Shown here piece after piece: positions 1-63,592 of a DNA stretch of 63,592 bases. The first letter of the stretch is position 1, and the number at the start of each line of letters is the position of its first letter. Origin of the DNA: Muribaculaceae bacterium (GTDB lineage: Bacteria > Bacteroidota > Bacteroidia > Bacteroidales > Muribaculaceae); NCBI GenBank assembly GCA_017409345.1, contig JAFQSX010000037.1:1-63592 (forward strand), read 5' to 3'. The translations under genes were made by a program, and so were the position numbers. The notes below the pieces were generated by a model that made no database searches, was not told the DNA's origin, and was given only the letters and a program-made list of their open reading frames with translations.

Positions 1-92
<92 letters not shown>

Positions 93-97
93 ATCCG

Positions 98-131
98 AGC
101 CCCGACTCAGAAATGAGCCGGGGCTTTTTGT
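98..131 (+). terminator. rRNA operon terminator
   Basis: An 11-bp stem (AGCCCCGACTC / GAGCCGGGGCT) with a short loop is followed by TTTTGTTTT. It sits directly after the 5S rRNA and is a typical intrinsic terminator. Confidence 0.9.
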
Positions 132-147
132 TTTAATCAACCTTGGG

Positions 148-192
148 GGATAACTGGGACAACTAGGACCACTAAGACAACTATGTCTACTG
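148..192 (+). repeat. degenerate 9-nt tandem repeat, copy 1
   Basis: Five consecutive 9-base units resemble RGACNACTA (for example GGACAACTA, GGACCACTA, AGACAACTA, TGTCTACTG). Related 9-base arrays occur at 9483, 11959 and 12603. The function is unknown. Apart from the 5S terminator this array is the only feature in the gap before the MscS gene. Confidence 0.6.
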
Positions 193-335
193 GGGTGATG
201 GGGGAGAAGTGATAATCGATATTTATATATTATTTTAGTCACTAGTGTGGCTTGTTGTTTTATTGCCGAGTATTTGTCTATGTAACAGAACATTTTGTAT
301 TAATGAAATGTTTTAAAAAGAAAGAAGTTTGTAAT

Positions 336-1586
336 ATGGATGTGATACCTTCTCATGATGTGGCTTTGTGGCTTATTGATGCAATCGATGATTTGCTCGA
401 ATGGTTTGGATTGGGTAGGGATGCTATTATAGAAGAGTTGGTATATGTTATAGCAATAGTTGCTATTGCATTGTTAATTGGCTGGGTCCTTCGTTTTATA
501 ATAGTGTTTGTTGTGCAGCGGGTTGTGGTGTTAAAGCGTTTTGAAATAGGGAAGGAACTAATTGCTCAAAAAGTTTTTACGAGGGTAAGTCATATTATTC
601 CTCCAATAATAATATTAATATTCATACCTTTTGCATTTAATTCAAGTGATGCATTAATACTTAAGATTGTAAATGGAATTGTAACAATTTATTTGGCAGT
701 AACCGTTGGAATTGCCATAAATGCATTTTCGGCCTTTATATGGAATCATTATGATAATCATCGAAATGATAAGAATCATCCTTTGAGAGGTGTTCTGAAT
801 GTAGCTAAAGGTGTGGTGTGGATTGTTGTTACGATAGTAACAATCTCAAGTTTATTGGGGAAGTCACCAATGGTGTTGCTTACCGGACTTGGTGCATTTG
901 CCGCAGCATTGATGCTCGTGTTTAGAGATAGTATATTGGGTTTTGTTGCCGGAATTCAGTTGTCGCAAAATGATATGTTGAGAGTGGGGGATTGGATAGT
1001 CGTTCCCCCCACGATGGCAAACGGAATTGTCGAGGATGTGTCATTGACAGTTGTAAAGGTGCGAAATTGGGATAATACTATTGTTATGGTGCCACCATAT
1101 ACTCTTGTGTCAACATCGTTTCAAAATTGGCGAGGGATGATAGAGAGCGGTGTGCGATTAATGTCAAGGTCGGTAATAGTGGATAATAATAGTGTGAGAT
1201 GTTGTGATCCTTCTTTTTTAGAAATGATAAGAGGTAAATATCCTCAGTTAACGGATTTCATAGGTTCAGTGAAGTGGTATCGAAGTGGAGTAGCAACGAT
1301 AAATGGAAGTATGGAAACTAATTTAGGCGTGTTTAGGGCTTATATGTGTGACTATTTAATAAATCACCCAATGATTTCTAATGATTGGCAAATATTGGTA
1401 AATCTACTTAATATCACAAATGTTGGAAGCCCATTACAAATCTATTGTTATGTAAAAACGACTGATTGGACGGAGTTTGAGGCTGTGCAAAGTGAGATAA
1501 TGGAGCATGTAATATCTGTAGCCCCACAATTTCAGTTGTCAATATATAATGCAATAGCAGGAGATGATATAAATGCAATTAAATAG
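336..1586 (+). CDS. MscS-family mechanosensitive ion channel
   Basis: A small-conductance mechanosensitive channel, which opens under membrane tension to release solutes during osmotic downshock. The protein has about 416 residues. Four hydrophobic segments lie in the first half. The pore-lining helix (LTGLGAFAAALMLVFRDS) is followed by the cytoplasmic beta domain (VGDWIVVP, then MVPPYTLVSTSFQNWRGM), as in the YbdG/MscM-like branch. The ATG at 336 is chosen; an in-frame ATG at 303 and a TTG at 252 are less likely because the added residues look non-conserved. The gene is monocistronic and its end overlaps by 8 bases, tail to tail, with the PHP phosphatase gene. Confidence 0.88.
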   Translation: MDVIPSHDVALWLIDAIDDLLEWFGLGRDAIIEELVYVIAIVAIALLIGWVLRFIIVFVVQRVVVLKRFEIGKELIAQKVFTRVSHIIPPIIILIFIPFAFNSSDALILKIVNGIVTIYLAVTVGIAINAFSAFIWNHYDNHRNDKNHPLRGVLNVAKGVVWIVVTIVTISSLLGKSPMVLLTGLGAFAAALMLVFRDSILGFVAGIQLSQNDMLRVGDWIVVPPTMANGIVEDVSLTVVKVRNWDNTIVMVPPYTLVSTSFQNWRGMIESGVRLMSRSVIVDNNSVRCCDPSFLEMIRGKYPQLTDFIGSVKWYRSGVATINGSMETNLGVFRAYMCDYLINHPMISNDWQILVNLLNITNVGSPLQIYCYVKTTDWTEFEAVQSEIMEHVISVAPQFQLSIYNAIAGDDINAIK

Positions 1587-2307
1587 AATTGTTTAGCAAG
1601 GGTAGGCGATCTTTGATTTTACGATAATCCTTTGATGCAAGGAATTCTTCTATCGCATCGGCATGACGATGATTATGGAGATCGGTTCCAATAAAATCAA
1701 CTAACCCTTTCTCTATTAATTCAAATGCGATGCGTTTTTCATCTTTTCCATAGTGTCCGGCAATACTTAAGATATTTATTTGAAGTTTAGTTCCTGTGTT
1801 ATGTATGGTTTTGTATCGGTCTTTTTTTAAATAATAATACATGTATCGTTCGGGATGAGCAAGAATGGGTTTGTATCCTTTTACTTTGAGATCAAAAAGC
1901 AGTTGGTCTAAATTCCAAGGCTCTTGGATAAAAGAATTTTCAACAAGGAGATAATTATTCGGCATAGGAACGATTGTCCCATCATTAAGATGAGATAGGA
2001 ATAACTCATCAATACGATATTCGGCCGAATGTGTGATGTCAATTTCAATGTTATTTTTCTTCAATTCCTCATTAAGGGACTTGAGAGCATTGCCCATCGT
2101 TTCGGGGGTGTTCTCAAATGACGCTTGAGTGACATGAGGGGTGGCGATAATGCGATTAATACCCCAACTACGCATTCGTTGGATTAATTCAACAGAAGTA
2201 GAAACATCGGGAGAGCCATCGTCAATTCCGGGTAGAACATGACAATGTATATCGGTGTTGAAACATAGTTGGAGAGGCTCTTGTTTTTTCTTGAAGAAAT
2301 TAAACAT
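1579..2307 (-). CDS. CpsB/YwqE-type PHP-domain tyrosine phosphatase
   Basis: A 242-residue PHP-fold phosphatase of the CpsB/CapC/YwqE family. In other bacteria this family removes phosphate from the tyrosine-rich tail of the capsule-regulating bacterial tyrosine kinase. The N-terminal metal-binding motif HCHVLPGIDDGS (about residues 21-32) is intact. Later histidines (ATPHV, LAHPERY, GTDLHNH) complete the metal site. No tyrosine kinase or polysaccharide genes lie next to it here, so its partner is elsewhere. It is read away from the decarboxylase gene, with a 180-base intergenic region between the two starts. Confidence 0.85.
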   Translation of the reverse strand: MFNFFKKKQEPLQLCFNTDIHCHVLPGIDDGSPDVSTSVELIQRMRSWGINRIIATPHVTQASFENTPETMGNALKSLNEELKKNNIEIDITHSAEYRIDELFLSHLNDGTIVPMPNNYLLVENSFIQEPWNLDQLLFDLKVKGYKPILAHPERYMYYYLKKDRYKTIHNTGTKLQINILSIAGHYGKDEKRIAFELIEKGLVDFIGTDLHNHRHADAIEEFLASKDYRKIKDRLPLLNNSI

Positions 2308-2488
2308 TATCGTTAATAATTATAGGTTGAAAATCAGTTGCAAAATTAATTCTTTTCAAGAAGATAAAAAAATTACGGAAATATTTCTTTAAATCAAAAT
2401 AAATATATTACTTTGCGTTATTAATATCAATTAACTAAAATAACACGATTTTATAGGAGTTAAATTAAAACTCTCAAACAAAATTTTA

Positions 2489-4648
2489 ATGATCATGGAA
2501 TCACGTAAATTAAAAATCAGAGATTTGACGCTCCGCGATGGTCAACAATCGCTATTTGCAACGCGTCTAAACCAAGCAAACATTGATAAGTTGTTGCCAT
2601 TGTATGAAAAAGCAGGTTTTTATGCAATGGAAGTGTGGGGAGGAGCAGTGCCCGACTCTGTGATGCGTTATCTTGATGAGTCGCCATGGAATCGCTTGCG
2701 TAGTGTCGATGCAGTAATGAAAGGCAAATCATTGCTCACCGCATTGTCGCGTGGTCGTAACCTGTTTGGTTATGTTCCTTATCCCGATACAGTGCTAGAA
2801 GGGTTCTATAAAGAAGCAATCAAGAATGGCTTGAATGTGATGCGTATTTTTGATGCGCTAAATGATATTGATAATGTAAAAGAATCAATACGCCTCATTA
2901 ATGAATTGGGTGGTATTCCTGATGGCGCAGTGTGCTATACTGTTGATCCTAAGGATGAAACTCCTGCAGTTGTAGAACAACCCAAACAAGGCTTCTTTGC
3001 ACGCTTATTTGGAAAAAAAGCAGAAGTTGCAGTAGAAGAACCAACAAAAATCTTTACCGATGAATACTTTGTGGGTAAAGCAAAAGAGATGGAAGCTCTT
3101 GGTGCTAAGATTATTACATTGAAAGATATGGCAGGACTAGTGAATCCATCACGTGCTGCATCAATTATTTCAAAATTGAAGGCTGCAGTAAAAGTACCTG
3201 TAGATTTCCATACTCACTGTACACCCGGTTATGGTCTTGCTTCATCGGTAATGGCTATCATAAATGGTGTAGATATTCTAGATACTAATATTTGGTGGTT
3301 TGGTGGTGGTTCGGCCGCTCCTGCTATTGAATTAGTATATCTTTTCGCTCAAAAATTGGGAGTGGAAGTAGATGTAAATATGGAAGCCGTGGGACAAATA
3401 CGTAATCAACTGCTTTCGGCTCGTGAATCGCTCAAAGATTTCGATCTTGGAAAGTTGCCAAAACCATTTGACCCACTTAAAGATAAACTTCCGGCAGAAA
3501 TTGAAGCGCAACTTGATAAAGCAGTTGCAGCAGCAAAAGCAAACAATGAAGCCGCATTGCTTGATGCTTGTCATGCAATCGAAGAATACTTTGGATTCCC
3601 AAAACCAAACGAATTGGTTAAAAACGCTGAAGTCCCCGGTGGTATGTATTCAAATATGGTTGCTCAACTTAAAGCCCTTCAAGCCGAAGACTTGCTTGAT
3701 GATGCAATGCGCTTGATCCCAAAGGTACGTCGCGATGCCGGTCTAGTGCCATTGGTAACTCCTACAAGTCAAATCGTAGGTAGCCAAGCCGTATTTGTAG
3801 CTCTCGATCGCAAGAAAGGAAATGCAGACTATTCTAACCTTTCTAATCAATTTATTTCATTGATAAAGGGAGAATATGGAAAAACTCCGGTACCGGTAGA
3901 TCCATCTTTCCGTGAAAAAATTACAGGAGATGCTACAGAACGTCCATATGATGTGTCAAAATACAAGAAACCCGAAAACCCAACTCTTGAAGACCTCGGT
4001 GGAGTGAAGTTGGCTTCAAATACTGAAGAAATGTTGTTGCTCGAATTGTTGCCAAATGTGGCTAACGGATTTCTTCGCAAACGTCGCGCTGAAGAAAATA
4101 AAGCAACACAACCAGCGGCACCGGTTGAAGAAAAAGTCGCAGAAGTCGCTGCTCCTATTACAGGAGAAGTACTTAAAGCGCCTATGGGAGGTCGCATAGT
4201 TTCAATCAAGGCTAAGCCAGGTGATAAGATTGCCAAAGGTGAAGTAATCCTTGTATATGAAGCAATGAAAATGGAAAATGATGTGGTTGCCGAAAAAGAT
4301 CTCGTAATCAAACGTATTCTTGTTGCTCCCGACCAAGTTGTGAATGCAGATGAGGCAATGGTTGAATTTATTGATGCAGCCGATGCAGCTGCTCAATCAA
4401 TCGTAGCTGAAGAACCAGCCGATGCTCCTGTAACAGGTGAAGTTCTTAAGGCTCCAATGGGAGGTAAAGTGATTTCAATCAATGTGAAACCAGGCGACAA
4501 AGTTGCTAAAGGTGGAGTCCTTCTTGTTTACGAAGCAATGAAGATGGAGAATGATGTAGTTGCCGAAAAAGAGGTTACTGTAAAACGCATCTTTGTGAAA
4601 CCTGATGAAGTGGTTGGCGCCGACGCTCCATTGATGGAATTTGAATAA
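2489..4648 (+). CDS. oadA: oxaloacetate decarboxylase alpha / pyruvate carboxylase B-like protein with two biotin domains
   Basis: A carboxyltransferase that moves CO2 between a 2-oxoacid and biotin. The catalytic TIM barrel has TLRDGQQS near residue 14, LKDMAG near 211 and the metal-binding HTHC near 241. A conserved C-terminal carboxylase domain follows. The protein ends in two tandem biotinyl domains, each with EAMKMEN, so the biotinylated lysines are about K594 and K685. Most family members have one such domain, which makes this 719-residue protein about 90 residues longer than usual. A charged insert (about residues 155-188, containing FFARLFGKK) interrupts the barrel. No beta or gamma decarboxylase subunit is adjacent. 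The first ATG is used; the next ATG two codons later is equally possible. Confidence 0.85.
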   Translation: MIMESRKLKIRDLTLRDGQQSLFATRLNQANIDKLLPLYEKAGFYAMEVWGGAVPDSVMRYLDESPWNRLRSVDAVMKGKSLLTALSRGRNLFGYVPYPDTVLEGFYKEAIKNGLNVMRIFDALNDIDNVKESIRLINELGGIPDGAVCYTVDPKDETPAVVEQPKQGFFARLFGKKAEVAVEEPTKIFTDEYFVGKAKEMEALGAKIITLKDMAGLVNPSRAASIISKLKAAVKVPVDFHTHCTPGYGLASSVMAIINGVDILDTNIWWFGGGSAAPAIELVYLFAQKLGVEVDVNMEAVGQIRNQLLSARESLKDFDLGKLPKPFDPLKDKLPAEIEAQLDKAVAAAKANNEAALLDACHAIEEYFGFPKPNELVKNAEVPGGMYSNMVAQLKALQAEDLLDDAMRLIPKVRRDAGLVPLVTPTSQIVGSQAVFVALDRKKGNADYSNLSNQFISLIKGEYGKTPVPVDPSFREKITGDATERPYDVSKYKKPENPTLEDLGGVKLASNTEEMLLLELLPNVANGFLRKRRAEENKATQPAAPVEEKVAEVAAPITGEVLKAPMGGRIVSIKAKPGDKIAKGEVILVYEAMKMENDVVAEKDLVIKRILVAPDQVVNADEAMVEFIDAADAAAQSIVAEEPADAPVTGEVLKAPMGGKVISINVKPGDKVAKGGVLLVYEAMKMENDVVAEKEVTVKRIFVKPDEVVGADAPLMEFE

Positions 4649-4670
4649 TTCGATTCTCAAATATGATACA

Positions 4671-4702
4671 GAGAGAGGTCATCATTGGCCTCTCTCTTGT
4701 TT
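4671..4702 (+). terminator. intrinsic terminator after the biotin protein gene
   Basis: The 8-bp stem GAGAGAGG / CCTCTCTC is followed by TTGTTTT. Confidence 0.75.
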
Positions 4703-4771
4703 TAGAGAAAGGATAAAATGACTTTAAAATGAATGATAGAGCAAAAAAATGTAAAAAAGAATGTGAATAAC

Positions 4772-4802
4772 TTTGCCAATCAAAGAATAATGCGTAAATT
4801 TG
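4772..4802 (+). promoter_or_regulatory. Bacteroidota-type promoter for rpmE2
   Basis: TTTG at 4772-4775 and TAAATTTG at 4795-4802 are separated by 19 bases. This fits the -33/-7 consensus of the Bacteroidota primary sigma factor and sits about 75 bases upstream of the L31 start. Confidence 0.55.
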
Positions 4803-4878
4803 CAAGCCATTACGAATGATCGCCTTACCAGCGTGACTTTATTAATAACTTTGATTAATTAAAAAAACGACAAATAAA

Positions 4879-5133
4879 ATGAAAAAAGACATTCATCCTT
4901 CAAATTATCGCGAAGTAGTATTCAAAGATATGTCAAACGAAGAAATCTTCATCACACGTTCAACTGTAGCTGCAAAAGATACAATCGAAGTTGATGGCGT
5001 TACTTATCCTCTCGTAAAACTTGAAATCACTAGTTCTTCTCACCCATTCTTCACAGGTAAGCAAAAATTGGTTGACACAGCAGGTCGCGTTGATAAGTTC
5101 ATGAGCCGCTACGGAAACCGTCGCAAAAAATAA
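4879..5133 (+). CDS. rpmE2: 50S ribosomal protein L31 type B
   Basis: An 84-residue ribosomal protein of the large subunit. It starts [19 protein letters not shown] and carries the family motifs [10 protein letters not shown] and the C-terminal [10 protein letters not shown]. It is the zinc-independent (C-) form: the CxxC cysteines of the zinc-binding form are absent. It is monocistronic, between its own promoter and a strong terminator. Confidence 0.97.
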
Positions 5134-5151
5134 TTTTAAACCGATCATATT

Positions 5152-5188
5152 AAACTCCCAAGCCATTATTTGGCTTGGGAGTTTTTTT
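5152..5188 (+). terminator. intrinsic terminator of rpmE2
   Basis: The stem AAACTCCCAAGCC / GGCTTGGGAGTTT is followed by a run of T. Confidence 0.9.
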
Positions 5189-5195
5189 ATTTCAT

Positions 5196-5241
5196 GAAAA
5201 AGATATGGGACTATGTCATTATTTGGCATAGCCCCATATCT
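5196..5241 (-). terminator. terminator of the aromatic amino acid operon
   Basis: On the - strand a long stem (AGATATGGGGCTATG paired with CATAGTCCCATATCT) ends in CTTTTTC. It lies just after the tyrA stop codon and closes the pheA-to-tyrA operon. Confidence 0.8.
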
Positions 5242-5260
5242 TATGATGTCTAAATAAATT

Positions 5261-6034
5261 CTATTTTAGATTTTCACGCACGCGAGCAAGGTATTGTTTC
5301 ATTGCCTCTGAATCGTGTTTTTTGACAATTTCTTGTAATTGCGATAACTTTTCTTGAATTTGTTCCAATTGGTGTGGAGTATTAGGGTTGAAAAGAATTT
5401 CGCTCAAAAGGAAGTCATCTTCACTCATCAATCCATGAGCAATAGCCATGTGACGTTTAAAGGTTGTTCCCGGTGCATCTTGGTGTTTCATGATGCTAGC
5501 AAAAACAAGGGTTGATGCAAAAGGAATAGAAAGAGAGTAGGCGATAGTTTCGTCATGCTCTTGGAAAGTGTATTCCTCAATATGTAATCGCAATTCATTA
5601 TATAGGTCTTTGAAAAATACTTTTCCTAAATGGTCACTTTCGGCGATGATGATTGCATTTTCATTGCTGAGGTTACTTAATGACGCAAATGTTGGACCAA
5701 ACATGGGGTGAGTACTCACAAATGGGTGTCCACACTCGGCATAAAACTCGGGTAAGCCGGTTTTAACTGAAGCAATGTCGCTCAATATGCAATTTTGGGG
5801 TAAATGGGGCATTACTGTTTTGAATGCATCAATTGTGTATTTTACAGTTGCGGCATTAATAACCAAGTCGGGAGCAAAGTCATCAATTTCATCAAGCGAA
5901 CTAAATCGTAGGGTATTGAATGTGAAACGAAGGCGTTGTGGATCGGTGTCATAGACAGCAACCTCATGCTTAAACGAGAGAATGTCGCAGAAAAACGACC
6001 CCATTTTGCCTGCTCCGATTATGAGAATTTTCAT
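5261..6034 (-). CDS. tyrA: prephenate dehydrogenase
   Basis: Oxidatively decarboxylates prephenate to 4-hydroxyphenylpyruvate with NAD(P), the tyrosine branch of aromatic amino acid synthesis. It has 257 residues. The N-terminal Rossmann motif is GAGKMGSFF at residues 7-15. The typical STHPMFGPT segment lies near residue 108, and the helical dimerisation half follows. There is no ACT regulatory domain. It is the last gene of a four-gene operon, 23 bases after the DAHP synthase/chorismate mutase gene, so control probably comes from the shared leader attenuator. Confidence 0.9.
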   Translation of the reverse strand: MKILIIGAGKMGSFFCDILSFKHEVAVYDTDPQRLRFTFNTLRFSSLDEIDDFAPDLVINAATVKYTIDAFKTVMPHLPQNCILSDIASVKTGLPEFYAECGHPFVSTHPMFGPTFASLSNLSNENAIIIAESDHLGKVFFKDLYNELRLHIEEYTFQEHDETIAYSLSIPFASTLVFASIMKHQDAPGTTFKRHMAIAHGLMSEDDFLLSEILFNPNTPHQLEQIQEKLSQLQEIVKKHDSEAMKQYLARVRENLK

Positions 6035-6057
6035 ATTTATTAATTAGTGGAGAGTTG

Positions 6058-7134
6058 TTACTTTCGATTGTTAAGAATCTCGATTTGTTGACGCACTGAT
6101 TCTTCGTGAATTGCAGCGAGTACCGATTTCATAAAGTCGCTACTCATCCCCATTTCCATAGCAAGTTTCACGCGCGATTGGATAATATCGTCATAACGAC
6201 TGGCTTGCAAAACAGGCATACGATGCTCTTTTTTATATTGTCCTATTTCGCGTGATACACGCATGCGTTTGTTGAGTACTTCGAGCAATTCATTGTCGAG
6301 GGTGTCAATTTGCTGACGAAGGAGAGTGAGGCTTTCGGTAGTGTGAGACTCATCGCGAAGCACAAGTGTGTTCACGATAAAGTTGAGTACATCGGGAGTA
6401 ACTTGCTGGCTCTTGTCGCTCCAAGCACAATCGGGGTCGCAGTGGCTTTCAATGATAAGCCCATCAAAACCCATGTCAAGTGCTTGTTGTGAGATAGGGG
6501 CTACTAATTCACGTTTTCCTCCGATGTGGCTTGGGTCGCAAATAATAGGAAGATTAGGCATGCGACGGCGTAATTCAATGGGAATATGCCATTGAGGGAG
6601 GTTGCGATATAGATGTTTGCCATAAGCCGAGAATCCGCGGTGAATAGCACCAATGCGTTTGATGCCGGCATTGTAGATGCGTTGCATTGCACCAATCCAC
6701 AATTCAAGGTCGGGGTTAACCGGGTTTTTAATAAGAACAGGTACGTCGGCACCGGCTTCTTGTAGCGCATCGGCAATTTCTTGCATAGCAAATGGGTTAG
6801 CCGAGGTGCGAGCGCCAATCCAAAGAATATCCACACCGGCTTCTAAGGCCGCATCAACATGTTGTTTTGTTGCAACTTCAGTTGAAGTGTACATTCCTGT
6901 AAGTTCTTTTACTTTTTTGAGCCATTGTAAACCTTCAACACCTACACCTTCAAATCCACCCGGTTTAGTGCGAGGTTTCCATATCCCGGCACGGAATATT
7001 TTTACTCCATTTGCCGCGAGTTCAGTCGCTGTTTGGATAACTTGTTCTTCAGTTTCGGCACTGCAAGGGCCGGCGATAAGGAGTGGTTTTTGAGGGTCAA
7101 TACCTTCAAGAGTGATAGGTTGTAAATCTTCCAT
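6058..7134 (-). CDS. bifunctional DAHP synthase / chorismate mutase
   Basis: Catalyses the first step of the shikimate pathway (3-deoxy-7-phosphoheptulonate synthase, residues about 1-255) and the chorismate-to-prephenate step (AroQ-type chorismate mutase, about 265-345). The synthase is of the type I-beta/KDO8P-like class: LLIAGPCSAETEEQ, FRAGIWKPRTKPGGFEG and the CDPSHIGGKRE metal-site motif are all present. The C-terminal helix LLRQQIDTLDNELLEVLNKR is the AroQ signature. Fusion order synthase-mutase is common in Bacteroidota. It is the third gene of the operon, 23 bases after the aminotransferase. Confidence 0.93.
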   Translation of the reverse strand: MEDLQPITLEGIDPQKPLLIAGPCSAETEEQVIQTATELAANGVKIFRAGIWKPRTKPGGFEGVGVEGLQWLKKVKELTGMYTSTEVATKQHVDAALEAGVDILWIGARTSANPFAMQEIADALQEAGADVPVLIKNPVNPDLELWIGAMQRIYNAGIKRIGAIHRGFSAYGKHLYRNLPQWHIPIELRRRMPNLPIICDPSHIGGKRELVAPISQQALDMGFDGLIIESHCDPDCAWSDKSQQVTPDVLNFIVNTLVLRDESHTTESLTLLRQQIDTLDNELLEVLNKRMRVSREIGQYKKEHRMPVLQASRYDDIIQSRVKLAMEMGMSSDFMKSVLAAIHEESVRQQIEILNNRK

Positions 7135-7157
7135 TTTTCTATATGTTTTTATTGTTA

Positions 7158-8327
7158 TTATTCATTATTAATCATTTCGCGAATACGGTCGAGAGCTCGA
7201 CGCATGTTTTCTTCGGTAGCGCATAGCGAGATTCGTATATAACGGTCGCCATTGCTTCCGAAAATAAATCCGGGAGTAATAAATACTCGTGCATCATAAA
7301 GCACTTTGTCGGCAAGGGCTTCGCTTGATGCGATATTGTCGGGGATACGTCCCCAAAGGAATAAGCCTCGTTGGGCCGGGTCGAATGAACAACCGAGAGT
7401 GGTCATAATCTCTTCGGCAACATTGCGACGAGAGCGATATACATCGTTGAGAGTAGTGTACCATTCTTTGTCGGCATCAAGAGCCTTTACCGTTGCAAGC
7501 ATCACAGGCTTGAATTGCCCTGAGTCGATATTTGATTTCACTTTCAAAATCCAATTTATAAATGTAGGGTTTGACGCCAACATACCCACACGCCAGCCTG
7601 CCATGTTGTGAGATTTACTCATTGAGTTCATTTCGATGGCAATATCTTTGGCCCCTTCCACTTGAAGAAGACTCATGGGATTGTCGTTGAGAATGAAACT
7701 ATAAGGATTGTCGTGAGCAATCACAATGTTATGACGACGACCGAAGTCAACGATTTTCTTGAATAAATCGAGTGTGGCAGGAGTGCCGGTTGGCATGTGT
7801 GGATAGTTTATCCACATGAGTTTGATGCGGTCGAGGGGTAATTTTTCGAGAGCGTCAAAGTCGGGGTACCAGCCATTTTCTTCGGTGAGGTCATAGTTAA
7901 ATATCTCGGCTTGAGCCAATCGGCTAACAGATGAGTAAGTGGGATATCCGGGATTGGGCACCAATACTCCATCACCAGGATTTAGGAATGCGAGTGACAC
8001 ATGAAGAATACCTTCTTTCGACCCGATAAGAGGTTGGATTTCGGTATCGGGATTGAGCTCAACACCATACCAACGATTATACCAACGAGCAAATGCTTGA
8101 CGAAGTTGGGGAATGCCCACATATGGTTGGTAACTATGGTTTGAATCTACATTAGCCTCGTTGCAAAGAGTGTCAATGACATCTTTATGGGGAGGACGGT
8201 CGGGACCACCAATGCCAAGAGATATAATGTCGGCACCTTGAGCATTGAGTTGTGCCACTTCTTTTAGTTTCTTAGAGAAGTAGTATTCTTGTACTTCCGA
8301 AACACGTTGAGCAGGAACGATATTCAT
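7158..8327 (-). CDS. class I/II pyridoxal phosphate aminotransferase (aromatic operon)
   Basis: A fold-type I aminotransferase of about 389 residues. It probably transaminates phenylpyruvate or 4-hydroxyphenylpyruvate, or prephenate; the position in the operon suggests this, while the sequence alone does not fix the substrate. The PLP-lysine segment is SMSKSHNMAGWRVGM, with the lysine near residue 235. The Arg that binds the substrate carboxylate lies near YIRISLC at the C-terminus. The ATG at 8327, one base after the pheA stop, is preferred. An ATG at 8339 or a GTG-type start at 8363 would overlap pheA. Confidence 0.85.
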   Translation of the reverse strand: MNIVPAQRVSEVQEYYFSKKLKEVAQLNAQGADIISLGIGGPDRPPHKDVIDTLCNEANVDSNHSYQPYVGIPQLRQAFARWYNRWYGVELNPDTEIQPLIGSKEGILHVSLAFLNPGDGVLVPNPGYPTYSSVSRLAQAEIFNYDLTEENGWYPDFDALEKLPLDRIKLMWINYPHMPTGTPATLDLFKKIVDFGRRHNIVIAHDNPYSFILNDNPMSLLQVEGAKDIAIEMNSMSKSHNMAGWRVGMLASNPTFINWILKVKSNIDSGQFKPVMLATVKALDADKEWYTTLNDVYRSRRNVAEEIMTTLGCSFDPAQRGLFLWGRIPDNIASSEALADKVLYDARVFITPGFIFGSNGDRYIRISLCATEENMRRALDRIREMINNE

Positions 8328-8328
8328 A

Positions 8329-9177
8329 TTAGATTTCATTTTCACATTCAATATATTCACCAAGAATTTTCAAGTCATTAAGTAGTGGACGCACCGCATC
8401 GATTGATTGATGATAGCGCACATAGCTATCGAAAGTCAAGTCGATGTAGAAGCGATATTCCCACTCGCGACCGATAATTGGGAGAGATTGTATCTTAGAT
8501 AGGTTGATGTCGTAGAACGAGAAAATAGTCAACACTTTAGATAAAGCGCCATGAGTGTGGGGCAGAGTGAACATGATTGAGGATTTGTTGATTTTCTCAT
8601 CACGAGGACGCATTTCGCTTGCCAATAAAGGGTCGGCAATAATAAGAAAACGAGTGAAATTGCGCTTGTTTGTTTCAATGCCACGCTCAAGGATGTTTAG
8701 TCCGTAAAGTTGGGCTGCATATTCGCCGCACACGGCAGCGTGACCTAAAAGTTTTTGTTCGGCAATTTCTTGAGCGCTACCAGCCGTGTCGAATTTTTCA
8801 ATCATTTTGAGATTAGGGTGACGGCGAAGGTATTGCTCGCATTGCATCAATGCCATTGGGTGAGAGTTTACTTCGGTTAGCTCCTTGATGGATTGTCCGG
8901 GAAGAGCAGCAAGAACATGAGAAATGTGCATCTTGTATTCACCTATGATTTGCATATTGCTTTGACGCAAAAGTTCGTGATTGGGAAGAATGCTACCGGC
9001 AATAGTATTTTCGATAGCAACTACACCCATCAGCGAAGCGTCGCACGATAGACGTTGAAAAAGTTCGGGAAAAGAGTCGCAAGGGATTGTTTTGATTTCT
9101 TCATCTTTGAAATAGGCCCTTGCGGCAGCATCGTGGTAGCATCCGGCTACACCTTGAATCGTTACTCTTTTTTCCAT
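8329..9177 (-). CDS. pheA: prephenate dehydratase
   Basis: Converts prephenate to phenylpyruvate for phenylalanine synthesis. It has 282 residues. The catalytic domain starts IQGVAGCYHDAAARAYF and includes NKRNFTRFLII with the key Thr-Arg-Phe motif. A C-terminal ACT domain (from about residue 195: SIMFTLPHTHGALSKVL, then the conserved ESRP-like region replaced by KIQSLPIIGREWEYRFYID) is the usual phenylalanine sensor. There is no fused chorismate mutase; that activity is on the downstream DAHP synthase. It is the first gene of the operon, 25 bases after an attenuator hairpin. Confidence 0.93.
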   Translation of the reverse strand: MEKRVTIQGVAGCYHDAAARAYFKDEEIKTIPCDSFPELFQRLSCDASLMGVVAIENTIAGSILPNHELLRQSNMQIIGEYKMHISHVLAALPGQSIKELTEVNSHPMALMQCEQYLRRHPNLKMIEKFDTAGSAQEIAEQKLLGHAAVCGEYAAQLYGLNILERGIETNKRNFTRFLIIADPLLASEMRPRDEKINKSSIMFTLPHTHGALSKVLTIFSFYDINLSKIQSLPIIGREWEYRFYIDLTFDSYVRYHQSIDAVRPLLNDLKILGEYIECENEI

Positions 9178-9201
9178 CGTTTTAAGTATTATATATTCTC
9201 A

Positions 9202-9234
9202 TAAAAAAATCCCGTAAACTTAATTTACGGGATT
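9202..9234 (-). terminator. attenuator terminator upstream of pheA
   Basis: On the - strand the 11-bp perfect stem AATCCCGTAAA / TTTACGGGATT, with a 5-base loop, is followed by a run of seven T. It lies between the leader peptide gene and pheA, where a premature terminator would control the operon. Confidence 0.88.
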
Positions 9235-9285
9235 TTATATTATTGTTAATCTTTAATCATATAGGTTATGCACATAAAACCCCGT
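9227..9285 (-). promoter_or_regulatory. antiterminator pairing of the aromatic attenuator
   Basis: The - strand segment ACGGGGTTTTAT (9285-9274, leader codons 20-23) can pair over 12 bases, with one G-U, to ATAAAATCCCGT (9238-9227). The second segment includes the first arm of the terminator. A ribosome stalled on the aromatic codons would leave the first segment free and prevent termination. A ribosome at the leader stop codon would cover it. Confidence 0.8.
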
Positions 9286-9343
9286 TTTTATTCTTTGCAA
9301 AATAAAAATAAAAGAAATAATAATATGCATAAAATCGAGTCAT
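9266..9343 (-). CDS. Phe/Tyr-rich leader peptide
   Basis: A 25-codon reading frame starts with ATG at 9343 and ends with TAA at 9266. It encodes MTRFYAYYYFFYFYFAKNKN followed by GVLCA; 11 of the 12 residues at positions 4-15 are Phe or Tyr. Such density cannot plausibly be chance. A matching -33/-7 promoter lies about 30 bases upstream, and a mutually exclusive antiterminator/terminator pair lies downstream. Its role is to stall the ribosome when charged tRNA-Phe or tRNA-Tyr is scarce. It is too short for standard gene finders. Confidence 0.92.
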   Translation of the reverse strand: MTRFYAYYYFFYFYFAKNKNGVLCA

Positions 9344-9371
9344 GTTGTTGTATTTTGTTACGATTACGATG

Positions 9372-9402
9372 CAAAAGTAATAATTAGTTTTTAATTGACA
9401 AA
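9372..9402 (-). promoter_or_regulatory. promoter of the pheA operon
   Basis: On the - strand TTTG (9402-9399) and TACTTTTG (9379-9372) are 19 bases apart, matching the Bacteroidota consensus. The start of transcription would fall about 20 bases before the leader peptide. Confidence 0.7.
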
Positions 9403-9482
9403 TAAATGTGGCAAAAAAATATCAAACACTCTATTTTTTTTACTTTTTGACAAAAAAGAGAGAAAAGGGGGATTGGGGGATA

Positions 9483-9509
9483 GGTCAACTATGTCGAATG
9501 GGTCTACTA
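9483..9509 (+). repeat. degenerate 9-nt tandem repeat, copy 2
   Basis: Three 9-base units GGTCAACTA, TGTCGAATG, GGTCTACTA. The units are the same type as at 148, 11959 and 12603. The rest of the gap 9403-9660 shows low-complexity AT-rich sequence and nothing else I can name. Confidence 0.6.
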
Positions 9510-9660
9510 TGAACATCAAAGTAAATATTGAAAATGGTATTTTATGCTATTTTGTTTTGCTTTTATGAGTAAAATTTGTAATTTCGCATTAATCTTGTGG
9601 GATGCAAAGAGTTGCCCTCTCCCATAAGAGACATATTAACGAAGCGTTTCGCTTTATCCT

Positions 9661-9816
9661 TACATAGAAAATCGCCAGTTTTTTAAGTTTACAGGATTTG
9701 CAGTGAAAACGCCTTTGTCTGTTGTATATCCCACCCACACAGGCGGGTGATGATGTATAATTGGCGTGGGTGGGCTGTTTATTGTAAACTTGGGCGTTTG
9801 GCGATGCCTCTATGTA
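9661..9816 (+). other. 156-nt nested palindrome, candidate structured leader RNA or inverted-repeat element
   Basis: Four pairs of complementary segments nest correctly: TACATAG (9661) with CTATGTA (9810), ATCGCCA (9671) with TGGCGAT (9799), AAGTTTAC (9685) with GTAAACTT (9784), and CCCACCCAC (9730) with GTGGGTGGG (9766). The apical part also contains a GC-rich hairpin. The element lies about 90 bases upstream of the small gene at 9909 and is far richer in GC than its surroundings. It could be a 5' UTR RNA, or a palindromic mobile unit. Open frames through it on the - strand look like by-products of the symmetry. Confidence 0.65.
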
Positions 9817-9908
9817 GATAAACCGGCAATGTCTCACGCCTTTCGTTTTATAATAATCTAAATATTAATCGCCAAATTAGGAGACACAGGAGGCACACAA
9901 AAAATAAT

Positions 9909-10187
9909 ATGGAAGAGAGACTTATTTATGAACATTTGGTATGCAAAGCATTTAAGTGTTGTAGGGCAGATGTGTATTTTGCTGATGCAGATGTGTATGA
10001 TGCGTTGATTAATTCTGTTAAAGAAGATTTATTAAAAGAGTATGTGTTAATAGCCTTGAAATTATTAATCATATATGGTGATTTTGTGGGAGAACAATTA
10101 AGATACCTAGAGGACGTATTTAATAATTTATACATAGGGACGCATTCAATAGATGAAACCCTTAAATCAATACAATTATATGTATAG
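9909..10187 (+). CDS. small hypothetical protein
   Basis: A 92-residue, mostly helical, acidic protein (MEERLIYEHLVCKAFKCC at the start) with no signal peptide or motif I recognise. A purine-rich segment with AGGAG lies upstream. Its end overlaps the region just before the surface-protein gene. It lies in an AT-rich accessory patch together with the palindrome and the 9-nt repeats. It may be a real gene, as codon use matches the following gene, but no function can be given. Confidence 0.5.
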   Translation: MEERLIYEHLVCKAFKCCRADVYFADADVYDALINSVKEDLLKEYVLIALKLLIIYGDFVGEQLRYLEDVFNNLYIGTHSIDETLKSIQLYV

Positions 10188-10215
10188 TAAGAATAATATC
10201 AATAGTAATAGAAAA

Positions 10216-11904
10216 ATGAAAACAAGATTCAGAATTTTGATAATAGGTATTTGTTTGCTATTAAGTGTAAATATCTATGCTCAACAAACGTCAATGACAA
10301 TAGATAATCAAACCCCGGGTTGGTTGTCAAGTAAAATTAATTATGGAGACCAAGTGTCATTAGAGAATTTAACAGTCTCAGGGTATGTTAATTTAGAAGA
10401 TATGAAATTTATTGGGACATTGATTCAGCAGCATTCTTTAAAGGGGAGATTGGATTTAGAAGAAGTTCAATATATTGACGAAACAGGGAATCTTAGTAAT
10501 ATATTCCCAAAAAATGTTTTTGGATTTATATCGAGTGATATAAGAACTTTACAAACATTAAAATGTCCTAAGAGTTTAATTGATGTGGATGAATATTGGA
10601 GTGGTAATTTGTATTGCCCATTGGAGTTAGATACATTAATTATTGGTGGGTATTGTATGAAAGAAATACAACCAAAACATATTCCAACATATAGAACAAC
10701 AATAAATGTAATAAAAATAAGAGAAGGAGTAGAGACCTTTGAAGGTGGGCTAAAAACAAAAAGTAATACGCCTGAAAAAAATGTAAGTGCATTAACATGT
10801 AATCAAATGCAATTTCCTTCTACTTTGAAAAAAATAGCAAAGTATTCTTTTGCAAATTCACAAATTAGGAATATAAATTTACCAGATTCTCTTGAGGAAA
10901 TTGGGGAATATGCATTTTTAGGATGTACGTGTTTTGGAAATAAGGTTATTCTTCCATTAAATTTGAAACAATTATATACAAATATTTTTTATAAAGCAGT
11001 TCCAAAGGTGTTTTTTGTAGGACCAAATGTTACAACTATTAATAATAGATATTATTATGATAAAAATTCAGGGGATTCATGGCATCCAGATAATACTGGA
11101 TATTCTTCGGTAATTAATGATGAGGTTGTAGAGATATATTTATTTTCAACCAATCCTCCTGAAATTACTCATGAAGAAGATTTGTCAAAGGTGAATGTAT
11201 ATGTTCCATTAGAAAAGGTACAAGTATATACTTCTAATCAAAAATGGGGAAAATTAAATATAACAGGAATAGATGTAAGTAAAGAAATCCAGTTTAACCT
11301 ACCTGATTATTTATATGTTGGTGATGTATGTCAATTAAATGAAGTTTCCGATGATAATTTGCCAATTATTTGGGAATGCAATAATGCTGATGCTGTTAGA
11401 ATTTATGATTTTAAGTTTGAATGCTTGAAATATGGAGAAGTTAATATTAGTGCAAGATATTTGTATCAAACTGTTAAGTATGAAAAAAACGTAAACATTT
11501 ATGAACACACAAATGGAATACAATTAGGAGAAAGAGAACTAACAGTGTTAGAAGGCGAAAAGTTTAACATTACAGCAATAACACTACCAATAAATACATC
11601 AGATAATAGAATTGTTTGGACTAGTGAAGATGATGCGATTGTGTCAATATCAAAGGATGGAAGGGCTAATGCTATTAACGTAGGAGTAGTATATTTGACA
11701 GCAACAACATTGGATGGTAATTATACAAAAGAATGTAGAGTTGAAGTAGTCGAGAATAATAGCGTTGATGGTGTTGATGCAGATAACAATGCAGAAGAAA
11801 TTACTCGTTATGACATTCATGGGCGCAAGTTGAATGAGCCTACAAAGGGAATAAATATAATAAAAATGAGTGACGGCTCAACTCGCAAAGAGGTTGTGAA
11901 ATAA
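10216..11904 (+). CDS. BspA-like secreted surface protein with Ig-like domain
   Basis: About 562 residues starting at the ATG that begins the signal peptide (MKTRFRILIIGICLLLSVNI, cleavage after YAQ). An in-frame ATG at 10153 would put 21 extra residues before it. The middle has BspA-type leucine-rich repeats (LPDSLEEIGEYAFLGC, FPSTLKKIAKYSFANS). Residues about 455-530 form a Big_2 bacterial Ig-like domain (LTVLEGEKFNITA to GVVYLTATT). The C-terminus (ITRYDIHGRKLNEPTKGINI) is the short sorting-type tail common on Bacteroidales exported proteins. It probably acts at the cell surface in adhesion. The gene is strikingly AT-rich. Confidence 0.8.
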   Translation: MKTRFRILIIGICLLLSVNIYAQQTSMTIDNQTPGWLSSKINYGDQVSLENLTVSGYVNLEDMKFIGTLIQQHSLKGRLDLEEVQYIDETGNLSNIFPKNVFGFISSDIRTLQTLKCPKSLIDVDEYWSGNLYCPLELDTLIIGGYCMKEIQPKHIPTYRTTINVIKIREGVETFEGGLKTKSNTPEKNVSALTCNQMQFPSTLKKIAKYSFANSQIRNINLPDSLEEIGEYAFLGCTCFGNKVILPLNLKQLYTNIFYKAVPKVFFVGPNVTTINNRYYYDKNSGDSWHPDNTGYSSVINDEVVEIYLFSTNPPEITHEEDLSKVNVYVPLEKVQVYTSNQKWGKLNITGIDVSKEIQFNLPDYLYVGDVCQLNEVSDDNLPIIWECNNADAVRIYDFKFECLKYGEVNISARYLYQTVKYEKNVNIYEHTNGIQLGERELTVLEGEKFNITAITLPINTSDNRIVWTSEDDAIVSISKDGRANAINVGVVYLTATTLDGNYTKECRVEVVENNSVDGVDADNNAEEITRYDIHGRKLNEPTKGINIIKMSDGSTRKEVVK

Positions 11905-11925
11905 TAATCAAGAATAACAGATATA

Positions 11926-11953
11926 AAAATCCCCGAGTATATCGGGGATTTTC
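11926..11953 (+). terminator. intrinsic terminator after the surface protein
   Basis: The stem AAAATCCCCGA / TCGGGGATTTT encloses a 5-base loop. Confidence 0.8.
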
Positions 11954-11958
11954 AAATA

Positions 11959-12003
11959 GGTAAACTATGTCTAATGGGTCTACTAAGTCCACTATGGTAG
12001 TTG
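11959..12003 (+). repeat. degenerate 9-nt tandem repeat, copy 3
   Basis: Five 9-base units: GGTAAACTA, TGTCTAATG, GGTCTACTA, AGTCCACTA, TGGTAGTTG. The first three closely match copy 2 at 9483, so the two arrays bracket the palindrome, the small gene and the surface-protein gene. Confidence 0.65.
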
Positions 12004-12015
12004 ACGTCATAATTG

Positions 12016-12576
12016 CTATTTCTTATCTTGTGAGTTGCGATAGGTGGTGCGGGCTTTGCGCATTGATTCTCTAATTCCACCGTTTTTGACAAAGTCTTCT
12101 TGAAGACGGTCGATGATTTTTCGTAATAATAAATCGGTTTGATGAATTAATGTTATTGCAATGTTGGCAATCGTTTCTTCGTTTCGTTCTTTGATTGCTT
12201 CGCGATAGAATGCCGAATCGTTATGCTTTGAGCAAACTTTGCGTGTTTGTTGTGCCTTTTCACTATTTAGATCCCATTGATTTAAATTTCTAACTCTTAA
12301 ATAATCCTCATAATCGAGCAATAATTCTTGAAGGCTTGCTTTGGCTACATTAATAAGTTTTATTTCGGTTTCGGCAGATGTTACGCCGGCTCCGTTGCCC
12401 TCTGCTATGTTTTGCTTACATGAGCGTGCTGCTTGAATCATTTGGTCAATAGTTCTGTCTCCCTTAGAAAGATATTTTTTAGTGAAATAAAAGGTAATAT
12501 CGTAAATACATTCTGATTTTTGGAATGCAATTAAATCACGAAAATTGCCTTTGTTGGGGAGAAAACTATGTGGCAT
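12016..12576 (-). CDS. four-helix-bundle protein (23S rRNA intervening-sequence protein family)
   Basis: A member of the S23/IVP four-helix-bundle family: NFRDLIAFQKSECIYDITFYF, then the hallmark RTIDQMIQAARSCKQNIAEGNG, then SLQELLLDYEDYL. The biochemical role is unknown for the family. Members occur inside rRNA intervening sequences and as stand-alone genes. The ATG at 12576 is chosen. An earlier ATG at 12654 adds 26 residues with a three-residue L-x-D periodicity, which is simply the translated 9-nt DNA repeat and so may not be a true N-terminus. Confidence 0.75.
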   Translation of the reverse strand: MPHSFLPNKGNFRDLIAFQKSECIYDITFYFTKKYLSKGDRTIDQMIQAARSCKQNIAEGNGAGVTSAETEIKLINVAKASLQELLLDYEDYLRVRNLNQWDLNSEKAQQTRKVCSKHNDSAFYREAIKERNEETIANIAITLIHQTDLLLRKIIDRLQEDFVKNGGIRESMRKARTTYRNSQDKK

Positions 12577-12602
12577 GGTATCGAGGGAAAATATAGGTTT
12601 TA

Positions 12603-12671
12603 AGTCAAATAGGTATTCTAAGTCTCTTAGGTCCACTAGGCTTTTAGTTGACATAGTGGACCTATTTGACC
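12603..12671. repeat. degenerate 9-nt repeat, copy 4, in inverted arrangement
   Basis: Units AGTCAAATA, GGTATTCTA, AGTCTCTTA, GGTCCACTA run on the + strand up to 12638. TAGTTGACA, TAGTGGACC, TATTTGACC then run in the opposite sense. The two halves can fold on each other (GGTCCACTA with TAGTGGACC, AGTCAAATAGG with CCTATTTGACC). Confidence 0.65.
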
Positions 12672-12689
12672 TATAACAATATCGTTAAT

Positions 12690-14702
12690 TTACTTCTTTG
12701 TCAAAGGAGAGTAGTCGCGAGAGTAGCGAAGCATTTGTTCAATGTAGCCTTCTCCGTAGGAGATTCTTACATCGGTGATTTCTCCATTAGCATCTTTTTC
12801 AAGTGTGTATATTGGATTTACAAAACCTTTATAAGGTGCAATGTTGAGAGATGCGTAACGGTCGAGAACTTCTTTGTGGAGTTGTGGGTCAACCTTAACT
12901 GCATATTTTTCGACTAAAGCACGTCCGGCTTCGTAGTCACCTTCACTTTTGATGCGTTGAATTTCGGCAAGTTGTTTTCCGAATATTTCGCGTAGTTTGT
13001 CGTAATCATTGATTTTAATGAATGTTTCGTTATCAATTTTTACGAGTTCAACGACATTATCTTGTTTGCCCATTTCATAAGCCCATTCTGCAATGAGTTT
13101 GCGATTGCGCATGTGTGATTCTTCTACATCTTTGCCCGGCTCAATGCGCATGAGTTGAGTCATCATACCATTGAGGATGTATTTATAGTATTCTGCTTTA
13201 TAAGCATCTTTGTTGTCAAGTAATCCGAGTTCAACCAATTTGGGGTCGGCAAGATAGTAGAGTGCAAAAAGGTCGGCACGAGTTTCTTCAAGAGTAGAGC
13301 CGTGTGCTTTGAGTGCATCGGGGTCAACGCCCGGGAGAAGTTTTCCACTACCATGACCAAGACATTCGTGAAGGTCGGTGTGTAGATTGTCGGTGATGAA
13401 AAGATATTTGTTCATCAATTCGCGAGTGGGCTCGTCAATAACAAATTCTTCGTTGAAACCATTGCCTTGTGATGCTTCGTCATAAGCTTGTGTAATATTT
13501 TCGATTGTTACCGATTTAGAACCATGAGTAGCACGAATCCAGTTGGCATTTGGGAGGTTGATGCCGATAGGAGTTGCAGGGTATGCATCGCCTGAAAGGA
13601 TTGCAGCGGTAATAACTTTAGCAGATACACCTTTCACTTCTTCTTTGCGGAAACGAGGATCGGTAGGAGCATTGTCTTCAAACCATTGTGCATTTTCGCT
13701 GATGATTTCGGTGCGGCGAGAAGCCTCTATATTTTTGAAGTTTACGATTGATTCCCAAGCACCTTTCATGCCGAGAGGGTCGCCGTAACTTTCAATAAAT
13801 CCGTTGATGAAATCTACTTGTGAAGTAGTATCGTTAACCCAGAGGATTGAGTATTCGTCAAAAGTGCGAAGGTCACCAGATTTGTAATAAGAAATAAGTG
13901 TTTCGATAACTTTGCGTTGTGCATCATTTTCGGCATATTTAGCTGCTTCACTTAGATTCTCAACGATGCGAACGATAGCATCGGAATACATTCCACCTAC
14001 TTTGTAAACTTGTTCTACGACTTTGCCGTTTTCTTTAACCAAACGAGAGTTGAGCCCGTAGGATATAGGAGTAGAGTCGTTAGGATTCTTAATCGTTGCA
14101 TAGAAAGCATCAACTTCGTCTTGGGTGATACTGTCGTAGTAGTTACATGCCGATGTTGTGATGAGGTCCATTCCTTCGGCTTGGTTTACGCGTTTAGCCA
14201 TGAATGTAGGGTTGAAAATCACTTTGGAGAGGATTTCGAGGTTGGCAGGTTGTTTATCGGCAGGAAGAGTGTTTACTTGAGCAGTGAAAAATTCTTGAGA
14301 AAACTCAGGAATGAATTTGTCGCAAGAGTAGTGGTGGTGAACACCATTGGCAAACCATACTTGTTTTAAGTATTTTTCAAATGCTTTGAAGTCGGCGCTT
14401 TCGCGATCGCCATTGTAGTTGGTGTAGATATTTTCAAGTAAAGTGCGAATTTCAAGATTGTATTTGCAGTTTTGGTCGGTGAGAATATCACGTCCTAAAA
14501 TTGCTGCTTCGGTGAGGAAGTAGATGAGTTTCTTTTGTTGTAGAGAGAGGTTTTCAAACTCGGGTACTTTGTAGCGAAGTACCTCAATGTCGGCAAATCG
14601 GTCAACATTATAGTTGAATTCGTTTTTTTCTTGTGACATATTGCACGATGTTAATGAAAGAGCGATTACTGCTCCTGGGATGATTTTTTTGATAATTGAC
14701 AT
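12690..14702 (-). CDS. dipeptidyl peptidase III (M49) lipoprotein
   Basis: A zinc peptidase that removes dipeptides from the N-terminus of short peptides. It has 670 residues. The M49 signatures are clear: HECLGHGSGK (zinc-binding HExxGH, about residue 440) and EETRADLFALYY (third zinc ligand). The N-terminus has a lipoprotein signal ending LTSCNMSQ, which places it in the cell envelope; several Bacteroides homologues share this. It is the last gene of the dxr-rseP-rlmI operon, 18 bases after rlmI. Family members are around 650-700 residues, so it is full length. Confidence 0.92.
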   Translation of the reverse strand: MSIIKKIIPGAVIALSLTSCNMSQEKNEFNYNVDRFADIEVLRYKVPEFENLSLQQKKLIYFLTEAAILGRDILTDQNCKYNLEIRTLLENIYTNYNGDRESADFKAFEKYLKQVWFANGVHHHYSCDKFIPEFSQEFFTAQVNTLPADKQPANLEILSKVIFNPTFMAKRVNQAEGMDLITTSACNYYDSITQDEVDAFYATIKNPNDSTPISYGLNSRLVKENGKVVEQVYKVGGMYSDAIVRIVENLSEAAKYAENDAQRKVIETLISYYKSGDLRTFDEYSILWVNDTTSQVDFINGFIESYGDPLGMKGAWESIVNFKNIEASRRTEIISENAQWFEDNAPTDPRFRKEEVKGVSAKVITAAILSGDAYPATPIGINLPNANWIRATHGSKSVTIENITQAYDEASQGNGFNEEFVIDEPTRELMNKYLFITDNLHTDLHECLGHGSGKLLPGVDPDALKAHGSTLEETRADLFALYYLADPKLVELGLLDNKDAYKAEYYKYILNGMMTQLMRIEPGKDVEESHMRNRKLIAEWAYEMGKQDNVVELVKIDNETFIKINDYDKLREIFGKQLAEIQRIKSEGDYEAGRALVEKYAVKVDPQLHKEVLDRYASLNIAPYKGFVNPIYTLEKDANGEITDVRISYGEGYIEQMLRYSRDYSPLTKK

Positions 14703-14720
14703 AAGTATGTTGTATTTATA

Positions 14721-15905
14721 TTATTCTACATAAAGGATTAATCCTTTGAGGTATTCGCCTTCGGGGTGATAGATGTTGATAGGGTGGTCGGCAGGTTGAG
14801 TGAGTTGATGAAGTATTCTCACTTTACGACGAGATTGTGCTGCAGCCGAAAATACAGCCAATCGGAATTGGTCTTTGTTGACGGCTTGTGAGCAAGAGAA
14901 TGTAAACAAGATTCCACCGGAACTGATTTTTTCAAATGCTTTAGCATTGAGACGTTGATAGCCACGAAGAGCGTTCTTCAATGCACTGCGATGTTTTGCA
15001 AATGCCGGAGGGTCGAGCACAATGAGGTCGTAAGAATCTTTCTCCATTGAGTCGAGAAATTTGAAAGCATCTTCGGCAAATGATTTATGGCGAGTATCTC
15101 CGGGGAAGTTTAATTCGACATTAGCATCAGTAAGAGTAATTGCTTTTGCCGAACTATCAACCGAATGAACTAACTCTGCACCACCACGCATGGCATAGAA
15201 AGAGAATCCACCGGTGTAACAGAACATATTTAGGACTCTGCGTCCGAGAGCGAAATGCTCAAGTAGGCTACGATTATCGCGTTGGTCAACAAAGAATCCT
15301 GTTTTTTGCCCTTTGAGCCAATCAACATGAAATTTTAATCCGTTTTCAATAGCCACATTCGTTTCGAATCCACCGATGAGATAATCATTTTGAGGATCGA
15401 GATGAGCCTTATAAGGTAGAGTCGTTTCCGACTTATAATATACGTTTTTGATCTCGATCCCTTCGAGCGAGGTGAGTGCATTGGCAATGTCGGTGCGGGC
15501 AAAGTGCATACCGGGAGAATGGGCTTGAATCACGGCAGTGTTGCCGTATATGTCAACAATGAGGCCGGGAAGAAAATCGCCTTCGCCATGCACAAGTCGA
15601 TAGGCATTATTGTCTTCGCGATTAAGACGTAATGCTTTACGGAGTTTTAAGGCCTCAGCAAGGCGAGTTGCAAAAAACGATTGGTCAATAGCTGTGTTGC
15701 CAAAATCAAGGATGCGAACCATAATACTACCTATTTGGTAGTGTCCCACACCAATGTGACGACCGTCATGAGTTACAACATCTACAATGTCTCCTTCTTC
15801 AAGTGATTCGGGCATTGTAGCGATTGCTCCCGAAAATACCCATGGATGAAATCGGTTGAGAGAGTCTTCTTTACCTCGTTTGAGGGTTATAATAGGGTTG
15901 CTCAT
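14721..15905 (-). CDS. rlmI: 23S rRNA m5C1962 methyltransferase
   Basis: A SAM-dependent RNA methyltransferase of the RlmI/YccW family, 394 residues. The N-terminal PUA domain (FHPWVFSGAIATMPESLEEG) is followed by an EEHEE-like linker and a Rossmann methyltransferase domain with RRVLNMFCYTGGFS (SAM site, about residue 225) and LIVLDPPAFAKHR (NPPY-like motif). The catalytic-cysteine region SCSQAV lies near residue 335. It starts 6 bases after rseP ends, so the two are co-transcribed. Confidence 0.9.
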   Translation of the reverse strand: MSNPIITLKRGKEDSLNRFHPWVFSGAIATMPESLEEGDIVDVVTHDGRHIGVGHYQIGSIMVRILDFGNTAIDQSFFATRLAEALKLRKALRLNREDNNAYRLVHGEGDFLPGLIVDIYGNTAVIQAHSPGMHFARTDIANALTSLEGIEIKNVYYKSETTLPYKAHLDPQNDYLIGGFETNVAIENGLKFHVDWLKGQKTGFFVDQRDNRSLLEHFALGRRVLNMFCYTGGFSFYAMRGGAELVHSVDSSAKAITLTDANVELNFPGDTRHKSFAEDAFKFLDSMEKDSYDLIVLDPPAFAKHRSALKNALRGYQRLNAKAFEKISSGGILFTFSCSQAVNKDQFRLAVFSAAAQSRRKVRILHQLTQPADHPINIYHPEGEYLKGLILYVE

Positions 15906-15911
15906 ATACGA

Positions 15912-17315
15912 TTATTTAATGAAGAAACGATAGATATCGTTGGCATTTGCATAAATGAGTAATGCAAAGAGGAGGAACATACCAATCATTTGTGCGCGTT
16001 CAAGGAATTTTTCGCTTGGTTTGCGACGAGTGATGATTTCGTAAAGAGTAAACAAAACGTGTCCACCATCGAGAGCAGGGATAGGAAGGATGTTCATAAA
16101 TGCCAATATCACAGAAAGGAATGCAGTGATATTCCAGAATTTATACCAACTCCAACTTTCGGGGAATAAATCACCAATAGCACCAAATCCGCCGAGGCTT
16201 TGAGCACCCTCTGAGGTGAAAAGGTATTTAAGAGAACCAACGTATGTTGCCATTTGGTTGCAGCCCATTTCAATGCCTTTAGGTATTGCCGCAAAGAATG
16301 AATAATCGATTGTTTTAGTAGGATATACTTCGGTGAGTTGTTTGAGTTGAATACCCACTTTGCCATTTTCATTAGGTGTGATTTTTACTGTCACAGGTTG
16401 TCCATTGCGAATTACACCCATTTCTACTTCTTTGCCTTTATTCTTCAATAATTCGGCAGTAAATTCGGTAAACGCAGGGGTTTCTACACCGGCAACCGAT
16501 ACTAATTGGTCATTAACTTGTAGCCCGGCTTTTTCGGCAGCCTCTCCATTAACTACATTTGCTACATGTACAGGTAGGCGATAGGCAAAGAAGCCTTTTT
16601 CGTCGTTGAGTTGCAAAATGAAGTTTTCGGGGATTGCGATGTTGACAGAGTCTTTGCCATTGCGAAGCACTGTTACAGTTTTGGCTTCAACTATTTTCAT
16701 TAAATGATCGTGGTCGGCGGCATCAATTTTTTGACCATCGGCAAGTAAAGGAATATCGCCATTTTGGAAGCCAATTTTCTTTGCTGTTTCAACATATTCA
16801 AACCCGGCAGTGGCTTTGTCGAATTCGATATATTGTTCCCCCCAAGTAAATGCTATTCCGGCATAAATCACAATAGCAAGGAGGAAGTTGAACAACACAC
16901 CGCCTACCATAACCAACAAACGTTGCCATGCCGGTTTGGTACGGAATTCCCATGGTTGAGGTTCGGCCGAGAGTGTTGATGCATCTTGCGTTTCGTCAAT
17001 CATACCTGCAATTTGCACATATCCACCAAGAGGCAGCCAACCCACACCATATTCGGTGTCGCGCCAAGTTGCTTTGTCAGAAGTCTTTGATGCTTCGGCA
17101 GCAGCTTTGTCTTCGGGTTTATCTTTGAAGAATGACAACTTTTTAGTTTTTGGGTTGTATTTTACAAGATAGAACCAAGGGTTGAAAAACAAAAAGAATT
17201 TGTCAACTCTGATACCAAAAATGCGAGCAAAGATATAGTGCCCAAATTCATGAATAATTACAAGGAGAGATAGTGCGGCAACTAATTGGCCGGCTTTGAG
17301 AAGAAATGCTTCCAT
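15912..17315 (-). CDS. rseP: RIP metalloprotease RseP (site-2 protease)
   Basis: An intramembrane zinc protease that cleaves membrane anchors such as anti-sigma factors or signal-peptide remnants. It has 467 residues. HEFGH at residues 22-26 is the zinc motif inside the first membrane segment. A PDZ domain lies at about 245-320 (NGEAAEKAGLQVNDQLVSV). The conserved third motif is IPALDGGHV near residue 415, followed by the last membrane helices. The start codon overlaps the dxr stop codon (TAATG), which implies translational coupling. Confidence 0.94.
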   Translation of the reverse strand: MEAFLLKAGQLVAALSLLVIIHEFGHYIFARIFGIRVDKFFLFFNPWFYLVKYNPKTKKLSFFKDKPEDKAAAEASKTSDKATWRDTEYGVGWLPLGGYVQIAGMIDETQDASTLSAEPQPWEFRTKPAWQRLLVMVGGVLFNFLLAIVIYAGIAFTWGEQYIEFDKATAGFEYVETAKKIGFQNGDIPLLADGQKIDAADHDHLMKIVEAKTVTVLRNGKDSVNIAIPENFILQLNDEKGFFAYRLPVHVANVVNGEAAEKAGLQVNDQLVSVAGVETPAFTEFTAELLKNKGKEVEMGVIRNGQPVTVKITPNENGKVGIQLKQLTEVYPTKTIDYSFFAAIPKGIEMGCNQMATYVGSLKYLFTSEGAQSLGGFGAIGDLFPESWSWYKFWNITAFLSVILAFMNILPIPALDGGHVLFTLYEIITRRKPSEKFLERAQMIGMFLLFALLIYANANDIYRFFIK

Positions 17316-18484
17316 TAATTTTTCATTTGTTTAACGAGCAACTCGGCATATTCGCGAGTCGCAGAATTAGTATTAACGTAATCTTCGTAAGAGGGCGATG
17401 CAACAAACGGCATCTTCTCTAATGATTGTAGAATAATCTTATAAATGTCAAGGAATCCGATTTGTTCACGAAGGAATGCCGCAACGGCAATTTCGTTGGA
17501 TGCATTTATCACACAAGCTGCGTTGCCCCCTTTTTCGAGTGCATAATAACTGAGGTTTATGCCGGGGAAACGATTTGCGTCGGGAGCCTCAAAAGTGAGG
17601 TTGGCATAGTCGGCCAAGGTGAGAGAGGGCTCGTTGGTAGCCAATCGTGATGCGTCGCCAAGGGCATAACGGATAGGAAGGTGCATATCGGGCAACCCGA
17701 GTTGTGCTTTCACTGCTCCGTCGACAAATTCCACCATTGAGTGAATGATTGATTGAGGGTGAACCACAGCATCTATGCGATTGGCATCAATGCCAAACAA
17801 CCAATGAGCTTCGATTATCTCGAATGCTTTATTGAGCATCGTAGCCGAGTCTATCGTAATTTTAGCTCCCATGTCCCAATTAGGATGGCGTAGAGCATCT
17901 TTAACTGTTACTGTCTTTAATCTTTCGGCATCGAAAGTGCGGAATGGTCCGCCCGATGCGGTTATTATTAATCGTTTTACCGATTGAGGCTCTTCGCCTA
18001 CCAAGCATTGATATATGGCAGAGTGTTCAGAATCGACAGGGATAACTTTTGAGGTTGACTTTTTGAGCAATTCGGTGACTAATTCTCCAGCCACGACAAG
18101 AGTTTCTTTGTTTGCGAGAGCAATGTCTTTATTGGCTTTTATTGCGCTGATAGTAGGTGCTAATCCACTATATCCAACCGTTGCAGTCACTACGGTGTCA
18201 ATGCAGTCAAGAGTCATTGCGTCGGCAATGGCTTGCGCACCGGCAGCAGTGTGTATGCCGAGAGGGGCTAAAGCCTCTTGCAGTTGGGCATATTTGCTTT
18301 CATCGGCGATTAGTGCATATTGAGGGCGGAACTTAATGGCCTGCTCAATAAGCTGCTCCACCTTTGAGCCGGCAACAAGCACAGTGGCACAAAAACGGTC
18401 GGAATACTCGGCGATGATATCGAGTGTTTGGCGTCCGATTGAGCCGGTAGAACCTAATATTGCTATGTTTTTAAGTTGATTCAC
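17315..18484 (-). CDS. dxr: 1-deoxy-D-xylulose 5-phosphate reductoisomerase
   Basis: The second enzyme of the MEP isoprenoid pathway. It converts DXP to 2-C-methylerythritol 4-phosphate with NADPH. It has 389 residues, full length. The NADPH motif GSTGSIGRQTLDII is at residues 11-24. The catalytic segment PVDSEHSAI (about 150), the flexible-loop region ASGGPFR and the NWDMGAKITIDSATMLNK motif are all present. It is the first gene of the dxr-rseP-rlmI-DPP III operon and is divergent from the OmpA gene. Confidence 0.96.
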   Translation of the reverse strand: MNQLKNIAILGSTGSIGRQTLDIIAEYSDRFCATVLVAGSKVEQLIEQAIKFRPQYALIADESKYAQLQEALAPLGIHTAAGAQAIADAMTLDCIDTVVTATVGYSGLAPTISAIKANKDIALANKETLVVAGELVTELLKKSTSKVIPVDSEHSAIYQCLVGEEPQSVKRLIITASGGPFRTFDAERLKTVTVKDALRHPNWDMGAKITIDSATMLNKAFEIIEAHWLFGIDANRIDAVVHPQSIIHSMVEFVDGAVKAQLGLPDMHLPIRYALGDASRLATNEPSLTLADYANLTFEAPDANRFPGINLSYYALEKGGNAACVINASNEIAVAAFLREQIGFLDIYKIILQSLEKMPFVASPSYEDYVNTNSATREYAELLVKQMKN

Positions 18485-18745
18485 AATATGATTTATTTGT
18501 TAAAAATGTGGCATAACAAACCAATTTGCAAATTTAACTAATAATCTTCAATCATTCAACCTCCAATAACTTAATTAACCTAAAAATGGAGAGGAAAGAG
18601 ACAAAAAGAAAGCAGAAAAAATAGAGAGAAGTGATTGATTGATGTGAACAATCACGGAATGGAATTCGTTATGAGGAAAACAAGTTGATTTAACGGAATG
18701 AAATGTTTTGATAAAAAATTTAGTTTAATTAAAATCTACAAGACT

Positions 18746-19966
18746 ATGAACAAGAAATTATTGTTAGTGATGGCTGTCGTTGGAGTGGCAATGGTGTTGC
18801 CAATGGGTGTGATAGCACAAAATGATGATTATGTTGTTGTGGAAGAGGATGTTACTATTGTTGATTTGTCGCAATGTGAAGACATCTATCATTCTTCATG
18901 GAAAGACAACTGGTTTATGCAGATGGGTGCCGGAATGAATCTTCCTATGGTGGAAAATTATCTTCCTGATGGAACTGAAAAACGCCACATTACGGCAGCG
19001 TATAATGTTGGTTTCGGTAAGTGGATGACTCCTTATCTCGGATGGCGCATCAGTGGTCTTTATGGCGCTATTCATTGGGATAACGAGGTGTATAGTAAAG
19101 CCAAGTATGTTAATGCCAATTTTGATTTGATGTGGGATATGTTTAACTCTGTGGGAGGAGTAAACTCTAATCGAGTATTTAGTATTATTCCATTTGTGGG
19201 ATTAGGAGGAACTTATACATGGGATTTCAATGATCGTTCACCCGCAATTCGCACCTCTTATGGCGATAAACCCAATCAATGGACATTGCCGGTGTCGGCC
19301 GGTTTGCAAATGCGTTTCCGTTTGTGCCGCTATGCCGATTTCTTTATCGAAGGCCGTGCTCAATTCTATGGCGATAATTTCAATAATTATGCCTATGGTG
19401 AGCCTGTCGATGTAAATATTACAGCAATAGGAGGCTTTACAATTAACTTTGGTGGACGCAATTTTAAAGCATATAATCCATGTGGTGACTTGGGTTATAT
19501 CTCAAGCCTTAACGACCAAGTAAATGATCTCCGTGCATCGTTAGCAGTGTGCAGCACTGCACTTGCCGAAGCCGAAGCACAATTGCCATGTCCCGAAGTG
19601 AAACCTACTGTAGTACATAAACCGGCCGCACCTACATCTGATGCAATTCTATTGTCAACAGTGCGTTTTGCTCGCAATTCGGCTGAAATTTCCGATGCTG
19701 AAATGGTAAATGTATATAATGTGGCTGAATGGTTGAAAGAAAATCCTAAACAAAATATTGTAATTAAGGGATATGCCGATGAACAAACAGGTACAAGCGA
19801 CTACAATATGGAATTATCTCGTCAACGTGCACAAAATGTATATGATGCGTTGATAGATTATGGAATCAATGCTAATCGATTGTCAATCCAAGCTGAAGGT
19901 AGCAATACTCAATTATATGATACAAATGATTGGAACCGTATTGTAATCTTTACACCGGCAAAGTGA
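18746..19966 (+). CDS. OmpA family outer membrane protein
   Basis: A major outer-membrane protein of about 406 residues. A signal peptide (MNKKLLLVMAVVGVAMVLP, cleavage after VIAQ) is followed by a beta-barrel-like region to about residue 235. A short linker with SSLNDQVNDLRASL comes next. The C-terminal OmpA domain binds peptidoglycan (LLSTVRFARNSAEISDAEM, VIKGYADEQTGTSDYNMELS, SRQRAQNVYDAL). The ATG at 18746 is chosen because it begins the signal peptide; an ATG 48 bases upstream is in frame. It is monocistronic with its own terminator. The 261-base gap to dxr holds no other gene. Confidence 0.9.
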   Translation: MNKKLLLVMAVVGVAMVLPMGVIAQNDDYVVVEEDVTIVDLSQCEDIYHSSWKDNWFMQMGAGMNLPMVENYLPDGTEKRHITAAYNVGFGKWMTPYLGWRISGLYGAIHWDNEVYSKAKYVNANFDLMWDMFNSVGGVNSNRVFSIIPFVGLGGTYTWDFNDRSPAIRTSYGDKPNQWTLPVSAGLQMRFRLCRYADFFIEGRAQFYGDNFNNYAYGEPVDVNITAIGGFTINFGGRNFKAYNPCGDLGYISSLNDQVNDLRASLAVCSTALAEAEAQLPCPEVKPTVVHKPAAPTSDAILLSTVRFARNSAEISDAEMVNVYNVAEWLKENPKQNIVIKGYADEQTGTSDYNMELSRQRAQNVYDALIDYGINANRLSIQAEGSNTQLYDTNDWNRIVIFTPAK

Positions 19967-20001
19967 TAATTAATGCATAATTCATAATGATTGATTAAAA
20001 A

Positions 20002-20045
20002 GCCGGGTATGCTCCCAAATGGGAATATACCCGGTATTATTTTAG
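20002..20045 (+). terminator. intrinsic terminator of the OmpA gene
   Basis: The stem CCGGGTAT / ATACCCGG with an inner CTCCCAAATGGGA extension is followed by ATTATTTT. Confidence 0.75.
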
Positions 20046-20089
20046 TGAAGAATCAAAAATTTGCCTTGGTCAAGCCCTATAACTAAGTT

Positions 20090-20303
20090 AATTCATAGTT
20101 CATAATTCATAATTGCCAGAATCGAAGCCTTTATGTTCAATCTGTCTAAACTCTCAATTCTGCATTATTTTGACCACCTCCCGGCTTCGCCGTACTGACT
20201 ATGTCTTCAATGGGCTGCACTCGGCAATAATCAAGCGAGCTTGATATATTGCTCTCATTTGCTCCATTGTTCCTCCTATTTTTCTTCAAAAAACAAGAGG
20301 AGA
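20090..20303. repeat. REP-like intergenic repeat (CTCCCGGCTTCGCCG type), copy 1
   Basis: A gene-free stretch. It starts with short ATTCATAATT repeats, then holds CCACCTCCCGGCTTCGCCGT near 20175 and a segment of 40-odd bases (CTTCAATGGGCTGCACTCGG to CAAGC) that reappears inverted at about 45500-45540. It ends with GTTCCTCCTATTTTTC and AAGAGGAGAG, which can form a hairpin. Related copies are at 42806, 43333 and 45368. I see no coding sequence in the gap 19967-20313. Confidence 0.6.
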
Positions 20304-20313
20304 GTTAGGGCTC

Positions 20314-21450
20314 TCAATTCTCAACTTTCAACTCCCTAAGAATTCTTGCCACGGTTTTTGTTACATTGGCTGAGGCGAAATCGTGTTGCATAGCCACTTC
20401 TAAGGGAACTTTTTCTTCGAGAATAGGGTAGATGCCTGCAAAACCCATCGCATTGAGTTCGTCGCAAGGTTCCACGCAACCACCTATTGCCACGGTGGGG
20501 ATTCCCATTTTTTTAGCTCGGGCAAGCACTCCGGCTGCTGTTTTTCCTTTGGGCGTTTGGAAGTCCACTTTGCCTTCGCCGGTGATGACGAGATCAGCAT
20601 CGGCTATGCGACTGTTGAAGTCGATAGCATCAAGCACCATTTCCACACCACTGCGCAATGTGCCGTTGAGGAATGCGCGGAATGCGCCACCCATGCCACC
20701 TGCAGCACCTGCTCCAGCTATAGGTACGATATTTATGCCATATTTTTGTTCAATCACTTTGGCAAATGATGCCATGCCATTGTCGAGTGCTTCAACCATT
20801 TGAGGCGATGCACCCTTTTGAGGAGCAAATACGTATGCAGCACCGATAGAGCCGCAGAATGGTGTGTCAACATCACATGCAATGGTGAAAGTTGATTCGC
20901 GCACTTCGGCAGACACTTGCGAGTCGTCAATCTTAGCGATATCACCAAGGATACCACCGCAACAACGCTCTATTTCGTTGCCTTGTGAATTGATGAATTT
21001 AAAACCGAGGGCTTGCAACATACCTGTTCCGGCATCGTTTGTGGCACTGCCGCCAATCCCCACAAGGAAATTGCGACAACCACGCTTGATTGCGTCGAGA
21101 ATCATTTCGCCGGTTCCGTAGGTTGATGTTTTTGCCGGGTCACGCTCTTCGACTGCGATTAGAGGCAATCCACTTGCCGATGCCATTTCTATGATGGCTG
21201 TTGTGCCGGCGATGCCATAAGTGGCTGCAACCGGAGCGTCGAGAGGACCTTTCACATCGATAGTGATTAGTGAGCCTCCGAGAGCCTCTACCACAGCATC
21301 AACAGTGCCTTCGCCTCCATCTGCCACATTTATTTCAATCACTTCACAGTTGGGATATATTTGGTGAACACCGCGAGCAGCACTTTCGGCAACATCTTTT
21401 GATGAAAGTGAGCCCTTGAATGAATCAGATGCAACTACAATTTTTTTCAT
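20314..21450 (-). CDS. glycerate kinase, type 1 (GarK/GlxK family)
   Basis: Phosphorylates D-glycerate to phosphoglycerate. It has 378 residues. Family motifs are ASDSFKGSLSS at residues 7-17, DGGEGTVDAVVEALGG near 65, GIGGSATNDAGTGMLQALG near 125 and GAGAAGGMGGAFRAFL near 245, with VITGEGKVDFQTPKGKT near 290. It follows the GntP permease gene by 27 bases on the same strand, so uptake and phosphorylation of glycerate (or a related sugar acid) are probably coupled. Confidence 0.92.
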   Translation of the reverse strand: MKKIVVASDSFKGSLSSKDVAESAARGVHQIYPNCEVIEINVADGGEGTVDAVVEALGGSLITIDVKGPLDAPVAATYGIAGTTAIIEMASASGLPLIAVEERDPAKTSTYGTGEMILDAIKRGCRNFLVGIGGSATNDAGTGMLQALGFKFINSQGNEIERCCGGILGDIAKIDDSQVSAEVRESTFTIACDVDTPFCGSIGAAYVFAPQKGASPQMVEALDNGMASFAKVIEQKYGINIVPIAGAGAAGGMGGAFRAFLNGTLRSGVEMVLDAIDFNSRIADADLVITGEGKVDFQTPKGKTAAGVLARAKKMGIPTVAIGGCVEPCDELNAMGFAGIYPILEEKVPLEVAMQHDFASANVTKTVARILRELKVEN

Positions 21451-21477
21451 ATTATGTATATTGTTTTTCGTGAGATA

Positions 21478-22728
21478 TTAGCCTATAAACATATAAGTGA
21501 GCATTGTGCCCATTGCGAGAATGAAACCTACGAGTGTTTCGTAAGGAATGAGTTTTAATCGTTGGTTCACAGTCATGCCCATTGTGCCACCGGTAGCATG
21601 GAAGAATGAGCCATGGGGTAGGTGGTCGAGAACGGTAGCACCTGAGTTGACCATTGCGGCACCCCACACCGCAGTAACGCCTGCAGCCATTATGGCATCG
21701 CCAAACGATGCCGAGGCGATAGTGGCACCCGCTGTAGATGAGGCTGTGGCTGCCGACATCAATGCCCCAGAAATGGGAGCCATAAAAGTTCCTCCATTGG
21801 CAAAGCCAGAGAGAGCATCAACCAATACATCTTTGATAGCCGATGCCTTAATGATGCCAGCAATCGTACCTGTTCCAACGAGCAAAATTGCAATGCCCGA
21901 CATCTTTTCAAGGCCATAAGCGATGCACGAGCCTGCTTTTTTGTAATAACCTGTAGTTAAGATTCCCACAATACCACCCACGGGAAGCGCAATCATAGGG
22001 TCAACAACAATGTCACAAATAGGACGAAGTGCCATAAGTGCGATTGTTACGATAGGTCCGGCAAGACTTGCCCATAATGATGGCAAATTCTCTTCGTTAT
22101 CTTCTTGACCAGCTTCGGCAGTCATCAGATCCTTTTTAGGAATCATAGGCACGATAAGGAACACCACGATAAGCAATCCCACAACGGCAGGAATGATGTT
22201 GGCCATCATTACATCGGGTAGTGGTGCACCAAAGTTTTCGGCAGCAATGATAGTGTTAGGGTTAGGTGAGATAATATTCCCACATTTGCCACCGCCCACC
22301 AATGCGATGAGCAATTTAGTGCGAGAGAGATTGAGTTTGCAACCACTTATGATGGCTATAGGAGCGATAGTGATAACAGCCACATCGATAAATACCCCCA
22401 TTGCAGTCAATATCATGGCCGATAGTGCAAGAGCAAGGAAGATAAATCTTTGACCAAGAGCCTTTATGATGCTATGAGCAATGCGTGAGGCAGCGCCTGT
22501 TTTGACGAGCATTCCAGTGAGCACACCAGCAGCGATAATACGCACAATGGCAGGGGTAATATCCTTCACACCTGCAATCATTTCGGTTACGGTAGTTTCG
22601 AGTCCCCAACCGGCAAGCAACCCACCGGTCACCGCACCAATGATAAGACTATAAACAGGAGAAACTTTCTTAATAATTAATACGATTGATAACACAAGCC
22701 CTATAAGAGCAGCAAGAGCACTATCCAT
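21478..22728 (-). CDS. GntP-family gluconate/glycerate:H+ symporter
   Basis: An integral membrane transporter of 416 residues with about 12 hydrophobic segments. Motifs VGGGKCGNIISPNPNTI and the C-terminal GTMGMTVNQRLKLIPYET fit the GntP family, which imports gluconate and related sugar acids with protons. The partner glycerate kinase downstream suggests glycerate as substrate, but this is inferred from position. The 278-base gap upstream holds repeats of GAATTGAGAATTGA and CTACTAACTA type and no gene. Confidence 0.88.
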   Translation of the reverse strand: MDSALAALIGLVLSIVLIIKKVSPVYSLIIGAVTGGLLAGWGLETTVTEMIAGVKDITPAIVRIIAAGVLTGMLVKTGAASRIAHSIIKALGQRFIFLALALSAMILTAMGVFIDVAVITIAPIAIISGCKLNLSRTKLLIALVGGGKCGNIISPNPNTIIAAENFGAPLPDVMMANIIPAVVGLLIVVFLIVPMIPKKDLMTAEAGQEDNEENLPSLWASLAGPIVTIALMALRPICDIVVDPMIALPVGGIVGILTTGYYKKAGSCIAYGLEKMSGIAILLVGTGTIAGIIKASAIKDVLVDALSGFANGGTFMAPISGALMSAATASSTAGATIASASFGDAIMAAGVTAVWGAAMVNSGATVLDHLPHGSFFHATGGTMGMTVNQRLKLIPYETLVGFILAMGTMLTYMFIG

Positions 22729-23006
22729 TGTTTTTTATGATTGATTTAACGTTAAAAATGTGATATGTTAGAAATTGCTTACAAAGATAATATAAAGAAT
22801 TGAGAATTGAAAATTGAGAATTTTTAGATAGAAAGCCAGAATGAACAAAATGGGTTGATGTTATAATCTACTAACTATTCTCTACTAACTACTATTTATT
22901 ATAGCCTGTCAAAATATCCTATATTTCATGGAGAACAATAAGTATAGTGGAAATTTTTTCTTTTTCCTTTTTTCGTTCTCCTCTTTAATTTGTAAATTTG
23001 TCGATT

Positions 23007-23855
23007 ATGATGAGAAGACTTTTATTGATAGTGGCGGTGGTATTGCCGTGGGTGGCAATGGCGCAGGAGGATTCGGCAGTAGTGCGCCCGGTGGCATCGG
23101 CTTATGAGGTTGGTGTTGGGTGTTCCAATATCACCGACACTTATTTGTCGCCATTAGAATATGACGGATTGGAATTTAGTTTGCGATATGAACGCCGTCA
23201 GGCAATGAAGTTTGACCCTGAGCGATGGTCTATGCGATTGGCTGGGGCTGTGACGGTGGATAAAACCGACAATCCGGTGCGAAATGCGTCGATGTGGTAT
23301 GCAGGGCTCGATTTGTCGTGGGGCATGACTCATCGATGGCGTTTGCCTCATAATCTCATTGTATCGGCAGGGGGTAGCACTTCGCTCGATGTTGGGTGTA
23401 TATATAGCACACGCAATGGAAATAATCCGGCATCGGCCAAGGCTGCTTGGATGGTCAATCTCACCGGCGAACTGTCGTGGTCAACACGATTGGCTGGTCG
23501 CAAACTATTGTTGCGTTATCAACCAACTATACCTTTGACCGGGGTGTTTTTGGCGCCCGACTATGGCGAACTATATTATGAGATATACCTCGGCAATGAC
23601 GACGGATTGTGTCATGCTGCATGGTGGGGCAACTATTTCAAAATGGAAAATCGTGTGACGGCCGATTGGTATCTCGGTAGCAACACTGCGTTGCGACTTG
23701 GCTATCAAGGAAATGTTTTGTCAACCAAAGTGAATGATGTGACCACAAAGATGGTGTCGCATAGTGTGGTGCTTGGGGTGTCGGGCGAGTTTATGAGCAT
23801 TGCTCCCGGCAAGGTGCCACACTGCGATTCACGCATCATTTCAGCGATATATTAA
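23007..23855 (+). CDS. DUF3316 family protein, exported
   Basis: About 282 residues. A signal peptide (MMRRLLLIVAVVLPWVAMAQ) precedes beta-rich sequence with alternating hydrophobic residues, consistent with an outer-membrane or periplasmic barrel-like protein. It matches the DUF3316 family as I know it from Bacteroides; the role is unknown. The ATG at 23007 is preferred over a TTG nine bases upstream. The next gene (S41 peptidase) starts about 12 bases later after AAGAGGAGGAG, so the two form an operon. Confidence 0.7.
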   Translation: MMRRLLLIVAVVLPWVAMAQEDSAVVRPVASAYEVGVGCSNITDTYLSPLEYDGLEFSLRYERRQAMKFDPERWSMRLAGAVTVDKTDNPVRNASMWYAGLDLSWGMTHRWRLPHNLIVSAGGSTSLDVGCIYSTRNGNNPASAKAAWMVNLTGELSWSTRLAGRKLLLRYQPTIPLTGVFLAPDYGELYYEIYLGNDDGLCHAAWWGNYFKMENRVTADWYLGSNTALRLGYQGNVLSTKVNDVTTKMVSHSVVLGVSGEFMSIAPGKVPHCDSRIISAIY

Positions 23856-23867
23856 GAGGAGGAGTTG

Positions 23868-24887
23868 ATGATGAAAAAGATAAATCTAATATACTTATTG
23901 ATGCTGTTGTTCACAACGAGTGCTTGCCATGAGGTTGAGGAGTGGGAAAACGACTCACGAGGCAATTTTGAGGCATTGTGGACTATTCTCGATGAACATT
24001 ATTGCTTCTTTGAGGAAAAAGGGGTTGATTGGGACTCGATTTATACCGTATATTCTGCTCGACTTGAAGATAAAATGACTCGCTATGAATTGTTTCAAGT
24101 ATGCTCCGAAATGCTTGACGAATTACGCGACGGCCATACCAATCTCATTACACCGTTTGATATATCGTATTATCATAACTGGTGGAGCGACTATCCACAA
24201 AACTATGATGCGCGATTGTGGCAAGAATATTATCTGAATTTCAACTATCGCAAGGCGAGTGGAATCACCTACGGCATTTTGCCGCAAAATATAGGTTATA
24301 TCAATTATTCAAGTTTCTCAAATGCAATAGGTGAGGGCAATCTCGATGAGGTGTTGTTTCACTTGATTAGTTGCAATGGATTGATTATTGATGTGCGCAA
24401 TAATGGCGGAGGAAACCTCACAAATGTGGAAACTCTTGTGTCGCGCTTTATCACTGATCGCACCCTTGCCGGATATATTTCACACAAAACCGGTCCCGGA
24501 CATAATGATTTCTCCAAGCCCGAACCATTTTACTACAATCCTGCCGAGCAAGGACGAGTGATGTGGGGCAAAGCAGTGGTGGTGTTGACCAATCGTTCAA
24601 CCTTTAGTGCAGCCAACAACTTCGTGTCGATAATGAAATATCTCCCCAATGTGAAGATTGTGGGAGCGACAACAGGCGGGGGTAGTGGTATGCCTTATTC
24701 ATCGGAACTGCCCAATGGTTGGGGAGTGCGATTCTCAGCATGCTCAATATTAGACCCACAAGGCAAGATAACCGAGTTTGGAATAGAACCAACGGAGGGT
24801 TGCGCCGTGGATTTAGATCCTCAAGCAGCCTTGCAAGGACATGACACAATGATTGACTTTGCAATCAATGTATTGAACGAAATGTAG
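23868..24887 (+). CDS. S41 family peptidase lipoprotein
   Basis: A C-terminal-processing-peptidase-like serine protease of about 339 residues. The lipoprotein signal ends TTSACHEVEE, so it is envelope-bound. The S41 domain shows GLIIDVRNNGGGN near residue 175 and the nucleophile segment LTNRSTFSAANNF near 240, with GATTGGGSG after it. The helical N-terminal part contains DELRDGHTNL. There is no PDZ domain, as in the tricorn-like S41 group of Bacteroidetes. A strong AGGAGGAG lies 7 bases before the second ATG (23871). Confidence 0.87.
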   Translation: MMKKINLIYLLMLLFTTSACHEVEEWENDSRGNFEALWTILDEHYCFFEEKGVDWDSIYTVYSARLEDKMTRYELFQVCSEMLDELRDGHTNLITPFDISYYHNWWSDYPQNYDARLWQEYYLNFNYRKASGITYGILPQNIGYINYSSFSNAIGEGNLDEVLFHLISCNGLIIDVRNNGGGNLTNVETLVSRFITDRTLAGYISHKTGPGHNDFSKPEPFYYNPAEQGRVMWGKAVVVLTNRSTFSAANNFVSIMKYLPNVKIVGATTGGGSGMPYSSELPNGWGVRFSACSILDPQGKITEFGIEPTEGCAVDLDPQAALQGHDTMIDFAINVLNEM

Positions 24888-24950
24888 ATTTATCGATGAA
24901 AAAGAGGAGGGCAAAACAAAAAAATATTGACATAGCCCAGATTAAAAAAA

Positions 24951-24979
24951 CGCCTCCTCTAAAATTTTTTAGGGAGGTG
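24951..24979. terminator. hairpin between the S41 and DUF3108 genes
   Basis: CGCCTCC and GGAGGTG frame TCTAAAATTTTTTAGG, giving a continuous hairpin between two convergent genes. It resembles part of the REP-like repeat family and may terminate both genes, although a clear T run is missing on the + strand. Confidence 0.45.
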
Positions 24980-25016
24980 TCACGAAGTTACGAAGGGGTT
25001 TATTTTGACACAAACC

Positions 25017-25058
25017 CATTATGAACTATGCATTATGAACTATGCATTATGAATTATG
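25017..25058. repeat. three 14-bp tandem repeats
   Basis: CATTATGAACTATG occurs twice in tandem and is followed by CATTATGAATTATG and CATTAAT. The array ends just before the DUF3108 stop codon. Similar ATTATGAATT motifs occur in other gaps of the window. Confidence 0.7.
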
Positions 25059-25066
25059 CATTAATA

Positions 25067-25825
25067 TCATCCTCCTGTGTAAAAACATTGTACCTTGCCA
25101 ACAGGAAGAGTTCCTTCGAGTTTTACCGGGATGCGACGGGTGTCGGTTGAAATCCAAGCATCCATATCATCCGATGTTTTTTTATTTCCGTCGGAAGTGA
25201 ATGTAAAACTTATGTGATAGCAATTATACGATTTATTATCGTAAGTCACGGTTTCGGTACCATGATATTTTATGGTTAATAATTCTTTGCGTTTGCCGGA
25301 GAAAATGTTGAGTTTCATAACTTGACCTTTTTTCATGTCATTGTAGTTTATTGCACGCATATAATAATAAACGCTCAACATATCTACTGTCGCACCGGTA
25401 GCCGAAATGATGTGTTCCTTCTTTGTGCCTTTAGATTCATCTTCGTCACGTTTGATGCGAGTGCAGTATCCTATAACTCTGTTTCCGTTGCGAGAATATT
25501 TTACAATATCGTGTTTGAAATCGCCACCTTCATGTGCTTTCTTTTCATAAAAAAGAGGTAGAAATCCGGCTTTTCGGATTGTGCCGTTGAGAGTGTCGCG
25601 GACCATGTAAAAATTATCGGCCCAAGGGTCGGATTTAGCAGTCAATTTAGTGATATAATTAGCACCATGGTTGGAGATTGATAATGTTGCAGTGCCGGCT
25701 TGCTTGTTTACAAGACCCCATTTATACATCACTTTATAATTAACCTTTTCATTGTTGAACGAAATCTCATTTGCGCTCATACATAGAGCCGATAATCCTA
25801 AAATTATTGATAATAAATATTTCAT
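25067..25825 (-). CDS. DUF3108 domain-containing periplasmic protein
   Basis: 252 residues with a signal peptide (MKYLLSIILGLSALCMSA). The family pattern is visible: FNNEKVNYKVMYKWGLVNKQAG, then a GTAT-S-I repeat of beta strands, SDPWADNFYMVRDT, DMLSVYYYMRAI and a C-terminal AWISTDTRRIPVKLEG. DUF3108 proteins are exported beta-rich proteins of unknown function. It is monocistronic, about 50 bases from the YhcH-family gene on the same strand. Confidence 0.82.
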   Translation of the reverse strand: MKYLLSIILGLSALCMSANEISFNNEKVNYKVMYKWGLVNKQAGTATLSISNHGANYITKLTAKSDPWADNFYMVRDTLNGTIRKAGFLPLFYEKKAHEGGDFKHDIVKYSRNGNRVIGYCTRIKRDEDESKGTKKEHIISATGATVDMLSVYYYMRAINYNDMKKGQVMKLNIFSGKRKELLTIKYHGTETVTYDNKSYNCYHISFTFTSDGNKKTSDDMDAWISTDTRRIPVKLEGTLPVGKVQCFYTGG

Positions 25826-25875
25826 GATAGACTGATGATAATTTTATGATATTGACTTTAACGATTGAAAATGGT

Positions 25876-26328
25876 TTAATCAACGGCAATTTTGACACAA
25901 TATTTGCGATGACGTCCCACTCCGATATTAGGGGCATAAGCATCTTCGGGAAAGAAGATTGCGCATTGTCCTGGTCGTAGGGTTATATAACTTTGAGGTT
26001 CATCGCCATAATAAATTGTATCGGTGGCCTCATCATATTTTTTAGTGATGTTGCGAAGGTGTTTAATTGACGCCCATCCTATTGTCTCTTCGTTAGAGAC
26101 AGGAACATGGATATAAATGAATTTACGGTGTGATTCAAGCATTTGTTTTCCTTGAGGAAGCATTGCCACCTCTTCGTGGCCGACTATAATCGCTTCATTG
26201 TCGAAGAGTAATGTTGAGCCTTTTTCAAATTTGTCTTTGTAATGCTCTGCTACCCAACGAAGGGCCTCGTTGAGTAATTCATTGTTAGTGGTAATTTGTC
26301 CTAAATCGGTAATTTCTCCTAGTATCAT
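25876..26328 (-). CDS. YhcH/YjgK/YiaL family protein
   Basis: A 150-residue cupin-like protein (DUF386 family), proposed elsewhere to act on sialic acid or other sugars as an anomerase-like enzyme. Typical pieces are KFIYIHVPVSNEETIGW near residue 70 and the C-terminal metal-site stretch GQCAIFFPEDAYAPNIGVG, then KYCVKIAVD. The start overlaps the tdk stop by four bases (ATGA), which indicates translational coupling to thymidine kinase. No sugar genes are near, so its substrate is unclear. Confidence 0.85.
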   Translation of the reverse strand: MILGEITDLGQITTNNELLNEALRWVAEHYKDKFEKGSTLLFDNEAIIVGHEEVAMLPQGKQMLESHRKFIYIHVPVSNEETIGWASIKHLRNITKKYDEATDTIYYGDEPQSYITLRPGQCAIFFPEDAYAPNIGVGRHRKYCVKIAVD

Positions 26329-26975
26329 TGTTTATTAAGAATTTTCTCGGTTTCAAAGAATGGGAGTGAGTTTCGTTCGGCTTGTTCGATGCGTTTGTTG
26401 CGCCAACATTTGCGACACACAGCAATATATCTATCATCACCACCAATCTCAACTTGAGCACCCTCAACGACAAAGTCACCATTGCTGTCAATACGGGCAT
26501 TTACGATGGTCTTGTTACCACAGTTGCAAGTTGATTTAATTTCATCAATGGTGTCGGCAATTTCAAACAAACGACGAGAACCTTCAAAAAGGTTGGTTTT
26601 AAAGTCGGTGCGCAACCCATAACAAACGACATTACACCCAAAGTCATCAACAATGCGAGAAAGTTGGTCAACTTGTTCGGGCGAGAGGAATTGTGCTTCA
26701 TCAATTAAGAACCAATCAAACACAGTGTTTTCTTTCTCAAACAATTCGATGGCAAATTGGTATAAATCGGTGTCATGGTAAATCCAACTGCATTCGCGTT
26801 GAATACCAATGCGTGATTTTATGACATTAATCTTGTCGCGAGTATCAATGATAGGTTTCAGACAAGCATATTTCATGCCTCGTTCTTCAAAATTGTAAGC
26901 CGTAGTCAAGAGTAATGCAGTTTTTGCTGAACCCATTGTGCCATATCGAAAATATAACTTCCCTTTGTGTTTCAT
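26325..26975 (-). CDS. tdk: thymidine kinase
   Basis: Phosphorylates thymidine to dTMP in nucleotide salvage. It has 216 residues, type II family. The P-loop region is YFRYGTMGSAKTALLL at about residues 8-23. The DEAQF Walker-B-like motif (LIDEAQFLS) is near 92. A structural zinc site is formed by CNCG near 146 and CRKC near 186. The lasso-loop region follows. The 277-base gap upstream, shared with the divergent metallopeptidase gene, has no other gene. Confidence 0.94.
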   Translation of the reverse strand: MKHKGKLYFRYGTMGSAKTALLLTTAYNFEERGMKYACLKPIIDTRDKINVIKSRIGIQRECSWIYHDTDLYQFAIELFEKENTVFDWFLIDEAQFLSPEQVDQLSRIVDDFGCNVVCYGLRTDFKTNLFEGSRRLFEIADTIDEIKSTCNCGNKTIVNARIDSNGDFVVEGAQVEIGGDDRYIAVCRKCWRNKRIEQAERNSLPFFETEKILNKQ

Positions 26976-27252
26976 TGTGTAATGATTGCTGTAAGTGTTG
27001 TGTTATCAAAATTGAGAATGTAAAGGTAACAACAAATCTTGATACGGCAATTTTGTCGCAAATCAAATTTATCAACAAGTTATCAATAGGGTTTGCTGTT
27101 AAAGATAATGAGTCTTAATAATGAAAGGGATAAAGATTGAAACAATTTGCCAAAAGTTACAAAAAAGTATTATATAATTTCCATATAACATTGGTTGGCA
27201 TTATCTTTGTGATGTTAATAGCGTGAAAATTAACCACACTATATTTAAAATT

Positions 27253-27939
27253 ATGACAAATTATTCAATTTATTTGATTTTTGGCATTATTGCCATTGTG
27301 AGTTACATCGTACAGGCTCGCTTAAATAGTAAGTTTGACAAGTATTCAAAAGAAGCACTTCCCAATGGATTGCGAGGGTGTGATGTTGCTCAACGAATGT
27401 TGGCGCAAAATGGTCTTCATGATGTGAAAGTTACACAAATAGGTGGCAGATTGTCAGATCATTATAACCCGACAGACAAAACGGTAAACCTCAGTCATGA
27501 CGTATATTATGGAAATAGTGTTGCGGCGGCTGCCGTTGCTGCACATGAATGTGGCCATGCAGTGCAACATGCTACTGCCTATTCATTCTTGACAATGCGT
27601 TCAAAAATGGTGCCGGCAGTGAATTTTGCATCAAAAGTTATGCCTTGGTTATTGCTTGCCGGTATAGTGACTATTGAAACATTCCCGATGTTGATGTTGG
27701 GTGGTATTGTTTTATTTGCAATCACTACATTATTTAGTTTTGTAACATTGCCGGTAGAAATTGACGCATCACGTAGAGCATTGGCATGGCTCAGCTCGGC
27801 ACATATTACCGATTATTCAACACATAATCATGCTAAAGATGCACTCAAGAGTGCTGCATATACTTATGTTGTTGCTGCTCTTGGCTCGTTGGCTACATTG
27901 ATATATTATATTTTAATGTTCACTTCGCGTAGGGATTAA
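27253..27939 (+). CDS. zinc metallopeptidase, YugP-like membrane family
   Basis: A membrane protein of about 228 residues with the zinc motif [12 protein letters not shown] near residue 103 and hydrophobic segments at the N-terminus, in the middle (about 125-170) and at the C-terminus. This is the DUF-type zinc metallopeptidase family COG2738 (YugP); the substrate is unknown. The ATG at 27253 is chosen because the segment before it lacks conserved sequence. TATCTTTG at 27202 is a plausible -7 box. Confidence 0.87.
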
Positions 27940-27952
27940 CCATAATATTTTG

Positions 27953-27960
27953 TAACTTTG
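27953..27960 (+). promoter_or_regulatory. candidate -7 box for hisS
   Basis: TAACTTTG fits TAnnTTTG and lies 38 bases before the hisS start. No convincing -33 box is seen. Confidence 0.35.
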
Positions 27961-27998
27961 CACTCATTATAGCAAAAACAAAACAAAAAGAAATAAAA

Positions 27999-29363
27999 AT
28001 GGCACAAAAACCATCAATACCAAAGGGTACTCGCGATTTCTCGCCAATAGAAATGGCTCGTCGTAACTATATATTTGACACAATTCGTGAAGTGTTTAAG
28101 CTTTATGGATTTAAACAAATTGAAACTCCTGCAATGGAAAACCTATCAACTTTGATGGGAAAATATGGAGAAGAAGGGGACAAGTTGTTGTTCAAGATTC
28201 TTAACTCGGGCGATTTTTTGAGAGGTGCAGATAAAGCGCTTGTGGAAAATGATGATTATGTGCATCTAACATCACAAATAAGCGAGAAAGGGTTGCGTTA
28301 TGATTTGACGGTGCCATTTGCTCGCTATGTGGTGCAACATCGCAATGAGTTGCAGTTCCCATTCAAACGCTTTCAAATACAACCGGTGTGGCGTGCCGAC
28401 CGCCCTCAGAAAGGTCGTTATCGCGAATTTTATCAATGTGATGCCGACATCGTGGGTAGTGATTCGTTGGTAAATGAAATCGAATTATTGCAATTGGTTG
28501 ATGAAGTGTTCAGCCGATTGAAAATTAACATCACTATCAAACTTAACAACCGTAAAGTGCTTGCCGGTATTGCAGAGTTGATAGGGGCTCCCGAAAAGAT
28601 TATTGATATCACAGTTGCTATCGATAAAATCGACAAGATTGGAATTGAAAATGTAAATGCAGAGTTGCGCGAACGTGGTTTGAGCGATGATGCAATTGCA
28701 ACATTACAACCAATTTTAGGAATCGACGGAACAATAAGTGAGCGCCTCTCTCAATTAGAAACATTGCTCGCTTCATCGGAGATAGGTGCGCTCGGTGTAA
28801 AAGAGTTGCGTGAAGTGGTAGCAGGTGTAGAAGCATTGGGCTTGCGAGCAATGCTTGACCTTGATGTGTCATTGGCTCGTGGGTTGAATTACTATACCGG
28901 CACAATCATAGAAGTGAAGGCTCAAGATGTTGTGATAGGTAGCATTACAGGTGGTGGGCGTTATGACAACTTGACCGGAGTGTTTGGCCTAAATGGGGTG
29001 TCGGGTGTTGGTATCTCTTTTGGAGCCGATCGCATTTATGATGTGCTTAATACTCTTGATTTATATCCCGAGGAGGCAAAAGATTCAACTCAAGTGATGT
29101 TTACCAACTTTGGAGTAGCCGAGGCTGCAGTTTCAATGAAGATGCTCAAGCAATTGCGTAATGCCGGAGTTGCTGCCGAGATTTATCCTGATTCAGCCAA
29201 AATGAAAAAACAAATGGGTTATGCCGATGCTTTGGCAATTCCTTATGTGGCTATCGTGGGAGAAACAGAAATGGCACAAAACAAAATGATGCTAAAAAAT
29301 ATGACTTCAGGCGAACAATCACTTGTGAGTGTAGATGAAGCAATTGAAATAATAAAGAAATAA
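27999..29363 (+). CDS. hisS: histidyl-tRNA synthetase
   Basis: Charges tRNA-His. It has 454 residues, class II. The start [19 protein letters not shown] matches the family. Motif 2 is [26 protein letters not shown]-like near residue 127. The histidine A motif is [14 protein letters not shown] near 292, and [13 protein letters not shown] follows. The C-terminal anticodon-binding domain spans about 360-454. The PorT-like gene follows by about 20 bases on the same strand. Confidence 0.97.
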
Positions 29364-29383
29364 CCATCAAAAGTATATTTGTG

Positions 29384-30001
29384 ATGAAAAAAATATTAAC
29401 AGCAATAATAGTGATGACTGCGCTATTTGGCGTCTCTACTGTCAATGCACAATTGAGATATGGTGTGATTGCCGGTGCAAGCATCAATGATTTGAAGTTT
29501 ACTCAAGATCTCATTACGGTTGATAGTGAAGTAGGGTATTCGGTAGGTGGATTCTCTGAATTGATGTTCCCCGGAGTAGGATTCGGACTTGACTTCGGAC
29601 TGATGTATTCGCAACGAGGTGCATCATTACATTTAGGCGAAAAAGAAGTTTGGGCTTCAGATGGATTTGGCACAGAACGAGCCTATCTTCATTGCATAGA
29701 AATTCCTATCAATTTGCGTTTTAAATTTCATCGATTAAATGGCATTGAAGATTATGTGGCCCCATTCGTATTTGGTGGTCCATCATTTACACTTCTTGCC
29801 GGACATGGAAATGTTGATGCACTTGAATATGCCGGTGGCGAGGTGGGTTTGCAAGCAGGTATAGGTGTAGAGTTGTTCAAAAATTGGCAACTATCGGCAA
29901 GTCATAATTGGGGCATGACTTATAGCCTCAAAACAAAAAAACTTGACGACTTCAGTGCTCTCAATCGTTCATGGAACATTAGATTGGCATATTTGTTTTA
30001 G
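29384..30001 (+). CDS. PorT-like outer membrane beta-barrel protein
   Basis: About 205 residues with a signal peptide (MKKILTAIIVMTALFGVST, cleavage after VNAQ). Alternating strands follow, starting LRYGVIAGASINDLKF, and the protein ends in the aromatic residue typical of outer-membrane barrels (RLAYLF). The family is outer membrane beta-barrel PF13568-type. The final base of its TAG stop codon is the first base of a 196-bp inverted-repeat element. Without the element the stop would be TAA at the same codon. Confidence 0.82.
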   Translation: MKKILTAIIVMTALFGVSTVNAQLRYGVIAGASINDLKFTQDLITVDSEVGYSVGGFSELMFPGVGFGLDFGLMYSQRGASLHLGEKEVWASDGFGTERAYLHCIEIPINLRFKFHRLNGIEDYVAPFVFGGPSFTLLAGHGNVDALEYAGGEVGLQAGIGVELFKNWQLSASHNWGMTYSLKTKKLDDFSALNRSWNIRLAYLF

Positions 30002-30196
30002 GGAACTTCTATAAATTACTTTGTGAAGATTTATGAATTTTATTTGAGCATATTTTTGCTTTTTTTGTTGAATGAGCATAGCGAGTTATGCGATTGAAAC
30101 AAAGGCAAAAAGATGCCAAAGAAAAGCATAAAGCACACAAAAGAACGTCCCCAATAACTACTGTTTATTTAATTCGTGGAATTTATAGAAATTCCC
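30001..30196. mobile_element. miniature inverted-repeat element (MITE)
   Basis: A 196-bp unit bounded by GGGAACTTCTATAAATT (30001-30017) and AATTTATAGAAATTCCC (30180-30196), which are inverted copies with one mismatch. It is flanked on both sides by TTTA (29997-30000 and 30197-30200), a likely 4-bp target duplication. The interior has no open frame of note but has a small hairpin GCATAGCGAGTTATGC. It has the form of a non-autonomous transposable element. Confidence 0.75.
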
Positions 30197-30256
30197 TTTA
30201 AGAATATACTCCAAAATTATATTGAAAACGCGAGGAATTTATTTCACTCGCGTTTT

Positions 30257-30709
30257 TTATAACTCTTGATAAGAGGGTATATCGGGGAGAAACTCATAGG
30301 ATTTTTTCTCAAAATCGATGTGGCAACAATAGTGGTTTATCCCATTGGAAACAATGAGGTATGGTGCGTGGAAAACCATATTATAGCGAATAATTTGGTC
30401 AAATGTTTTTTGCGATATTTTTACTGTAGGGGCTTTATATTCAACAATGACAAGCGGTTGTGCCGACGAGTTATATACGACAGTGTCGCTACGCCTAGAT
30501 GTGCCGTTGAGTGAGAGAGAAACTTCATTGGCCATCAACCCTACGGGAAACCCTTTGTGGCCAATAAGAAATGCCACGAAGTGTTGTCTTACCCATTCTT
30601 CGGGAGTGAGCGCGACAAACTTCCCTCGCAACCTGTCAAAAATCTGATGTGTACCATCGTTAGCGGTTGTGACATTGATGTTGTATTGAGGAAGATTAAG
30701 AGGTGTCAT
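30257..30709 (-). CDS. type I restriction HsdR N-terminal-like nuclease-fold protein
   Basis: A 150-residue protein of the HSDR_N_2 family (PF13588 type). It has a PD-(D/E)xK arrangement: EVSLSLNGTSRRSDTVVY then LVIVEYKAP, where D and E-x-K are the expected catalytic residues. No HsdR helicase, HsdM or HsdS genes are adjacent, so it is a stand-alone family member. Its role is unknown; such genes are often next to holA in Bacteroidales. It is divergent from holA. Confidence 0.82.
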   Translation of the reverse strand: MTPLNLPQYNINVTTANDGTHQIFDRLRGKFVALTPEEWVRQHFVAFLIGHKGFPVGLMANEVSLSLNGTSRRSDTVVYNSSAQPLVIVEYKAPTVKISQKTFDQIIRYNMVFHAPYLIVSNGINHYCCHIDFEKKSYEFLPDIPSYQEL

Positions 30710-30794
30710 TTAAGAATCATTGTTGAATTTTGCAGTAAAAGGAATTTTGTGTAAATTTACACAATTATTCCATTATAGCAAAATTATAAAATCA

Positions 30795-31835
30795 ATGGCA
30801 GCAGCACCATCGGTAACATTTGAAAGTCTTAAATCGCAGTTGGCAAAGCGTCAATATGCTCCCATTTATCTATTGCATGGAGAAGAAGGGTATTATATAG
30901 ATGCTCTTGTGAAAATATTTGAGCAAATATTGCCACCTGAAGAAAGGGACTTTAACATGTATACGATGTATGCTCCCGAGGTGTCGCCTGATACGGTGAT
31001 GGATGCGTGTCGTCGTTATCCGATGATGTCGGAGTATCAAGTCGTGATATTGAAAGAGGCTCAAGCCATAAGAGCCGATCAACTTAATCGACTGCATTTA
31101 TATGCATCACAACCATCGCCATCAACCATTCTGGTTATATGCTGCAGAGGGGCAGTGGCAAAAGCGAAAGACCTTATAGCCCAAATAAAGAAAAATAATG
31201 GAGTCGTATTTCTATCGGAGAAGATAAAAGAATATAATGCAATTAATTATATCAGTTCATATATAAAAATTAAAGGTCTTAATGCCGAACAAAAATCGCT
31301 TGAGATGTTGCGCGATTATATCGGTACAGATTTATCTCGATTATATAATGAGATTGATAAATTAGCATTGATTCTTGGTAAAAATGCCATGATAACCCCC
31401 GAGAGCATTGAGCGTAATATCGGGGTAAGTAAGGACTATAATAACTTTGAGTTGATTGATGCATTGTCACAAAAGGATGCATTAAAGGCTTTCAATATAA
31501 TAGAGTATTTCAGGCTTAATCCGAAAAGTAACCCTGTGGTATTAACGGCATCGTCAATTTTTGGATATTTCTCGGATCTATTGATGTTGTATTTTACTAA
31601 AGATAAATCAGAAGCAAATCTGATGTGGTTGGTAGGTGCTAAATGGCCTGTGCAATTTGCGAAATTCCGTAATGGAATGAAAAATTATAATGCTTACCAA
31701 GTTATAGAAATCATTGCGGCAATAAGGGAATTTGATGCAAAATGTAAAGGTATTGACAGCCGCCAAAATGAATATATGCTATTGAAAGACTTGGTATTCC
31801 ACATCCTATCTGCTCCCGGAGATATAAGTTTTTGA
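30795..31835 (+). CDS. holA: DNA polymerase III subunit delta
   Basis: The clamp-loader subunit that opens the sliding clamp. It has about 346 residues from the ATG at 30795 (MAAAPSVTFESLKSQLAKRQ). The typical LLHGEEGYYIDALV lies near residue 25. The AAA-like domain is followed by RLYNEIDKLALILG near 195 and the C-terminal collar with QNEYMLLKDLVFHIL. An upstream in-frame TTG-type extension of 25 residues looks non-coding. Confidence 0.92.
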   Translation: MAAAPSVTFESLKSQLAKRQYAPIYLLHGEEGYYIDALVKIFEQILPPEERDFNMYTMYAPEVSPDTVMDACRRYPMMSEYQVVILKEAQAIRADQLNRLHLYASQPSPSTILVICCRGAVAKAKDLIAQIKKNNGVVFLSEKIKEYNAINYISSYIKIKGLNAEQKSLEMLRDYIGTDLSRLYNEIDKLALILGKNAMITPESIERNIGVSKDYNNFELIDALSQKDALKAFNIIEYFRLNPKSNPVVLTASSIFGYFSDLLMLYFTKDKSEANLMWLVGAKWPVQFAKFRNGMKNYNAYQVIEIIAAIREFDAKCKGIDSRQNEYMLLKDLVFHILSAPGDISF

Positions 31836-31841
31836 AAATAT

Positions 31842-31884
31842 AAATAAAAGGACCAAGAGTATATCTTTGTCCTTTTATTTATCT
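31842..31884. terminator. bidirectional terminator between holA and the first PBP gene
   Basis: The stem AAATAAAAGGAC / GTCCTTTTATTT has A and T runs on both sides and lies between convergent genes. Confidence 0.85.
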
Positions 31885-31894
31885 GGAAATAGAA

Positions 31895-34207
31895 TTAGTC
31901 ATATACCTCTTCGATGGTAGTGGTTATCGAGTCTTCGTTTTCGGTTACTATCGGATTTTTGTAAACAATCGCATCTTCATCAATGGTAAATTTATCAGTG
32001 CGTTTATATGGGAGTTTTTTGTTGTTGTAAACTTTTGACATGAAACTCTTGCAAATGGGAAGTGCAGTGTATGCCCCTGAACGATTGAGATGTATATATG
32101 CAACTTCGCCACCAACCCATGCTCCGAATACAAGTTTAGGAGTGAATCCCATAAACCATCCATCGGCGTTGTGGTCGGTAGTCCCTGTTTTACCTCCCAT
32201 GCTGGCATTTAATGAATTCATTGAGCGCCCGGTGCCGTTTTTAACTACACTTTGAAGTGTCTCAAGCATGCGAGCATAGCCATTTTTTGTCATTGCATGA
32301 GAAGAACGAGGAGTAAATGATGCAATGATATTGCCGGCGCGATCAGTAATATGTGTGACCATCATTGATGCTGATGAAAATCCTTGATTGGCAAATGCTG
32401 AATAGCCGACACACATTTCACGAAGTGGCACTTCGCATGAACCAAGTGCTATTGTTGTGGTCTTTTCGATGTTGTCTTTAATAAGACCTTGAGCGCCCAT
32501 TTGGTCAATCATTCGTTGGGTGCCTATTGAGTGAATGAGCCATGCCGATGCACCATTGTGCGATTTGGTTAAGGCTGTTTTAAGAGGCATTGTTCCTTCG
32601 CTTGATCCTTTGGGGTTCCATGTAGGAGAAGAACAATTGACTTCATCGCTTGGGTCGAGGTCGAGGTCTTCAATGGCTGCAGCATAAAGATAAGGCTTGG
32701 CGGTTGACCCGATTTGACGTCGTCCTGTTGAAACCATATCATATTTGAATCGTCGGTAGTCAGCGCCACCAACATAGGCTTTGATGTGCCCATTGTTGGC
32801 ATCCATAGCCATAAAACCGGCACGTAAGAATTGTTTATAATATAGAATTGAGTCATAAGGAGTCATTGTGACATCTTGTGGGCCATTGTAACTAAATACC
32901 GTCATGTCAATAGGTGTATTAAATTCTTGCATTATCTCTTCATGAGATTTGCCTGCATTTTTTCCAATACGATATCTATCGCTATGACGAATTGATGTGT
33001 TGATGAATTTGTCAATGTTTTGTTTAGTTAAATGTCCATGAGTACTATATAGAGAGTACTTGTTTTTATATCTCGTTGTGCCAAATTCTTTTTGAAGTTT
33101 CTTTAATTGTCCTTCTAATGCATCTTCGGCATATTCTTGCATGCGAGAGTCAATCGTTGTATAAATTCGTAGTCCATCTTTATAGATGTCATAATCATTT
33201 TTTTCGCACCATCCATATAATGGATCATCGGCCCATGCTGTAGAATCGCTACGAAATTGTTTTATGTTCCATGCCGAATAATCATCACGGTCAGGTTTCT
33301 TTGCCGAAAGGTAACGGCGCAATTCTTCACGGAAATAAGGCGCAATTCCGTCATTATGTCCATGAGGACGATGATAGTCAACAATCAATGGTTTTTCTTT
33401 TAATTTATCATATTCTTCTTGAGATAAGAAACCGGCAACAACCATTTGGTGCAAAACGACATTACGGCGTTTGCAAGTGCGTTCGTTGTGTCGTATGGGG
33501 TTGAAATATGATGGATTTTTAACCATCCCAACAAGGGTGGCTGCTTCTTCGATAGTCAGGTCAGATGGCTTTTTCCCAAAATAGACATGTGCGGCCGATT
33601 TTACACCAACAGCATTATATAGAAAGTCAAATTGGTTGAGATACATTTTGATGATTTCATCTTTGGAATAGTATCTTTCAAGTTTCAACGCAATCATCCA
33701 TTCAACCGGCTTTTGTAATGCACGTTTAAAACTATTTTCGGCGGGTTGTTGAGTGTAAACTTGTTTTGCTAATTGTTGGGTTAGGGTAGATGCTCCACCA
33801 GCACTTTCTTGTCCGAGAAGTCCTCGTTTTACAATCGCACGCAATAGCGCTCTGGCATCAATTCCTGAATGGTCATAAAAGCGTACGTCTTCGGTGGCAA
33901 CAAGTGCATCAATCATGTGTTGAGGTATCTCTTCGAGATCGGTATATATGCGATTTTCCGAACCGGAATAGTATCGTCCCATTTCTTTGCCATCGGCTGA
34001 ATATATAAGTGTGGCATATTTGTCATTGGGATTAGTGATGTCTTCGATAGATGGCATGTATCCGATAATGCCATTGTATATGAGAATGAGAAATAAAAAT
34101 GATAATGCAACGATAGATCCAAATGTAATCCAAATGAGGTTTACAATCTGATTTTTGCGAAGTGATTTTTTATTTTGTTTTTGTCTCTTGTTTCGGTTGT
34201 TATTCAT
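31895..34207 (-). CDS. class A penicillin-binding protein 1A (copy 1)
   Basis: A bifunctional peptidoglycan glycosyltransferase/transpeptidase of 770 residues. One N-terminal membrane segment (IVALSFLFLILIYNGIIGYM) precedes the glycosyltransferase domain (ATEDVRFYDHSGID, GGASTLTQQLAKQVY with the catalytic Glu before it). The transpeptidase has GSTAKPYLY (Ser-x-x-Lys), a KSHNGAS motif (SxN type) and KTGTT near residue 690. It is homologous along its full length to the next gene, about 90 bases upstream on the same strand: the two are a tandem duplication. Confidence 0.94.
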   Translation of the reverse strand: MNNNRNKRQKQNKKSLRKNQIVNLIWITFGSIVALSFLFLILIYNGIIGYMPSIEDITNPNDKYATLIYSADGKEMGRYYSGSENRIYTDLEEIPQHMIDALVATEDVRFYDHSGIDARALLRAIVKRGLLGQESAGGASTLTQQLAKQVYTQQPAENSFKRALQKPVEWMIALKLERYYSKDEIIKMYLNQFDFLYNAVGVKSAAHVYFGKKPSDLTIEEAATLVGMVKNPSYFNPIRHNERTCKRRNVVLHQMVVAGFLSQEEYDKLKEKPLIVDYHRPHGHNDGIAPYFREELRRYLSAKKPDRDDYSAWNIKQFRSDSTAWADDPLYGWCEKNDYDIYKDGLRIYTTIDSRMQEYAEDALEGQLKKLQKEFGTTRYKNKYSLYSTHGHLTKQNIDKFINTSIRHSDRYRIGKNAGKSHEEIMQEFNTPIDMTVFSYNGPQDVTMTPYDSILYYKQFLRAGFMAMDANNGHIKAYVGGADYRRFKYDMVSTGRRQIGSTAKPYLYAAAIEDLDLDPSDEVNCSSPTWNPKGSSEGTMPLKTALTKSHNGASAWLIHSIGTQRMIDQMGAQGLIKDNIEKTTTIALGSCEVPLREMCVGYSAFANQGFSSASMMVTHITDRAGNIIASFTPRSSHAMTKNGYARMLETLQSVVKNGTGRSMNSLNASMGGKTGTTDHNADGWFMGFTPKLVFGAWVGGEVAYIHLNRSGAYTALPICKSFMSKVYNNKKLPYKRTDKFTIDEDAIVYKNPIVTENEDSITTTIEEVYD

Positions 34208-34298
34208 AATTTCTGTTTTATTAAAATAAAGTTTATTTGGCTATAAAGTGTATTATGATTTTAAGGATTTTGCTTGAATATGTGACGTTTAAAGATGT

Positions 34299-36638
34299 TT
34301 AATCATAAACGTCTTCAACTGTAGTTGAAGATTCTGCTTCTTTTTTTGGTGTATAAATGGGCTTTTTATATACCACAGCATCTTCAAATTCAGCAAATTT
34401 ATCACTCCTTTTATAGGGTAAAGTTTTATCATTATAAACTTTGGTCATGAATTGTTTGCATATAGGAAGCGCTGTACGGCCACCAATCATGTTGAGGTGA
34501 ATGAATTTATTTTCGCCACCAACCCATGCCCCAAATACAAGTTTAGGCGTGAATCCCATAAACCAACCATCGGCATTAAAGTCTGTGGTACCTGTTTTGC
34601 CACCCATTTCGGCTCCAAGAGAACTCATTGATCGTCCTGTGCCATTTTTTATTACGCTTTTAAGGGTTTCAAGCATACGGGCATATCCGTTTTTAGAAAG
34701 TGCTTGTTGTTGGCGAGGAGTGAACTGTTCAATAATATTACCACTATTGTCGGTAATTTTAGTAACCATCATCGCTGCTGATGAGAATCCTTGATTGGCA
34801 AATGGAGAATATCCAACGCACATTTCTTTTAGTGGTATTTCGCAAGAGCCAAGAGCGATTGTTTGGTCAACTCTGATATTTTCTTTAACTAAACCATGTG
34901 TTCCCATTTGGTCAATCATTCTTTCGGGGCCTATTTCATACATGAGACCGGCTGAAGCCCCATTGTGAGATTTTGTTAACGCCATTTTTAATGGCATTGC
35001 GCCATATCCACTACCACGAGGTTGCCAAACGGGAGAATATGTCTTAATTCGGTCATTGGGGTCCAAATCTAAATCTTCTATTGCAGCCGAGTAAAGGTAT
35101 GGCTTGGCTGTAGATCCGATCTGTTTGCGACCAATGGATACCATATCATAACGGAAATGCTCATAGTCAATACCACCAACATAGGCTTTAATGTGACCAT
35201 TGGTAACATCCATTGCCATAAAGCCGGAGCGAAGAATTTGTTGACGATAAAGGATTGAGTCAAGTGGAGTCAAGATCATTTCTTTGGGTCCATCATAACT
35301 AAACATCGTCATTTCGTGGGGAACATTGAACTCGGCTAAAATTTCTTCATGAGATTTGCCGGCTTTCTTTCCCATGCGATATCTATCGCTATGGCGAATA
35401 GAGGTGTTGATAAATTTGTCAACATTCTCTTTGCTCAAACGAGTGTATGTAGAGTATAGAGTGTATCGGTTTTTGTATCGAGTATATCCAAATGCGTTTT
35501 GGTAAATTTTCATTTGATTTCTAACTGCATCTTCGGCATACTTTTGCATTTTAGTGTCGATGGTGGTATATATCTTAAGACCATCGCCATAAATGTTATA
35601 TCCGTTTTTTTCGCCCCATCCATATAGAGGATCATTAACCCAAGCCACTGAATCGGCATTGAATTGTTTTTCTTCCCATTTTTGGTAGTTTTCGCGTTTA
35701 GGCTCTTTGGCTGTTAGATATCGGCGTAATTCTTCGCGGAAATATTGTGCGATACCATCGGAATGGCTTTCCGGACGATGATATGTTACTCCTAAAGGTA
35801 GTTGTTTTAATTCTTCGGCCTTGGTTGAGTTAAGAATGCCGGCGAGAGCCATTTTGTGAAGGACCATGTTGCGACGTTCGCGAGTGCGTTCCGGGTGGCG
35901 AAGTGGGTTGAAATATGATGGGTTTTTTACCATCCCCACAAGCATAGCCGATTCTTCGATATTTAATTGAGAAGGTTCTTTGCCAAAATATACATGAGCA
36001 GCCGATTTTACCCCTACAGCATTATAAAGGAAGTCAAATCGGTTAAGATACATTTTTATAATCTCATCTTTGGAATAGTTGCGTTCAAGTTTTAATGCAA
36101 TCATCCATTCTACAGGTTTTTGCATCGCACGTTCCAACTTGTCGGTAGCCGGCTTCTCGGTGTAAATTTGTTTGGCAAGTTGTTGAGTGAGAGTTGAGCC
36201 TCCACCGGCTGTCGCATCACCCATTATCCCTGTTTTTATTATTGCGCGGAATATAGATTTGAAGTCAATACCGGAATGTTCATAGAAACGTTCATCTTCG
36301 GTTGCAATGAGAGCATCAATCATGTGTTGTGGAATTTCGGACATATCAGAGTAGATGCGATTGCCCGAACCGGCATAGTAACGACCAATTTCAACCCCAT
36401 CGGCCGAATATATGAACGATGCATATTTGTTTTGAGGATTGGCAATGTCTTCAACCGAAGGCATATATCCTATAACGCCATTATAAATGAGAATGAAAAA
36501 CAAATAGATAAGTCCGACTAAAGAACCAAAGCAAGTCCAAATCCAGATGACAAGTTTACTTTTACGAGACTTTTTCCCTTTTTGAGCCTTTTTGTCGGCT
36601 GATTTAAGTTGCGAGTTTTCTTTTTTTATAAAGCCCAT
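34299..36638 (-). CDS. class A penicillin-binding protein 1A (copy 2)
   Basis: About 779 residues with the same architecture as its neighbour: membrane anchor near residue 40, glycosyltransferase (ATEDERFYEHSGID, GGGSTLTQQLAKQIY), transpeptidase with GSTAKPYLY, KSHNGAS and KTGTT. Differences are concentrated in the N-terminal basic tail (KKAQKGKKSRKSK) and in surface loops. The start at 36638 is supported by a promoter whose -7 box ends about 21 bases upstream; an in-frame ATG at 36689 would lie within that promoter. Confidence 0.94.
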   Translation of the reverse strand: MGFIKKENSQLKSADKKAQKGKKSRKSKLVIWIWTCFGSLVGLIYLFFILIYNGVIGYMPSVEDIANPQNKYASFIYSADGVEIGRYYAGSGNRIYSDMSEIPQHMIDALIATEDERFYEHSGIDFKSIFRAIIKTGIMGDATAGGGSTLTQQLAKQIYTEKPATDKLERAMQKPVEWMIALKLERNYSKDEIIKMYLNRFDFLYNAVGVKSAAHVYFGKEPSQLNIEESAMLVGMVKNPSYFNPLRHPERTRERRNMVLHKMALAGILNSTKAEELKQLPLGVTYHRPESHSDGIAQYFREELRRYLTAKEPKRENYQKWEEKQFNADSVAWVNDPLYGWGEKNGYNIYGDGLKIYTTIDTKMQKYAEDAVRNQMKIYQNAFGYTRYKNRYTLYSTYTRLSKENVDKFINTSIRHSDRYRMGKKAGKSHEEILAEFNVPHEMTMFSYDGPKEMILTPLDSILYRQQILRSGFMAMDVTNGHIKAYVGGIDYEHFRYDMVSIGRKQIGSTAKPYLYSAAIEDLDLDPNDRIKTYSPVWQPRGSGYGAMPLKMALTKSHNGASAGLMYEIGPERMIDQMGTHGLVKENIRVDQTIALGSCEIPLKEMCVGYSPFANQGFSSAAMMVTKITDNSGNIIEQFTPRQQQALSKNGYARMLETLKSVIKNGTGRSMSSLGAEMGGKTGTTDFNADGWFMGFTPKLVFGAWVGGENKFIHLNMIGGRTALPICKQFMTKVYNDKTLPYKRSDKFAEFEDAVVYKKPIYTPKKEAESSTTVEDVYD

Positions 36639-36658
36639 TACTCTATCTATATTTAGTG

Positions 36659-36689
36659 CAAAGATACTCTCTTTGTGCCAAATATGCAA
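36659..36689 (-). promoter_or_regulatory. promoter of the PBP gene pair
   Basis: On the - strand TTG (36689-36687) and TATCTTTG (36666-36659) are 20 bases apart. This is a good match to the Bacteroidota consensus and argues for the downstream PBP start codon. Confidence 0.55.
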
Positions 36690-36761
36690 TAGATTAATGT
36701 GTGATACGTGTTAATTAGGTATTTTTTTGTTACTTTTGTAGCCAAAATAAAACCAATCGAT

Positions 36762-37325
36762 ATGACAAAATTTAATGATATGCAAGTGGTCAAACGCCGT
36801 TTTTTTGCAATGCGAAATGGTGCAGTAGCCGATAATATGCGAAAATTGGGTGCAAGTTATAGAATTATATTTGGTCTAAATTTGCCTCAAATAGTGGAGA
36901 TTGCAAATGAAACTCCTCAAGACTCCTCTTTGGCTGAAGCATTGTGGAATAATAAATCAACGCGAGAAAGCCAATTGATGGCTCCAATGATTTATCCTCG
37001 TGAGCAATATGGCTTTGATGTTGCATGTCGTTGGGTTTCTGAAATATCAACAATAGAAGTGGCCGATGTGTTATGCCATAGATTGTTGCGTCACATGAAT
37101 TATGCATGGCAATTGGCCGAAGTCATGATAAAATCATCTGTTGTAATGGAACGATATGTCGCCTTGCGTTTGATGTTTAATTTGTTACCGGGTAATATGG
37201 ATGAAATAAAGCATTATGCGGAGGAGGAAAAAGCAAAAGAAGAACCATTGACAATGTTGTTGTGCCATCAGTTACTTGATGAGATTGCTTTTATCTGTGA
37301 GGATTCTATAGAGAACGATGGGTAA
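36762..37325 (+). CDS. DNA alkylation repair (AlkD-like) HEAT-repeat protein
   Basis: About 187 residues, all helical. NKSTRESQLMAPMIYP and VADVLCHRLLRHMNYAWQLAE resemble the HEAT-like repeats of the AlkD/AlkC DNA glycosylase family, which removes alkylated bases. The protein is shorter than canonical AlkD (about 230 residues), so the catalytic Asp/Arg positions are uncertain. The ATG at 36762 follows a good -7 box (TACTTTTG at 36731). Confidence 0.7.
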   Translation: MTKFNDMQVVKRRFFAMRNGAVADNMRKLGASYRIIFGLNLPQIVEIANETPQDSSLAEALWNNKSTRESQLMAPMIYPREQYGFDVACRWVSEISTIEVADVLCHRLLRHMNYAWQLAEVMIKSSVVMERYVALRLMFNLLPGNMDEIKHYAEEEKAKEEPLTMLLCHQLLDEIAFICEDSIENDG

Positions 37326-37365
37326 AAGGCTTATTACGCAAAAATTTCCATTTGAGAGTTTGGGG

Positions 37366-38295
37366 CTAATGTGTGTTACGTGTTTGAACTTTTTTTCGTT
37401 CAAGGTATTCGCCTAACCACATGCCACCTAGAATGAGTGCGCATCCCAATCCTCCTACAATAGAGAGTTTTTCTCCTAAAAATGCGATGGACGCAATTAG
37501 TGTTATAATAGGGGATATGTACATATAATTAGAGGCTTTTATCGCTCCAAGATGTTTTACTGATTGAGCCCAAAGGATATAGGCAAGCATTGATGCAAAT
37601 GCTCCTAAGAACAAAAGATTTCCCCACACTTCCGGCATTAATAGCACTGACGGATTGCAAATTTCGGGTTGGAAAAACATAAAAGGAAGTGCAGTTAATA
37701 CTCCATAGAAGAAGGTCTTGCGAGAAATAAACATTACACTATAAAGAGCATTTAGTTTTTTCAAAACAAGGCTATAAATAGACCAACTTAATGCGGCGAG
37801 AATTGATAATATGTCGCCAAGTGGGTTCATCTTCACAACAAAACTACTATTAAAGATAACACAAGCCACGCCGGTAAATGCTATAATTGATCCAATGATA
37901 GTGCCTTTGCCCGGTTTTTCGTTCTTATATATCATCCACATTAACAGTGTTGTGATGAGTGGAGAGGTTGTGACAAGCAGTGATACGTTGGTTACGAATG
38001 TATATTCAAGCGCCATGTTTTCGGCAATAAAATATATTGAGCCGGCACATAATCCACATGTCATAAACAATAGTTCATCGCGAAAAGAATTGGCCCATAA
38101 ACGCTTGTGGCATGCGATTAATATCATGAGGTATGCCAAAATAAATCTATAAATATATATTTCGGCAGGACCAAGGCCATTCTCAAGTAACACTTTGGTA
38201 GAGACAAATGAAACGCCCCATGCTGTCACAGTGATGAGCGCACCAATGTGAGCAAGAACAGATGCCGACTTTGTTATGTTACTAAAATTAGCCAT
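37366..38295 (-). CDS. EamA-family drug/metabolite transporter
   Basis: 309 residues with ten hydrophobic segments arranged as two EamA repeats (ITVTAWGVSFVSTKVLLENG in the first; AALSWSIYSLVLKKL in the second). DMT transporters export amino acids or metabolites; the substrate cannot be told. The C-terminal tail is basic. It is monocistronic and convergent with the AlkD-like gene. Confidence 0.88.
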   Translation of the reverse strand: MANFSNITKSASVLAHIGALITVTAWGVSFVSTKVLLENGLGPAEIYIYRFILAYLMILIACHKRLWANSFRDELLFMTCGLCAGSIYFIAENMALEYTFVTNVSLLVTTSPLITTLLMWMIYKNEKPGKGTIIGSIIAFTGVACVIFNSSFVVKMNPLGDILSILAALSWSIYSLVLKKLNALYSVMFISRKTFFYGVLTALPFMFFQPEICNPSVLLMPEVWGNLLFLGAFASMLAYILWAQSVKHLGAIKASNYMYISPIITLIASIAFLGEKLSIVGGLGCALILGGMWLGEYLERKKVQTRNTH

Positions 38296-38527
38296 AAATT
38301 CAATTGTAATTTACAATACAAATTTAAACACAATTTCTCATTTGTCAGTATAAATTTAAAACAAATTTATTTTTATGCATAATTTATTCCTCTATTATGC
38401 GGAATGAATATTGAGTGATAAAAAATTCAAAAAAAGTGGAAAAAATATAGGGCTGCTATAATTTTATTAATAATAGTTGTTATATTTGTAGATATAATTC
38501 AATATTAACTAAAATAAAAATACAATT

Positions 38528-39226
38528 ATGAAATTTTTGAAAGCAATATGCGTAGTTCTGTTGAGCACATCACTTTTATTATCAACAGGTTGTGCGTCAA
38601 TGACAAATACCGGAAAGGGAGCCATGATTGGAGGTGGAGGTGGCGCTGCACTAGGTGCAGGCATCGGAGCTTTGATAGGAAAAGGTAAAGGCGCTGCAAT
38701 TGGTGCAGGTATCGGTGCTGCTGTAGGAGCAGGTGCCGGAGCATTGATTGGCAACAAAATGGATAAGCAACAAAAAGAACTCGAACAACAATTGGCTGAT
38801 GCTGCAAAGGTTGAAGAAGTTACTGATGTTAATGGTTTCCAAGGTATCAAGGTTACATTTGAAGGTGGTATTTTGTTTCCTACAAATGGCACAACATTAA
38901 GTAGTTCTGCAAAAACTAATCTTGCAAAGTTTGCGTCATCGTTGAAGGATAATCCTGATACAGATATTCAAGTATATGGATTTACTGATAATACCGGTTC
39001 AATGGCTGCAAATGAAAAGGTTTCAAATGGTCGTGCTCAATCAGTGCAAAAATATTTGGTTAGTAATGGAGTGGCTGCTAATCGCCTTACTGCAAAAGGG
39101 TTGCCAATGGATTATTATATAGCTGATAATGCAACAGCCGAAGGCCGTGCACAAAACCGTCGCGTTGAAATTTATATCACAGCAAACGAAGATATGATTA
39201 AAAAAGCAAATGATGGTACATTGTAA
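38528..39226 (+). CDS. OmpA family lipoprotein with glycine-zipper domain
   Basis: 232 residues. A lipoprotein signal (VLLSTSLLLSTGCASM) is followed by a Gly-zipper region (about residues 28-75, repeated GAGIGA) that may insert into the membrane. A C-terminal OmpA peptidoglycan-binding domain follows (IQVYGFTDNTGSMAANEKVS, AQNRRVEIYI). The overall plan is like YiaD/Pcp-OmpA proteins. TATATTTG at 38481 is a plausible -7 box about 40 bases upstream. A terminator follows. Confidence 0.93.
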   Translation: MKFLKAICVVLLSTSLLLSTGCASMTNTGKGAMIGGGGGAALGAGIGALIGKGKGAAIGAGIGAAVGAGAGALIGNKMDKQQKELEQQLADAAKVEEVTDVNGFQGIKVTFEGGILFPTNGTTLSSSAKTNLAKFASSLKDNPDTDIQVYGFTDNTGSMAANEKVSNGRAQSVQKYLVSNGVAANRLTAKGLPMDYYIADNATAEGRAQNRRVEIYITANEDMIKKANDGTL

Positions 39227-39260
39227 TAAGGAAAAGAAAAATCCAAAATAAACGATAATA

Positions 39261-39306
39261 AATTGCGAGCGATAGACCTAAATGTCAGTCGCTCGCAATT
39301 TGTTTT
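39261..39306 (+). terminator. intrinsic terminator of the OmpA lipoprotein gene
   Basis: The 12-bp stem AATTGCGAGCGA / TCGCTCGCAATT is followed by TGTTTT. Confidence 0.9.
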
Positions 39307-39390
39307 AAAAGGGTTAAAGCCATGGGTTTTGTTGCATAATTGCTATAAACAACTTATCTTTGCAAAGATAAATTCATAAAAATATTTTGT

Positions 39391-41187
39391 ATGAAAATAA
39401 AAGCCCTAATTGCAGCCGTAGTGTTGTCAATTTCAACTATGACTGCAAATGCGAGTGTCTATAAATTGCCTACAACGACGATAAATGGTAAAGAATATTA
39501 TTACCATGAAGTAAAAGCAAAAGAAACACTCTATTCTCTCTCTCATGAATTGGGGATGTCGCAAGACGAAATGAAGAAATACAATCCATCGTTGGCCGAA
39601 GGATTGAAAGCCGGTACTAATCTCTATTTCCCGGTGGATGAATTAGGTGGAGCCGATGTAAAGGTTGTTCATAAGGTGAAAAAAGGGGAGACTGTCTATG
39701 GGATCAGCAAGGAATATCATATATCAATTGAACAATTGTTGCAATTGAATCCATCGGCACAAGATGGTATTAAAGTGGGTGATGAGTTGTTGATTAAACG
39801 AAATGTTGATTCTGCTCCAAAATCTTCAGCGATTACTCAAACTAAATCATCTGACCAAGGTAAATTGCATATAATAAAAACCGGCGAAACACTATATGCT
39901 ATTGCTGCCAAATATAATACTACTGTAGATAATCTATTAATGTTGAACCCTACATTGTCGATTGAGAAGTATGATGTGGGAACGGTTATTCGTATTAATA
40001 ATCAAGCACCTTTAGCAACAAATAATAATGCAGAGGATGCTGAAGTAGGCGCAAAACAGTCATTGACAGTGGTTTCACGCCCCGAATATGTTGATGAAAA
40101 GACATCGATAACCATCACGAAAAGCAATGAAGTATATAATATTGCAATATTGATGCCTTTCATGTTGAATGAAGAAAAGATTGATAGTAAAACAAATGCT
40201 TATCTTGACTTTTACAAGGGATTTATTCTTGCGGCCGATTCATTGAAAACATCGGGTGCTAAAGTGAAAATATATGCATACGATACATATCGTAGTGTAG
40301 ATTCGGTTAAAGTGTTGTTGCAACGTCCCGAAATATCTCAAATGGATGTGATAATAACACCACCCGGATCAAGTGAAGCCGTGTTGCAAGTGGCATCATT
40401 GAGCGATTCAATTAATGCAAAGGTATTTAATGCGTTTTATGCTAATGACACAACGCATTATATACATGAAAATGTGATTCAGGCCAATATTGTGCGAGAT
40501 AATATGTATGACAAGGCTATATCAGTGCTAGTAGATGAATATGCCGATTATATTCCTGTTATAATAGGATCGACTGCAAATAAGAATCGAGCCACCTTGG
40601 TAGAGGAAATTAAACGTAAATATGAAGAAATAGGTGTGACGTCTCAAGAGATTATTTACAATAAGAAGTTGACGGCAACCGATTTGAGTGAATTGAAAAG
40701 AGGAGTGAAATATCTATTTATCCCATTGTCAAGTACGGAGTCAGAGTTTAATAAATATTCGGCTGCTTTAACTGAATTTATTCAAACCGACTTAGAGAAT
40801 AATGCAACATTTGGTTATCCGGAATGGACCGCATTTAAAGGCGAAAAACTTACAGCATTGCACAATCTCAATGCTGTAGTGTATTCACGCTTTTTCTATA
40901 ATGGCGAAGGGGAAAAGGAAAAGGCATTTGAGGCTAAGTTTGAGGCAGTATATAAAACTGCAATGAAGAAAATGCCACCAATACAGGCGGTAATGGGTTT
41001 TGATTGTGGGTATTATATCATTAATGCATTGCGCCAAACAAAGGGTGATTTAGCACAATATAAGTATGAAGGATTGCAATATACTTTTGATTTAAACGGA
41101 TTGGGCGAAGGTAAAGGTGTGGAAAATCAAGCACTATATTTTGTTTATTATCGTCCTAATAAAAGAATCGAGAAACAGGTGTTTTGA
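39391..41187 (+). CDS. LysM-repeat protein with periplasmic-binding-like domain
   Basis: 598 residues. A signal peptide (MKIKALIAAVVLSISTMTANA) is followed by three LysM domains at about residues 33-80, 93-138 and 157-203 (each with GETxYxI-type motifs), which bind peptidoglycan. From about residue 245 a type I periplasmic-binding-like domain follows (NIAILMPFMLNEEKIDSK, then PPGSSEAVLQVASLSD). Similar LysM plus receptor-ligand-binding proteins are common in Bacteroidetes; their ligand is unknown. TATCTTTG at 39355 is a plausible -7 box. The next barrel gene follows by 29 bases. Confidence 0.87.
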   Translation: MKIKALIAAVVLSISTMTANASVYKLPTTTINGKEYYYHEVKAKETLYSLSHELGMSQDEMKKYNPSLAEGLKAGTNLYFPVDELGGADVKVVHKVKKGETVYGISKEYHISIEQLLQLNPSAQDGIKVGDELLIKRNVDSAPKSSAITQTKSSDQGKLHIIKTGETLYAIAAKYNTTVDNLLMLNPTLSIEKYDVGTVIRINNQAPLATNNNAEDAEVGAKQSLTVVSRPEYVDEKTSITITKSNEVYNIAILMPFMLNEEKIDSKTNAYLDFYKGFILAADSLKTSGAKVKIYAYDTYRSVDSVKVLLQRPEISQMDVIITPPGSSEAVLQVASLSDSINAKVFNAFYANDTTHYIHENVIQANIVRDNMYDKAISVLVDEYADYIPVIIGSTANKNRATLVEEIKRKYEEIGVTSQEIIYNKKLTATDLSELKRGVKYLFIPLSSTESEFNKYSAALTEFIQTDLENNATFGYPEWTAFKGEKLTALHNLNAVVYSRFFYNGEGEKEKAFEAKFEAVYKTAMKKMPPIQAVMGFDCGYYIINALRQTKGDLAQYKYEGLQYTFDLNGLGEGKGVENQALYFVYYRPNKRIEKQVF

Positions 41188-41216
41188 TTAAATTGTGATA
41201 GGAATATAGATTGGGA

Positions 41217-41903
41217 ATGAAGAAGTTTATATTTGCATTATCCTTTATTTGTGGATTAGTGTTTATGGCTAATGCACAGAAATTATATAAATCACATATT
41301 CATGTGGGAGTTAAAGGTGGAGCCACACTTTCATCAATGTCGTTTTCTCCGGGTGTAGAGCAGTCGATGACGCAAGGTTTTACCGGTGGTTTGGTGTTCC
41401 GATATGCCGAAGAACGCCATGTGGGACTTTTGGCCGAATTAAATATTGTGCAAAGAGGTTGGGAAGAGTCATTTGAAGATGGCGAACCATTTGAATATAA
41501 ACGCACTCTCACATATATTCAATTACCGTTGATGACTCATATTTTCTTCGGGAGCCAACGGTTTAAGGGGTTTATTAATCTTGGCCCTGAAATAAGCTAT
41601 ATGATAGGCAACTCGATAAAGTCAAATTTTGATTATAATAACGTATCATCTATTCCTGATTTTCCATTGCAATATCGTATGACTGAGCAAATGGGGATGG
41701 ATATAGAAAATAAGTTCGACTATGGTATCACTGCCGGGCTTGGAATGGAATTTAAATTTAATCGCAAACACTCAATCGCACTCGAAGGTCGTTATTATTT
41801 TGGACTTGGAAATATATTCCCTTCTTCAAAGAAAGATGTATTTGATGCATCTCGCCATTCTTCAATAATGGTAACCCTCGGCTACTACTATCGTATAAAA
41901 TAA
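41217..41903 (+). CDS. PorT-family outer membrane beta-barrel protein
   Basis: About 228 residues with a signal peptide (MKKFIFALSFICGLVFMANA). The barrel begins HVGVKGGATLSSMSF and has typical strands such as GLLAELNIVQRGWEES and FINLGPEISYMIG; the C-terminal strand is IMVTLGYYYRIK. The family is the outer membrane beta-barrel/PorT group. Co-transcription with the LysM gene suggests an envelope pair. The ATG at 41217 is preferred over a TTG six bases earlier. Confidence 0.85.
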   Translation: MKKFIFALSFICGLVFMANAQKLYKSHIHVGVKGGATLSSMSFSPGVEQSMTQGFTGGLVFRYAEERHVGLLAELNIVQRGWEESFEDGEPFEYKRTLTYIQLPLMTHIFFGSQRFKGFINLGPEISYMIGNSIKSNFDYNNVSSIPDFPLQYRMTEQMGMDIENKFDYGITAGLGMEFKFNRKHSIALEGRYYFGLGNIFPSSKKDVFDASRHSSIMVTLGYYYRIK

Positions 41904-41920
41904 TCAAAACTCATAGAAAA

Positions 41921-41952
41921 AAAGAAAGCGAGGCATCAACCTCGCTTTCTTT
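41921..41952 (+). terminator. intrinsic terminator after the PorT-family gene
   Basis: The stem AAAGAAAGCGAGG / CCTCGCTTTCTTT encloses a 6-base loop, just before the tRNA gene on the other strand. Confidence 0.85.
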
Positions 41953-41953
41953 G

Positions 41954-42025
41954 TATCCCCGTGGGGAGTCGAACCCCAATCGTTGGAACCGGAATCCAAT
42001 ATTCTATCCATTGAACTACGGGGAC
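41954..42025 (-). tRNA. tRNA-Arg (anticodon CCG)
   Basis: On the - strand the sequence starts GTCCCCGTAGTTCAATGGAT and folds into a cloverleaf. The acceptor arm is GTCCCCG with CGGGGAT plus discriminator A. The anticodon stem is TTGGA/TCCAA with loop TTCCGGT, and the T arm contains GGTTCGACTCC. The anticodon is CCG, which reads CGG. CCA is not encoded. Confidence 0.93.
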
Positions 42026-42113
42026 AAATAATTATTCTTGAAAAAATATGTGCAAAAGTAGTGGTTTTTTTGTAGTTTTGCAAATAAGAAACCCAACTAC
42101 GGAATAAAGAAAT

Positions 42114-42776
42114 ATGAATGTAAAGATAGAGCCATCATGGCATGAACGCCTTAAAGGGGAATGGACAAAAGAATATTTTGTAAATCTTACAAATTTTGTG
42201 CGTGGAGAATATCGTACAAAAACGATATTTCCACCCGGAGGCAAGATTTTTGCCGCATTTGATGCGTGTCCGTTTGACGATGTGAAAGTGGTGATATTGG
42301 GGCAGGACCCATATCATGATGTTGGGCAGGCCAATGGCTTGTGCTTTTCGGTTAATCCCAGTATTCCTATGCCCCCATCGTTGGTGAATATTTTTAAGGA
42401 GATACGCGATGACTTGGGCAAACCAATTCCTGAAAATGGAGATTTAAGCCGTTGGGCTCGTCAAGGTGTATTGCTACTCAATGCCACATTGACGGTAGAG
42501 GCTCATAAGGCCGGTTCACACCAAAATCGTGGTTGGGAACAATTTACCGACGAGGTGATAATGCGTTTGGCGCAAGATCGCGAAGGAATTGTGTTTATGT
42601 TGTGGGGCTCGTATGCTATTAAAAAGGGCGCGTTTATTGACCGTAACCGCCATTTGGTGTTGACCTCGCCACACCCATCGCCCTTGTCGGCTTATCGGGG
42701 ATTCTTGGGCAATAAGCATTTCTCGAAAGCAAATGAATATCTTGCGGCTCATGGCAAGAGTGTGATAGATTGGTGA
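42114..42776 (+). CDS. ung: uracil-DNA glycosylase
   Basis: Removes uracil from DNA. It has 220 residues, family 1. The catalytic water-activating motif GQDPYHDVGQANGL lies near residue 63, and the Leu-intercalation loop HPSPLSAYRGFLG near 190. Both signature motifs are intact, and VLLLNATLTVEAHKAGSH is also typical. TAGTTTTG at 42073 is a plausible -7 box. A REP-like repeat follows the gene. Confidence 0.97.
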   Translation: MNVKIEPSWHERLKGEWTKEYFVNLTNFVRGEYRTKTIFPPGGKIFAAFDACPFDDVKVVILGQDPYHDVGQANGLCFSVNPSIPMPPSLVNIFKEIRDDLGKPIPENGDLSRWARQGVLLLNATLTVEAHKAGSHQNRGWEQFTDEVIMRLAQDREGIVFMLWGSYAIKKGAFIDRNRHLVLTSPHPSPLSAYRGFLGNKHFSKANEYLAAHGKSVIDW

Positions 42777-42805
42777 ATTTAATTATTAATAATATAAAAA
42801 ATTAA

Positions 42806-42862
42806 CCCCCTCCCGGCTTTGCTGTACTCCTCCGACCGCTGCGCGACAGAGGGAGAGTTTGG
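42806..42862. repeat. REP-like intergenic repeat, copy 2
   Basis: CCCCCTCCCGGCTTTGCTGT, then ACTCCTCCGACCGCTGCGCG, then ACAGAGGGAGAGTTTGG. It closely matches the copy at 43333. Together they form direct repeats on each side of the C-GCAxxG-C-C gene. CTCC and GGAG parts can pair. Confidence 0.7.
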
Positions 42863-42896
42863 TTGAGATGGGGAGAGCAAATAAAATAACTTATTT

Positions 42897-43289
42897 ATGA
42901 AATATACTCTCGAACAAAGAAAAGAACGCGCTCGTGCGTTGCACAAACAAGGATATAACTGCTCGCAATGTGTGGTGATGGTATTTGACGATGTTCACGG
43001 ATTGAGCGAAGATGTTGCTGCTCGTGCTTCGGCCGGTTTTGGCGGAGGAATAGGGGGCATGCGACAAGTCTGTGGCGCCGTGTCGGGCATGGTGATGCTC
43101 GAAGGACTTGTGAAATATTCGCATCCGTCTGACAAACCGATGCTTTATGCCGAGGTAAAGGCTGCAGCCGAGGAATATAAGGCGATGAATGGCTCGGTGG
43201 TGTGTGGCGACTTGTTGAAGCCCGGTCGCAAGCCATGTATCGAACTCATCGAAGATGCTATCACAATTATTGACACACGTTTACGTTAA
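42897..43289 (+). CDS. C-GCAxxG-C-C family redox protein
   Basis: 130 residues. The cysteine pattern defines the family: NCSQCV near residue 22, the QVCGAVSGMVM core near 57-67, then VCGDLL and PCIELI near the C-terminus. Family members are thought to bind a redox cofactor or metal; some relate to split-Soret cytochromes, but no CxxCH haem motif is present here. The role is unknown. The gene is flanked by direct copies of a REP-like repeat. Confidence 0.85.
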   Translation: MKYTLEQRKERARALHKQGYNCSQCVVMVFDDVHGLSEDVAARASAGFGGGIGGMRQVCGAVSGMVMLEGLVKYSHPSDKPMLYAEVKAAAEEYKAMNGSVVCGDLLKPGRKPCIELIEDAITIIDTRLR

Positions 43290-43332
43290 ATAGATATAGA
43301 TAGATTTATAGATAATGCGTATATTTGGATTC

Positions 43333-43393
43333 AACCCCCTCCCGGCTTTGCCCTATTCCTCCTATCGCTGCGCGATAGAGGGAAAGTTTTGTG
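43333..43393. repeat. REP-like intergenic repeat, copy 3
   Basis: CCCCCTCCCGGCTTTGCCCT, then ATTCCTCCTATCGCTGCGCG, then ATAGAGGGAAAGTTTTG. It is a close relative of the copy at 42806. It lies within an upstream in-frame extension of the following gene, which argues that the extension is not translated. Confidence 0.7.
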
Positions 43394-43419
43394 CTGATGT
43401 GAGGTCACATAGGATAGGG

Positions 43420-44682
43420 GTGATTCGGATTTTTACAATATTATTAGCGGTGTTGTTGCCGTCGGTGCTTTTTGCGGCCGATGTTGATGACACACTGAAT
43501 GGTATCTTTGATGCACGCTTTAAGACCTTGCAGGTGAAAGTAGAGGGAAATGATTATGCTCCTCCGGTAATTACACTTGGCACCGATGATAGGGTGATGA
43601 TATCGTTTGATGAATTATCTGAAGAACATAGTTATCTTCGATATTCGCTAGTGCATTGTAATGCCAATTGGCAACCTTCGGGATTGGTTGACTCTGAGTT
43701 TATTGATGGATTTAATCTAGGAGATGTTGAAGAATATGAGTATTCGCAACTGACTAAGGTGCATTATGTGCATTATACAATAGCGTTGCCCAATGATGAG
43801 GTGCGATTTACCGTGTCGGGAAATTACCTGTTGCGTGTTTTCCCTGAAAATGACCCCGAAAACATATTGTTGCAAGCACGATTCATGGTGAGCGAAGCAA
43901 AAGCGATGATAGGAGCAAGTGTGACTTCTCGCACCGATGTGGACTATAATAGTGCGCATCAGCAGTTGTCTCTTGAAGTAGATGCTTCAAAGTTGAATGT
44001 ACAAGATATGTATAATGACTTGAAAGTTATAGTATCGCAAAATTCACGAGTAGATAATGAAGTTGTTGTAGAAAAACCACTTCGTGTGTCGTTGAATAAA
44101 GCATATTATGAGCACCTTTCGCCACTTGTGTTTAAGGCAGGGAATGAATATCGTCGCATGGAGACAGTGTCTGTGACATATCCCGGGATGCATATTGAAG
44201 AGATTGGATATCGAGAACCATATTACTATCAAGTATTAGAAACCGATAAATTACGTTCAATAGGTCAATATCTGTATGACCAGACACAATTTGGTCGTTT
44301 TACTATTCGCGAGTATAACTCATCGCAAAGCGATATAGAGGCCGACTATGTGTTGACTCATTTCTCGTTAGAGTTGCCCGAGCAATATGAATATGGCATC
44401 TTTTTAGATGGAGATTTTACGCATCGTCGCTTTGATCCGGAGTCGCGAATGGTTTATAATCGTGCCACCGGATTATACGAAAAGTCACTTCTTCTAAAAC
44501 AGGGAGCATATAATTATCAATATCTTGCAGTGCCCATCGGCTCAATGTCAGGGGCAACGGCTCCCATTGAAGGCGACTTCTATGAAACGGTAAATGAATA
44601 TCTCGTAAAAGTATATTATCATCGTCCCGGTGAACGCTACGACCGCCTTGTGGGTGTGGCAGTGATTTATTCGGGCAAATAA
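43420..44682 (+). CDS. type IX secretion system plug protein (DUF5103 family)
   Basis: About 420 residues. It matches the DUF5103 family (for example DDRVMISFDELSEEHSYLRY and YSLVHCNANWQPSGL, VHYTIALPN, YEYGIFLDGDFT). Members are described as plug proteins that close the outer-membrane SprA translocon. The signal peptide VIRIFTILLAVLLPSVLFA begins at the GTG at 43420, which follows AGGATAGGG. The upstream ATG at 43315 would translate a REP-like repeat, so GTG is the better start. The other type IX genes are not in the window. Confidence 0.85.
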   Translation: MIRIFTILLAVLLPSVLFAADVDDTLNGIFDARFKTLQVKVEGNDYAPPVITLGTDDRVMISFDELSEEHSYLRYSLVHCNANWQPSGLVDSEFIDGFNLGDVEEYEYSQLTKVHYVHYTIALPNDEVRFTVSGNYLLRVFPENDPENILLQARFMVSEAKAMIGASVTSRTDVDYNSAHQQLSLEVDASKLNVQDMYNDLKVIVSQNSRVDNEVVVEKPLRVSLNKAYYEHLSPLVFKAGNEYRRMETVSVTYPGMHIEEIGYREPYYYQVLETDKLRSIGQYLYDQTQFGRFTIREYNSSQSDIEADYVLTHFSLELPEQYEYGIFLDGDFTHRRFDPESRMVYNRATGLYEKSLLLKQGAYNYQYLAVPIGSMSGATAPIEGDFYETVNEYLVKVYYHRPGERYDRLVGVAVIYSGK

Positions 44683-44713
44683 AATATTAAAATTGGAAAC
44701 TAACGAAGAAATA

Positions 44714-45298
44714 ATGTTACAGATAAAAGATACCCTTGTTTCGCTCGACCTTGCCGAGCAATTCTTTTGTTGCGACCTCGACACTTGTCTTGGCGAATGT
44801 TGTATCGAAGGCGATGCCGGCGCTCCTATCACCGAAGAGGAGCAAGAGAAGATAAAAGAGATACTCCCTGTGATTTGGGACGACCTTTTGCCCCAAGCGC
44901 AAACCGAGATTGAAGCCAATGGAGTGGGGTATGTCGATGAAGAGGGCGATTTGGTGACATCAATCGTCGATGGTAAAAATTGCGTGTTCACTTGCTACGC
45001 TCCCGGAGGTATGTGCCAATGTGCTATTGAAAAGGCCTATCGTGCCGGTAAGATTGACTTCTATAAGCCATCGTCGTGCCATCTTTATCCGGTGCGATTG
45101 AAAGAGTATTCATCGTTTACGGCAGTGAACTATCACCGTTGGAAAATATGCAAATGTGCCGAACTGCTCGGCCGCAAAAATGGTGTGCGCCTATATCAAT
45201 TCCTCAAAGAACCATTGACACGCCGCTTTGGTAAGGATTGGTATGACGAACTCGTGATGGCCTGCGAAGCCTACCTCGAAGAATACGGAGGGAAGTAA
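44714..45298 (+). CDS. DUF3109 family protein
   Basis: A cysteine-rich cytoplasmic protein of about 194 residues with the pattern FFCCDLDTCLGECCIEGDAG near residue 17, then CVFTCYAPGGMCQCAIE and SSCHLYPVRL. It belongs to DUF3109, whose clustered cysteines suggest an iron-sulfur or zinc centre; the function is unknown. The ATG at 44714 begins the conserved MLQIKDTLVSLDLAEQF. It follows the DUF5103 gene by about 30 bases and is probably co-transcribed. Confidence 0.85.
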   Translation: MLQIKDTLVSLDLAEQFFCCDLDTCLGECCIEGDAGAPITEEEQEKIKEILPVIWDDLLPQAQTEIEANGVGYVDEEGDLVTSIVDGKNCVFTCYAPGGMCQCAIEKAYRAGKIDFYKPSSCHLYPVRLKEYSSFTAVNYHRWKICKCAELLGRKNGVRLYQFLKEPLTRRFGKDWYDELVMACEAYLEEYGGK

Positions 45299-45367
45299 TA
45301 ATGCATAATTAACTCGGTCGAGCCTCGTTGAGCCCTCCGGGGGGCATAATGCAAAATTAACGAGGGA

Positions 45368-45540
45368 ATCTTAACTAAACTCTCTTCTTGAAATTTGAAA
45401 AATTTTAGGAGGAACAATGGTGCCAATGAGAGCCAGAACTCTCCTCTTGAAAATTACAAAGTAATTTTTAGGAGGAGTACGGCGAAGTCGGGAGGTGGTT
45501 CATGCTTGATTATTGCCGAGTGCAGCCATTGAAGACATAG
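45368..45540. repeat. REP-like intergenic repeat, copy 4 (inverted and partly duplicated)
   Basis: The 400-base gap 45299-45699 has no gene. It holds two related hairpin units, CTCTTCTTGAAATT..AATTTTAGGAGGA and CTCCTCTTGAAAATTAC..GTAATTTTTAGGAGGAG. These are followed by TACGGCGAAGTCGGGAGGTG and TGATTATTGCCGAGTGCAGC, the reverse complement of the 20175-20240 copy. Short ATGCATAATTAA and GCAGAATT motifs fill the rest. Confidence 0.65.
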
Positions 45541-45619
45541 TTAGTACCACGAAAGGGGAGGTGGTTAGAATAATGCTTATTTAATGCAGGATGCTGAGTG
45601 CTGAATGCAGAATTATAAA

Positions 45620-45665
45620 CAATGGGCTGTATCCAAACTGAATTGTGATACAGCCCATTGGCTTT
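45620..45665. terminator. bidirectional terminator before the PepSY-like gene
   Basis: The 14-bp stem CAATGGGCTGTATC / GATACAGCCCATTG lies between convergent genes, with T- and A-rich flanks. Confidence 0.8.
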
Positions 45666-45699
45666 TATTATGACTTATCTTAACTGTGATTTTGTCGAA

Positions 45700-46143
45700 T
45701 TAACGGCGCCCTTTTATAGAACCGTCGAGATTGAAACGGATTTCGTGGTCATTTGAGTTGTTGATATCGACAACGATGCTGTTGCGGCGGAATTCTACGT
45801 CATCAACTCTGTCGGCAAGACCTTGCGCTATGAGATATTGTAACGCCTTGGCAGGAAGGATAGCCTTCAATACCGATTGAGCAATCACACCATGGTCAGC
45901 CTCGATTTTTACCAGCTTGCCATTGCGATTAAACTCAAGGTCAACGCCATTGCTCAACTCCACATTATACTTCATGTCGTCAATCTCACATTCATAGATT
46001 GTAGTACCCGCATAATGCTTGTTTATAAACGCTTTAGCCTCATTGGGAAGCTCATTTGACGAAATATTTCTGTCGGCAAACGCCACAAAACCGATAGTCG
46101 AAATCAATCCTATCGCTAAAAAAATACCTAAAAATCTTTTCAT
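45700..46143 (-). CDS. PepSY-like exported protein
   Basis: About 147 residues with a signal peptide (MKRFLGIFLAIGLISTIGF, cleavage after AFA). Two similar halves contain the PepSY-like/BLIP-like pattern (ELPNEAKAFINKHYAGTTIY with YNVELSNGVDLEFNRNGKLV, then AILPAKALQYLIAQ with EIRFNLDGSIKG). Such proteins are periplasmic and may bind or inhibit peptidases. An ATG four codons upstream is possible. It marks the left border of the low-GC island. Confidence 0.78.
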   Translation of the reverse strand: MKRFLGIFLAIGLISTIGFVAFADRNISSNELPNEAKAFINKHYAGTTIYECEIDDMKYNVELSNGVDLEFNRNGKLVKIEADHGVIAQSVLKAILPAKALQYLIAQGLADRVDDVEFRRNSIVVDINNSNDHEIRFNLDGSIKGRR

Positions 46144-46361
46144 TCTAATAATCATTTAGTGGTTAATAATGCAATATTACATCATTATGACCAAATAACC
46201 CCTATAAAGTTTAACTTATTTGGAACGATTACAAATAATTTAACTAAAACAAGTGATTTTTTACGATTATTAAGCGTTGCTTTGGAACTCTGTAGAATTG
46301 CAAGATTATATTTTAGTTATAAAAATAAAGATTAACACAATAGAAATCAATTAAATTTGAC

Positions 46362-46369
46362 TATATTTG
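46362..46369 (+). promoter_or_regulatory. candidate -7 box of the island operon
   Basis: TATATTTG fits TAnnTTTG and lies 35 bases before the first island gene. No clear -33 box is visible. Confidence 0.4.
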
Positions 46370-46404
46370 TGAAATATATAAACTAACTTAAAACTAAAAA
46401 ACTA

Positions 46405-47934
46405 ATGCCAATTAATAGAATTAGAGAAAAAATAAACATAATTGAGGAACAAGAGGAGAACAATCAATATAACATTGATAGAGTAGTAAATAGTATAATA
46501 AGATTATACAATAAAAAATCGTTAGTTCCTGTGATTTGCGAAGATATGTATGAGTATATTAATCCAGAAACTAATGAACACCAATCATTACATTCTTATT
46601 TGATAGAAAAGGTTGTCGAACAGGTTATCAAACAGAATGATTCATTATCATTAACTGAAACAGAACTAAATGATATAGTGAATGGTGGTTATTATGGAAT
46701 GTCATTGTTAAGAGAAAAGATTAGACGAGAAATCTTTGAGGAAATTCATAGTGCTATATTTGATAATAATGTTAATATTAATGAAGGAATCCATTTGAAA
46801 CAAGAAGTTCAAGAATTTTTAAAAGTGTGTAAATTTCCATTAATAGTAACGACGTGTTGTTTTCCAATAATTGAGAAAGAATTAAAAAACTATACTAGTT
46901 ATTGGTGTGAACTTGAACAAAAAAATGATGAAAAACTACAAGATAGATGTGTCTATCATCTATTTGGGGAGGCGCAATCGAATACCCCAGATTGGGGATA
47001 TGATGAAAAACGATTGTTGAAATTTTTGAAAAATATATATACAGATGATTATTCTCTTAAAAATCTCACATCTGCAATAAATAGCAGACCTCAAAAAACG
47101 CTATTTGTAATGGGTAATCATGCTCCTGATTGGTTGTTCCGGTTTATTCTAACTCCAATTTATGGTGATGATTTATATAACGATGGAAAAGGTTTTTATA
47201 TGAATGAAGATGTTCGTAAAAAGGAAGCCACTTTAAGCCAGTTTTTACGTGATATTCATTTTGAACAAGAATCCCAATTGAAGGAGGTCTTGATAACAGT
47301 TACGAATAAAATTAGTAGTCAAAATAATAATCAGACGGAAGGGCAAAATGATAAAAGAAAACCACATGGATTTGAATATGATTTCTTTGTAGCTCATGCA
47401 AGTGAAGATAATGAAACTGCACAAAAAATGGTGGAAGTTATGGAAGATAATGGGTTGAATGTGTGGGCAGATTTTAGACAGATAGTTGATGGTACATATT
47501 GGGATACAATAATAAAAGGACTGAAAAATTCGGCATATTTTATGCCATTAGTAACGGAGAATTATTTAACGAAGATAAAAAAGAAAGAAATGAAGGATAA
47601 AATTTTGTCGTCAAATGGTATCTCTGAAATTTCATTAGATGGGTCGGTTTGTGCGAATCTAAAAGGCTTAGATGGTGTTCAAATAGAATTATTGTTAGCT
47701 GAAAAATGGTTAGAACAAAATCCTAAAAAAACATATTCAATACCAGTAATATTAAAAGGGTCTGAATGTGTAGGTGAACCGATAACGTGTGGCAGAGTTG
47801 AGAACTGGGGAGTAGACTCAAAGATATTACCCAATAGTCTGTTTAAGGGGATTCAAATGAAAGAATTTGATGCTAATAATCCTCAATCGTTTGCATTAAA
47901 TTGGGGTAGATATAAATATAAAATAGAAGAATAA
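46405..47934 (+). CDS. SIR2-like / TIR fusion protein
   Basis: 509 residues, no signal peptide. Residues about 38-290 resemble the SIR2_2-type nucleotide-binding fold of bacterial immune proteins: FPLIVTTCCFPIIE, CVYHLFGEA (His of the HG position) and KTLFVMGNHAPDWLFRFIL. The usual GAGxS loop is not visible; IC-EDMYEY stands in its place, so NADase activity of this half is doubtful. Residues about 320-505 are a TIR domain (YDFFVAHASEDNETAQKMVE, VWADFRQIVDGTYWDTI), with the probable catalytic Glu at about 428 (VQIELLLAEKW) after an insertion. TIR domains can cleave NAD or make cyclic ADP-ribose variants. It is the first gene of the operon, 5 bases before the STAND gene. Confidence 0.82.
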   Translation: MPINRIREKINIIEEQEENNQYNIDRVVNSIIRLYNKKSLVPVICEDMYEYINPETNEHQSLHSYLIEKVVEQVIKQNDSLSLTETELNDIVNGGYYGMSLLREKIRREIFEEIHSAIFDNNVNINEGIHLKQEVQEFLKVCKFPLIVTTCCFPIIEKELKNYTSYWCELEQKNDEKLQDRCVYHLFGEAQSNTPDWGYDEKRLLKFLKNIYTDDYSLKNLTSAINSRPQKTLFVMGNHAPDWLFRFILTPIYGDDLYNDGKGFYMNEDVRKKEATLSQFLRDIHFEQESQLKEVLITVTNKISSQNNNQTEGQNDKRKPHGFEYDFFVAHASEDNETAQKMVEVMEDNGLNVWADFRQIVDGTYWDTIIKGLKNSAYFMPLVTENYLTKIKKKEMKDKILSSNGISEISLDGSVCANLKGLDGVQIELLLAEKWLEQNPKKTYSIPVILKGSECVGEPITCGRVENWGVDSKILPNSLFKGIQMKEFDANNPQSFALNWGRYKYKIEE

Positions 47935-47939
47935 CGGAT

Positions 47940-50279
47940 ATGGAAAGAATAGGTAATCCGTGGTTAGGATTGGCTTCTTATGAAGAAAAAGATGAATATC
48001 GTTTTAAGGGAAGGAACAAAGATGTCGAATGTGTTTTAACAAAACTTCAGCAGAATGATAGTTTAGTTTGTTATGCAGAATCAGGAGCCGGTAAAAGTTC
48101 GTTGATTAATGCCGGCTTAAGTCCTGCTATGCGACGGAATAGAATGTTCCCAATTCGAATAAAATTCACAACCGAAGAATATGAAGGGAAAAATATCCCA
48201 TTAAAAAAAGAAGATGAAACGATTGATTTTGATCAATTGATATTAAAAAAAATAAACCAATCCTTGGAAATATATAAACAAAATGTTTTAGAGATTTATG
48301 ATTTTGGTGAGGATTTTGCGATAAATTTTGAACAAATAGAACAATATAAAACAAAAGAACAATATAAAACAAAAGAACAATATAAAACAAATATAAATAA
48401 TGGTATTAGTAGTCTATGGTGGAAATTGCGAACTGAGACCATACGAATAACGTTTGGCGAGTATGACTATATTCCTGTTTTAATATTTGATCAATTTGAA
48501 GAAATTTTTAGTGCAACATGGACGAAAGAGTTCTTTCAATGGTTAGAAATATTGATGAAGGATGTTTGCCCAGATTCTGTAAGTATAGATAAAGAATACT
48601 ATAAAGAAGGACATAGAATCCCCAATAAGAAACTGTTTAAACTATTGTTGTCTTTAAGGTCAGAGTATATTGGTGAATTAGACTATTGGTGTGGACAAAT
48701 TACTTTTATACCTCAAATACAAAAAAATCGTTATTTTTTAAAGTCATTTACAAAAGAGCAGGCTATTGAAGTGATATCGGCTCAAGATCAAGATGATGAA
48801 ATTTCTAAAAAACTTAAAGAAGAAGCTAATATTATTGTAGATTGTATTCTTGATGCATCAGGGATGGAAAAAGGAGTCTCGGATATAAATGAAGTCCCAT
48901 CGGTTGCGTTATCATTAGTTTGCCATAGTATATATAATGAATGGGGCGAAAATGAATCATTTTCATTAAATAAATATAATCTTGATGACTTGATTTATGA
49001 TTTTTATAGGAATCAGTTAAATAGTATAGGGATTTCAGATAATTATCGGCATGTTTTAGAGACAGTACTTATTTCATCACAGAAAAAAAGATTAAGAATC
49101 CCTATCTCAGATTCTCGATTGTTTGGAATACAACAAGCCTTAAACAATCTCATTTCCCAACATATTATTAAATGTGAAAATATAAATGGAGAGAAATATA
49201 TTGAATTAGTACATGATTGCCTTGTACAAGCAATATATAAAAAAAGTAGAGAAGAAAGAAAAGATAATGTTACGAAAGAAAAAATAAATAAGAATATAGC
49301 CACTTTTTTTAAAAAGATAAATATAATTTTATTTATAATCGTAAGTATTACATCATATTTAGTATTATACCCCAATGTTGATTTTGCTAAGAGCGAAAAT
49401 GCAAGTATATTGGCAACCGGATTTGAACTAAATAATAAAAATCTAATCATAGATTCTGTAAATAAAAAAATAAGTCTACCCAAAGATAACGCATTTAGAA
49501 ATGCTACGTCCTTATCAATAAATGGAGGGGGATATAAATCGTATGAGAATGTTGTATATACTAATCCGTGGTATAATTATTATCAAACACACAACCCTTC
49601 TATATTTGAAGATATTCCTGATTTAGACAAGGAAATCAAGATGTGTAATTACGCTCAAAATGCAAAATCTATAGTAATTGGTGAGATTGATTCAATTTGC
49701 CATTTTAATTTTGGCCAAAATGTTCATCAAGTGATCTTCTTATCCCCAGAAATGGTAAAATCGATACAATGTCAAAATAATAGAACGCAAATATATGTGC
49801 CATATAAATATTTTGATTATTGTAGAGAATTAGCTGCTTTTGATGGGGTATCCTACAAAGAATTGGGAGTGTTTGAGACAATAAAAGAACGATTATGCTA
49901 TAATAATTTTATTTATAACGGGGAGTTTCGCTTTGTAATAAATATGATTGTTCCAATCGTAATAATTTTTATAATATTTATTTGTTTATTGAGACAATCA
50001 AGAATTGTGAAATTTAAATTATTTGTAAATATGATATTATATTTAATATTAACCATTTTACTATTTCTCAATTTAGATTATTGCTATCAAATAGGAGATA
50101 TTATATTTGTGCTTTTAATGTCAGTTTTTTTAGCTAGATGCTTTACTATTTATGATATATATAAAATGAGTAATAAATGGAAGTACTCTATTGTATATAA
50201 TAATAATTCAGATAAACAAAATGCGATAAATGTAAAAAAAAAGATTATTAAATGCAGGATTCTCCGAACGAGAAATTGA
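47940..50279 (+). CDS. membrane-bound STAND NTPase (nSTAND1-like), frame ends at an A9 tract
   Basis: 779 residues. It begins GNPWLGLASYEEKDEYRFKG, the usual entry to nSTAND1 modules. Walker A is AESGAGKSS at residues 46-54 and Walker B is PVLIFDQFEEIF at 179-190. The STAND helical part follows to about 430 (GEKYIELVHDCLVQAIYKK). A membrane segment lies near 460, a periplasm-like domain at 480-660, and three more membrane segments at about 665-750. STAND proteins are ATP-driven sensors that oligomerise on a trigger. The frame closes soon after nine consecutive A; the adjacent frame continues with coherent sequence, so the full product is probably a 923-residue fusion. Confidence 0.8.
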   Translation: MERIGNPWLGLASYEEKDEYRFKGRNKDVECVLTKLQQNDSLVCYAESGAGKSSLINAGLSPAMRRNRMFPIRIKFTTEEYEGKNIPLKKEDETIDFDQLILKKINQSLEIYKQNVLEIYDFGEDFAINFEQIEQYKTKEQYKTKEQYKTNINNGISSLWWKLRTETIRITFGEYDYIPVLIFDQFEEIFSATWTKEFFQWLEILMKDVCPDSVSIDKEYYKEGHRIPNKKLFKLLLSLRSEYIGELDYWCGQITFIPQIQKNRYFLKSFTKEQAIEVISAQDQDDEISKKLKEEANIIVDCILDASGMEKGVSDINEVPSVALSLVCHSIYNEWGENESFSLNKYNLDDLIYDFYRNQLNSIGISDNYRHVLETVLISSQKKRLRIPISDSRLFGIQQALNNLISQHIIKCENINGEKYIELVHDCLVQAIYKKSREERKDNVTKEKINKNIATFFKKINIILFIIVSITSYLVLYPNVDFAKSENASILATGFELNNKNLIIDSVNKKISLPKDNAFRNATSLSINGGGYKSYENVVYTNPWYNYYQTHNPSIFEDIPDLDKEIKMCNYAQNAKSIVIGEIDSICHFNFGQNVHQVIFLSPEMVKSIQCQNNRTQIYVPYKYFDYCRELAAFDGVSYKELGVFETIKERLCYNNFIYNGEFRFVINMIVPIVIIFIIFICLLRQSRIVKFKLFVNMILYLILTILLFLNLDYCYQIGDIIFVLLMSVFLARCFTIYDIYKMSNKWKYSIVYNNNSDKQNAINVKKKIIKCRILRTRN
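48339..48392 (+). repeat. in-frame 18-bp minisatellite in the STAND gene
   Basis: Three tandem copies of GAACAATATAAAACAAAA (last base changed in the third) encode EQYKTK repeats at residues 134-151. Copy number can change without breaking the frame. Confidence 0.85.
50234..50242 (+). other. nine-A homopolymer, likely frameshift or phase-variation site
   Basis: TGT followed by nine A and GATT. Removing one A (or adding two) joins the STAND frame to the downstream frame, giving VKKRLLNAGFSEREIE and then the rest of the C-terminal domain. Confidence 0.65.
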
Positions 50280-50712
50280 ATTGGATTTAGGCCTATTTAG
50301 AGGAGGAATGGTTAATTTAAATCGTATAAAAGAAAAAATATTATCAGCGAAACATATTATTCTAATCTTAAGTGAAACAACAAATAATGATGAAGATGAT
50401 AAATATTATGAAATTATAAGGAAAAACGTGAAATATAATTGTTTTATTCATCCCATTATTTGTGGAAAATATTCGGATAAAAGTGTAAATAAAATAAAAA
50501 AGATAAAAAGAGGATTTTTGTTAAAATCAATAGTTCTACCTGAAATTTGTGTTGAAGAAAAAGGCGGAGAAGAAATGTTGATAAACGGATTAAAGAGAAC
50601 CGGATTAATAAGATCTTTTAATAACGTGATTAAAGTATGTGTGTTGATCGTGTTTATCGTGTTTATCTTAAATTTTGTCTTGGTATTAATGGAAATAATG
50701 AATATAATATGA
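50236..50712 (+). CDS. C-terminal domain of the STAND protein, out of frame (TIR-like alpha/beta plus membrane helix)
   Basis: This frame opens just after the A9 tract and runs 158 codons. It has no convincing independent start; a TTG at 50281 and an ATG at 50308 are inside the domain. The sequence pattern (AINVKKRLLNAGFSERE, RIKEKILSAKHIILILSE, FIHPIICGKYSD) alternates helices and strands like a TIR or TIR-like domain; this is a weak call. It ends in a hydrophobic helix (VIKVCVLIVFIVFILNFVL). It is expected to be translated as a fusion with the preceding gene after slippage, or is a remnant left by a frameshift. Confidence 0.6.
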   Translation, partial: KKRLLNAGFSEREIELDLGLFRGGMVNLNRIKEKILSAKHIILILSETTNNDEDDKYYEIIRKNVKYNCFIHPIICGKYSDKSVNKIKKIKRGFLLKSIVLPEICVEEKGGEEMLINGLKRTGLIRSFNNVIKVCVLIVFIVFILNFVLVLMEIMNII

Positions 50713-50837
50713 AATTAGCACACTAATTGGAACTATCGCTATTAAATGTATACGGAAGCCATATATTGATTCAAGGGAATTTTAAGGCTGTAAATATTTA
50801 TAGTGATTATATGTTAGAGAGATGAGAAATATAGCAT

Positions 50838-51578
50838 ATGATAAAAAATAAAATATCAATGTATTCGCCAATATTGGCATCGGCACAATTGGCATTGGAG
50901 CAAGAAAATAACGATGTTGCGATTGCCAAGGTTAAGGAGTACGCACATAAAATGTCTCAATTTTATGAAAAAGGAGATGTCTCTTATGACGCAATTTGGA
51001 GTGCATATATTGGTGCCTACAATGCAAGTATAATATTGGGTAAAGTAGGCGACTATGAAGCTTTAGATTATGCCGAAAAAGCAGTTGAACTGTCGTATAA
51101 AATGTTTAATACGAATGGTTCCAACTATGATGCTATAGCTGTTGTGTCGGCATCGACATCCTTATTGTCAATTATTTTTCAAAAGGATACAAATAGCATA
51201 CCTTCGTGGAAGATTGATAATATAGATACAACTAAAATACGAGATAACGCAAGGGGTATAGCTCAGGAATTACGAACACGTTTCCCTAATGATAAAGAGG
51301 TCTTAGATACTATTGTTTTTTTTGACTTTATAGATACAGAATTTAGAGACGAAGAAGAAAAATTTAAAATTCAGGAAGGAGATGTCATAGATGTGATGAT
51401 GAGAGAAGTCATTGAAAAGAGTAAAAATTGGCAGTCTTATTCACACCGAATTGAAAAAGAAAAAGAACAACAGAAAAAGAAGGGTAGGCAAGAACGTCAG
51501 TTTAATATAATTCCAATTGTAGTTGCACTTGTGGTCATTATCGCATTGTGCTGTTTATATTTTTATTCAATAAAATAA
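50838..51578 (+). CDS. tail-anchored TPR-like helical protein
   Basis: 246 residues, no signal peptide. Residues 10-165 are helical with TPR-like spacing (VAIAKVKEYAHKMSQFYEKG, AIWSAYIGAYNASIILGKVG, EALDYAEKAVELSYKMF). A basic coiled-coil stretch (RIEKEKEQQKKKGRQERQ) precedes a single C-terminal membrane segment (IIPIVVALVVIIALCCLYFY). It lies 10 bases before the channel gene, so it is co-expressed and probably attached to the same membrane. I do not recognise the family. A 125-base gap separates it from the STAND unit. Confidence 0.65.
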   Translation: MIKNKISMYSPILASAQLALEQENNDVAIAKVKEYAHKMSQFYEKGDVSYDAIWSAYIGAYNASIILGKVGDYEALDYAEKAVELSYKMFNTNGSNYDAIAVVSASTSLLSIIFQKDTNSIPSWKIDNIDTTKIRDNARGIAQELRTRFPNDKEVLDTIVFFDFIDTEFRDEEEKFKIQEGDVIDVMMREVIEKSKNWQSYSHRIEKEKEQQKKKGRQERQFNIIPIVVALVVIIALCCLYFYSIK

Positions 51579-51588
51579 TATACTAAAT

Positions 51589-53793
51589 ATGAAAAATAAA
51601 CTTGTGAAAATTCTTACAGTAATTGCAATCGTAATAGGAGCAATGTGGCTGGGGCGAAAAATAAAATATTTGTTTCGACGTAGAGTAACTATTGACCGAA
51701 TGTTGGTTCAAGGGAAGTTTACGACAGTATTAAGACTATTAGGAGCAGTACTTGTACTGTTGGGTGTATTTACAGTGTTGTTAGATGTTTTGGGCTTTGA
51801 TGGCTCAACTCTATTTAGTAGTAATTCGGAAAATAAAGATTCGGGATTGTTATGGTCAGTAGTATATCATTTTGCCGATCCGGGAAATCAGCACATGGCT
51901 CAATCGGGAGTCGCTAGATTGATTGTGTTGCTGTTGGCACTGTCGGGTTGTGTGATATTAAATGGGATTTTAGTGTCAGCAATCATAGGATGGTATGAGC
52001 GCTTTGTGGATAAATGGCGTATGGGGTTAGCACGATATGATAAACTATTGGAACAATGTAATTTTGGAGTGATAATAGGAGGAAATGAGATGGTATTTGA
52101 CCTAATTAAGCAAATATTAGGTAATGAATCATTAGATTACATAGTTTTACAGACAAATCAAGATGTAGAGGCATTGCGAAAACAACTTTGCTCTTTCCTA
52201 TTACCAGAGGAAGAAAAAAAGGTGATAATTTATTATGGAGAACGAACATCACAAGATGACATTAAAGATTTACATTTAGATTGTGCAAAAATGGTATATA
52301 TTTTAGGCGAAAGCTTAAAACGAGGCTGTTGTGAAACAAATAGCGAGCAAAATCATGATGCATTAAATATGAAATGTATGCAATTAATCGTAAATTATTT
52401 AAATGATAGAAGTGTTGTCGATTCGTCAAAATTGATATGTTATGTGTTATTTGAATATCAAACAACATTCTCAATATTCCAATTTTCAGATATAAATACC
52501 CCAATAATAGATTTCAGACCAATTAACTATTATGAAATGTGGTCTCAACGAGTATTGGTAAATGAAAATTTGAAATTAGAAGAATTAAATAATGATGATT
52601 ATTTGCCATTAGAAGGAAAAAATCCTATAACACACGAAAGTGATGATTTTGTTCATCTAGTCGTTGTGGGAATGTCAAAAATGGGAGTGGCTATGGCTAT
52701 TGAAGCAGCACATATAGCTCATTATCCCAATTTCGTGAGAAATCAGACTTGTAAAACTCGCATTACGTTTATCGATAAAGAGTGTGATACAGAAATGCTA
52801 TATTTTCAAGGCCGTTTTAAGAGTATGTTTGATTTGGCAATGTGGCGATATGTAGAGAGCAAAGGAAATTATGAATTGTATAAGCAATCAAATGAAAAAG
52901 GAAATAAAGGAGGTTGGGAAAACTTAAATAAGTTTTCTGAAAATCATTATTTAGGCGAAGATTTTATTGATGTTGAATGGGAGTTTATAAAAGGTGGAAT
53001 AGAAACTCCTGAGATTCGAAAATATCTTGAAGAAGCTTCAGCTAATAGCCATGCCCGATTTACGTTGGCTATTTGTTTGCCTCAAGATTATCAAAGTATC
53101 GCTGCATCATTGTATCTTCCTAATGTGGTATATGAGAATGCAATACAAATTTTAATATATCAAAGACAAAGCAATTCAACTATAGAAAGCATATCAAAAG
53201 ATTTAATTTATGGTAAAATTAAAGCATTTGGTATGTTGGAAAAGGCATACGAGCATAACCTAATAAAAAAAATGTATGCTATAGCTGATAAATTAGGTAA
53301 AAAATATGATGAAATGTACCAAGAAGTGACTAAAGAATATGAGCAAGAAGACAAAGACTCAAATAAGCCAGTTGGTCAAACAGAAATCAAAAAACGTGGA
53401 AAATCAGCGGCAGCTAAGATGTGGAGCAATATTTATAATGCAAATACATTGTGGACAAAATTGCGAAGTGTAAATAGTCAAGATGGAACAATCAGCGAGA
53501 ATGATATCGATAAATTAGCAAGAACTGAACATAACAGATGGGTTGTGGAGCAGTTGTTGATGAGATTTAGGGCATTGACAAAAGAAGAGCAAAAACAAGT
53601 AGTTAGCGGAGATTTAGATAAAGATAAACTAAAGGGCGAAAAAATGGCTCATTTGGATATTTGTTCAACTGACAAATTATCTGAGATTGATAAAATAGTA
53701 ACAAAATATGATAAGGGATTTATTAAAATTATAACAAATATTATTACTGAAATATCTAATACTCAAAATATAGAAGATGAAAAAAATGAATAA
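51589..53793 (+). CDS. CASTOR/POLLUX-like ion channel with RCK-type domains and RyR-like C-terminus
   Basis: 734 residues. Membrane segments are at about 5-21, 46-68 and 108-135. The pore loop LLWSVVYHFADPGN (88-101) lies between the last two and resembles the ADxGN filter of CASTOR/POLLUX (DMI1) channels. Two Rossmann-like regulatory domains follow (NFGVIIGGNEMVFDLIKQIL from 158; FVHLVVVGMSKMGVAMAIE from 354), like RCK/TrkA-N. The C-terminal part (about 641-720: LARTEHNRWVVEQLLMRFR, then KMAHLDICSTDKLSEIDK) matches the bacterial RyR-domain pattern. The inferred role is a gated cation channel whose opening depolarises the cell. The ion and ligand are unknown. Confidence 0.72.
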   Translation: MKNKLVKILTVIAIVIGAMWLGRKIKYLFRRRVTIDRMLVQGKFTTVLRLLGAVLVLLGVFTVLLDVLGFDGSTLFSSNSENKDSGLLWSVVYHFADPGNQHMAQSGVARLIVLLLALSGCVILNGILVSAIIGWYERFVDKWRMGLARYDKLLEQCNFGVIIGGNEMVFDLIKQILGNESLDYIVLQTNQDVEALRKQLCSFLLPEEEKKVIIYYGERTSQDDIKDLHLDCAKMVYILGESLKRGCCETNSEQNHDALNMKCMQLIVNYLNDRSVVDSSKLICYVLFEYQTTFSIFQFSDINTPIIDFRPINYYEMWSQRVLVNENLKLEELNNDDYLPLEGKNPITHESDDFVHLVVVGMSKMGVAMAIEAAHIAHYPNFVRNQTCKTRITFIDKECDTEMLYFQGRFKSMFDLAMWRYVESKGNYELYKQSNEKGNKGGWENLNKFSENHYLGEDFIDVEWEFIKGGIETPEIRKYLEEASANSHARFTLAICLPQDYQSIAASLYLPNVVYENAIQILIYQRQSNSTIESISKDLIYGKIKAFGMLEKAYEHNLIKKMYAIADKLGKKYDEMYQEVTKEYEQEDKDSNKPVGQTEIKKRGKSAAAKMWSNIYNANTLWTKLRSVNSQDGTISENDIDKLARTEHNRWVVEQLLMRFRALTKEEQKQVVSGDLDKDKLKGEKMAHLDICSTDKLSEIDKIVTKYDKGFIKIITNIITEISNTQNIEDEKNE

Positions 53794-54076
53794 TAATTAT
53801 TTCCCCAATCCAGTAGATATATCAGATGTAGTTTTACCAAAAGAATTGGACGCATTAGTAGAATCTATCGCAAAGAATGTTCATGATGTGTGGGCTCAAG
53901 GTCGCATATCTGATGGTTGGAAATATGGCAAACAAAGAGATGATAAAAACAAATTGCACCCATGTTTAGTTCCGTATGAAGAACTACCAGAGGGTGAAAA
54001 AGAGTATGATCGAAAAACAGCAGTCGGAACCCTTAAACTCATAATAAAATTAGGCTTTAAGATAGAGAAAATATAA
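53777..54076 (+). CDS. stand-alone RyR-domain protein
   Basis: 99 residues, almost entirely one ryanodine-receptor-type (RyR) domain: LVESIAKNVHDVWAQGRISD, GWKYGKQRDDKNKLHPCLVP, YEELPEGEKEYDRKTAVGTL. The start overlaps the end of the channel gene by 17 bases (or 8 if the ATG at 53786 is used), so translation is coupled. RyR domains in animals are part of calcium-release channels and can bind nucleotides; in bacteria the role is not settled. It may be a soluble ligand-binding partner of the channel. Confidence 0.82.
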   Translation: MKKMNNNYFPNPVDISDVVLPKELDALVESIAKNVHDVWAQGRISDGWKYGKQRDDKNKLHPCLVPYEELPEGEKEYDRKTAVGTLKLIIKLGFKIEKI

Positions 54077-54120
54077 GCAACATTTCCCTATTAAATAAAA
54101 AAGCTGTATTGGATTTTAAG

Positions 54121-54909
54121 CTATTCAATAGATTTTAGATATATTTTGTCTAAGATATCGGCTAAAAATTCTTCAGAAATGTTTGAATTAATTTGAATTG
54201 GGACATATAGGCAGTTGCGTGTTTCACAGAAGTGAGCTATTTTACTGATAATCATTGATGCCCATTGATTATCGCAATTAAATAAGTGAGGGGAAATAAT
54301 AGGCACAAATATGCCTTTAGTAGTGGCAGTTTGAATTATTGGGTAGATATTGTTTTCTAAATAAACTTCTAATGCAGTCTTATATTTTTGAAATTCCCAA
54401 GTGGGTAAATTCTTTATGGTAGGGGCGTAATTTGCTTCAATACTTACGTTTTCTATGTGATATCCTTTTTCTGATAATTTCTGGGTTATATTATTTGCAA
54501 TAGTTTTGTCTTCATAGTGGTTAAAATTACATAATATTATTGTATTTCGTCTGAGTAATTTTGATATTTCCATTAAAATATTTGGCAAAGAATGAGTGAA
54601 CCCTTCTTCAATGTCAATCTCATATAGACGATTCTTATCTAATTGTCGAATATATTCTAACTCTTTTTTTACCCAAATACTTTCTTCTGAATTTTTAGAC
54701 TTACAATAAATAAATATATTTCTGGCTTCAATCTCTTTCTTGATAAATTCTTCTAAAACTTCATTATCATCATCAAGACATTTTAAATAAAACATAATAG
54801 GGTTGCAATTTATTACTTCTAAAACATCTCTAATCTTTCTAATTTTTTCAACATCTTTGTGAGAATGGGAAAGAAACACCGACAAGTTTGATTTTTTAGT
54901 GTCGTTCAT
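54121..54909 (-). CDS. double TIR-domain protein
   Basis: 262 residues, cytoplasmic. The first TIR spans about 8-120: LSVFLSHSHKDVEKIRKIRD, IKKEIEARNIFIYCKSKNSE, then IWVKKELEYI with the predicted catalytic Glu at 83. Residues about 134-255 repeat the alpha/beta pattern (RRNTIILCNFNHYEDKTIAN, GIFVPIISPHLFNCDNQWAS) and look like a second, diverged TIR. Its strand is opposite to the channel operon and convergent with it. It is the last gene after the Panacea pair, 57 bases downstream. It probably supplies NAD-derived signals or acts as NADase. Confidence 0.75.
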   Translation of the reverse strand: MNDTKKSNLSVFLSHSHKDVEKIRKIRDVLEVINCNPIMFYLKCLDDDNEVLEEFIKKEIEARNIFIYCKSKNSEESIWVKKELEYIRQLDKNRLYEIDIEEGFTHSLPNILMEISKLLRRNTIILCNFNHYEDKTIANNITQKLSEKGYHIENVSIEANYAPTIKNLPTWEFQKYKTALEVYLENNIYPIIQTATTKGIFVPIISPHLFNCDNQWASMIISKIAHFCETRNCLYVPIQINSNISEEFLADILDKIYLKSIE

Positions 54910-54966
54910 GATTTAATCGGTTGTAGAAAATATATAATTTCTTATTAAATAGTATTCTTTGTTGTG

Positions 54967-55386
54967 TTAGTAAAAGAATTGTCGTTTTTCTTTTGCTGTA
55001 AATAGATTACTATTACGGCAGACTTCTAATACGGCAACCAAGTCATTCTCAGTTAATTCTCCAACGATTGAGGTTTGACCATCTTGCATGGATTTTACTA
55101 ATGCATCAACTTTGCGTGTTTGAAGCTCATTTGCACCCAAGAATGAATCGTAACGAAGAAAATCATAATCGCATTTACGTAGCTGATATTGCATTGCAAA
55201 TAGTTCAGACTTAGATTCGATTATAGGGTGAATACGTGAGTTAATGAAGAAAAAACCTGCAATTTTATCTTGGTACACACCTATTATGGCAAAGAATTTA
55301 GAATGGTCAATATCTTCAAAACTATTAGATAGTAATATTGAACCTCGTTTTATGCCTTTTTGCAGTAGCTGTAAGGGTAAGTCCAT
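54967..55386 (-). CDS. putative toxin partner of the Panacea protein
   Basis: 139 residues with beta-rich pattern: LLQKGIKRGSILLSNSFEDI, FAIIGVYQDKIAGFFFINSR, DYDFLRYDSFLGANELQTRK, SIVGELTENDLVAVLEVCRN. The layout resembles small PemK/MazF-fold proteins, but this is inferred from pattern only. The start codon overlaps the stop of the Panacea gene (TAATG), the arrangement expected of a toxin following its antitoxin. Confidence 0.5.
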   Translation of the reverse strand: MDLPLQLLQKGIKRGSILLSNSFEDIDHSKFFAIIGVYQDKIAGFFFINSRIHPIIESKSELFAMQYQLRKCDYDFLRYDSFLGANELQTRKVDALVKSMQDGQTSIVGELTENDLVAVLEVCRNSNLFTAKEKRQFFY

Positions 55387-55934
55387 TATAGAAATGCTGC
55401 TTTAAGTTTTAGGGAATCAGCAATATATTCCACATAAGCCTCATCATCGCCAGCCTCACGCAAAATATCTTTTACCGACATTTCTCTATCAGGACGTGTG
55501 TTGTTCCACGCCATACCATGTGAATATGCAGTCAATTCATCGAAATTTTTGTTTCGGCAAAGATTAACGGCGTAATCGAGACATTCAATATCAGAGCCTG
55601 ACAATTCGTCCATGTCGGGTTCTTTAACGCCTCGCACTATGAATCTATTTTCAAAAATTATGTAATTTTTTAGCTTTGTAATTTCTTCATTTGAAGAGAA
55701 AAAACTATCCCCTCTCAAAGCTTTGAGAATATCATCTACACACGAAGGAACCGGACCATATTGCATCGCAATATACGTGTCTCCGGTAATGCTTCGCCCA
55801 TATTGAGAGAGATGTTTTTGGTCGGCAAAATAAAGAATCTTGCACAACTTATGCATATCGGTCTTACCGCCTAATTGCGACAAAGAATATAAAAGAGAAT
55901 TTATAGCTTTGTCATAGTTAAATAATTTACTCAT
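55386..55934 (-). CDS. Panacea-domain (SocA-like, DUF4065) antitoxin
   Basis: 182 residues. The N-terminal part matches the Panacea domain: LGGKTDMHKLCKILYFADQK, LSQYGRSITGDTYIAMQYGP and VPSCVDDILKALRGDSFF. These domains neutralise or deliver diverse toxins for proteolysis, as SocA does. The gene has its own good promoter and is the first gene of a three-gene - strand unit (Panacea, putative toxin, double TIR). Confidence 0.85.
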   Translation of the reverse strand: MSKLFNYDKAINSLLYSLSQLGGKTDMHKLCKILYFADQKHLSQYGRSITGDTYIAMQYGPVPSCVDDILKALRGDSFFSSNEEITKLKNYIIFENRFIVRGVKEPDMDELSGSDIECLDYAVNLCRNKNFDELTAYSHGMAWNNTRPDREMSVKDILREAGDDEAYVEYIADSLKLKAAFL

Positions 55935-55968
55935 TGCCGATATTATTTTAGTATTAATATTGTTAATG

Positions 55969-56000
55969 CAAAATTAGACATTAAACTCTATGATTCCAAA
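55969..56000 (-). promoter_or_regulatory. promoter of the Panacea/TIR unit
   Basis: On the - strand TTTG (56000-55997) and TAATTTTG (55976-55969) are 20 bases apart, about 35 bases before the Panacea start codon. Confidence 0.65.
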
Positions 56001-56198
56001 TTATAATGTGTTGAAATTTTGAAATGTTTAAAATTATTCGATTTGTTTAATTTTTCTGTTCATAGAGTTTTTTAGGTAGGAATCTGTGTTTTTGATGTGA
56101 GGAGAAAATATTATTTGCACTTTCTTTGCGTTAAATGGGGGAGTTGTGGGTAGATTTGTGTAACTTTGCAGATTGAAATGAATTTTAACTGCCGGTTT

Positions 56199-57998
56199 AT
56201 GCAGAAGATTAGAAATATTGCTATTATTGCGCATGTTGACCACGGGAAAACTACTGTGGTTGATAAGATGTTGCTTGCGGGTAACCTGTTCCGCGAAAAT
56301 CAAAATGCAGGTGAATTGATTCTTGATAATAATGACCTTGAGCGTGAACGTGGGATTACTATCCTGTCTAAAAACGTGTCGATCGACTACAAGGGTTATA
56401 AGATAAATATTATTGATACTCCGGGACACGCCGACTTTGGTGGCGAGGTGGAACGTGTATTGAATATGGCCGATGGCTGTCTGCTATTGGTTGACGCTTT
56501 TGAGGGGCCAATGCCTCAAACACGTTTTGTGCTTCAAAAGGCTATCCAAATGGGGTTGAAGCCTGTGGTGGTTATCAATAAGGTTGACAAGCCTAACTGC
56601 CGCCCCGATGAAGTGCAAGAGATGGTGTTTGACCTCATGTTTAATCTTGATGCGACTGAGGAACAACTCGATTTCCCAACAATCTACGGTTCAGCAAAGC
56701 AAGGTTGGATGAGCACCGATTGGAACAAGCCTACCGAAAACATTCTTCCGTTGCTTGATGCTATCATTGAACACATTCCCGAACCGGAGGTGATTGAGGG
56801 TGATGCACAAATGCTTATCACTTCGCTCGATTTCTCTAACTATGTGGGACGTATTGCCATAGGTCGTGTGCATCGTGGCGAATTGCGTGAGAATATGGAT
56901 ATTGCTCTCTGCAAGAAAGATGGCACGGTGGTGCGTCAACGCATCAAAGAGCTTCACACATTCGAGGGCATGGCTCGCAAGAAGGTGGAGAGTGTGAAGA
57001 GTGGCGATATTTGTGCGCTTGTGGGTATTGAAGGATTTGAAATTGGCGACACTGTGGCCGACTTTAACAATCCCGAACCACTTCCACGCATTGCAATCGA
57101 TGAGCCTACGATGTCAATGACTTTCACAATCAACGATAGTCCATTCTTTGGTAAAGATGGTAAATTTGTAACTTCACGCCACATTGCCGACCGTTTGGAA
57201 AAAGAGCTCGATCGTAACCTCGCATTGCGTGTGTCAAAAGCCGACCACGAAGATGTGTGGACCGTGTTTGGTCGTGGTGTGCTTCACCTCTCGGTGTTGA
57301 TTGAGACAATGCGTCGCGAGGGTTATGAATTGCAAGTGGGACAACCACAAGTAATCATCAAAGAGATTGACGGCATGAAGTGTGAGCCTGTTGAATTGCT
57401 CACAATCAACGTCACAGAGGAGTACTCAAGCAAAATCATCGATATGGTGACTCGTCGCAAGGGCGAAATGGTGACTATGACTGCACAAAACGACCGTGTA
57501 CACATGGAATTCCACATCCCATCGCGTGGTATCATCGGTTTGCGTAACAATGTCTTGACCGCCTCGGCCGGTGAGGCTATTATGGCACACCGTTTCCACG
57601 AATATCAACCATGGAAAGGTGATATTGAGCGTCGTACAAATGGTTCGCTCATCGCTATGGAAGCCGGCACAGCATATGCCTACGCTATCGATAAGTTGCA
57701 AGATCGCGGCCGTTTCTTCATCTTCCCACAAGAGGAGGTTTATGCCGGACAAGTGGTAGGAGAGAACGCCAAGGATAATGATATAGTGGTGAACGTGACC
57801 AAGTCGAAGAAGTTGACCAATATGCGAGCATCGGGAGCCGATGATAAGGCGCGTATCATTCCTCCGGTAGTGTTCAGTCTTGAAGAAGCACTCGAATATA
57901 TCAAGGAAGATGAATATGTAGAGGTAACACCTCACCACATTCGCTTACGCAAAATAATACTTGATGAAATCGAGCGTAAACGCGCGAATAAAGTGTAA
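56199..57998 (+). CDS. typA: translational GTPase TypA/BipA
   Basis: A ribosome-binding GTPase involved in large-subunit assembly and stress. About 599 residues. The G1 motif is AHVDHGKTT near residue 10. [12 protein letters not shown] (G3) and [15 protein letters not shown] (G4) are intact, and the EF-G-like domains and the unique C-terminal domain ([20 protein letters not shown]) follow. The ATG at 56199 begins the conserved [11 protein letters not shown]; an ATG at 56178 is possible. A -7 box (TAACTTTG at 56161) lies just upstream. Confidence 0.96.
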
Positions 57999-58029
57999 TT
58001 ATCACTAAATACATCTATAAACGATAATA

Positions 58030-58064
58030 GAGGCTGTGTCAAGATTTTGATACAGCCTCATTTT
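58030..58064 (+). terminator. intrinsic terminator of typA
   Basis: The stem GAGGCTGTGTCAA / TTGATACAGCCTC is followed by ATTTTT. Confidence 0.88.
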
Positions 58065-58111
58065 TAAATCGTATAGAATTATTCTTTTATTGTTGAAATT
58101 TTCAGTGGAAT

Positions 58112-58891
58112 TTATGCGTTGTGAGAAATGATGGCATTGAGTCGTTGTTCAAGGTCGGTGGTAGAGAGACGCATTCTTAAATCGCCTTTGTGAGCAATTG
58201 AAATGGTTCCGGTTTCTTCCGATACCACGACAGCAATCGCATCGGTGGCTTGAGATATGCCTAATGCTGAGCGATGGCGAAGTCCAAGTGAACGAGGAAT
58301 TGATGTGTCATGACTTACCGGTAGAATACAACCTGCGGCTTTGATGCGGCTATTAGCGATAATCAAAGCTCCATCGTGTAGTGGTGAGTTTTTAAAGAAA
58401 ATATTCTCAATCAATCGAGAATTTATTGCCGAATCAATTTTGTCGCCTGTATTTTCATAATTTTCAAGTGGAAGATCTTGTTGTATTACAATAAGCGCAC
58501 CGGTCTTGCTTTTAGATAGACTCATGCATGCGCGTACAATAGCCATAATCCATTGGTGGGTATCATTGTCAATCACCTCATTTTTATGAGAGAATAATCT
58601 GCGAAGAAAACGCCAACGCTTGTGAGACCCCAAGTCAACAAGAAAACGCTTTAATTGGTCTTGGAATAGGATTACAAGTACCAATAAACCGATATTCATA
58701 AATTTGTCAAGGATTGTGCCGGTGAGGCGCATCTCAAGCATTGGGGATGCCACTGCCCATACCGCAATAAATGCCATTACTCCATAGAAAATGTTGATTG
58801 CACCCGATTCTTTCATCAAGCGATATAGGTAGAATAGCAATAATGCAACGATTAATATGTCAAAAGCATCTTTTATGCTGAAAAAATCCAT
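58112..58891 (-). CDS. cdaA: diadenylate cyclase CdaA
   Basis: Makes the second messenger cyclic di-AMP from two ATP. It has 259 residues. N-terminal membrane helices span about 10-75. The DAC domain has the catalytic PLHDGALIIANSRI near residue 165 and LGLRHRSALGIS near 200 (DGA and RHR motifs). It starts 4 bases after folP on the same strand, a pairing that is usual in Bacteroidota. Cyclic di-AMP generally controls potassium and osmotic balance. Confidence 0.94.
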   Translation of the reverse strand: MDFFSIKDAFDILIVALLLFYLYRLMKESGAINIFYGVMAFIAVWAVASPMLEMRLTGTILDKFMNIGLLVLVILFQDQLKRFLVDLGSHKRWRFLRRLFSHKNEVIDNDTHQWIMAIVRACMSLSKSKTGALIVIQQDLPLENYENTGDKIDSAINSRLIENIFFKNSPLHDGALIIANSRIKAAGCILPVSHDTSIPRSLGLRHRSALGISQATDAIAVVVSEETGTISIAHKGDLRMRLSTTDLEQRLNAIISHNA

Positions 58892-58895
58892 ATTG

Positions 58896-59747
58896 TTATA
58901 TTTGGTTATTGGTTAGTTGAGTCAGTTTAATTGCTTCGTGAGCCTCTTTTATATCATGCACTCTTAAAATCGCAGCCCCGGCTTGTAGAGCAATCGTATT
59001 TACTATTGTTGTGCCATTTAATGCATCATCGGGAATAGTATTGAGTGCTTTATATATCATTGATTTTCGTGATACTCCAACAAGCAAAGGATAGCCTAAT
59101 TCGTGTAAATGCTCAAGATTGTGGAGTAATTCGTAATTTTGTTCAAGCGTTTTAGCAAACCCGAATCCAGGGTCAATTATAATGTCGTTTACGCCGGCAA
59201 GAGTGAGCCGATTGATGCGCTCCGATAGTTCATAGATCACATCGGCGGTAATGTTATTATAATTTGTGCAATTATTCATTGTGGCCGGAGTGCCACGCAT
59301 GTGCATAGCAATATATGGCACTTTGAGTTGGGCTACGGTTTCAATCATCGCTTTGTCAAGCAATCCGGCCGATATATCATTGATGATGTGGGCTCCGAGA
59401 GTAGCAATGGCATGTTTTGCCACATCGGCACGAAACGTATCTACGGATATCGGTGTATTGATGTTTTTTTGATGAATGATATTCATCGCCATTTCCAATC
59501 GTTGTATCTCTTCTTGAGAAGAAATATCATCGGCTCCCGGTCGAGAGGAGTAACCTCCGATGTCAATAATGTCAACACCTTCGGTAATCATTTCATCAAT
59601 GCGACGGCTTATTGCATTGGTGTCAAAAGAACGTGAACAGCCATAAAACGAATCGGGCGTGATGTTGAGTATCCCCATCACTTGTGGACGAGTAATCTCT
59701 ACTAATTCCCCTTTAAGGTTTAATGAAAATGGCTTGAATTTTCTCAC
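58896..59747 (-). CDS. folP: dihydropteroate synthase
   Basis: Joins pterin and 4-aminobenzoate in folate synthesis; the target of sulfonamides. It has 283 residues. Signature motifs are VMGILNITPDSFYGCSRSFD near residue 23, DIGGYSSRPGADDISSQEEI near 61, and NDIIIDPGFGFAKTLEQN with the C-terminal GVSRKSM loop. It is full length and is the first gene of a folP-cdaA unit. Confidence 0.96.
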   Translation of the reverse strand: MRKFKPFSLNLKGELVEITRPQVMGILNITPDSFYGCSRSFDTNAISRRIDEMITEGVDIIDIGGYSSRPGADDISSQEEIQRLEMAMNIIHQKNINTPISVDTFRADVAKHAIATLGAHIINDISAGLLDKAMIETVAQLKVPYIAMHMRGTPATMNNCTNYNNITADVIYELSERINRLTLAGVNDIIIDPGFGFAKTLEQNYELLHNLEHLHELGYPLLVGVSRKSMIYKALNTIPDDALNGTTIVNTIALQAGAAILRVHDIKEAHEAIKLTQLTNNQI

Positions 59748-59868
59748 TTTGCTTTATTGAAAACATTTTTAATATCACAAAATTAAGCAATTTATTTGTT
59801 TATCAATAATAAATTGGGTAATTCTTGACGAGAAAAAAGAATTTTGTAATTAAATAGAGATATAAGAA

Positions 59869-59903
59869 TAAAAAAGCCAATCCCAAATAAAAGAGATTGG
59901 CTT
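59869..59903 (-). terminator. intrinsic terminator of the secreted-protein gene
   Basis: On the - strand AAGCCAATC / GATTGGCTT is followed by TTTTTATT, just after the stop codon at 59928. Confidence 0.8.
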
Positions 59904-59927
59904 AGGTTGATATTCTTGTGGGTGTTT

Positions 59928-61433
59928 TTATTTGATTAAAATTTTAGTCGTTGAAGATTGATAGGGTGTTGTGATTCGCACGATATACATCCCATTGTAA
60001 AGATTAGGAATAGATAATGACATCCCATGAGTTGATGCTACTTTGCGACCGTTGATGTTGAATATTTCAATAATAGCTTTTTCGTTGGTTGAAATCATAC
60101 CGTTGCGATAGGTTATTATTGAGTTGTTATCAATCGTGATTTTATCTACTCCGGCAGGAATCTCATATATTGTGCTGCCATTTTTAGTGTTGATAAGCCG
60201 GCTGAATGTGATTTGATATTCACGGCTATCGGGTTGTTCAATATATGGGTAGTTAAGTAGATGACCATTATTAATAGTGCTACCGTCGCTGATAAATCCT
60301 ATTCCTTCGATGATTTGAAACTGAGTGTTGCCTGCATCATCTTTGATAGTGAATTTATCGTGATTGCGATAGGAGTAACGGAAGTTTTCTTTTGTGATGT
60401 TATCGAAAGTTGTGTTGAGTTGTTGTAGTGGTGTCGCTTGGGTAATATCGTTGTAGTCATAAAGCAATATTTCGTTGTCGGGGTCATACTCGTAACGACA
60501 ATATACGCGTCGGGTTGCTTCGTCGTCGCGCACATATCTCAATGTGATAGTGTCGTTGTCGTTGCTCCAAGCAACACATCTTTTGTAATTGATGTCGTCG
60601 ATTACGACCTTTTCTTTCATCTCAATCCAGAATGTAGTTTCGGTGGTGATATTGTCGATAAAACCGGTGTCCATAAAAACGTATTCCCACCTAACATTCT
60701 CACGAGTGATTGATTCATGGAAAGAGTGTTCGCGGTCAAGCGGGCTGCTATATACCAAAGTGTTGTTTTGGCCATAGAACCGCTTGAAATTTATGGTGGT
60801 GTTGCAATGACAAGCTGCCATTGGTTGGAATCTAAATAATAAATCGCCGTAAAGATCGGGAACATAGCCAATCCCTTCGATAAAACATTCGTCATCATCG
60901 ATGTGATGGCATCTGCGCGAAATGCCGTCATTAGTTGTAATGATAGATGTTTTGTCAATAGTAACCCAATCACTCATATAGGTGTAAAGGTCGGGGTTTT
61001 CAGGGCTTTTAAAGTCGTACAATAAAACCTCTTTAAACCCATTATCACGGCTCTTGATATATAAGTCGCCGTCCCACATGGTGTTGATAGGCGACATGTA
61101 TGATTCTTCATAAAGTGCATATACTTTTTGTTCATCAATATCTTCGCGCAGATATGCTACGATAGTGTTTTTGTTTGGAGTAGGGGTTAATTCAGGAAAT
61201 AGATAGTGGCATTTTTTGTATTCAATATCATTGATGGTTGTATCGCCTTCTATGATAATAGAATAGGGGTGAAATTCCATATGTTCGTATAGCCAACCTT
61301 CAACAAAGACCTCTCCTTCCCATCTCACGCCTTCTTGCACAAGAGGAATGTAATCGTTATCTGATGATTGAGCAACAATAGGATAGGTTGACAGTAACGC
61401 TAATGAAAGGCTGAGGAGTAGTTTTTTGTTCAT
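59928..61433 (-). CDS. secreted protein with internal duplication and type IX sorting tail
   Basis: 501 residues. A signal peptide (MNKKLLLSLSLALLSTYPIV, cleavage after AQS) is followed by two repeats of about 190 residues. Each repeat has VRWE at its start, a D-x-x-I-N/DD-I-x-Y-K-x-C stretch and an IxGIGY/F-type strand near its end. The C-terminus (IEIFNINGRKVAS, then GMYIVRITTPYQSSTTKILI) is a classic type A sorting domain for the type IX system. The function is unknown; it is expected on the cell surface or outside. It is monocistronic. Confidence 0.8.
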   Translation of the reverse strand: MNKKLLLSLSLALLSTYPIVAQSSDNDYIPLVQEGVRWEGEVFVEGWLYEHMEFHPYSIIIEGDTTINDIEYKKCHYLFPELTPTPNKNTIVAYLREDIDEQKVYALYEESYMSPINTMWDGDLYIKSRDNGFKEVLLYDFKSPENPDLYTYMSDWVTIDKTSIITTNDGISRRCHHIDDDECFIEGIGYVPDLYGDLLFRFQPMAACHCNTTINFKRFYGQNNTLVYSSPLDREHSFHESITRENVRWEYVFMDTGFIDNITTETTFWIEMKEKVVIDDINYKRCVAWSNDNDTITLRYVRDDEATRRVYCRYEYDPDNEILLYDYNDITQATPLQQLNTTFDNITKENFRYSYRNHDKFTIKDDAGNTQFQIIEGIGFISDGSTINNGHLLNYPYIEQPDSREYQITFSRLINTKNGSTIYEIPAGVDKITIDNNSIITYRNGMISTNEKAIIEIFNINGRKVASTHGMSLSIPNLYNGMYIVRITTPYQSSTTKILIK

Positions 61434-61469
61434 AATAGTTTCGTTTTAAGGTTAATACAAAGATAGTGA

Positions 61470-62273
61470 TTAGTTTAATCCGTTATTTGTTTTAAGCAGA
61501 TAAAATGCTGAAGTTGTGTAAAAATTGCGTAAGAGGGGAATATGAGATGCCCATTTCCATACTCGACGAGGCTTTAACCCGAATTTTTGCTTATAATGAG
61601 GGTTGATAAACCATAAAGAGCGGTTTATGATGGCAAAACCACAATGTGATGCCAATCGTTCAAATCGTTCTATTGGCATGCGTGAGCGTTTTATGCTCAT
61701 TAACTCGTCGATTGTGGCTTGTGAGGCTCCGCTCAATCGGAGTAATCCTTGATAAATGGGATTTGGCAAGAGATGAATAAAAGGCAGTTTTGAGGCAAAT
61801 CCATGAGTGATTTGTTGGTGCCCGCCAAAAGGATTTTGCCATGCAGGAAAGCCGAAAAACACAATTCCGTCATGTTTTAAAAAGAGTTTGATATTGTTGA
61901 TAAAATCAGTCTTATTGTTGGGCTCGATATGTTCGATTACGTCGTGAACGAGTATTATGTCATATCGCTCATTGTCGCATTGCGGCTTGTCGGCAGTGTT
62001 GAAATCCATGCAGATGAATTGTGCTTGCATCTTTTCTTCATTGAAAAATTGCCTGGCTTGACTGATGCGAGTTTTGCTAATGTCGATACCTTTTACTGAA
62101 CAATCCATTTGGGCAAATGGTAATAGATTTCCACCTTCACCGCACCCAATCTCCAAAATTCGAGTGTTGGGTGTGATTGAGATGTATTGTTGTAAATAAT
62201 CGATATAATAGTCTTGAGCAGTGCGAGCCAACTCATTGAAATATGTCCGTCGGTCGGAGTGTCGTTGTTGCAT
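61470..62273 (-). CDS. class I SAM-dependent methyltransferase
   Basis: 267 residues. SAM motif I is RILEIGCGEGGNLLPFAQ near residue 39, motif II is VKGIDISKTRISQARQFF, and the YDIILVHDVIEHIEP segment near 104 is typical of Methyltransf_11/25 proteins. The C-terminal part (IHLLPNPIYQGLLRLSGA, RRVWKWASHIPLL) is basic and may bind a membrane or glycan substrate. The substrate is unknown. It is 36 bases upstream of the secreted-protein gene on the same strand. Confidence 0.83.
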   Translation of the reverse strand: MQQRHSDRRTYFNELARTAQDYYIDYLQQYISITPNTRILEIGCGEGGNLLPFAQMDCSVKGIDISKTRISQARQFFNEEKMQAQFICMDFNTADKPQCDNERYDIILVHDVIEHIEPNNKTDFINNIKLFLKHDGIVFFGFPAWQNPFGGHQQITHGFASKLPFIHLLPNPIYQGLLRLSGASQATIDELMSIKRSRMPIERFERLASHCGFAIINRSLWFINPHYKQKFGLKPRRVWKWASHIPLLRNFYTTSAFYLLKTNNGLN

Positions 62274-62380
62274 CGTGATAGTTGTTTATTAGTACTCTAA
62301 TTAAAAAGAGTCCACAAAAACAAAAATCACTGCACGGATAATTATAATGCATAGTGCTCAATTAAAAATGTATGCTTTTT

Positions 62381-63454
62381 TTACCAAGTGAAGCGGAAGC
62401 CTATGGGGAGTGAGATTGAGAATGGGTGTTGGGTGCGGAATGTCTCGATACCACTTCCGTCGGGGATATAGTAATAGAAGTTTGGTTCGGCAAAGATGCC
62501 AAAGTGAGGTGTTACGTTGTATTGGAGCCCAATACCTAATCCTGTTGACCATTGTAGTGGCATCTCAATAGAATTAGATTGGTGAAGAATTGATTTGCCG
62601 TTTAGCATAAAATCGGTAGAGAATGAGGAGTAGATAGGGTATTCCAATGTTACGCCAAGTGAAGTATAAAGACTCCATTGGTTGCTGTTGAGCCAATTGT
62701 AAGACACTTTCAATGGAAGACCCACATAATGGATCTTTTGATAGTCTATTATTCCTGCTTGAGGCTCGCCAATAGTGAATTGAGAAGACAAACGAGAGTA
62801 TGAAAGTCCGGTCTCTATACTCCAATGAGGAGTGAGACGATGTTGAAGTGATAGCGAGAATGAGACCGGCAATTCGTGGTGAGATTCGCGTTTTATTTCG
62901 CCATCGCCATTGTCAGCCATTACATTTGCTTCGGCAATCAAATATAGGGCATCAAGTTCCTCTTTGGTTAAGTCGGGACCTTCTTGCTCGTAATAATCTA
63001 CATGGCCAAATTCATATATACTTTTCCAATAATCCAAATTTGACCATAATTCGCCCCATGTGTCACAAAGAAAAATATCGTTAGTGATGTCGGAATCGGG
63101 AGGAGGCCAGCCGGCATGAGCAGGAGGAGTAATAGGGATTGCATAAGGCGAAATGTTGTTGGCGTTATGACCAAAATCGCCTGTATAAGCAAGATTTAAT
63201 CCCCATTTAGAACCATTGTATTTTTTGCTTATTGGAAGAATGAAATCATCGTGAGAGTCATTGCCTTTGTCTGTAATATGCTCATCGCGTTTAGGTTGAA
63301 ATGGAGGAAGAATATTCTGTTTATTATTGATAGTAGAGTCGGTTATAATTGTGTCGGGTAATTGTTTTTGTTCGGCAATATTGCGGATAGTATCGATTGG
63401 TGTAGGGGATATAATGGAATCAAACCCGGTATCTGCTTTTTTAGCAAAATAGGC
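62381..63454 (-). pseudogene. outer membrane beta-barrel protein, 5' end missing
   Basis: An open frame of 357 codons with no good start codon in its first 139 codons. It opens with AYFAKKADTGFDSIISPTPI directly after a stop codon. The C-terminal 200 residues are a PorT-like barrel (SLSLQHRLTPHWSIETGLSY to the terminal ISLPIGFRFTW), and the part before it is soluble and proline-rich. Homologues usually have an N-terminal cytoplasmic region and one membrane helix ending about here. That part is replaced by unrelated AT-rich sequence, so the gene looks cut by an insertion or a join at the contig end. Confidence 0.6.
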
Positions 63455-63592
63455 TTAATGGTCATTTTAGTTGGTAAAACCTTTATAAGTTACTGATAAT
63501 GATTAACTTTGGGTATTTGAAAATTTATGAATAAAAAATCTGCTTTTTCTGTGGCTCAAAATCCACAATAAAATATGGTATTCAAAGAGGCA
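63455..63592. mobile_element. possible end of an inserted element at the window edge
   Basis: 138 bases of non-coding sequence replace the expected 5' part of the barrel gene. They do not continue its frame and reach the window end. The combination of a broken gene and a contig end suggests the border of a repeated mobile element, but no transposase sequence or inverted repeat can be verified here. Confidence 0.3.

Follow-up and report, generated by a model that had tools for sequence, protein, structure and literature searches.

Known systems

Burroughs and co-workers reportedly drew together, in 2015, conflict systems that combine TIR, SLOG, RyR and TrkA-N domains, and are said to have predicted nucleotide signals that would be sensed by the RyR and TrkA-N proteins. 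The locus that we describe here lies in a window (the whole stretch of DNA analysed, 63,592 nucleotides long) of a Muribaculaceae genome of 2.09 Mb in 38 contigs, and it has likenesses to several described systems. With Thoeris it shares a TIR protein near an effector that carries a domain of the ADPR-ligand type, and its three TIR-like pieces give weak matches to ThsB models; in contrast to Thoeris, the proposed effector is a 2TM/RCK channel with a RyR end, and it comes with a STAND partner. The best ThsB match of the TIR protein that converges on the operon is 7.9e-10, ThsB_TIR itself scoring 20.8 bits against a cut-off of 21.2, and the ThsA models find nothing at E up to 0.1 among 10 proteins. 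With the plant channels CASTOR, POLLUX and DMI1 the window channel shares a 2TM pore, an AD-x-GN filter and an RCK region, but unlike them it has a RyR-like end and gives no match to Castor_Poll_mid (PF06241), a domain that is carried by three weak channel relatives (L131-L133). Animal ryanodine receptors differ from this channel in their overall build, and it is the RyR repeat alone that the two have in common. That repeat has an adenine-ligand pocket (PMC13232231), and the same source describes the phage protein RyDEP, which binds or cuts 2'/3'cADPR and whose pocket for cADPR isomers is formed by H75, W78, H100 and D117. RyDEP and our locus share the PF02026 domain and these four ligand residues; the difference is that the window RyR domains belong to the host, stand with a channel, either in one chain or as a pair, and are proposed as receptor or regulator and not as a means of evasion.

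A bacterial TIR-RyR-channel system is not described in the literature titles and abstract openings that we surveyed, nor is a RyR channel described in the available passages of papers citing a 2025 preprint on TIR-based systems, and the available parts of PMC13232231 name no bacterial channel fusion of RyR. The channel and the free RyR protein have zero matches to PADLOC models at E up to 0.1, and the STAND protein likewise matches 0 families there at the same threshold.

The island and its genes

The genes sit on an AT-rich island of 9,856 bp with a GC content of 30.3%, against 37.7-43.6% for equally long stretches in the rest of the window (n=364, overlapping). The two base counts by which the initial annotation illustrated this contrast, 16 G/C in the 60 bases from 46441 and 30 in the 60 from 57001, are exact. 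The ends of the island were set by flank alignment to two relatives: in G006, of the same genus, the counterparts of 46249 and 56106 are only 345 bp apart with flanks 96% identical, and in G003 the counterparts of the island-flank positions are 71 bp apart. A third relative, G011, aligns more loosely and has about 1.1 kb at the site. Direct repeats were not clearly seen at either end of the island in a repeat search, and an Rfam gathering search of 43000-58500 returned zero matches. We think that the island may well be a horizontally acquired unit, probably for anti-phage signalling.

Its content (Table 1) comprises a degenerate-SIR2/TIR protein, an nSTAND1 protein, a tail-anchored protein, the 2TM/RCK channel, the free RyR protein, the converging TIR protein and a Panacea-type pair. 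All the reading frames named in the initial annotation are present where it placed them; to its six genes we add an out-of-frame TIR-like piece, the Panacea-type pair (54967-55934), which shares the island with them, and the positions of the island ends. The tail anchor that it assigned to the 246 aa protein is borne out by hydropathy, and since this protein has no relatives in 148 other genomes of the order, we give it no part in the mechanism.

Table 1. Features of the island, with positions in the window
Feature	Position	Strand	Evidence
Whole island	46250..56105	.	Flank alignment to G006/G003; GC contrast
SIR2-like (degenerate)/TIR fusion of 509 aa; probably consumes NAD to make a signal	46405..47934	+	TIR_2 4.8e-12
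nSTAND1 NTPase, 779 aa, four hydrophobic segments; likely sensor/switch	47940..50279	+	nSTAND1 5.7e-22; hydropathy
A9 run, just upstream of the STAND frame end	50234..50242	+	Sequence
Other-frame piece, TIR-like with one membrane segment	50281..50712	+	ThsB model 1e-5; hydropathy
Tail-anchored protein, 246 aa	50838..51578	+	Hydrophobic segment 224-242
2TM/RCK channel, 734 residues, CASTOR-like filter and C-terminal RyR-like domain	51589..53793	+	Profile matches, filter, RyR comparison
Free RyR-domain protein, 99 aa	53777..54076	+	PF02026 2.5e-36; PDB 3nrt/6uag
TIR protein, 262 aa, converging on the operon	54121..54909	-	TIR_2 2.3e-11; ThsB_TIR 5e-4, slightly under cut-off
139 aa protein adjoining the Panacea protein; possible toxin partner (role from position)	54967..55386	-	Pfam: nothing at E up to 1
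SocA/Panacea antitoxin-like protein, 182 aa	55386..55934	-	SocA_Panacea 6.2e-22

The channel and its RyR-like end

The initial annotation read the 734-residue protein as a CASTOR/POLLUX-like channel. The AD-x-GN filter of such channels is present as ADPGNQ (residues 96-101), between hydrophobic segments at 50-68 and 111-129, with an additional hydrophobic segment at the extreme N-terminus and RCK-like sequence after the pore; Pfam gives a Slo-like RCK match at 0.002, below its cut-off. A profile of 18 aligned channels matches DMI1 and BK (both 1.4e-4), CASTOR (4.3e-4) and, at 0.003, the TrkA domain protein 4gx5. The filter of CASTOR, AD-S/A-GNHA, is Ca2+ selective and requires its Asp (PMC6697748). 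This Asp is retained in 14 of the 18 aligned channels and is replaced by T or S in L005-L008, and in three of these loci (L006-L008) a TIR gene is adjacent. The named relatives of the window channel are Bacteroidales MAGs; plasmid and viral searches found no channel relatives, and in a draw from the phylum the channel was found, at 1e-30, in its own genome only (1 of 296).

As for the RyR-like end, also proposed in the initial annotation, the window channel itself has zero direct Pfam RyR matches, and a first comparison, with profiles built from 15 channel ends and from 12 RyR proteins, failed, at 2.5% probability. A deeper comparison, of 38 channel ends (a set that excludes five with a RyR match over the cut-off and three outgroups) with 33 RyR proteins, gave 94.4% probability and an E of 9e-8, while five other channel segments reached 2.1% at most against the RyR profile. 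Among the relatives, TrkA_N and RyR stand in a single chain, both above the Pfam cut-offs, in L115, L116 and L117, and RyR is above its cut-off in L109 and L118. We take the end of the window channel to be, probably, a RyR domain that has diverged.

The residues of the RyDEP pocket have counterparts in the window channel (H648, W651, H688 and D708) and in the free RyR protein (H36, W39, H61 and D78), where the spacing of 3, 25 and 42 is that of RyDEP. In the program's alignment, the full HWHD quartet is kept by 39 of the 46 non-duplicate channel-profile matches of the scanned loci (49 before de-duplication; the 46 include the window, a neighbour of 756 residues in L030 and, in L111 and L112, two short proteins), and of the seven that lack it three are the outgroups L131-L133. 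Among the RyR proteins, aligned in the same way, 24 of 33 have HWHD and all 33 have H, W and D. Because the four ligand residues are kept in the channel end, a flow from NAD product to RyR to channel gains specific support, and the idea that the channel's own RyR-like end binds an NAD-derived signal is supported at the level of sequence. The initial annotation had left the choice between RyR and RCK domains as the binding site open; RyR is the better supported of the two.

Co-occurrence of channel, RyR and TIR

We scanned 393 genomes of the order with the channel profile (E up to 1e-10; 42 genomes) and PF02026 (E up to 1e-5; 37 genomes). Both were present in 23 genomes, the channel only in 19, RyR only in 14 and neither in 337 (p 1.4e-16), and in 20 of the 23 the two were fused or at most 5 kb apart. 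The 23 are, of course, an overstatement, since the channel profile includes the RyR-like end and the RyR match falls inside the channel frame in G180, G210, G236, G274 and G410. A stricter count, in which a channel match had to reach 1e-50 or better and a RyR match had to lie in a frame other than that of the channel, left 14 genomes with both, 8 with channel only, 19 with RyR only and 352 with neither (odds ratio 32, p 9e-12), the pair lying within 5 kb in 11 of the 14.

Of the 56 genomes that have a channel or RyR, 23, window included, carry a TIR_2 domain no more than 10 kb away from it, where about 0.6 would be expected on a rough estimate that takes as typical 1.71 TIR domains in a genome, 22 kb and 3.5 Mb; the count leaves out 13 more genomes that were not in the draw of 393. 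In 20 of these 23 the TIR closest by is encoded on the same strand (p 2e-4), and the window, G400 and G146 depart from this. By group, TIR is nearby in 20 of 37 RyR genomes, in 3 of 7 where a strong channel stands without RyR and in 0 of 12 where the channel match is weak and RyR is again absent; the RyR genomes differ from these last with p 6e-4. The other 33 of the 56 have no TIR_2 within 10 kb, and in G002, G005 and G023 channel-RyR pairs stand without any TIR on the contig; in L117 (G274) there is a TIR_2 match far below the cut-off. A different NADase can occupy the neighbouring place: DUF4062, a TIR-like NADase according to PMC13174449, is joined to STAND beside the RyR-ended channel of L118 (G410, which has no nearby TIR_2) and beside channel and RyR in L033, from a genome outside the count. 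These neighbourhoods recall the DUF4062/Swarozyc NADases; Swarozyc differs in that it is described as acting by NAD depletion, and RyR or channel terms were not found in the available text (PMC13174449). The channel-RyR pair is the most constant pair, and TIR is the commonest partner found.

Defence genes tend to cluster in general, which could inflate TIR nearness. Beside the channels of L109, L115 and L116 are 'GHR' proteins that look SLOG-like by eye and have no Pfam SLOG match. We dropped the name 'ECF-like' for the small proteins beside RyR fusions, two of which were tested and gave zero Pfam matches.

Several channel-RyR pairs adjoin ordinary-looking genes (L028, L029 and L034), and one might well ask whether the pair is simply an ion-homeostasis or stress device that plays no role in phage defence. 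We find this very improbable, given its scattered distribution (the channel in 42 and RyR in 37 of 393 genomes), its TIR, DUF4062 and STAND neighbours, the AT-rich island and the near-empty sites in relatives.

The SIR2-TIR protein and its STAND partner

The SIR2-like/TIR fusion of the initial annotation stands, its TIR part on the match given in Table 1 and its SIR2 part by way of relatives. The window protein has zero Pfam SIR2 matches, but a relative with the same layout in L030 passes SIR2_2 (25.1 bits against a cut-off of 24.5), and a profile of 8 SIR2-TIR proteins matches the SIR2 protein KomC at E 0.0012, along with many TIR structures. The usual catalytic motifs of SIR2 enzymes have an Asn in TTN and a His in HG. 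In the 8 aligned proteins these places hold S, T or C and F, respectively, so the SIR2 half is probably catalytically dead and the TIR half is the likely enzyme. The candidate catalytic Glu of the window TIR is E428, picked by eye; MAFFT put E408 in the Glu column.

The membrane STAND NTPase is equally clear, the nSTAND1 domain scoring 79.3 bits against a Pfam cut-off of 27.1 in a protein with four hydrophobic segments. Its frame ends after the A9 run, which may reflect a real break, slippage or an assembly fault, and the other-frame piece that follows has no PDB match.

In G033 (locus L030), from another genus of the same family, the channel, a SIR2_2-TIR protein, an nSTAND1 protein and a RyR fusion stand in a row, and because of this recurrence the gene set is no chance cluster. 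The initial annotation had staked its proposal on the genes being conserved together and on domain searches finding TIR, STAND and RyR; the set does recur, in G033, and all three domains were found.

How tightly the parts belong together is a subtler matter. The profile of 8 SIR2-TIR proteins finds 51 of the 393 genomes at 1e-10, 15 with full-length matches and the remainder mainly TIR-only. In seven of the 15 (1.3e-130 or better) a channel or RyR is present, within 9 kb in six and farther away, both of them, in G141; these seven are themselves rows of the profile, found via channel or RyR genomes, so the count is biased in favour of a link. The other eight (1e-30 to 1e-64; G271, G215, G112, G090, G053, G260, G163 and G046) have neither at the cut-offs used, and a relative of the window STAND protein is in the fetched region of six of them, the other two contigs being only 7-8 kb long. 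The SIR2-TIR/STAND pair is therefore a module of its own, often, but not always, joined to RyR or channel. It may be asked, then, whether the island is just a row of separate defence units, with SIR2-TIR and STAND as a self-contained abortive system that depletes NAD and the channel-RyR pair, the converging TIR and the Panacea pair as independent neighbours, a reading to which the eight genomes and the TIR-less channel-RyR pairs lend weight. We consider it unlikely, if well worth taking seriously: a channel or RyR is present in 7 of 15 SIR2-TIR genomes against 56 of 393 overall (p 0.002, with the profile-row bias included), the window SIR2-TIR protein used alone has its six best matches all in RyR or channel genomes (77-87 bits, against at most 59 for the eight), and in G033 the four parts follow one another.

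The free RyR protein and the converging TIR

The assignment of the free RyR protein is secure, at 124.2 bits against a PF02026 cut-off of 27.4. Six viral contig pieces, in which neither the channel nor SIR2-TIR finds a match, encode free RyR proteins 55-67% identical to it, and matches at E up to 1e-5 are also given by 185 phage records; free RyR proteins in viruses and phages fit an arms race over the RyR ligand. The window protein could be a helper or a brake. A further alternative makes much of the brake, and supposes that the TIR signal is broken down or sequestered by the free RyR protein, perhaps by the channel end too, and that the channel is gated via its RCK region by NAD, ADP-ribose or Ca2+. 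Phage RyDEP cleaves isomers of cADPR, which several of its homologues in phages hold (PMC13232231), H36 and D78 of the free protein match the catalytic pair, close relatives are encoded on viral contigs, and RCK domains can respond to nucleotides (PMC6957272). However, a catalytic dyad does not imply an enzyme, because among eight more homologues that were assayed six showed binding and cutting was reported for none (PMC13232231, available parts), and a brake would not need to be fused to a channel. We regard this alternative as quite improbable.

The converging gene had been described as a double TIR. A TIR domain is indeed present in its first part (residues 11-92 of 262), but the second is not borne out, there being no Pfam match above cut-off in the second half, which has a weak PDB match to another protein (0.024).

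A proposed mechanism

The explanation towards which we lean, modestly, as the best for all parts jointly is that STAND triggers TIR, an NAD-derived product binds RyR and the channel opens. This is essentially the interpretation of the initial annotation, which is supported overall by the conserved set, the TIR linkage and the ligand residues kept in the channel end. The membrane nSTAND1 protein would sense infection and activate the adjacent SIR2-TIR protein, whose TIR half would convert NAD to an ADP-ribose-type signal, perhaps 2'- or 3'-cyclic ADPR. The RyR domain that ends the 2TM/RCK channel is predicted, from homology and conserved residues, to bind this signal, and binding would shift the RCK ring and open the CASTOR-like pore, possibly to Ca2+, so that the infected cell would stop growing. 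Most likely the ligand is shared by the free RyR protein, which may help gating or mop up and end the signal, and the converging TIR gene may supply a second source of signal. Phage defence, the trigger, the product, the ion and the direction of gating are all proposed roles, which we infer for the island.

There are, of course, observations that count against this explanation: the 33 of 56 genomes without TIR_2 within 10 kb, the channel-RyR pairs without TIR, the 8 of 15 SIR2-TIR genomes without channel or RyR, the broken STAND frame in the window copy, the orphan tail-anchored protein, the filter Asp missing in 4 of 18 channels and the failed first comparison. A bolder proposal, which we put forward tentatively as an idea with rather less than an even prospect of holding, is that the window protein might be a single-chain, cADPR-gated cation channel of bacterial immunity, probably passing Ca2+, in which a CASTOR-like pore and RCK ring would be controlled by a TIR product bound to the channel's own RyR domain, with the free RyR proteins of phages as the counter-weapon.

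What it would mean

A direct action of cADPR on the ryanodine receptor has long been a matter of dispute. In the present family, often found beside TIR, a RyR-like domain with the four cADPR-pocket residues is fused to a small 2TM channel, so that the question becomes testable with one purified protein; study of the cADPR-ryanodine receptor question is just what the phage RyR preprint calls for (PMC13232231). If our proposal is true, a ligand-gated ion channel, possibly for Ca2+, would join the outputs of TIR signalling, phages would have a reason to carry free RyR proteins, and bacteria would have a counterpart of the debated animal pathway from cADPR to the ryanodine receptor. Confirmation would mean that bacterial immunity uses an ion channel opened by an alarm molecule.

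Further features of the window

Near its 3' end, the frame of the membrane nSTAND1 NTPase carries a run of nine A, downstream of which lies a TIR-like, membrane-anchored piece that is out of frame with it; a break, slippage and an assembly fault are the alternatives here. The antitoxin-like gene and its partner look like a Panacea-type toxin–antitoxin pair. A further low-GC stretch (GC 28-32%) encodes one long repeat-type protein, which is probably secreted.

Positions of additional features in the window
Feature	Window position	Strand	Location
A9 run	50234-50242		near 3' end of STAND frame
SocA/Panacea antitoxin-like gene and 139 aa partner	54967-55934	-	within TIR-STAND island
Low-GC stretch	10153-11904		

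RyR domains and SIR2-TIR at other loci

Five loci (L003, L004, L026, L102 and L123) encode 328-380 aa proteins ending in a RyR domain, adjoined by a recurring protein of ~190 aa (neither of two tested matched Pfam), and this pairing is perhaps a different RyR-reading output; L123 also has a Peptidase_C39_2 match. The short proteins of L111 and L112 (368-388 aa) match the channel profile at its end only, keep the HWHD quartet by which a phage RyR protein binds 2'/3'cADPR, and adjoin a free RyR protein. Elsewhere, channel and RyR are accompanied by a MutS-type ATPase (L096, L098), which proteins near RyR in L121 and L134 resemble by eye, and RyR-ended channels (L109, L115, L116) have neighbouring proteins whose N-terminal part carries a G-x-x-GHR motif; by eye these proteins are SLOG-like, but Pfam gives them no SLOG match.

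Viral contigs (L145-L150) encode free RyR proteins with 55-67% identity to that of the window, perhaps as anti-signal proteins; the contig pieces covered contain no channel or SIR2-TIR matches.

In L226 and L229-L233, whose genomes give no channel and no RyR matches, SIR2-TIR and an nSTAND1-type protein related to the window STAND share one region, and these two are a two-gene module of their own.
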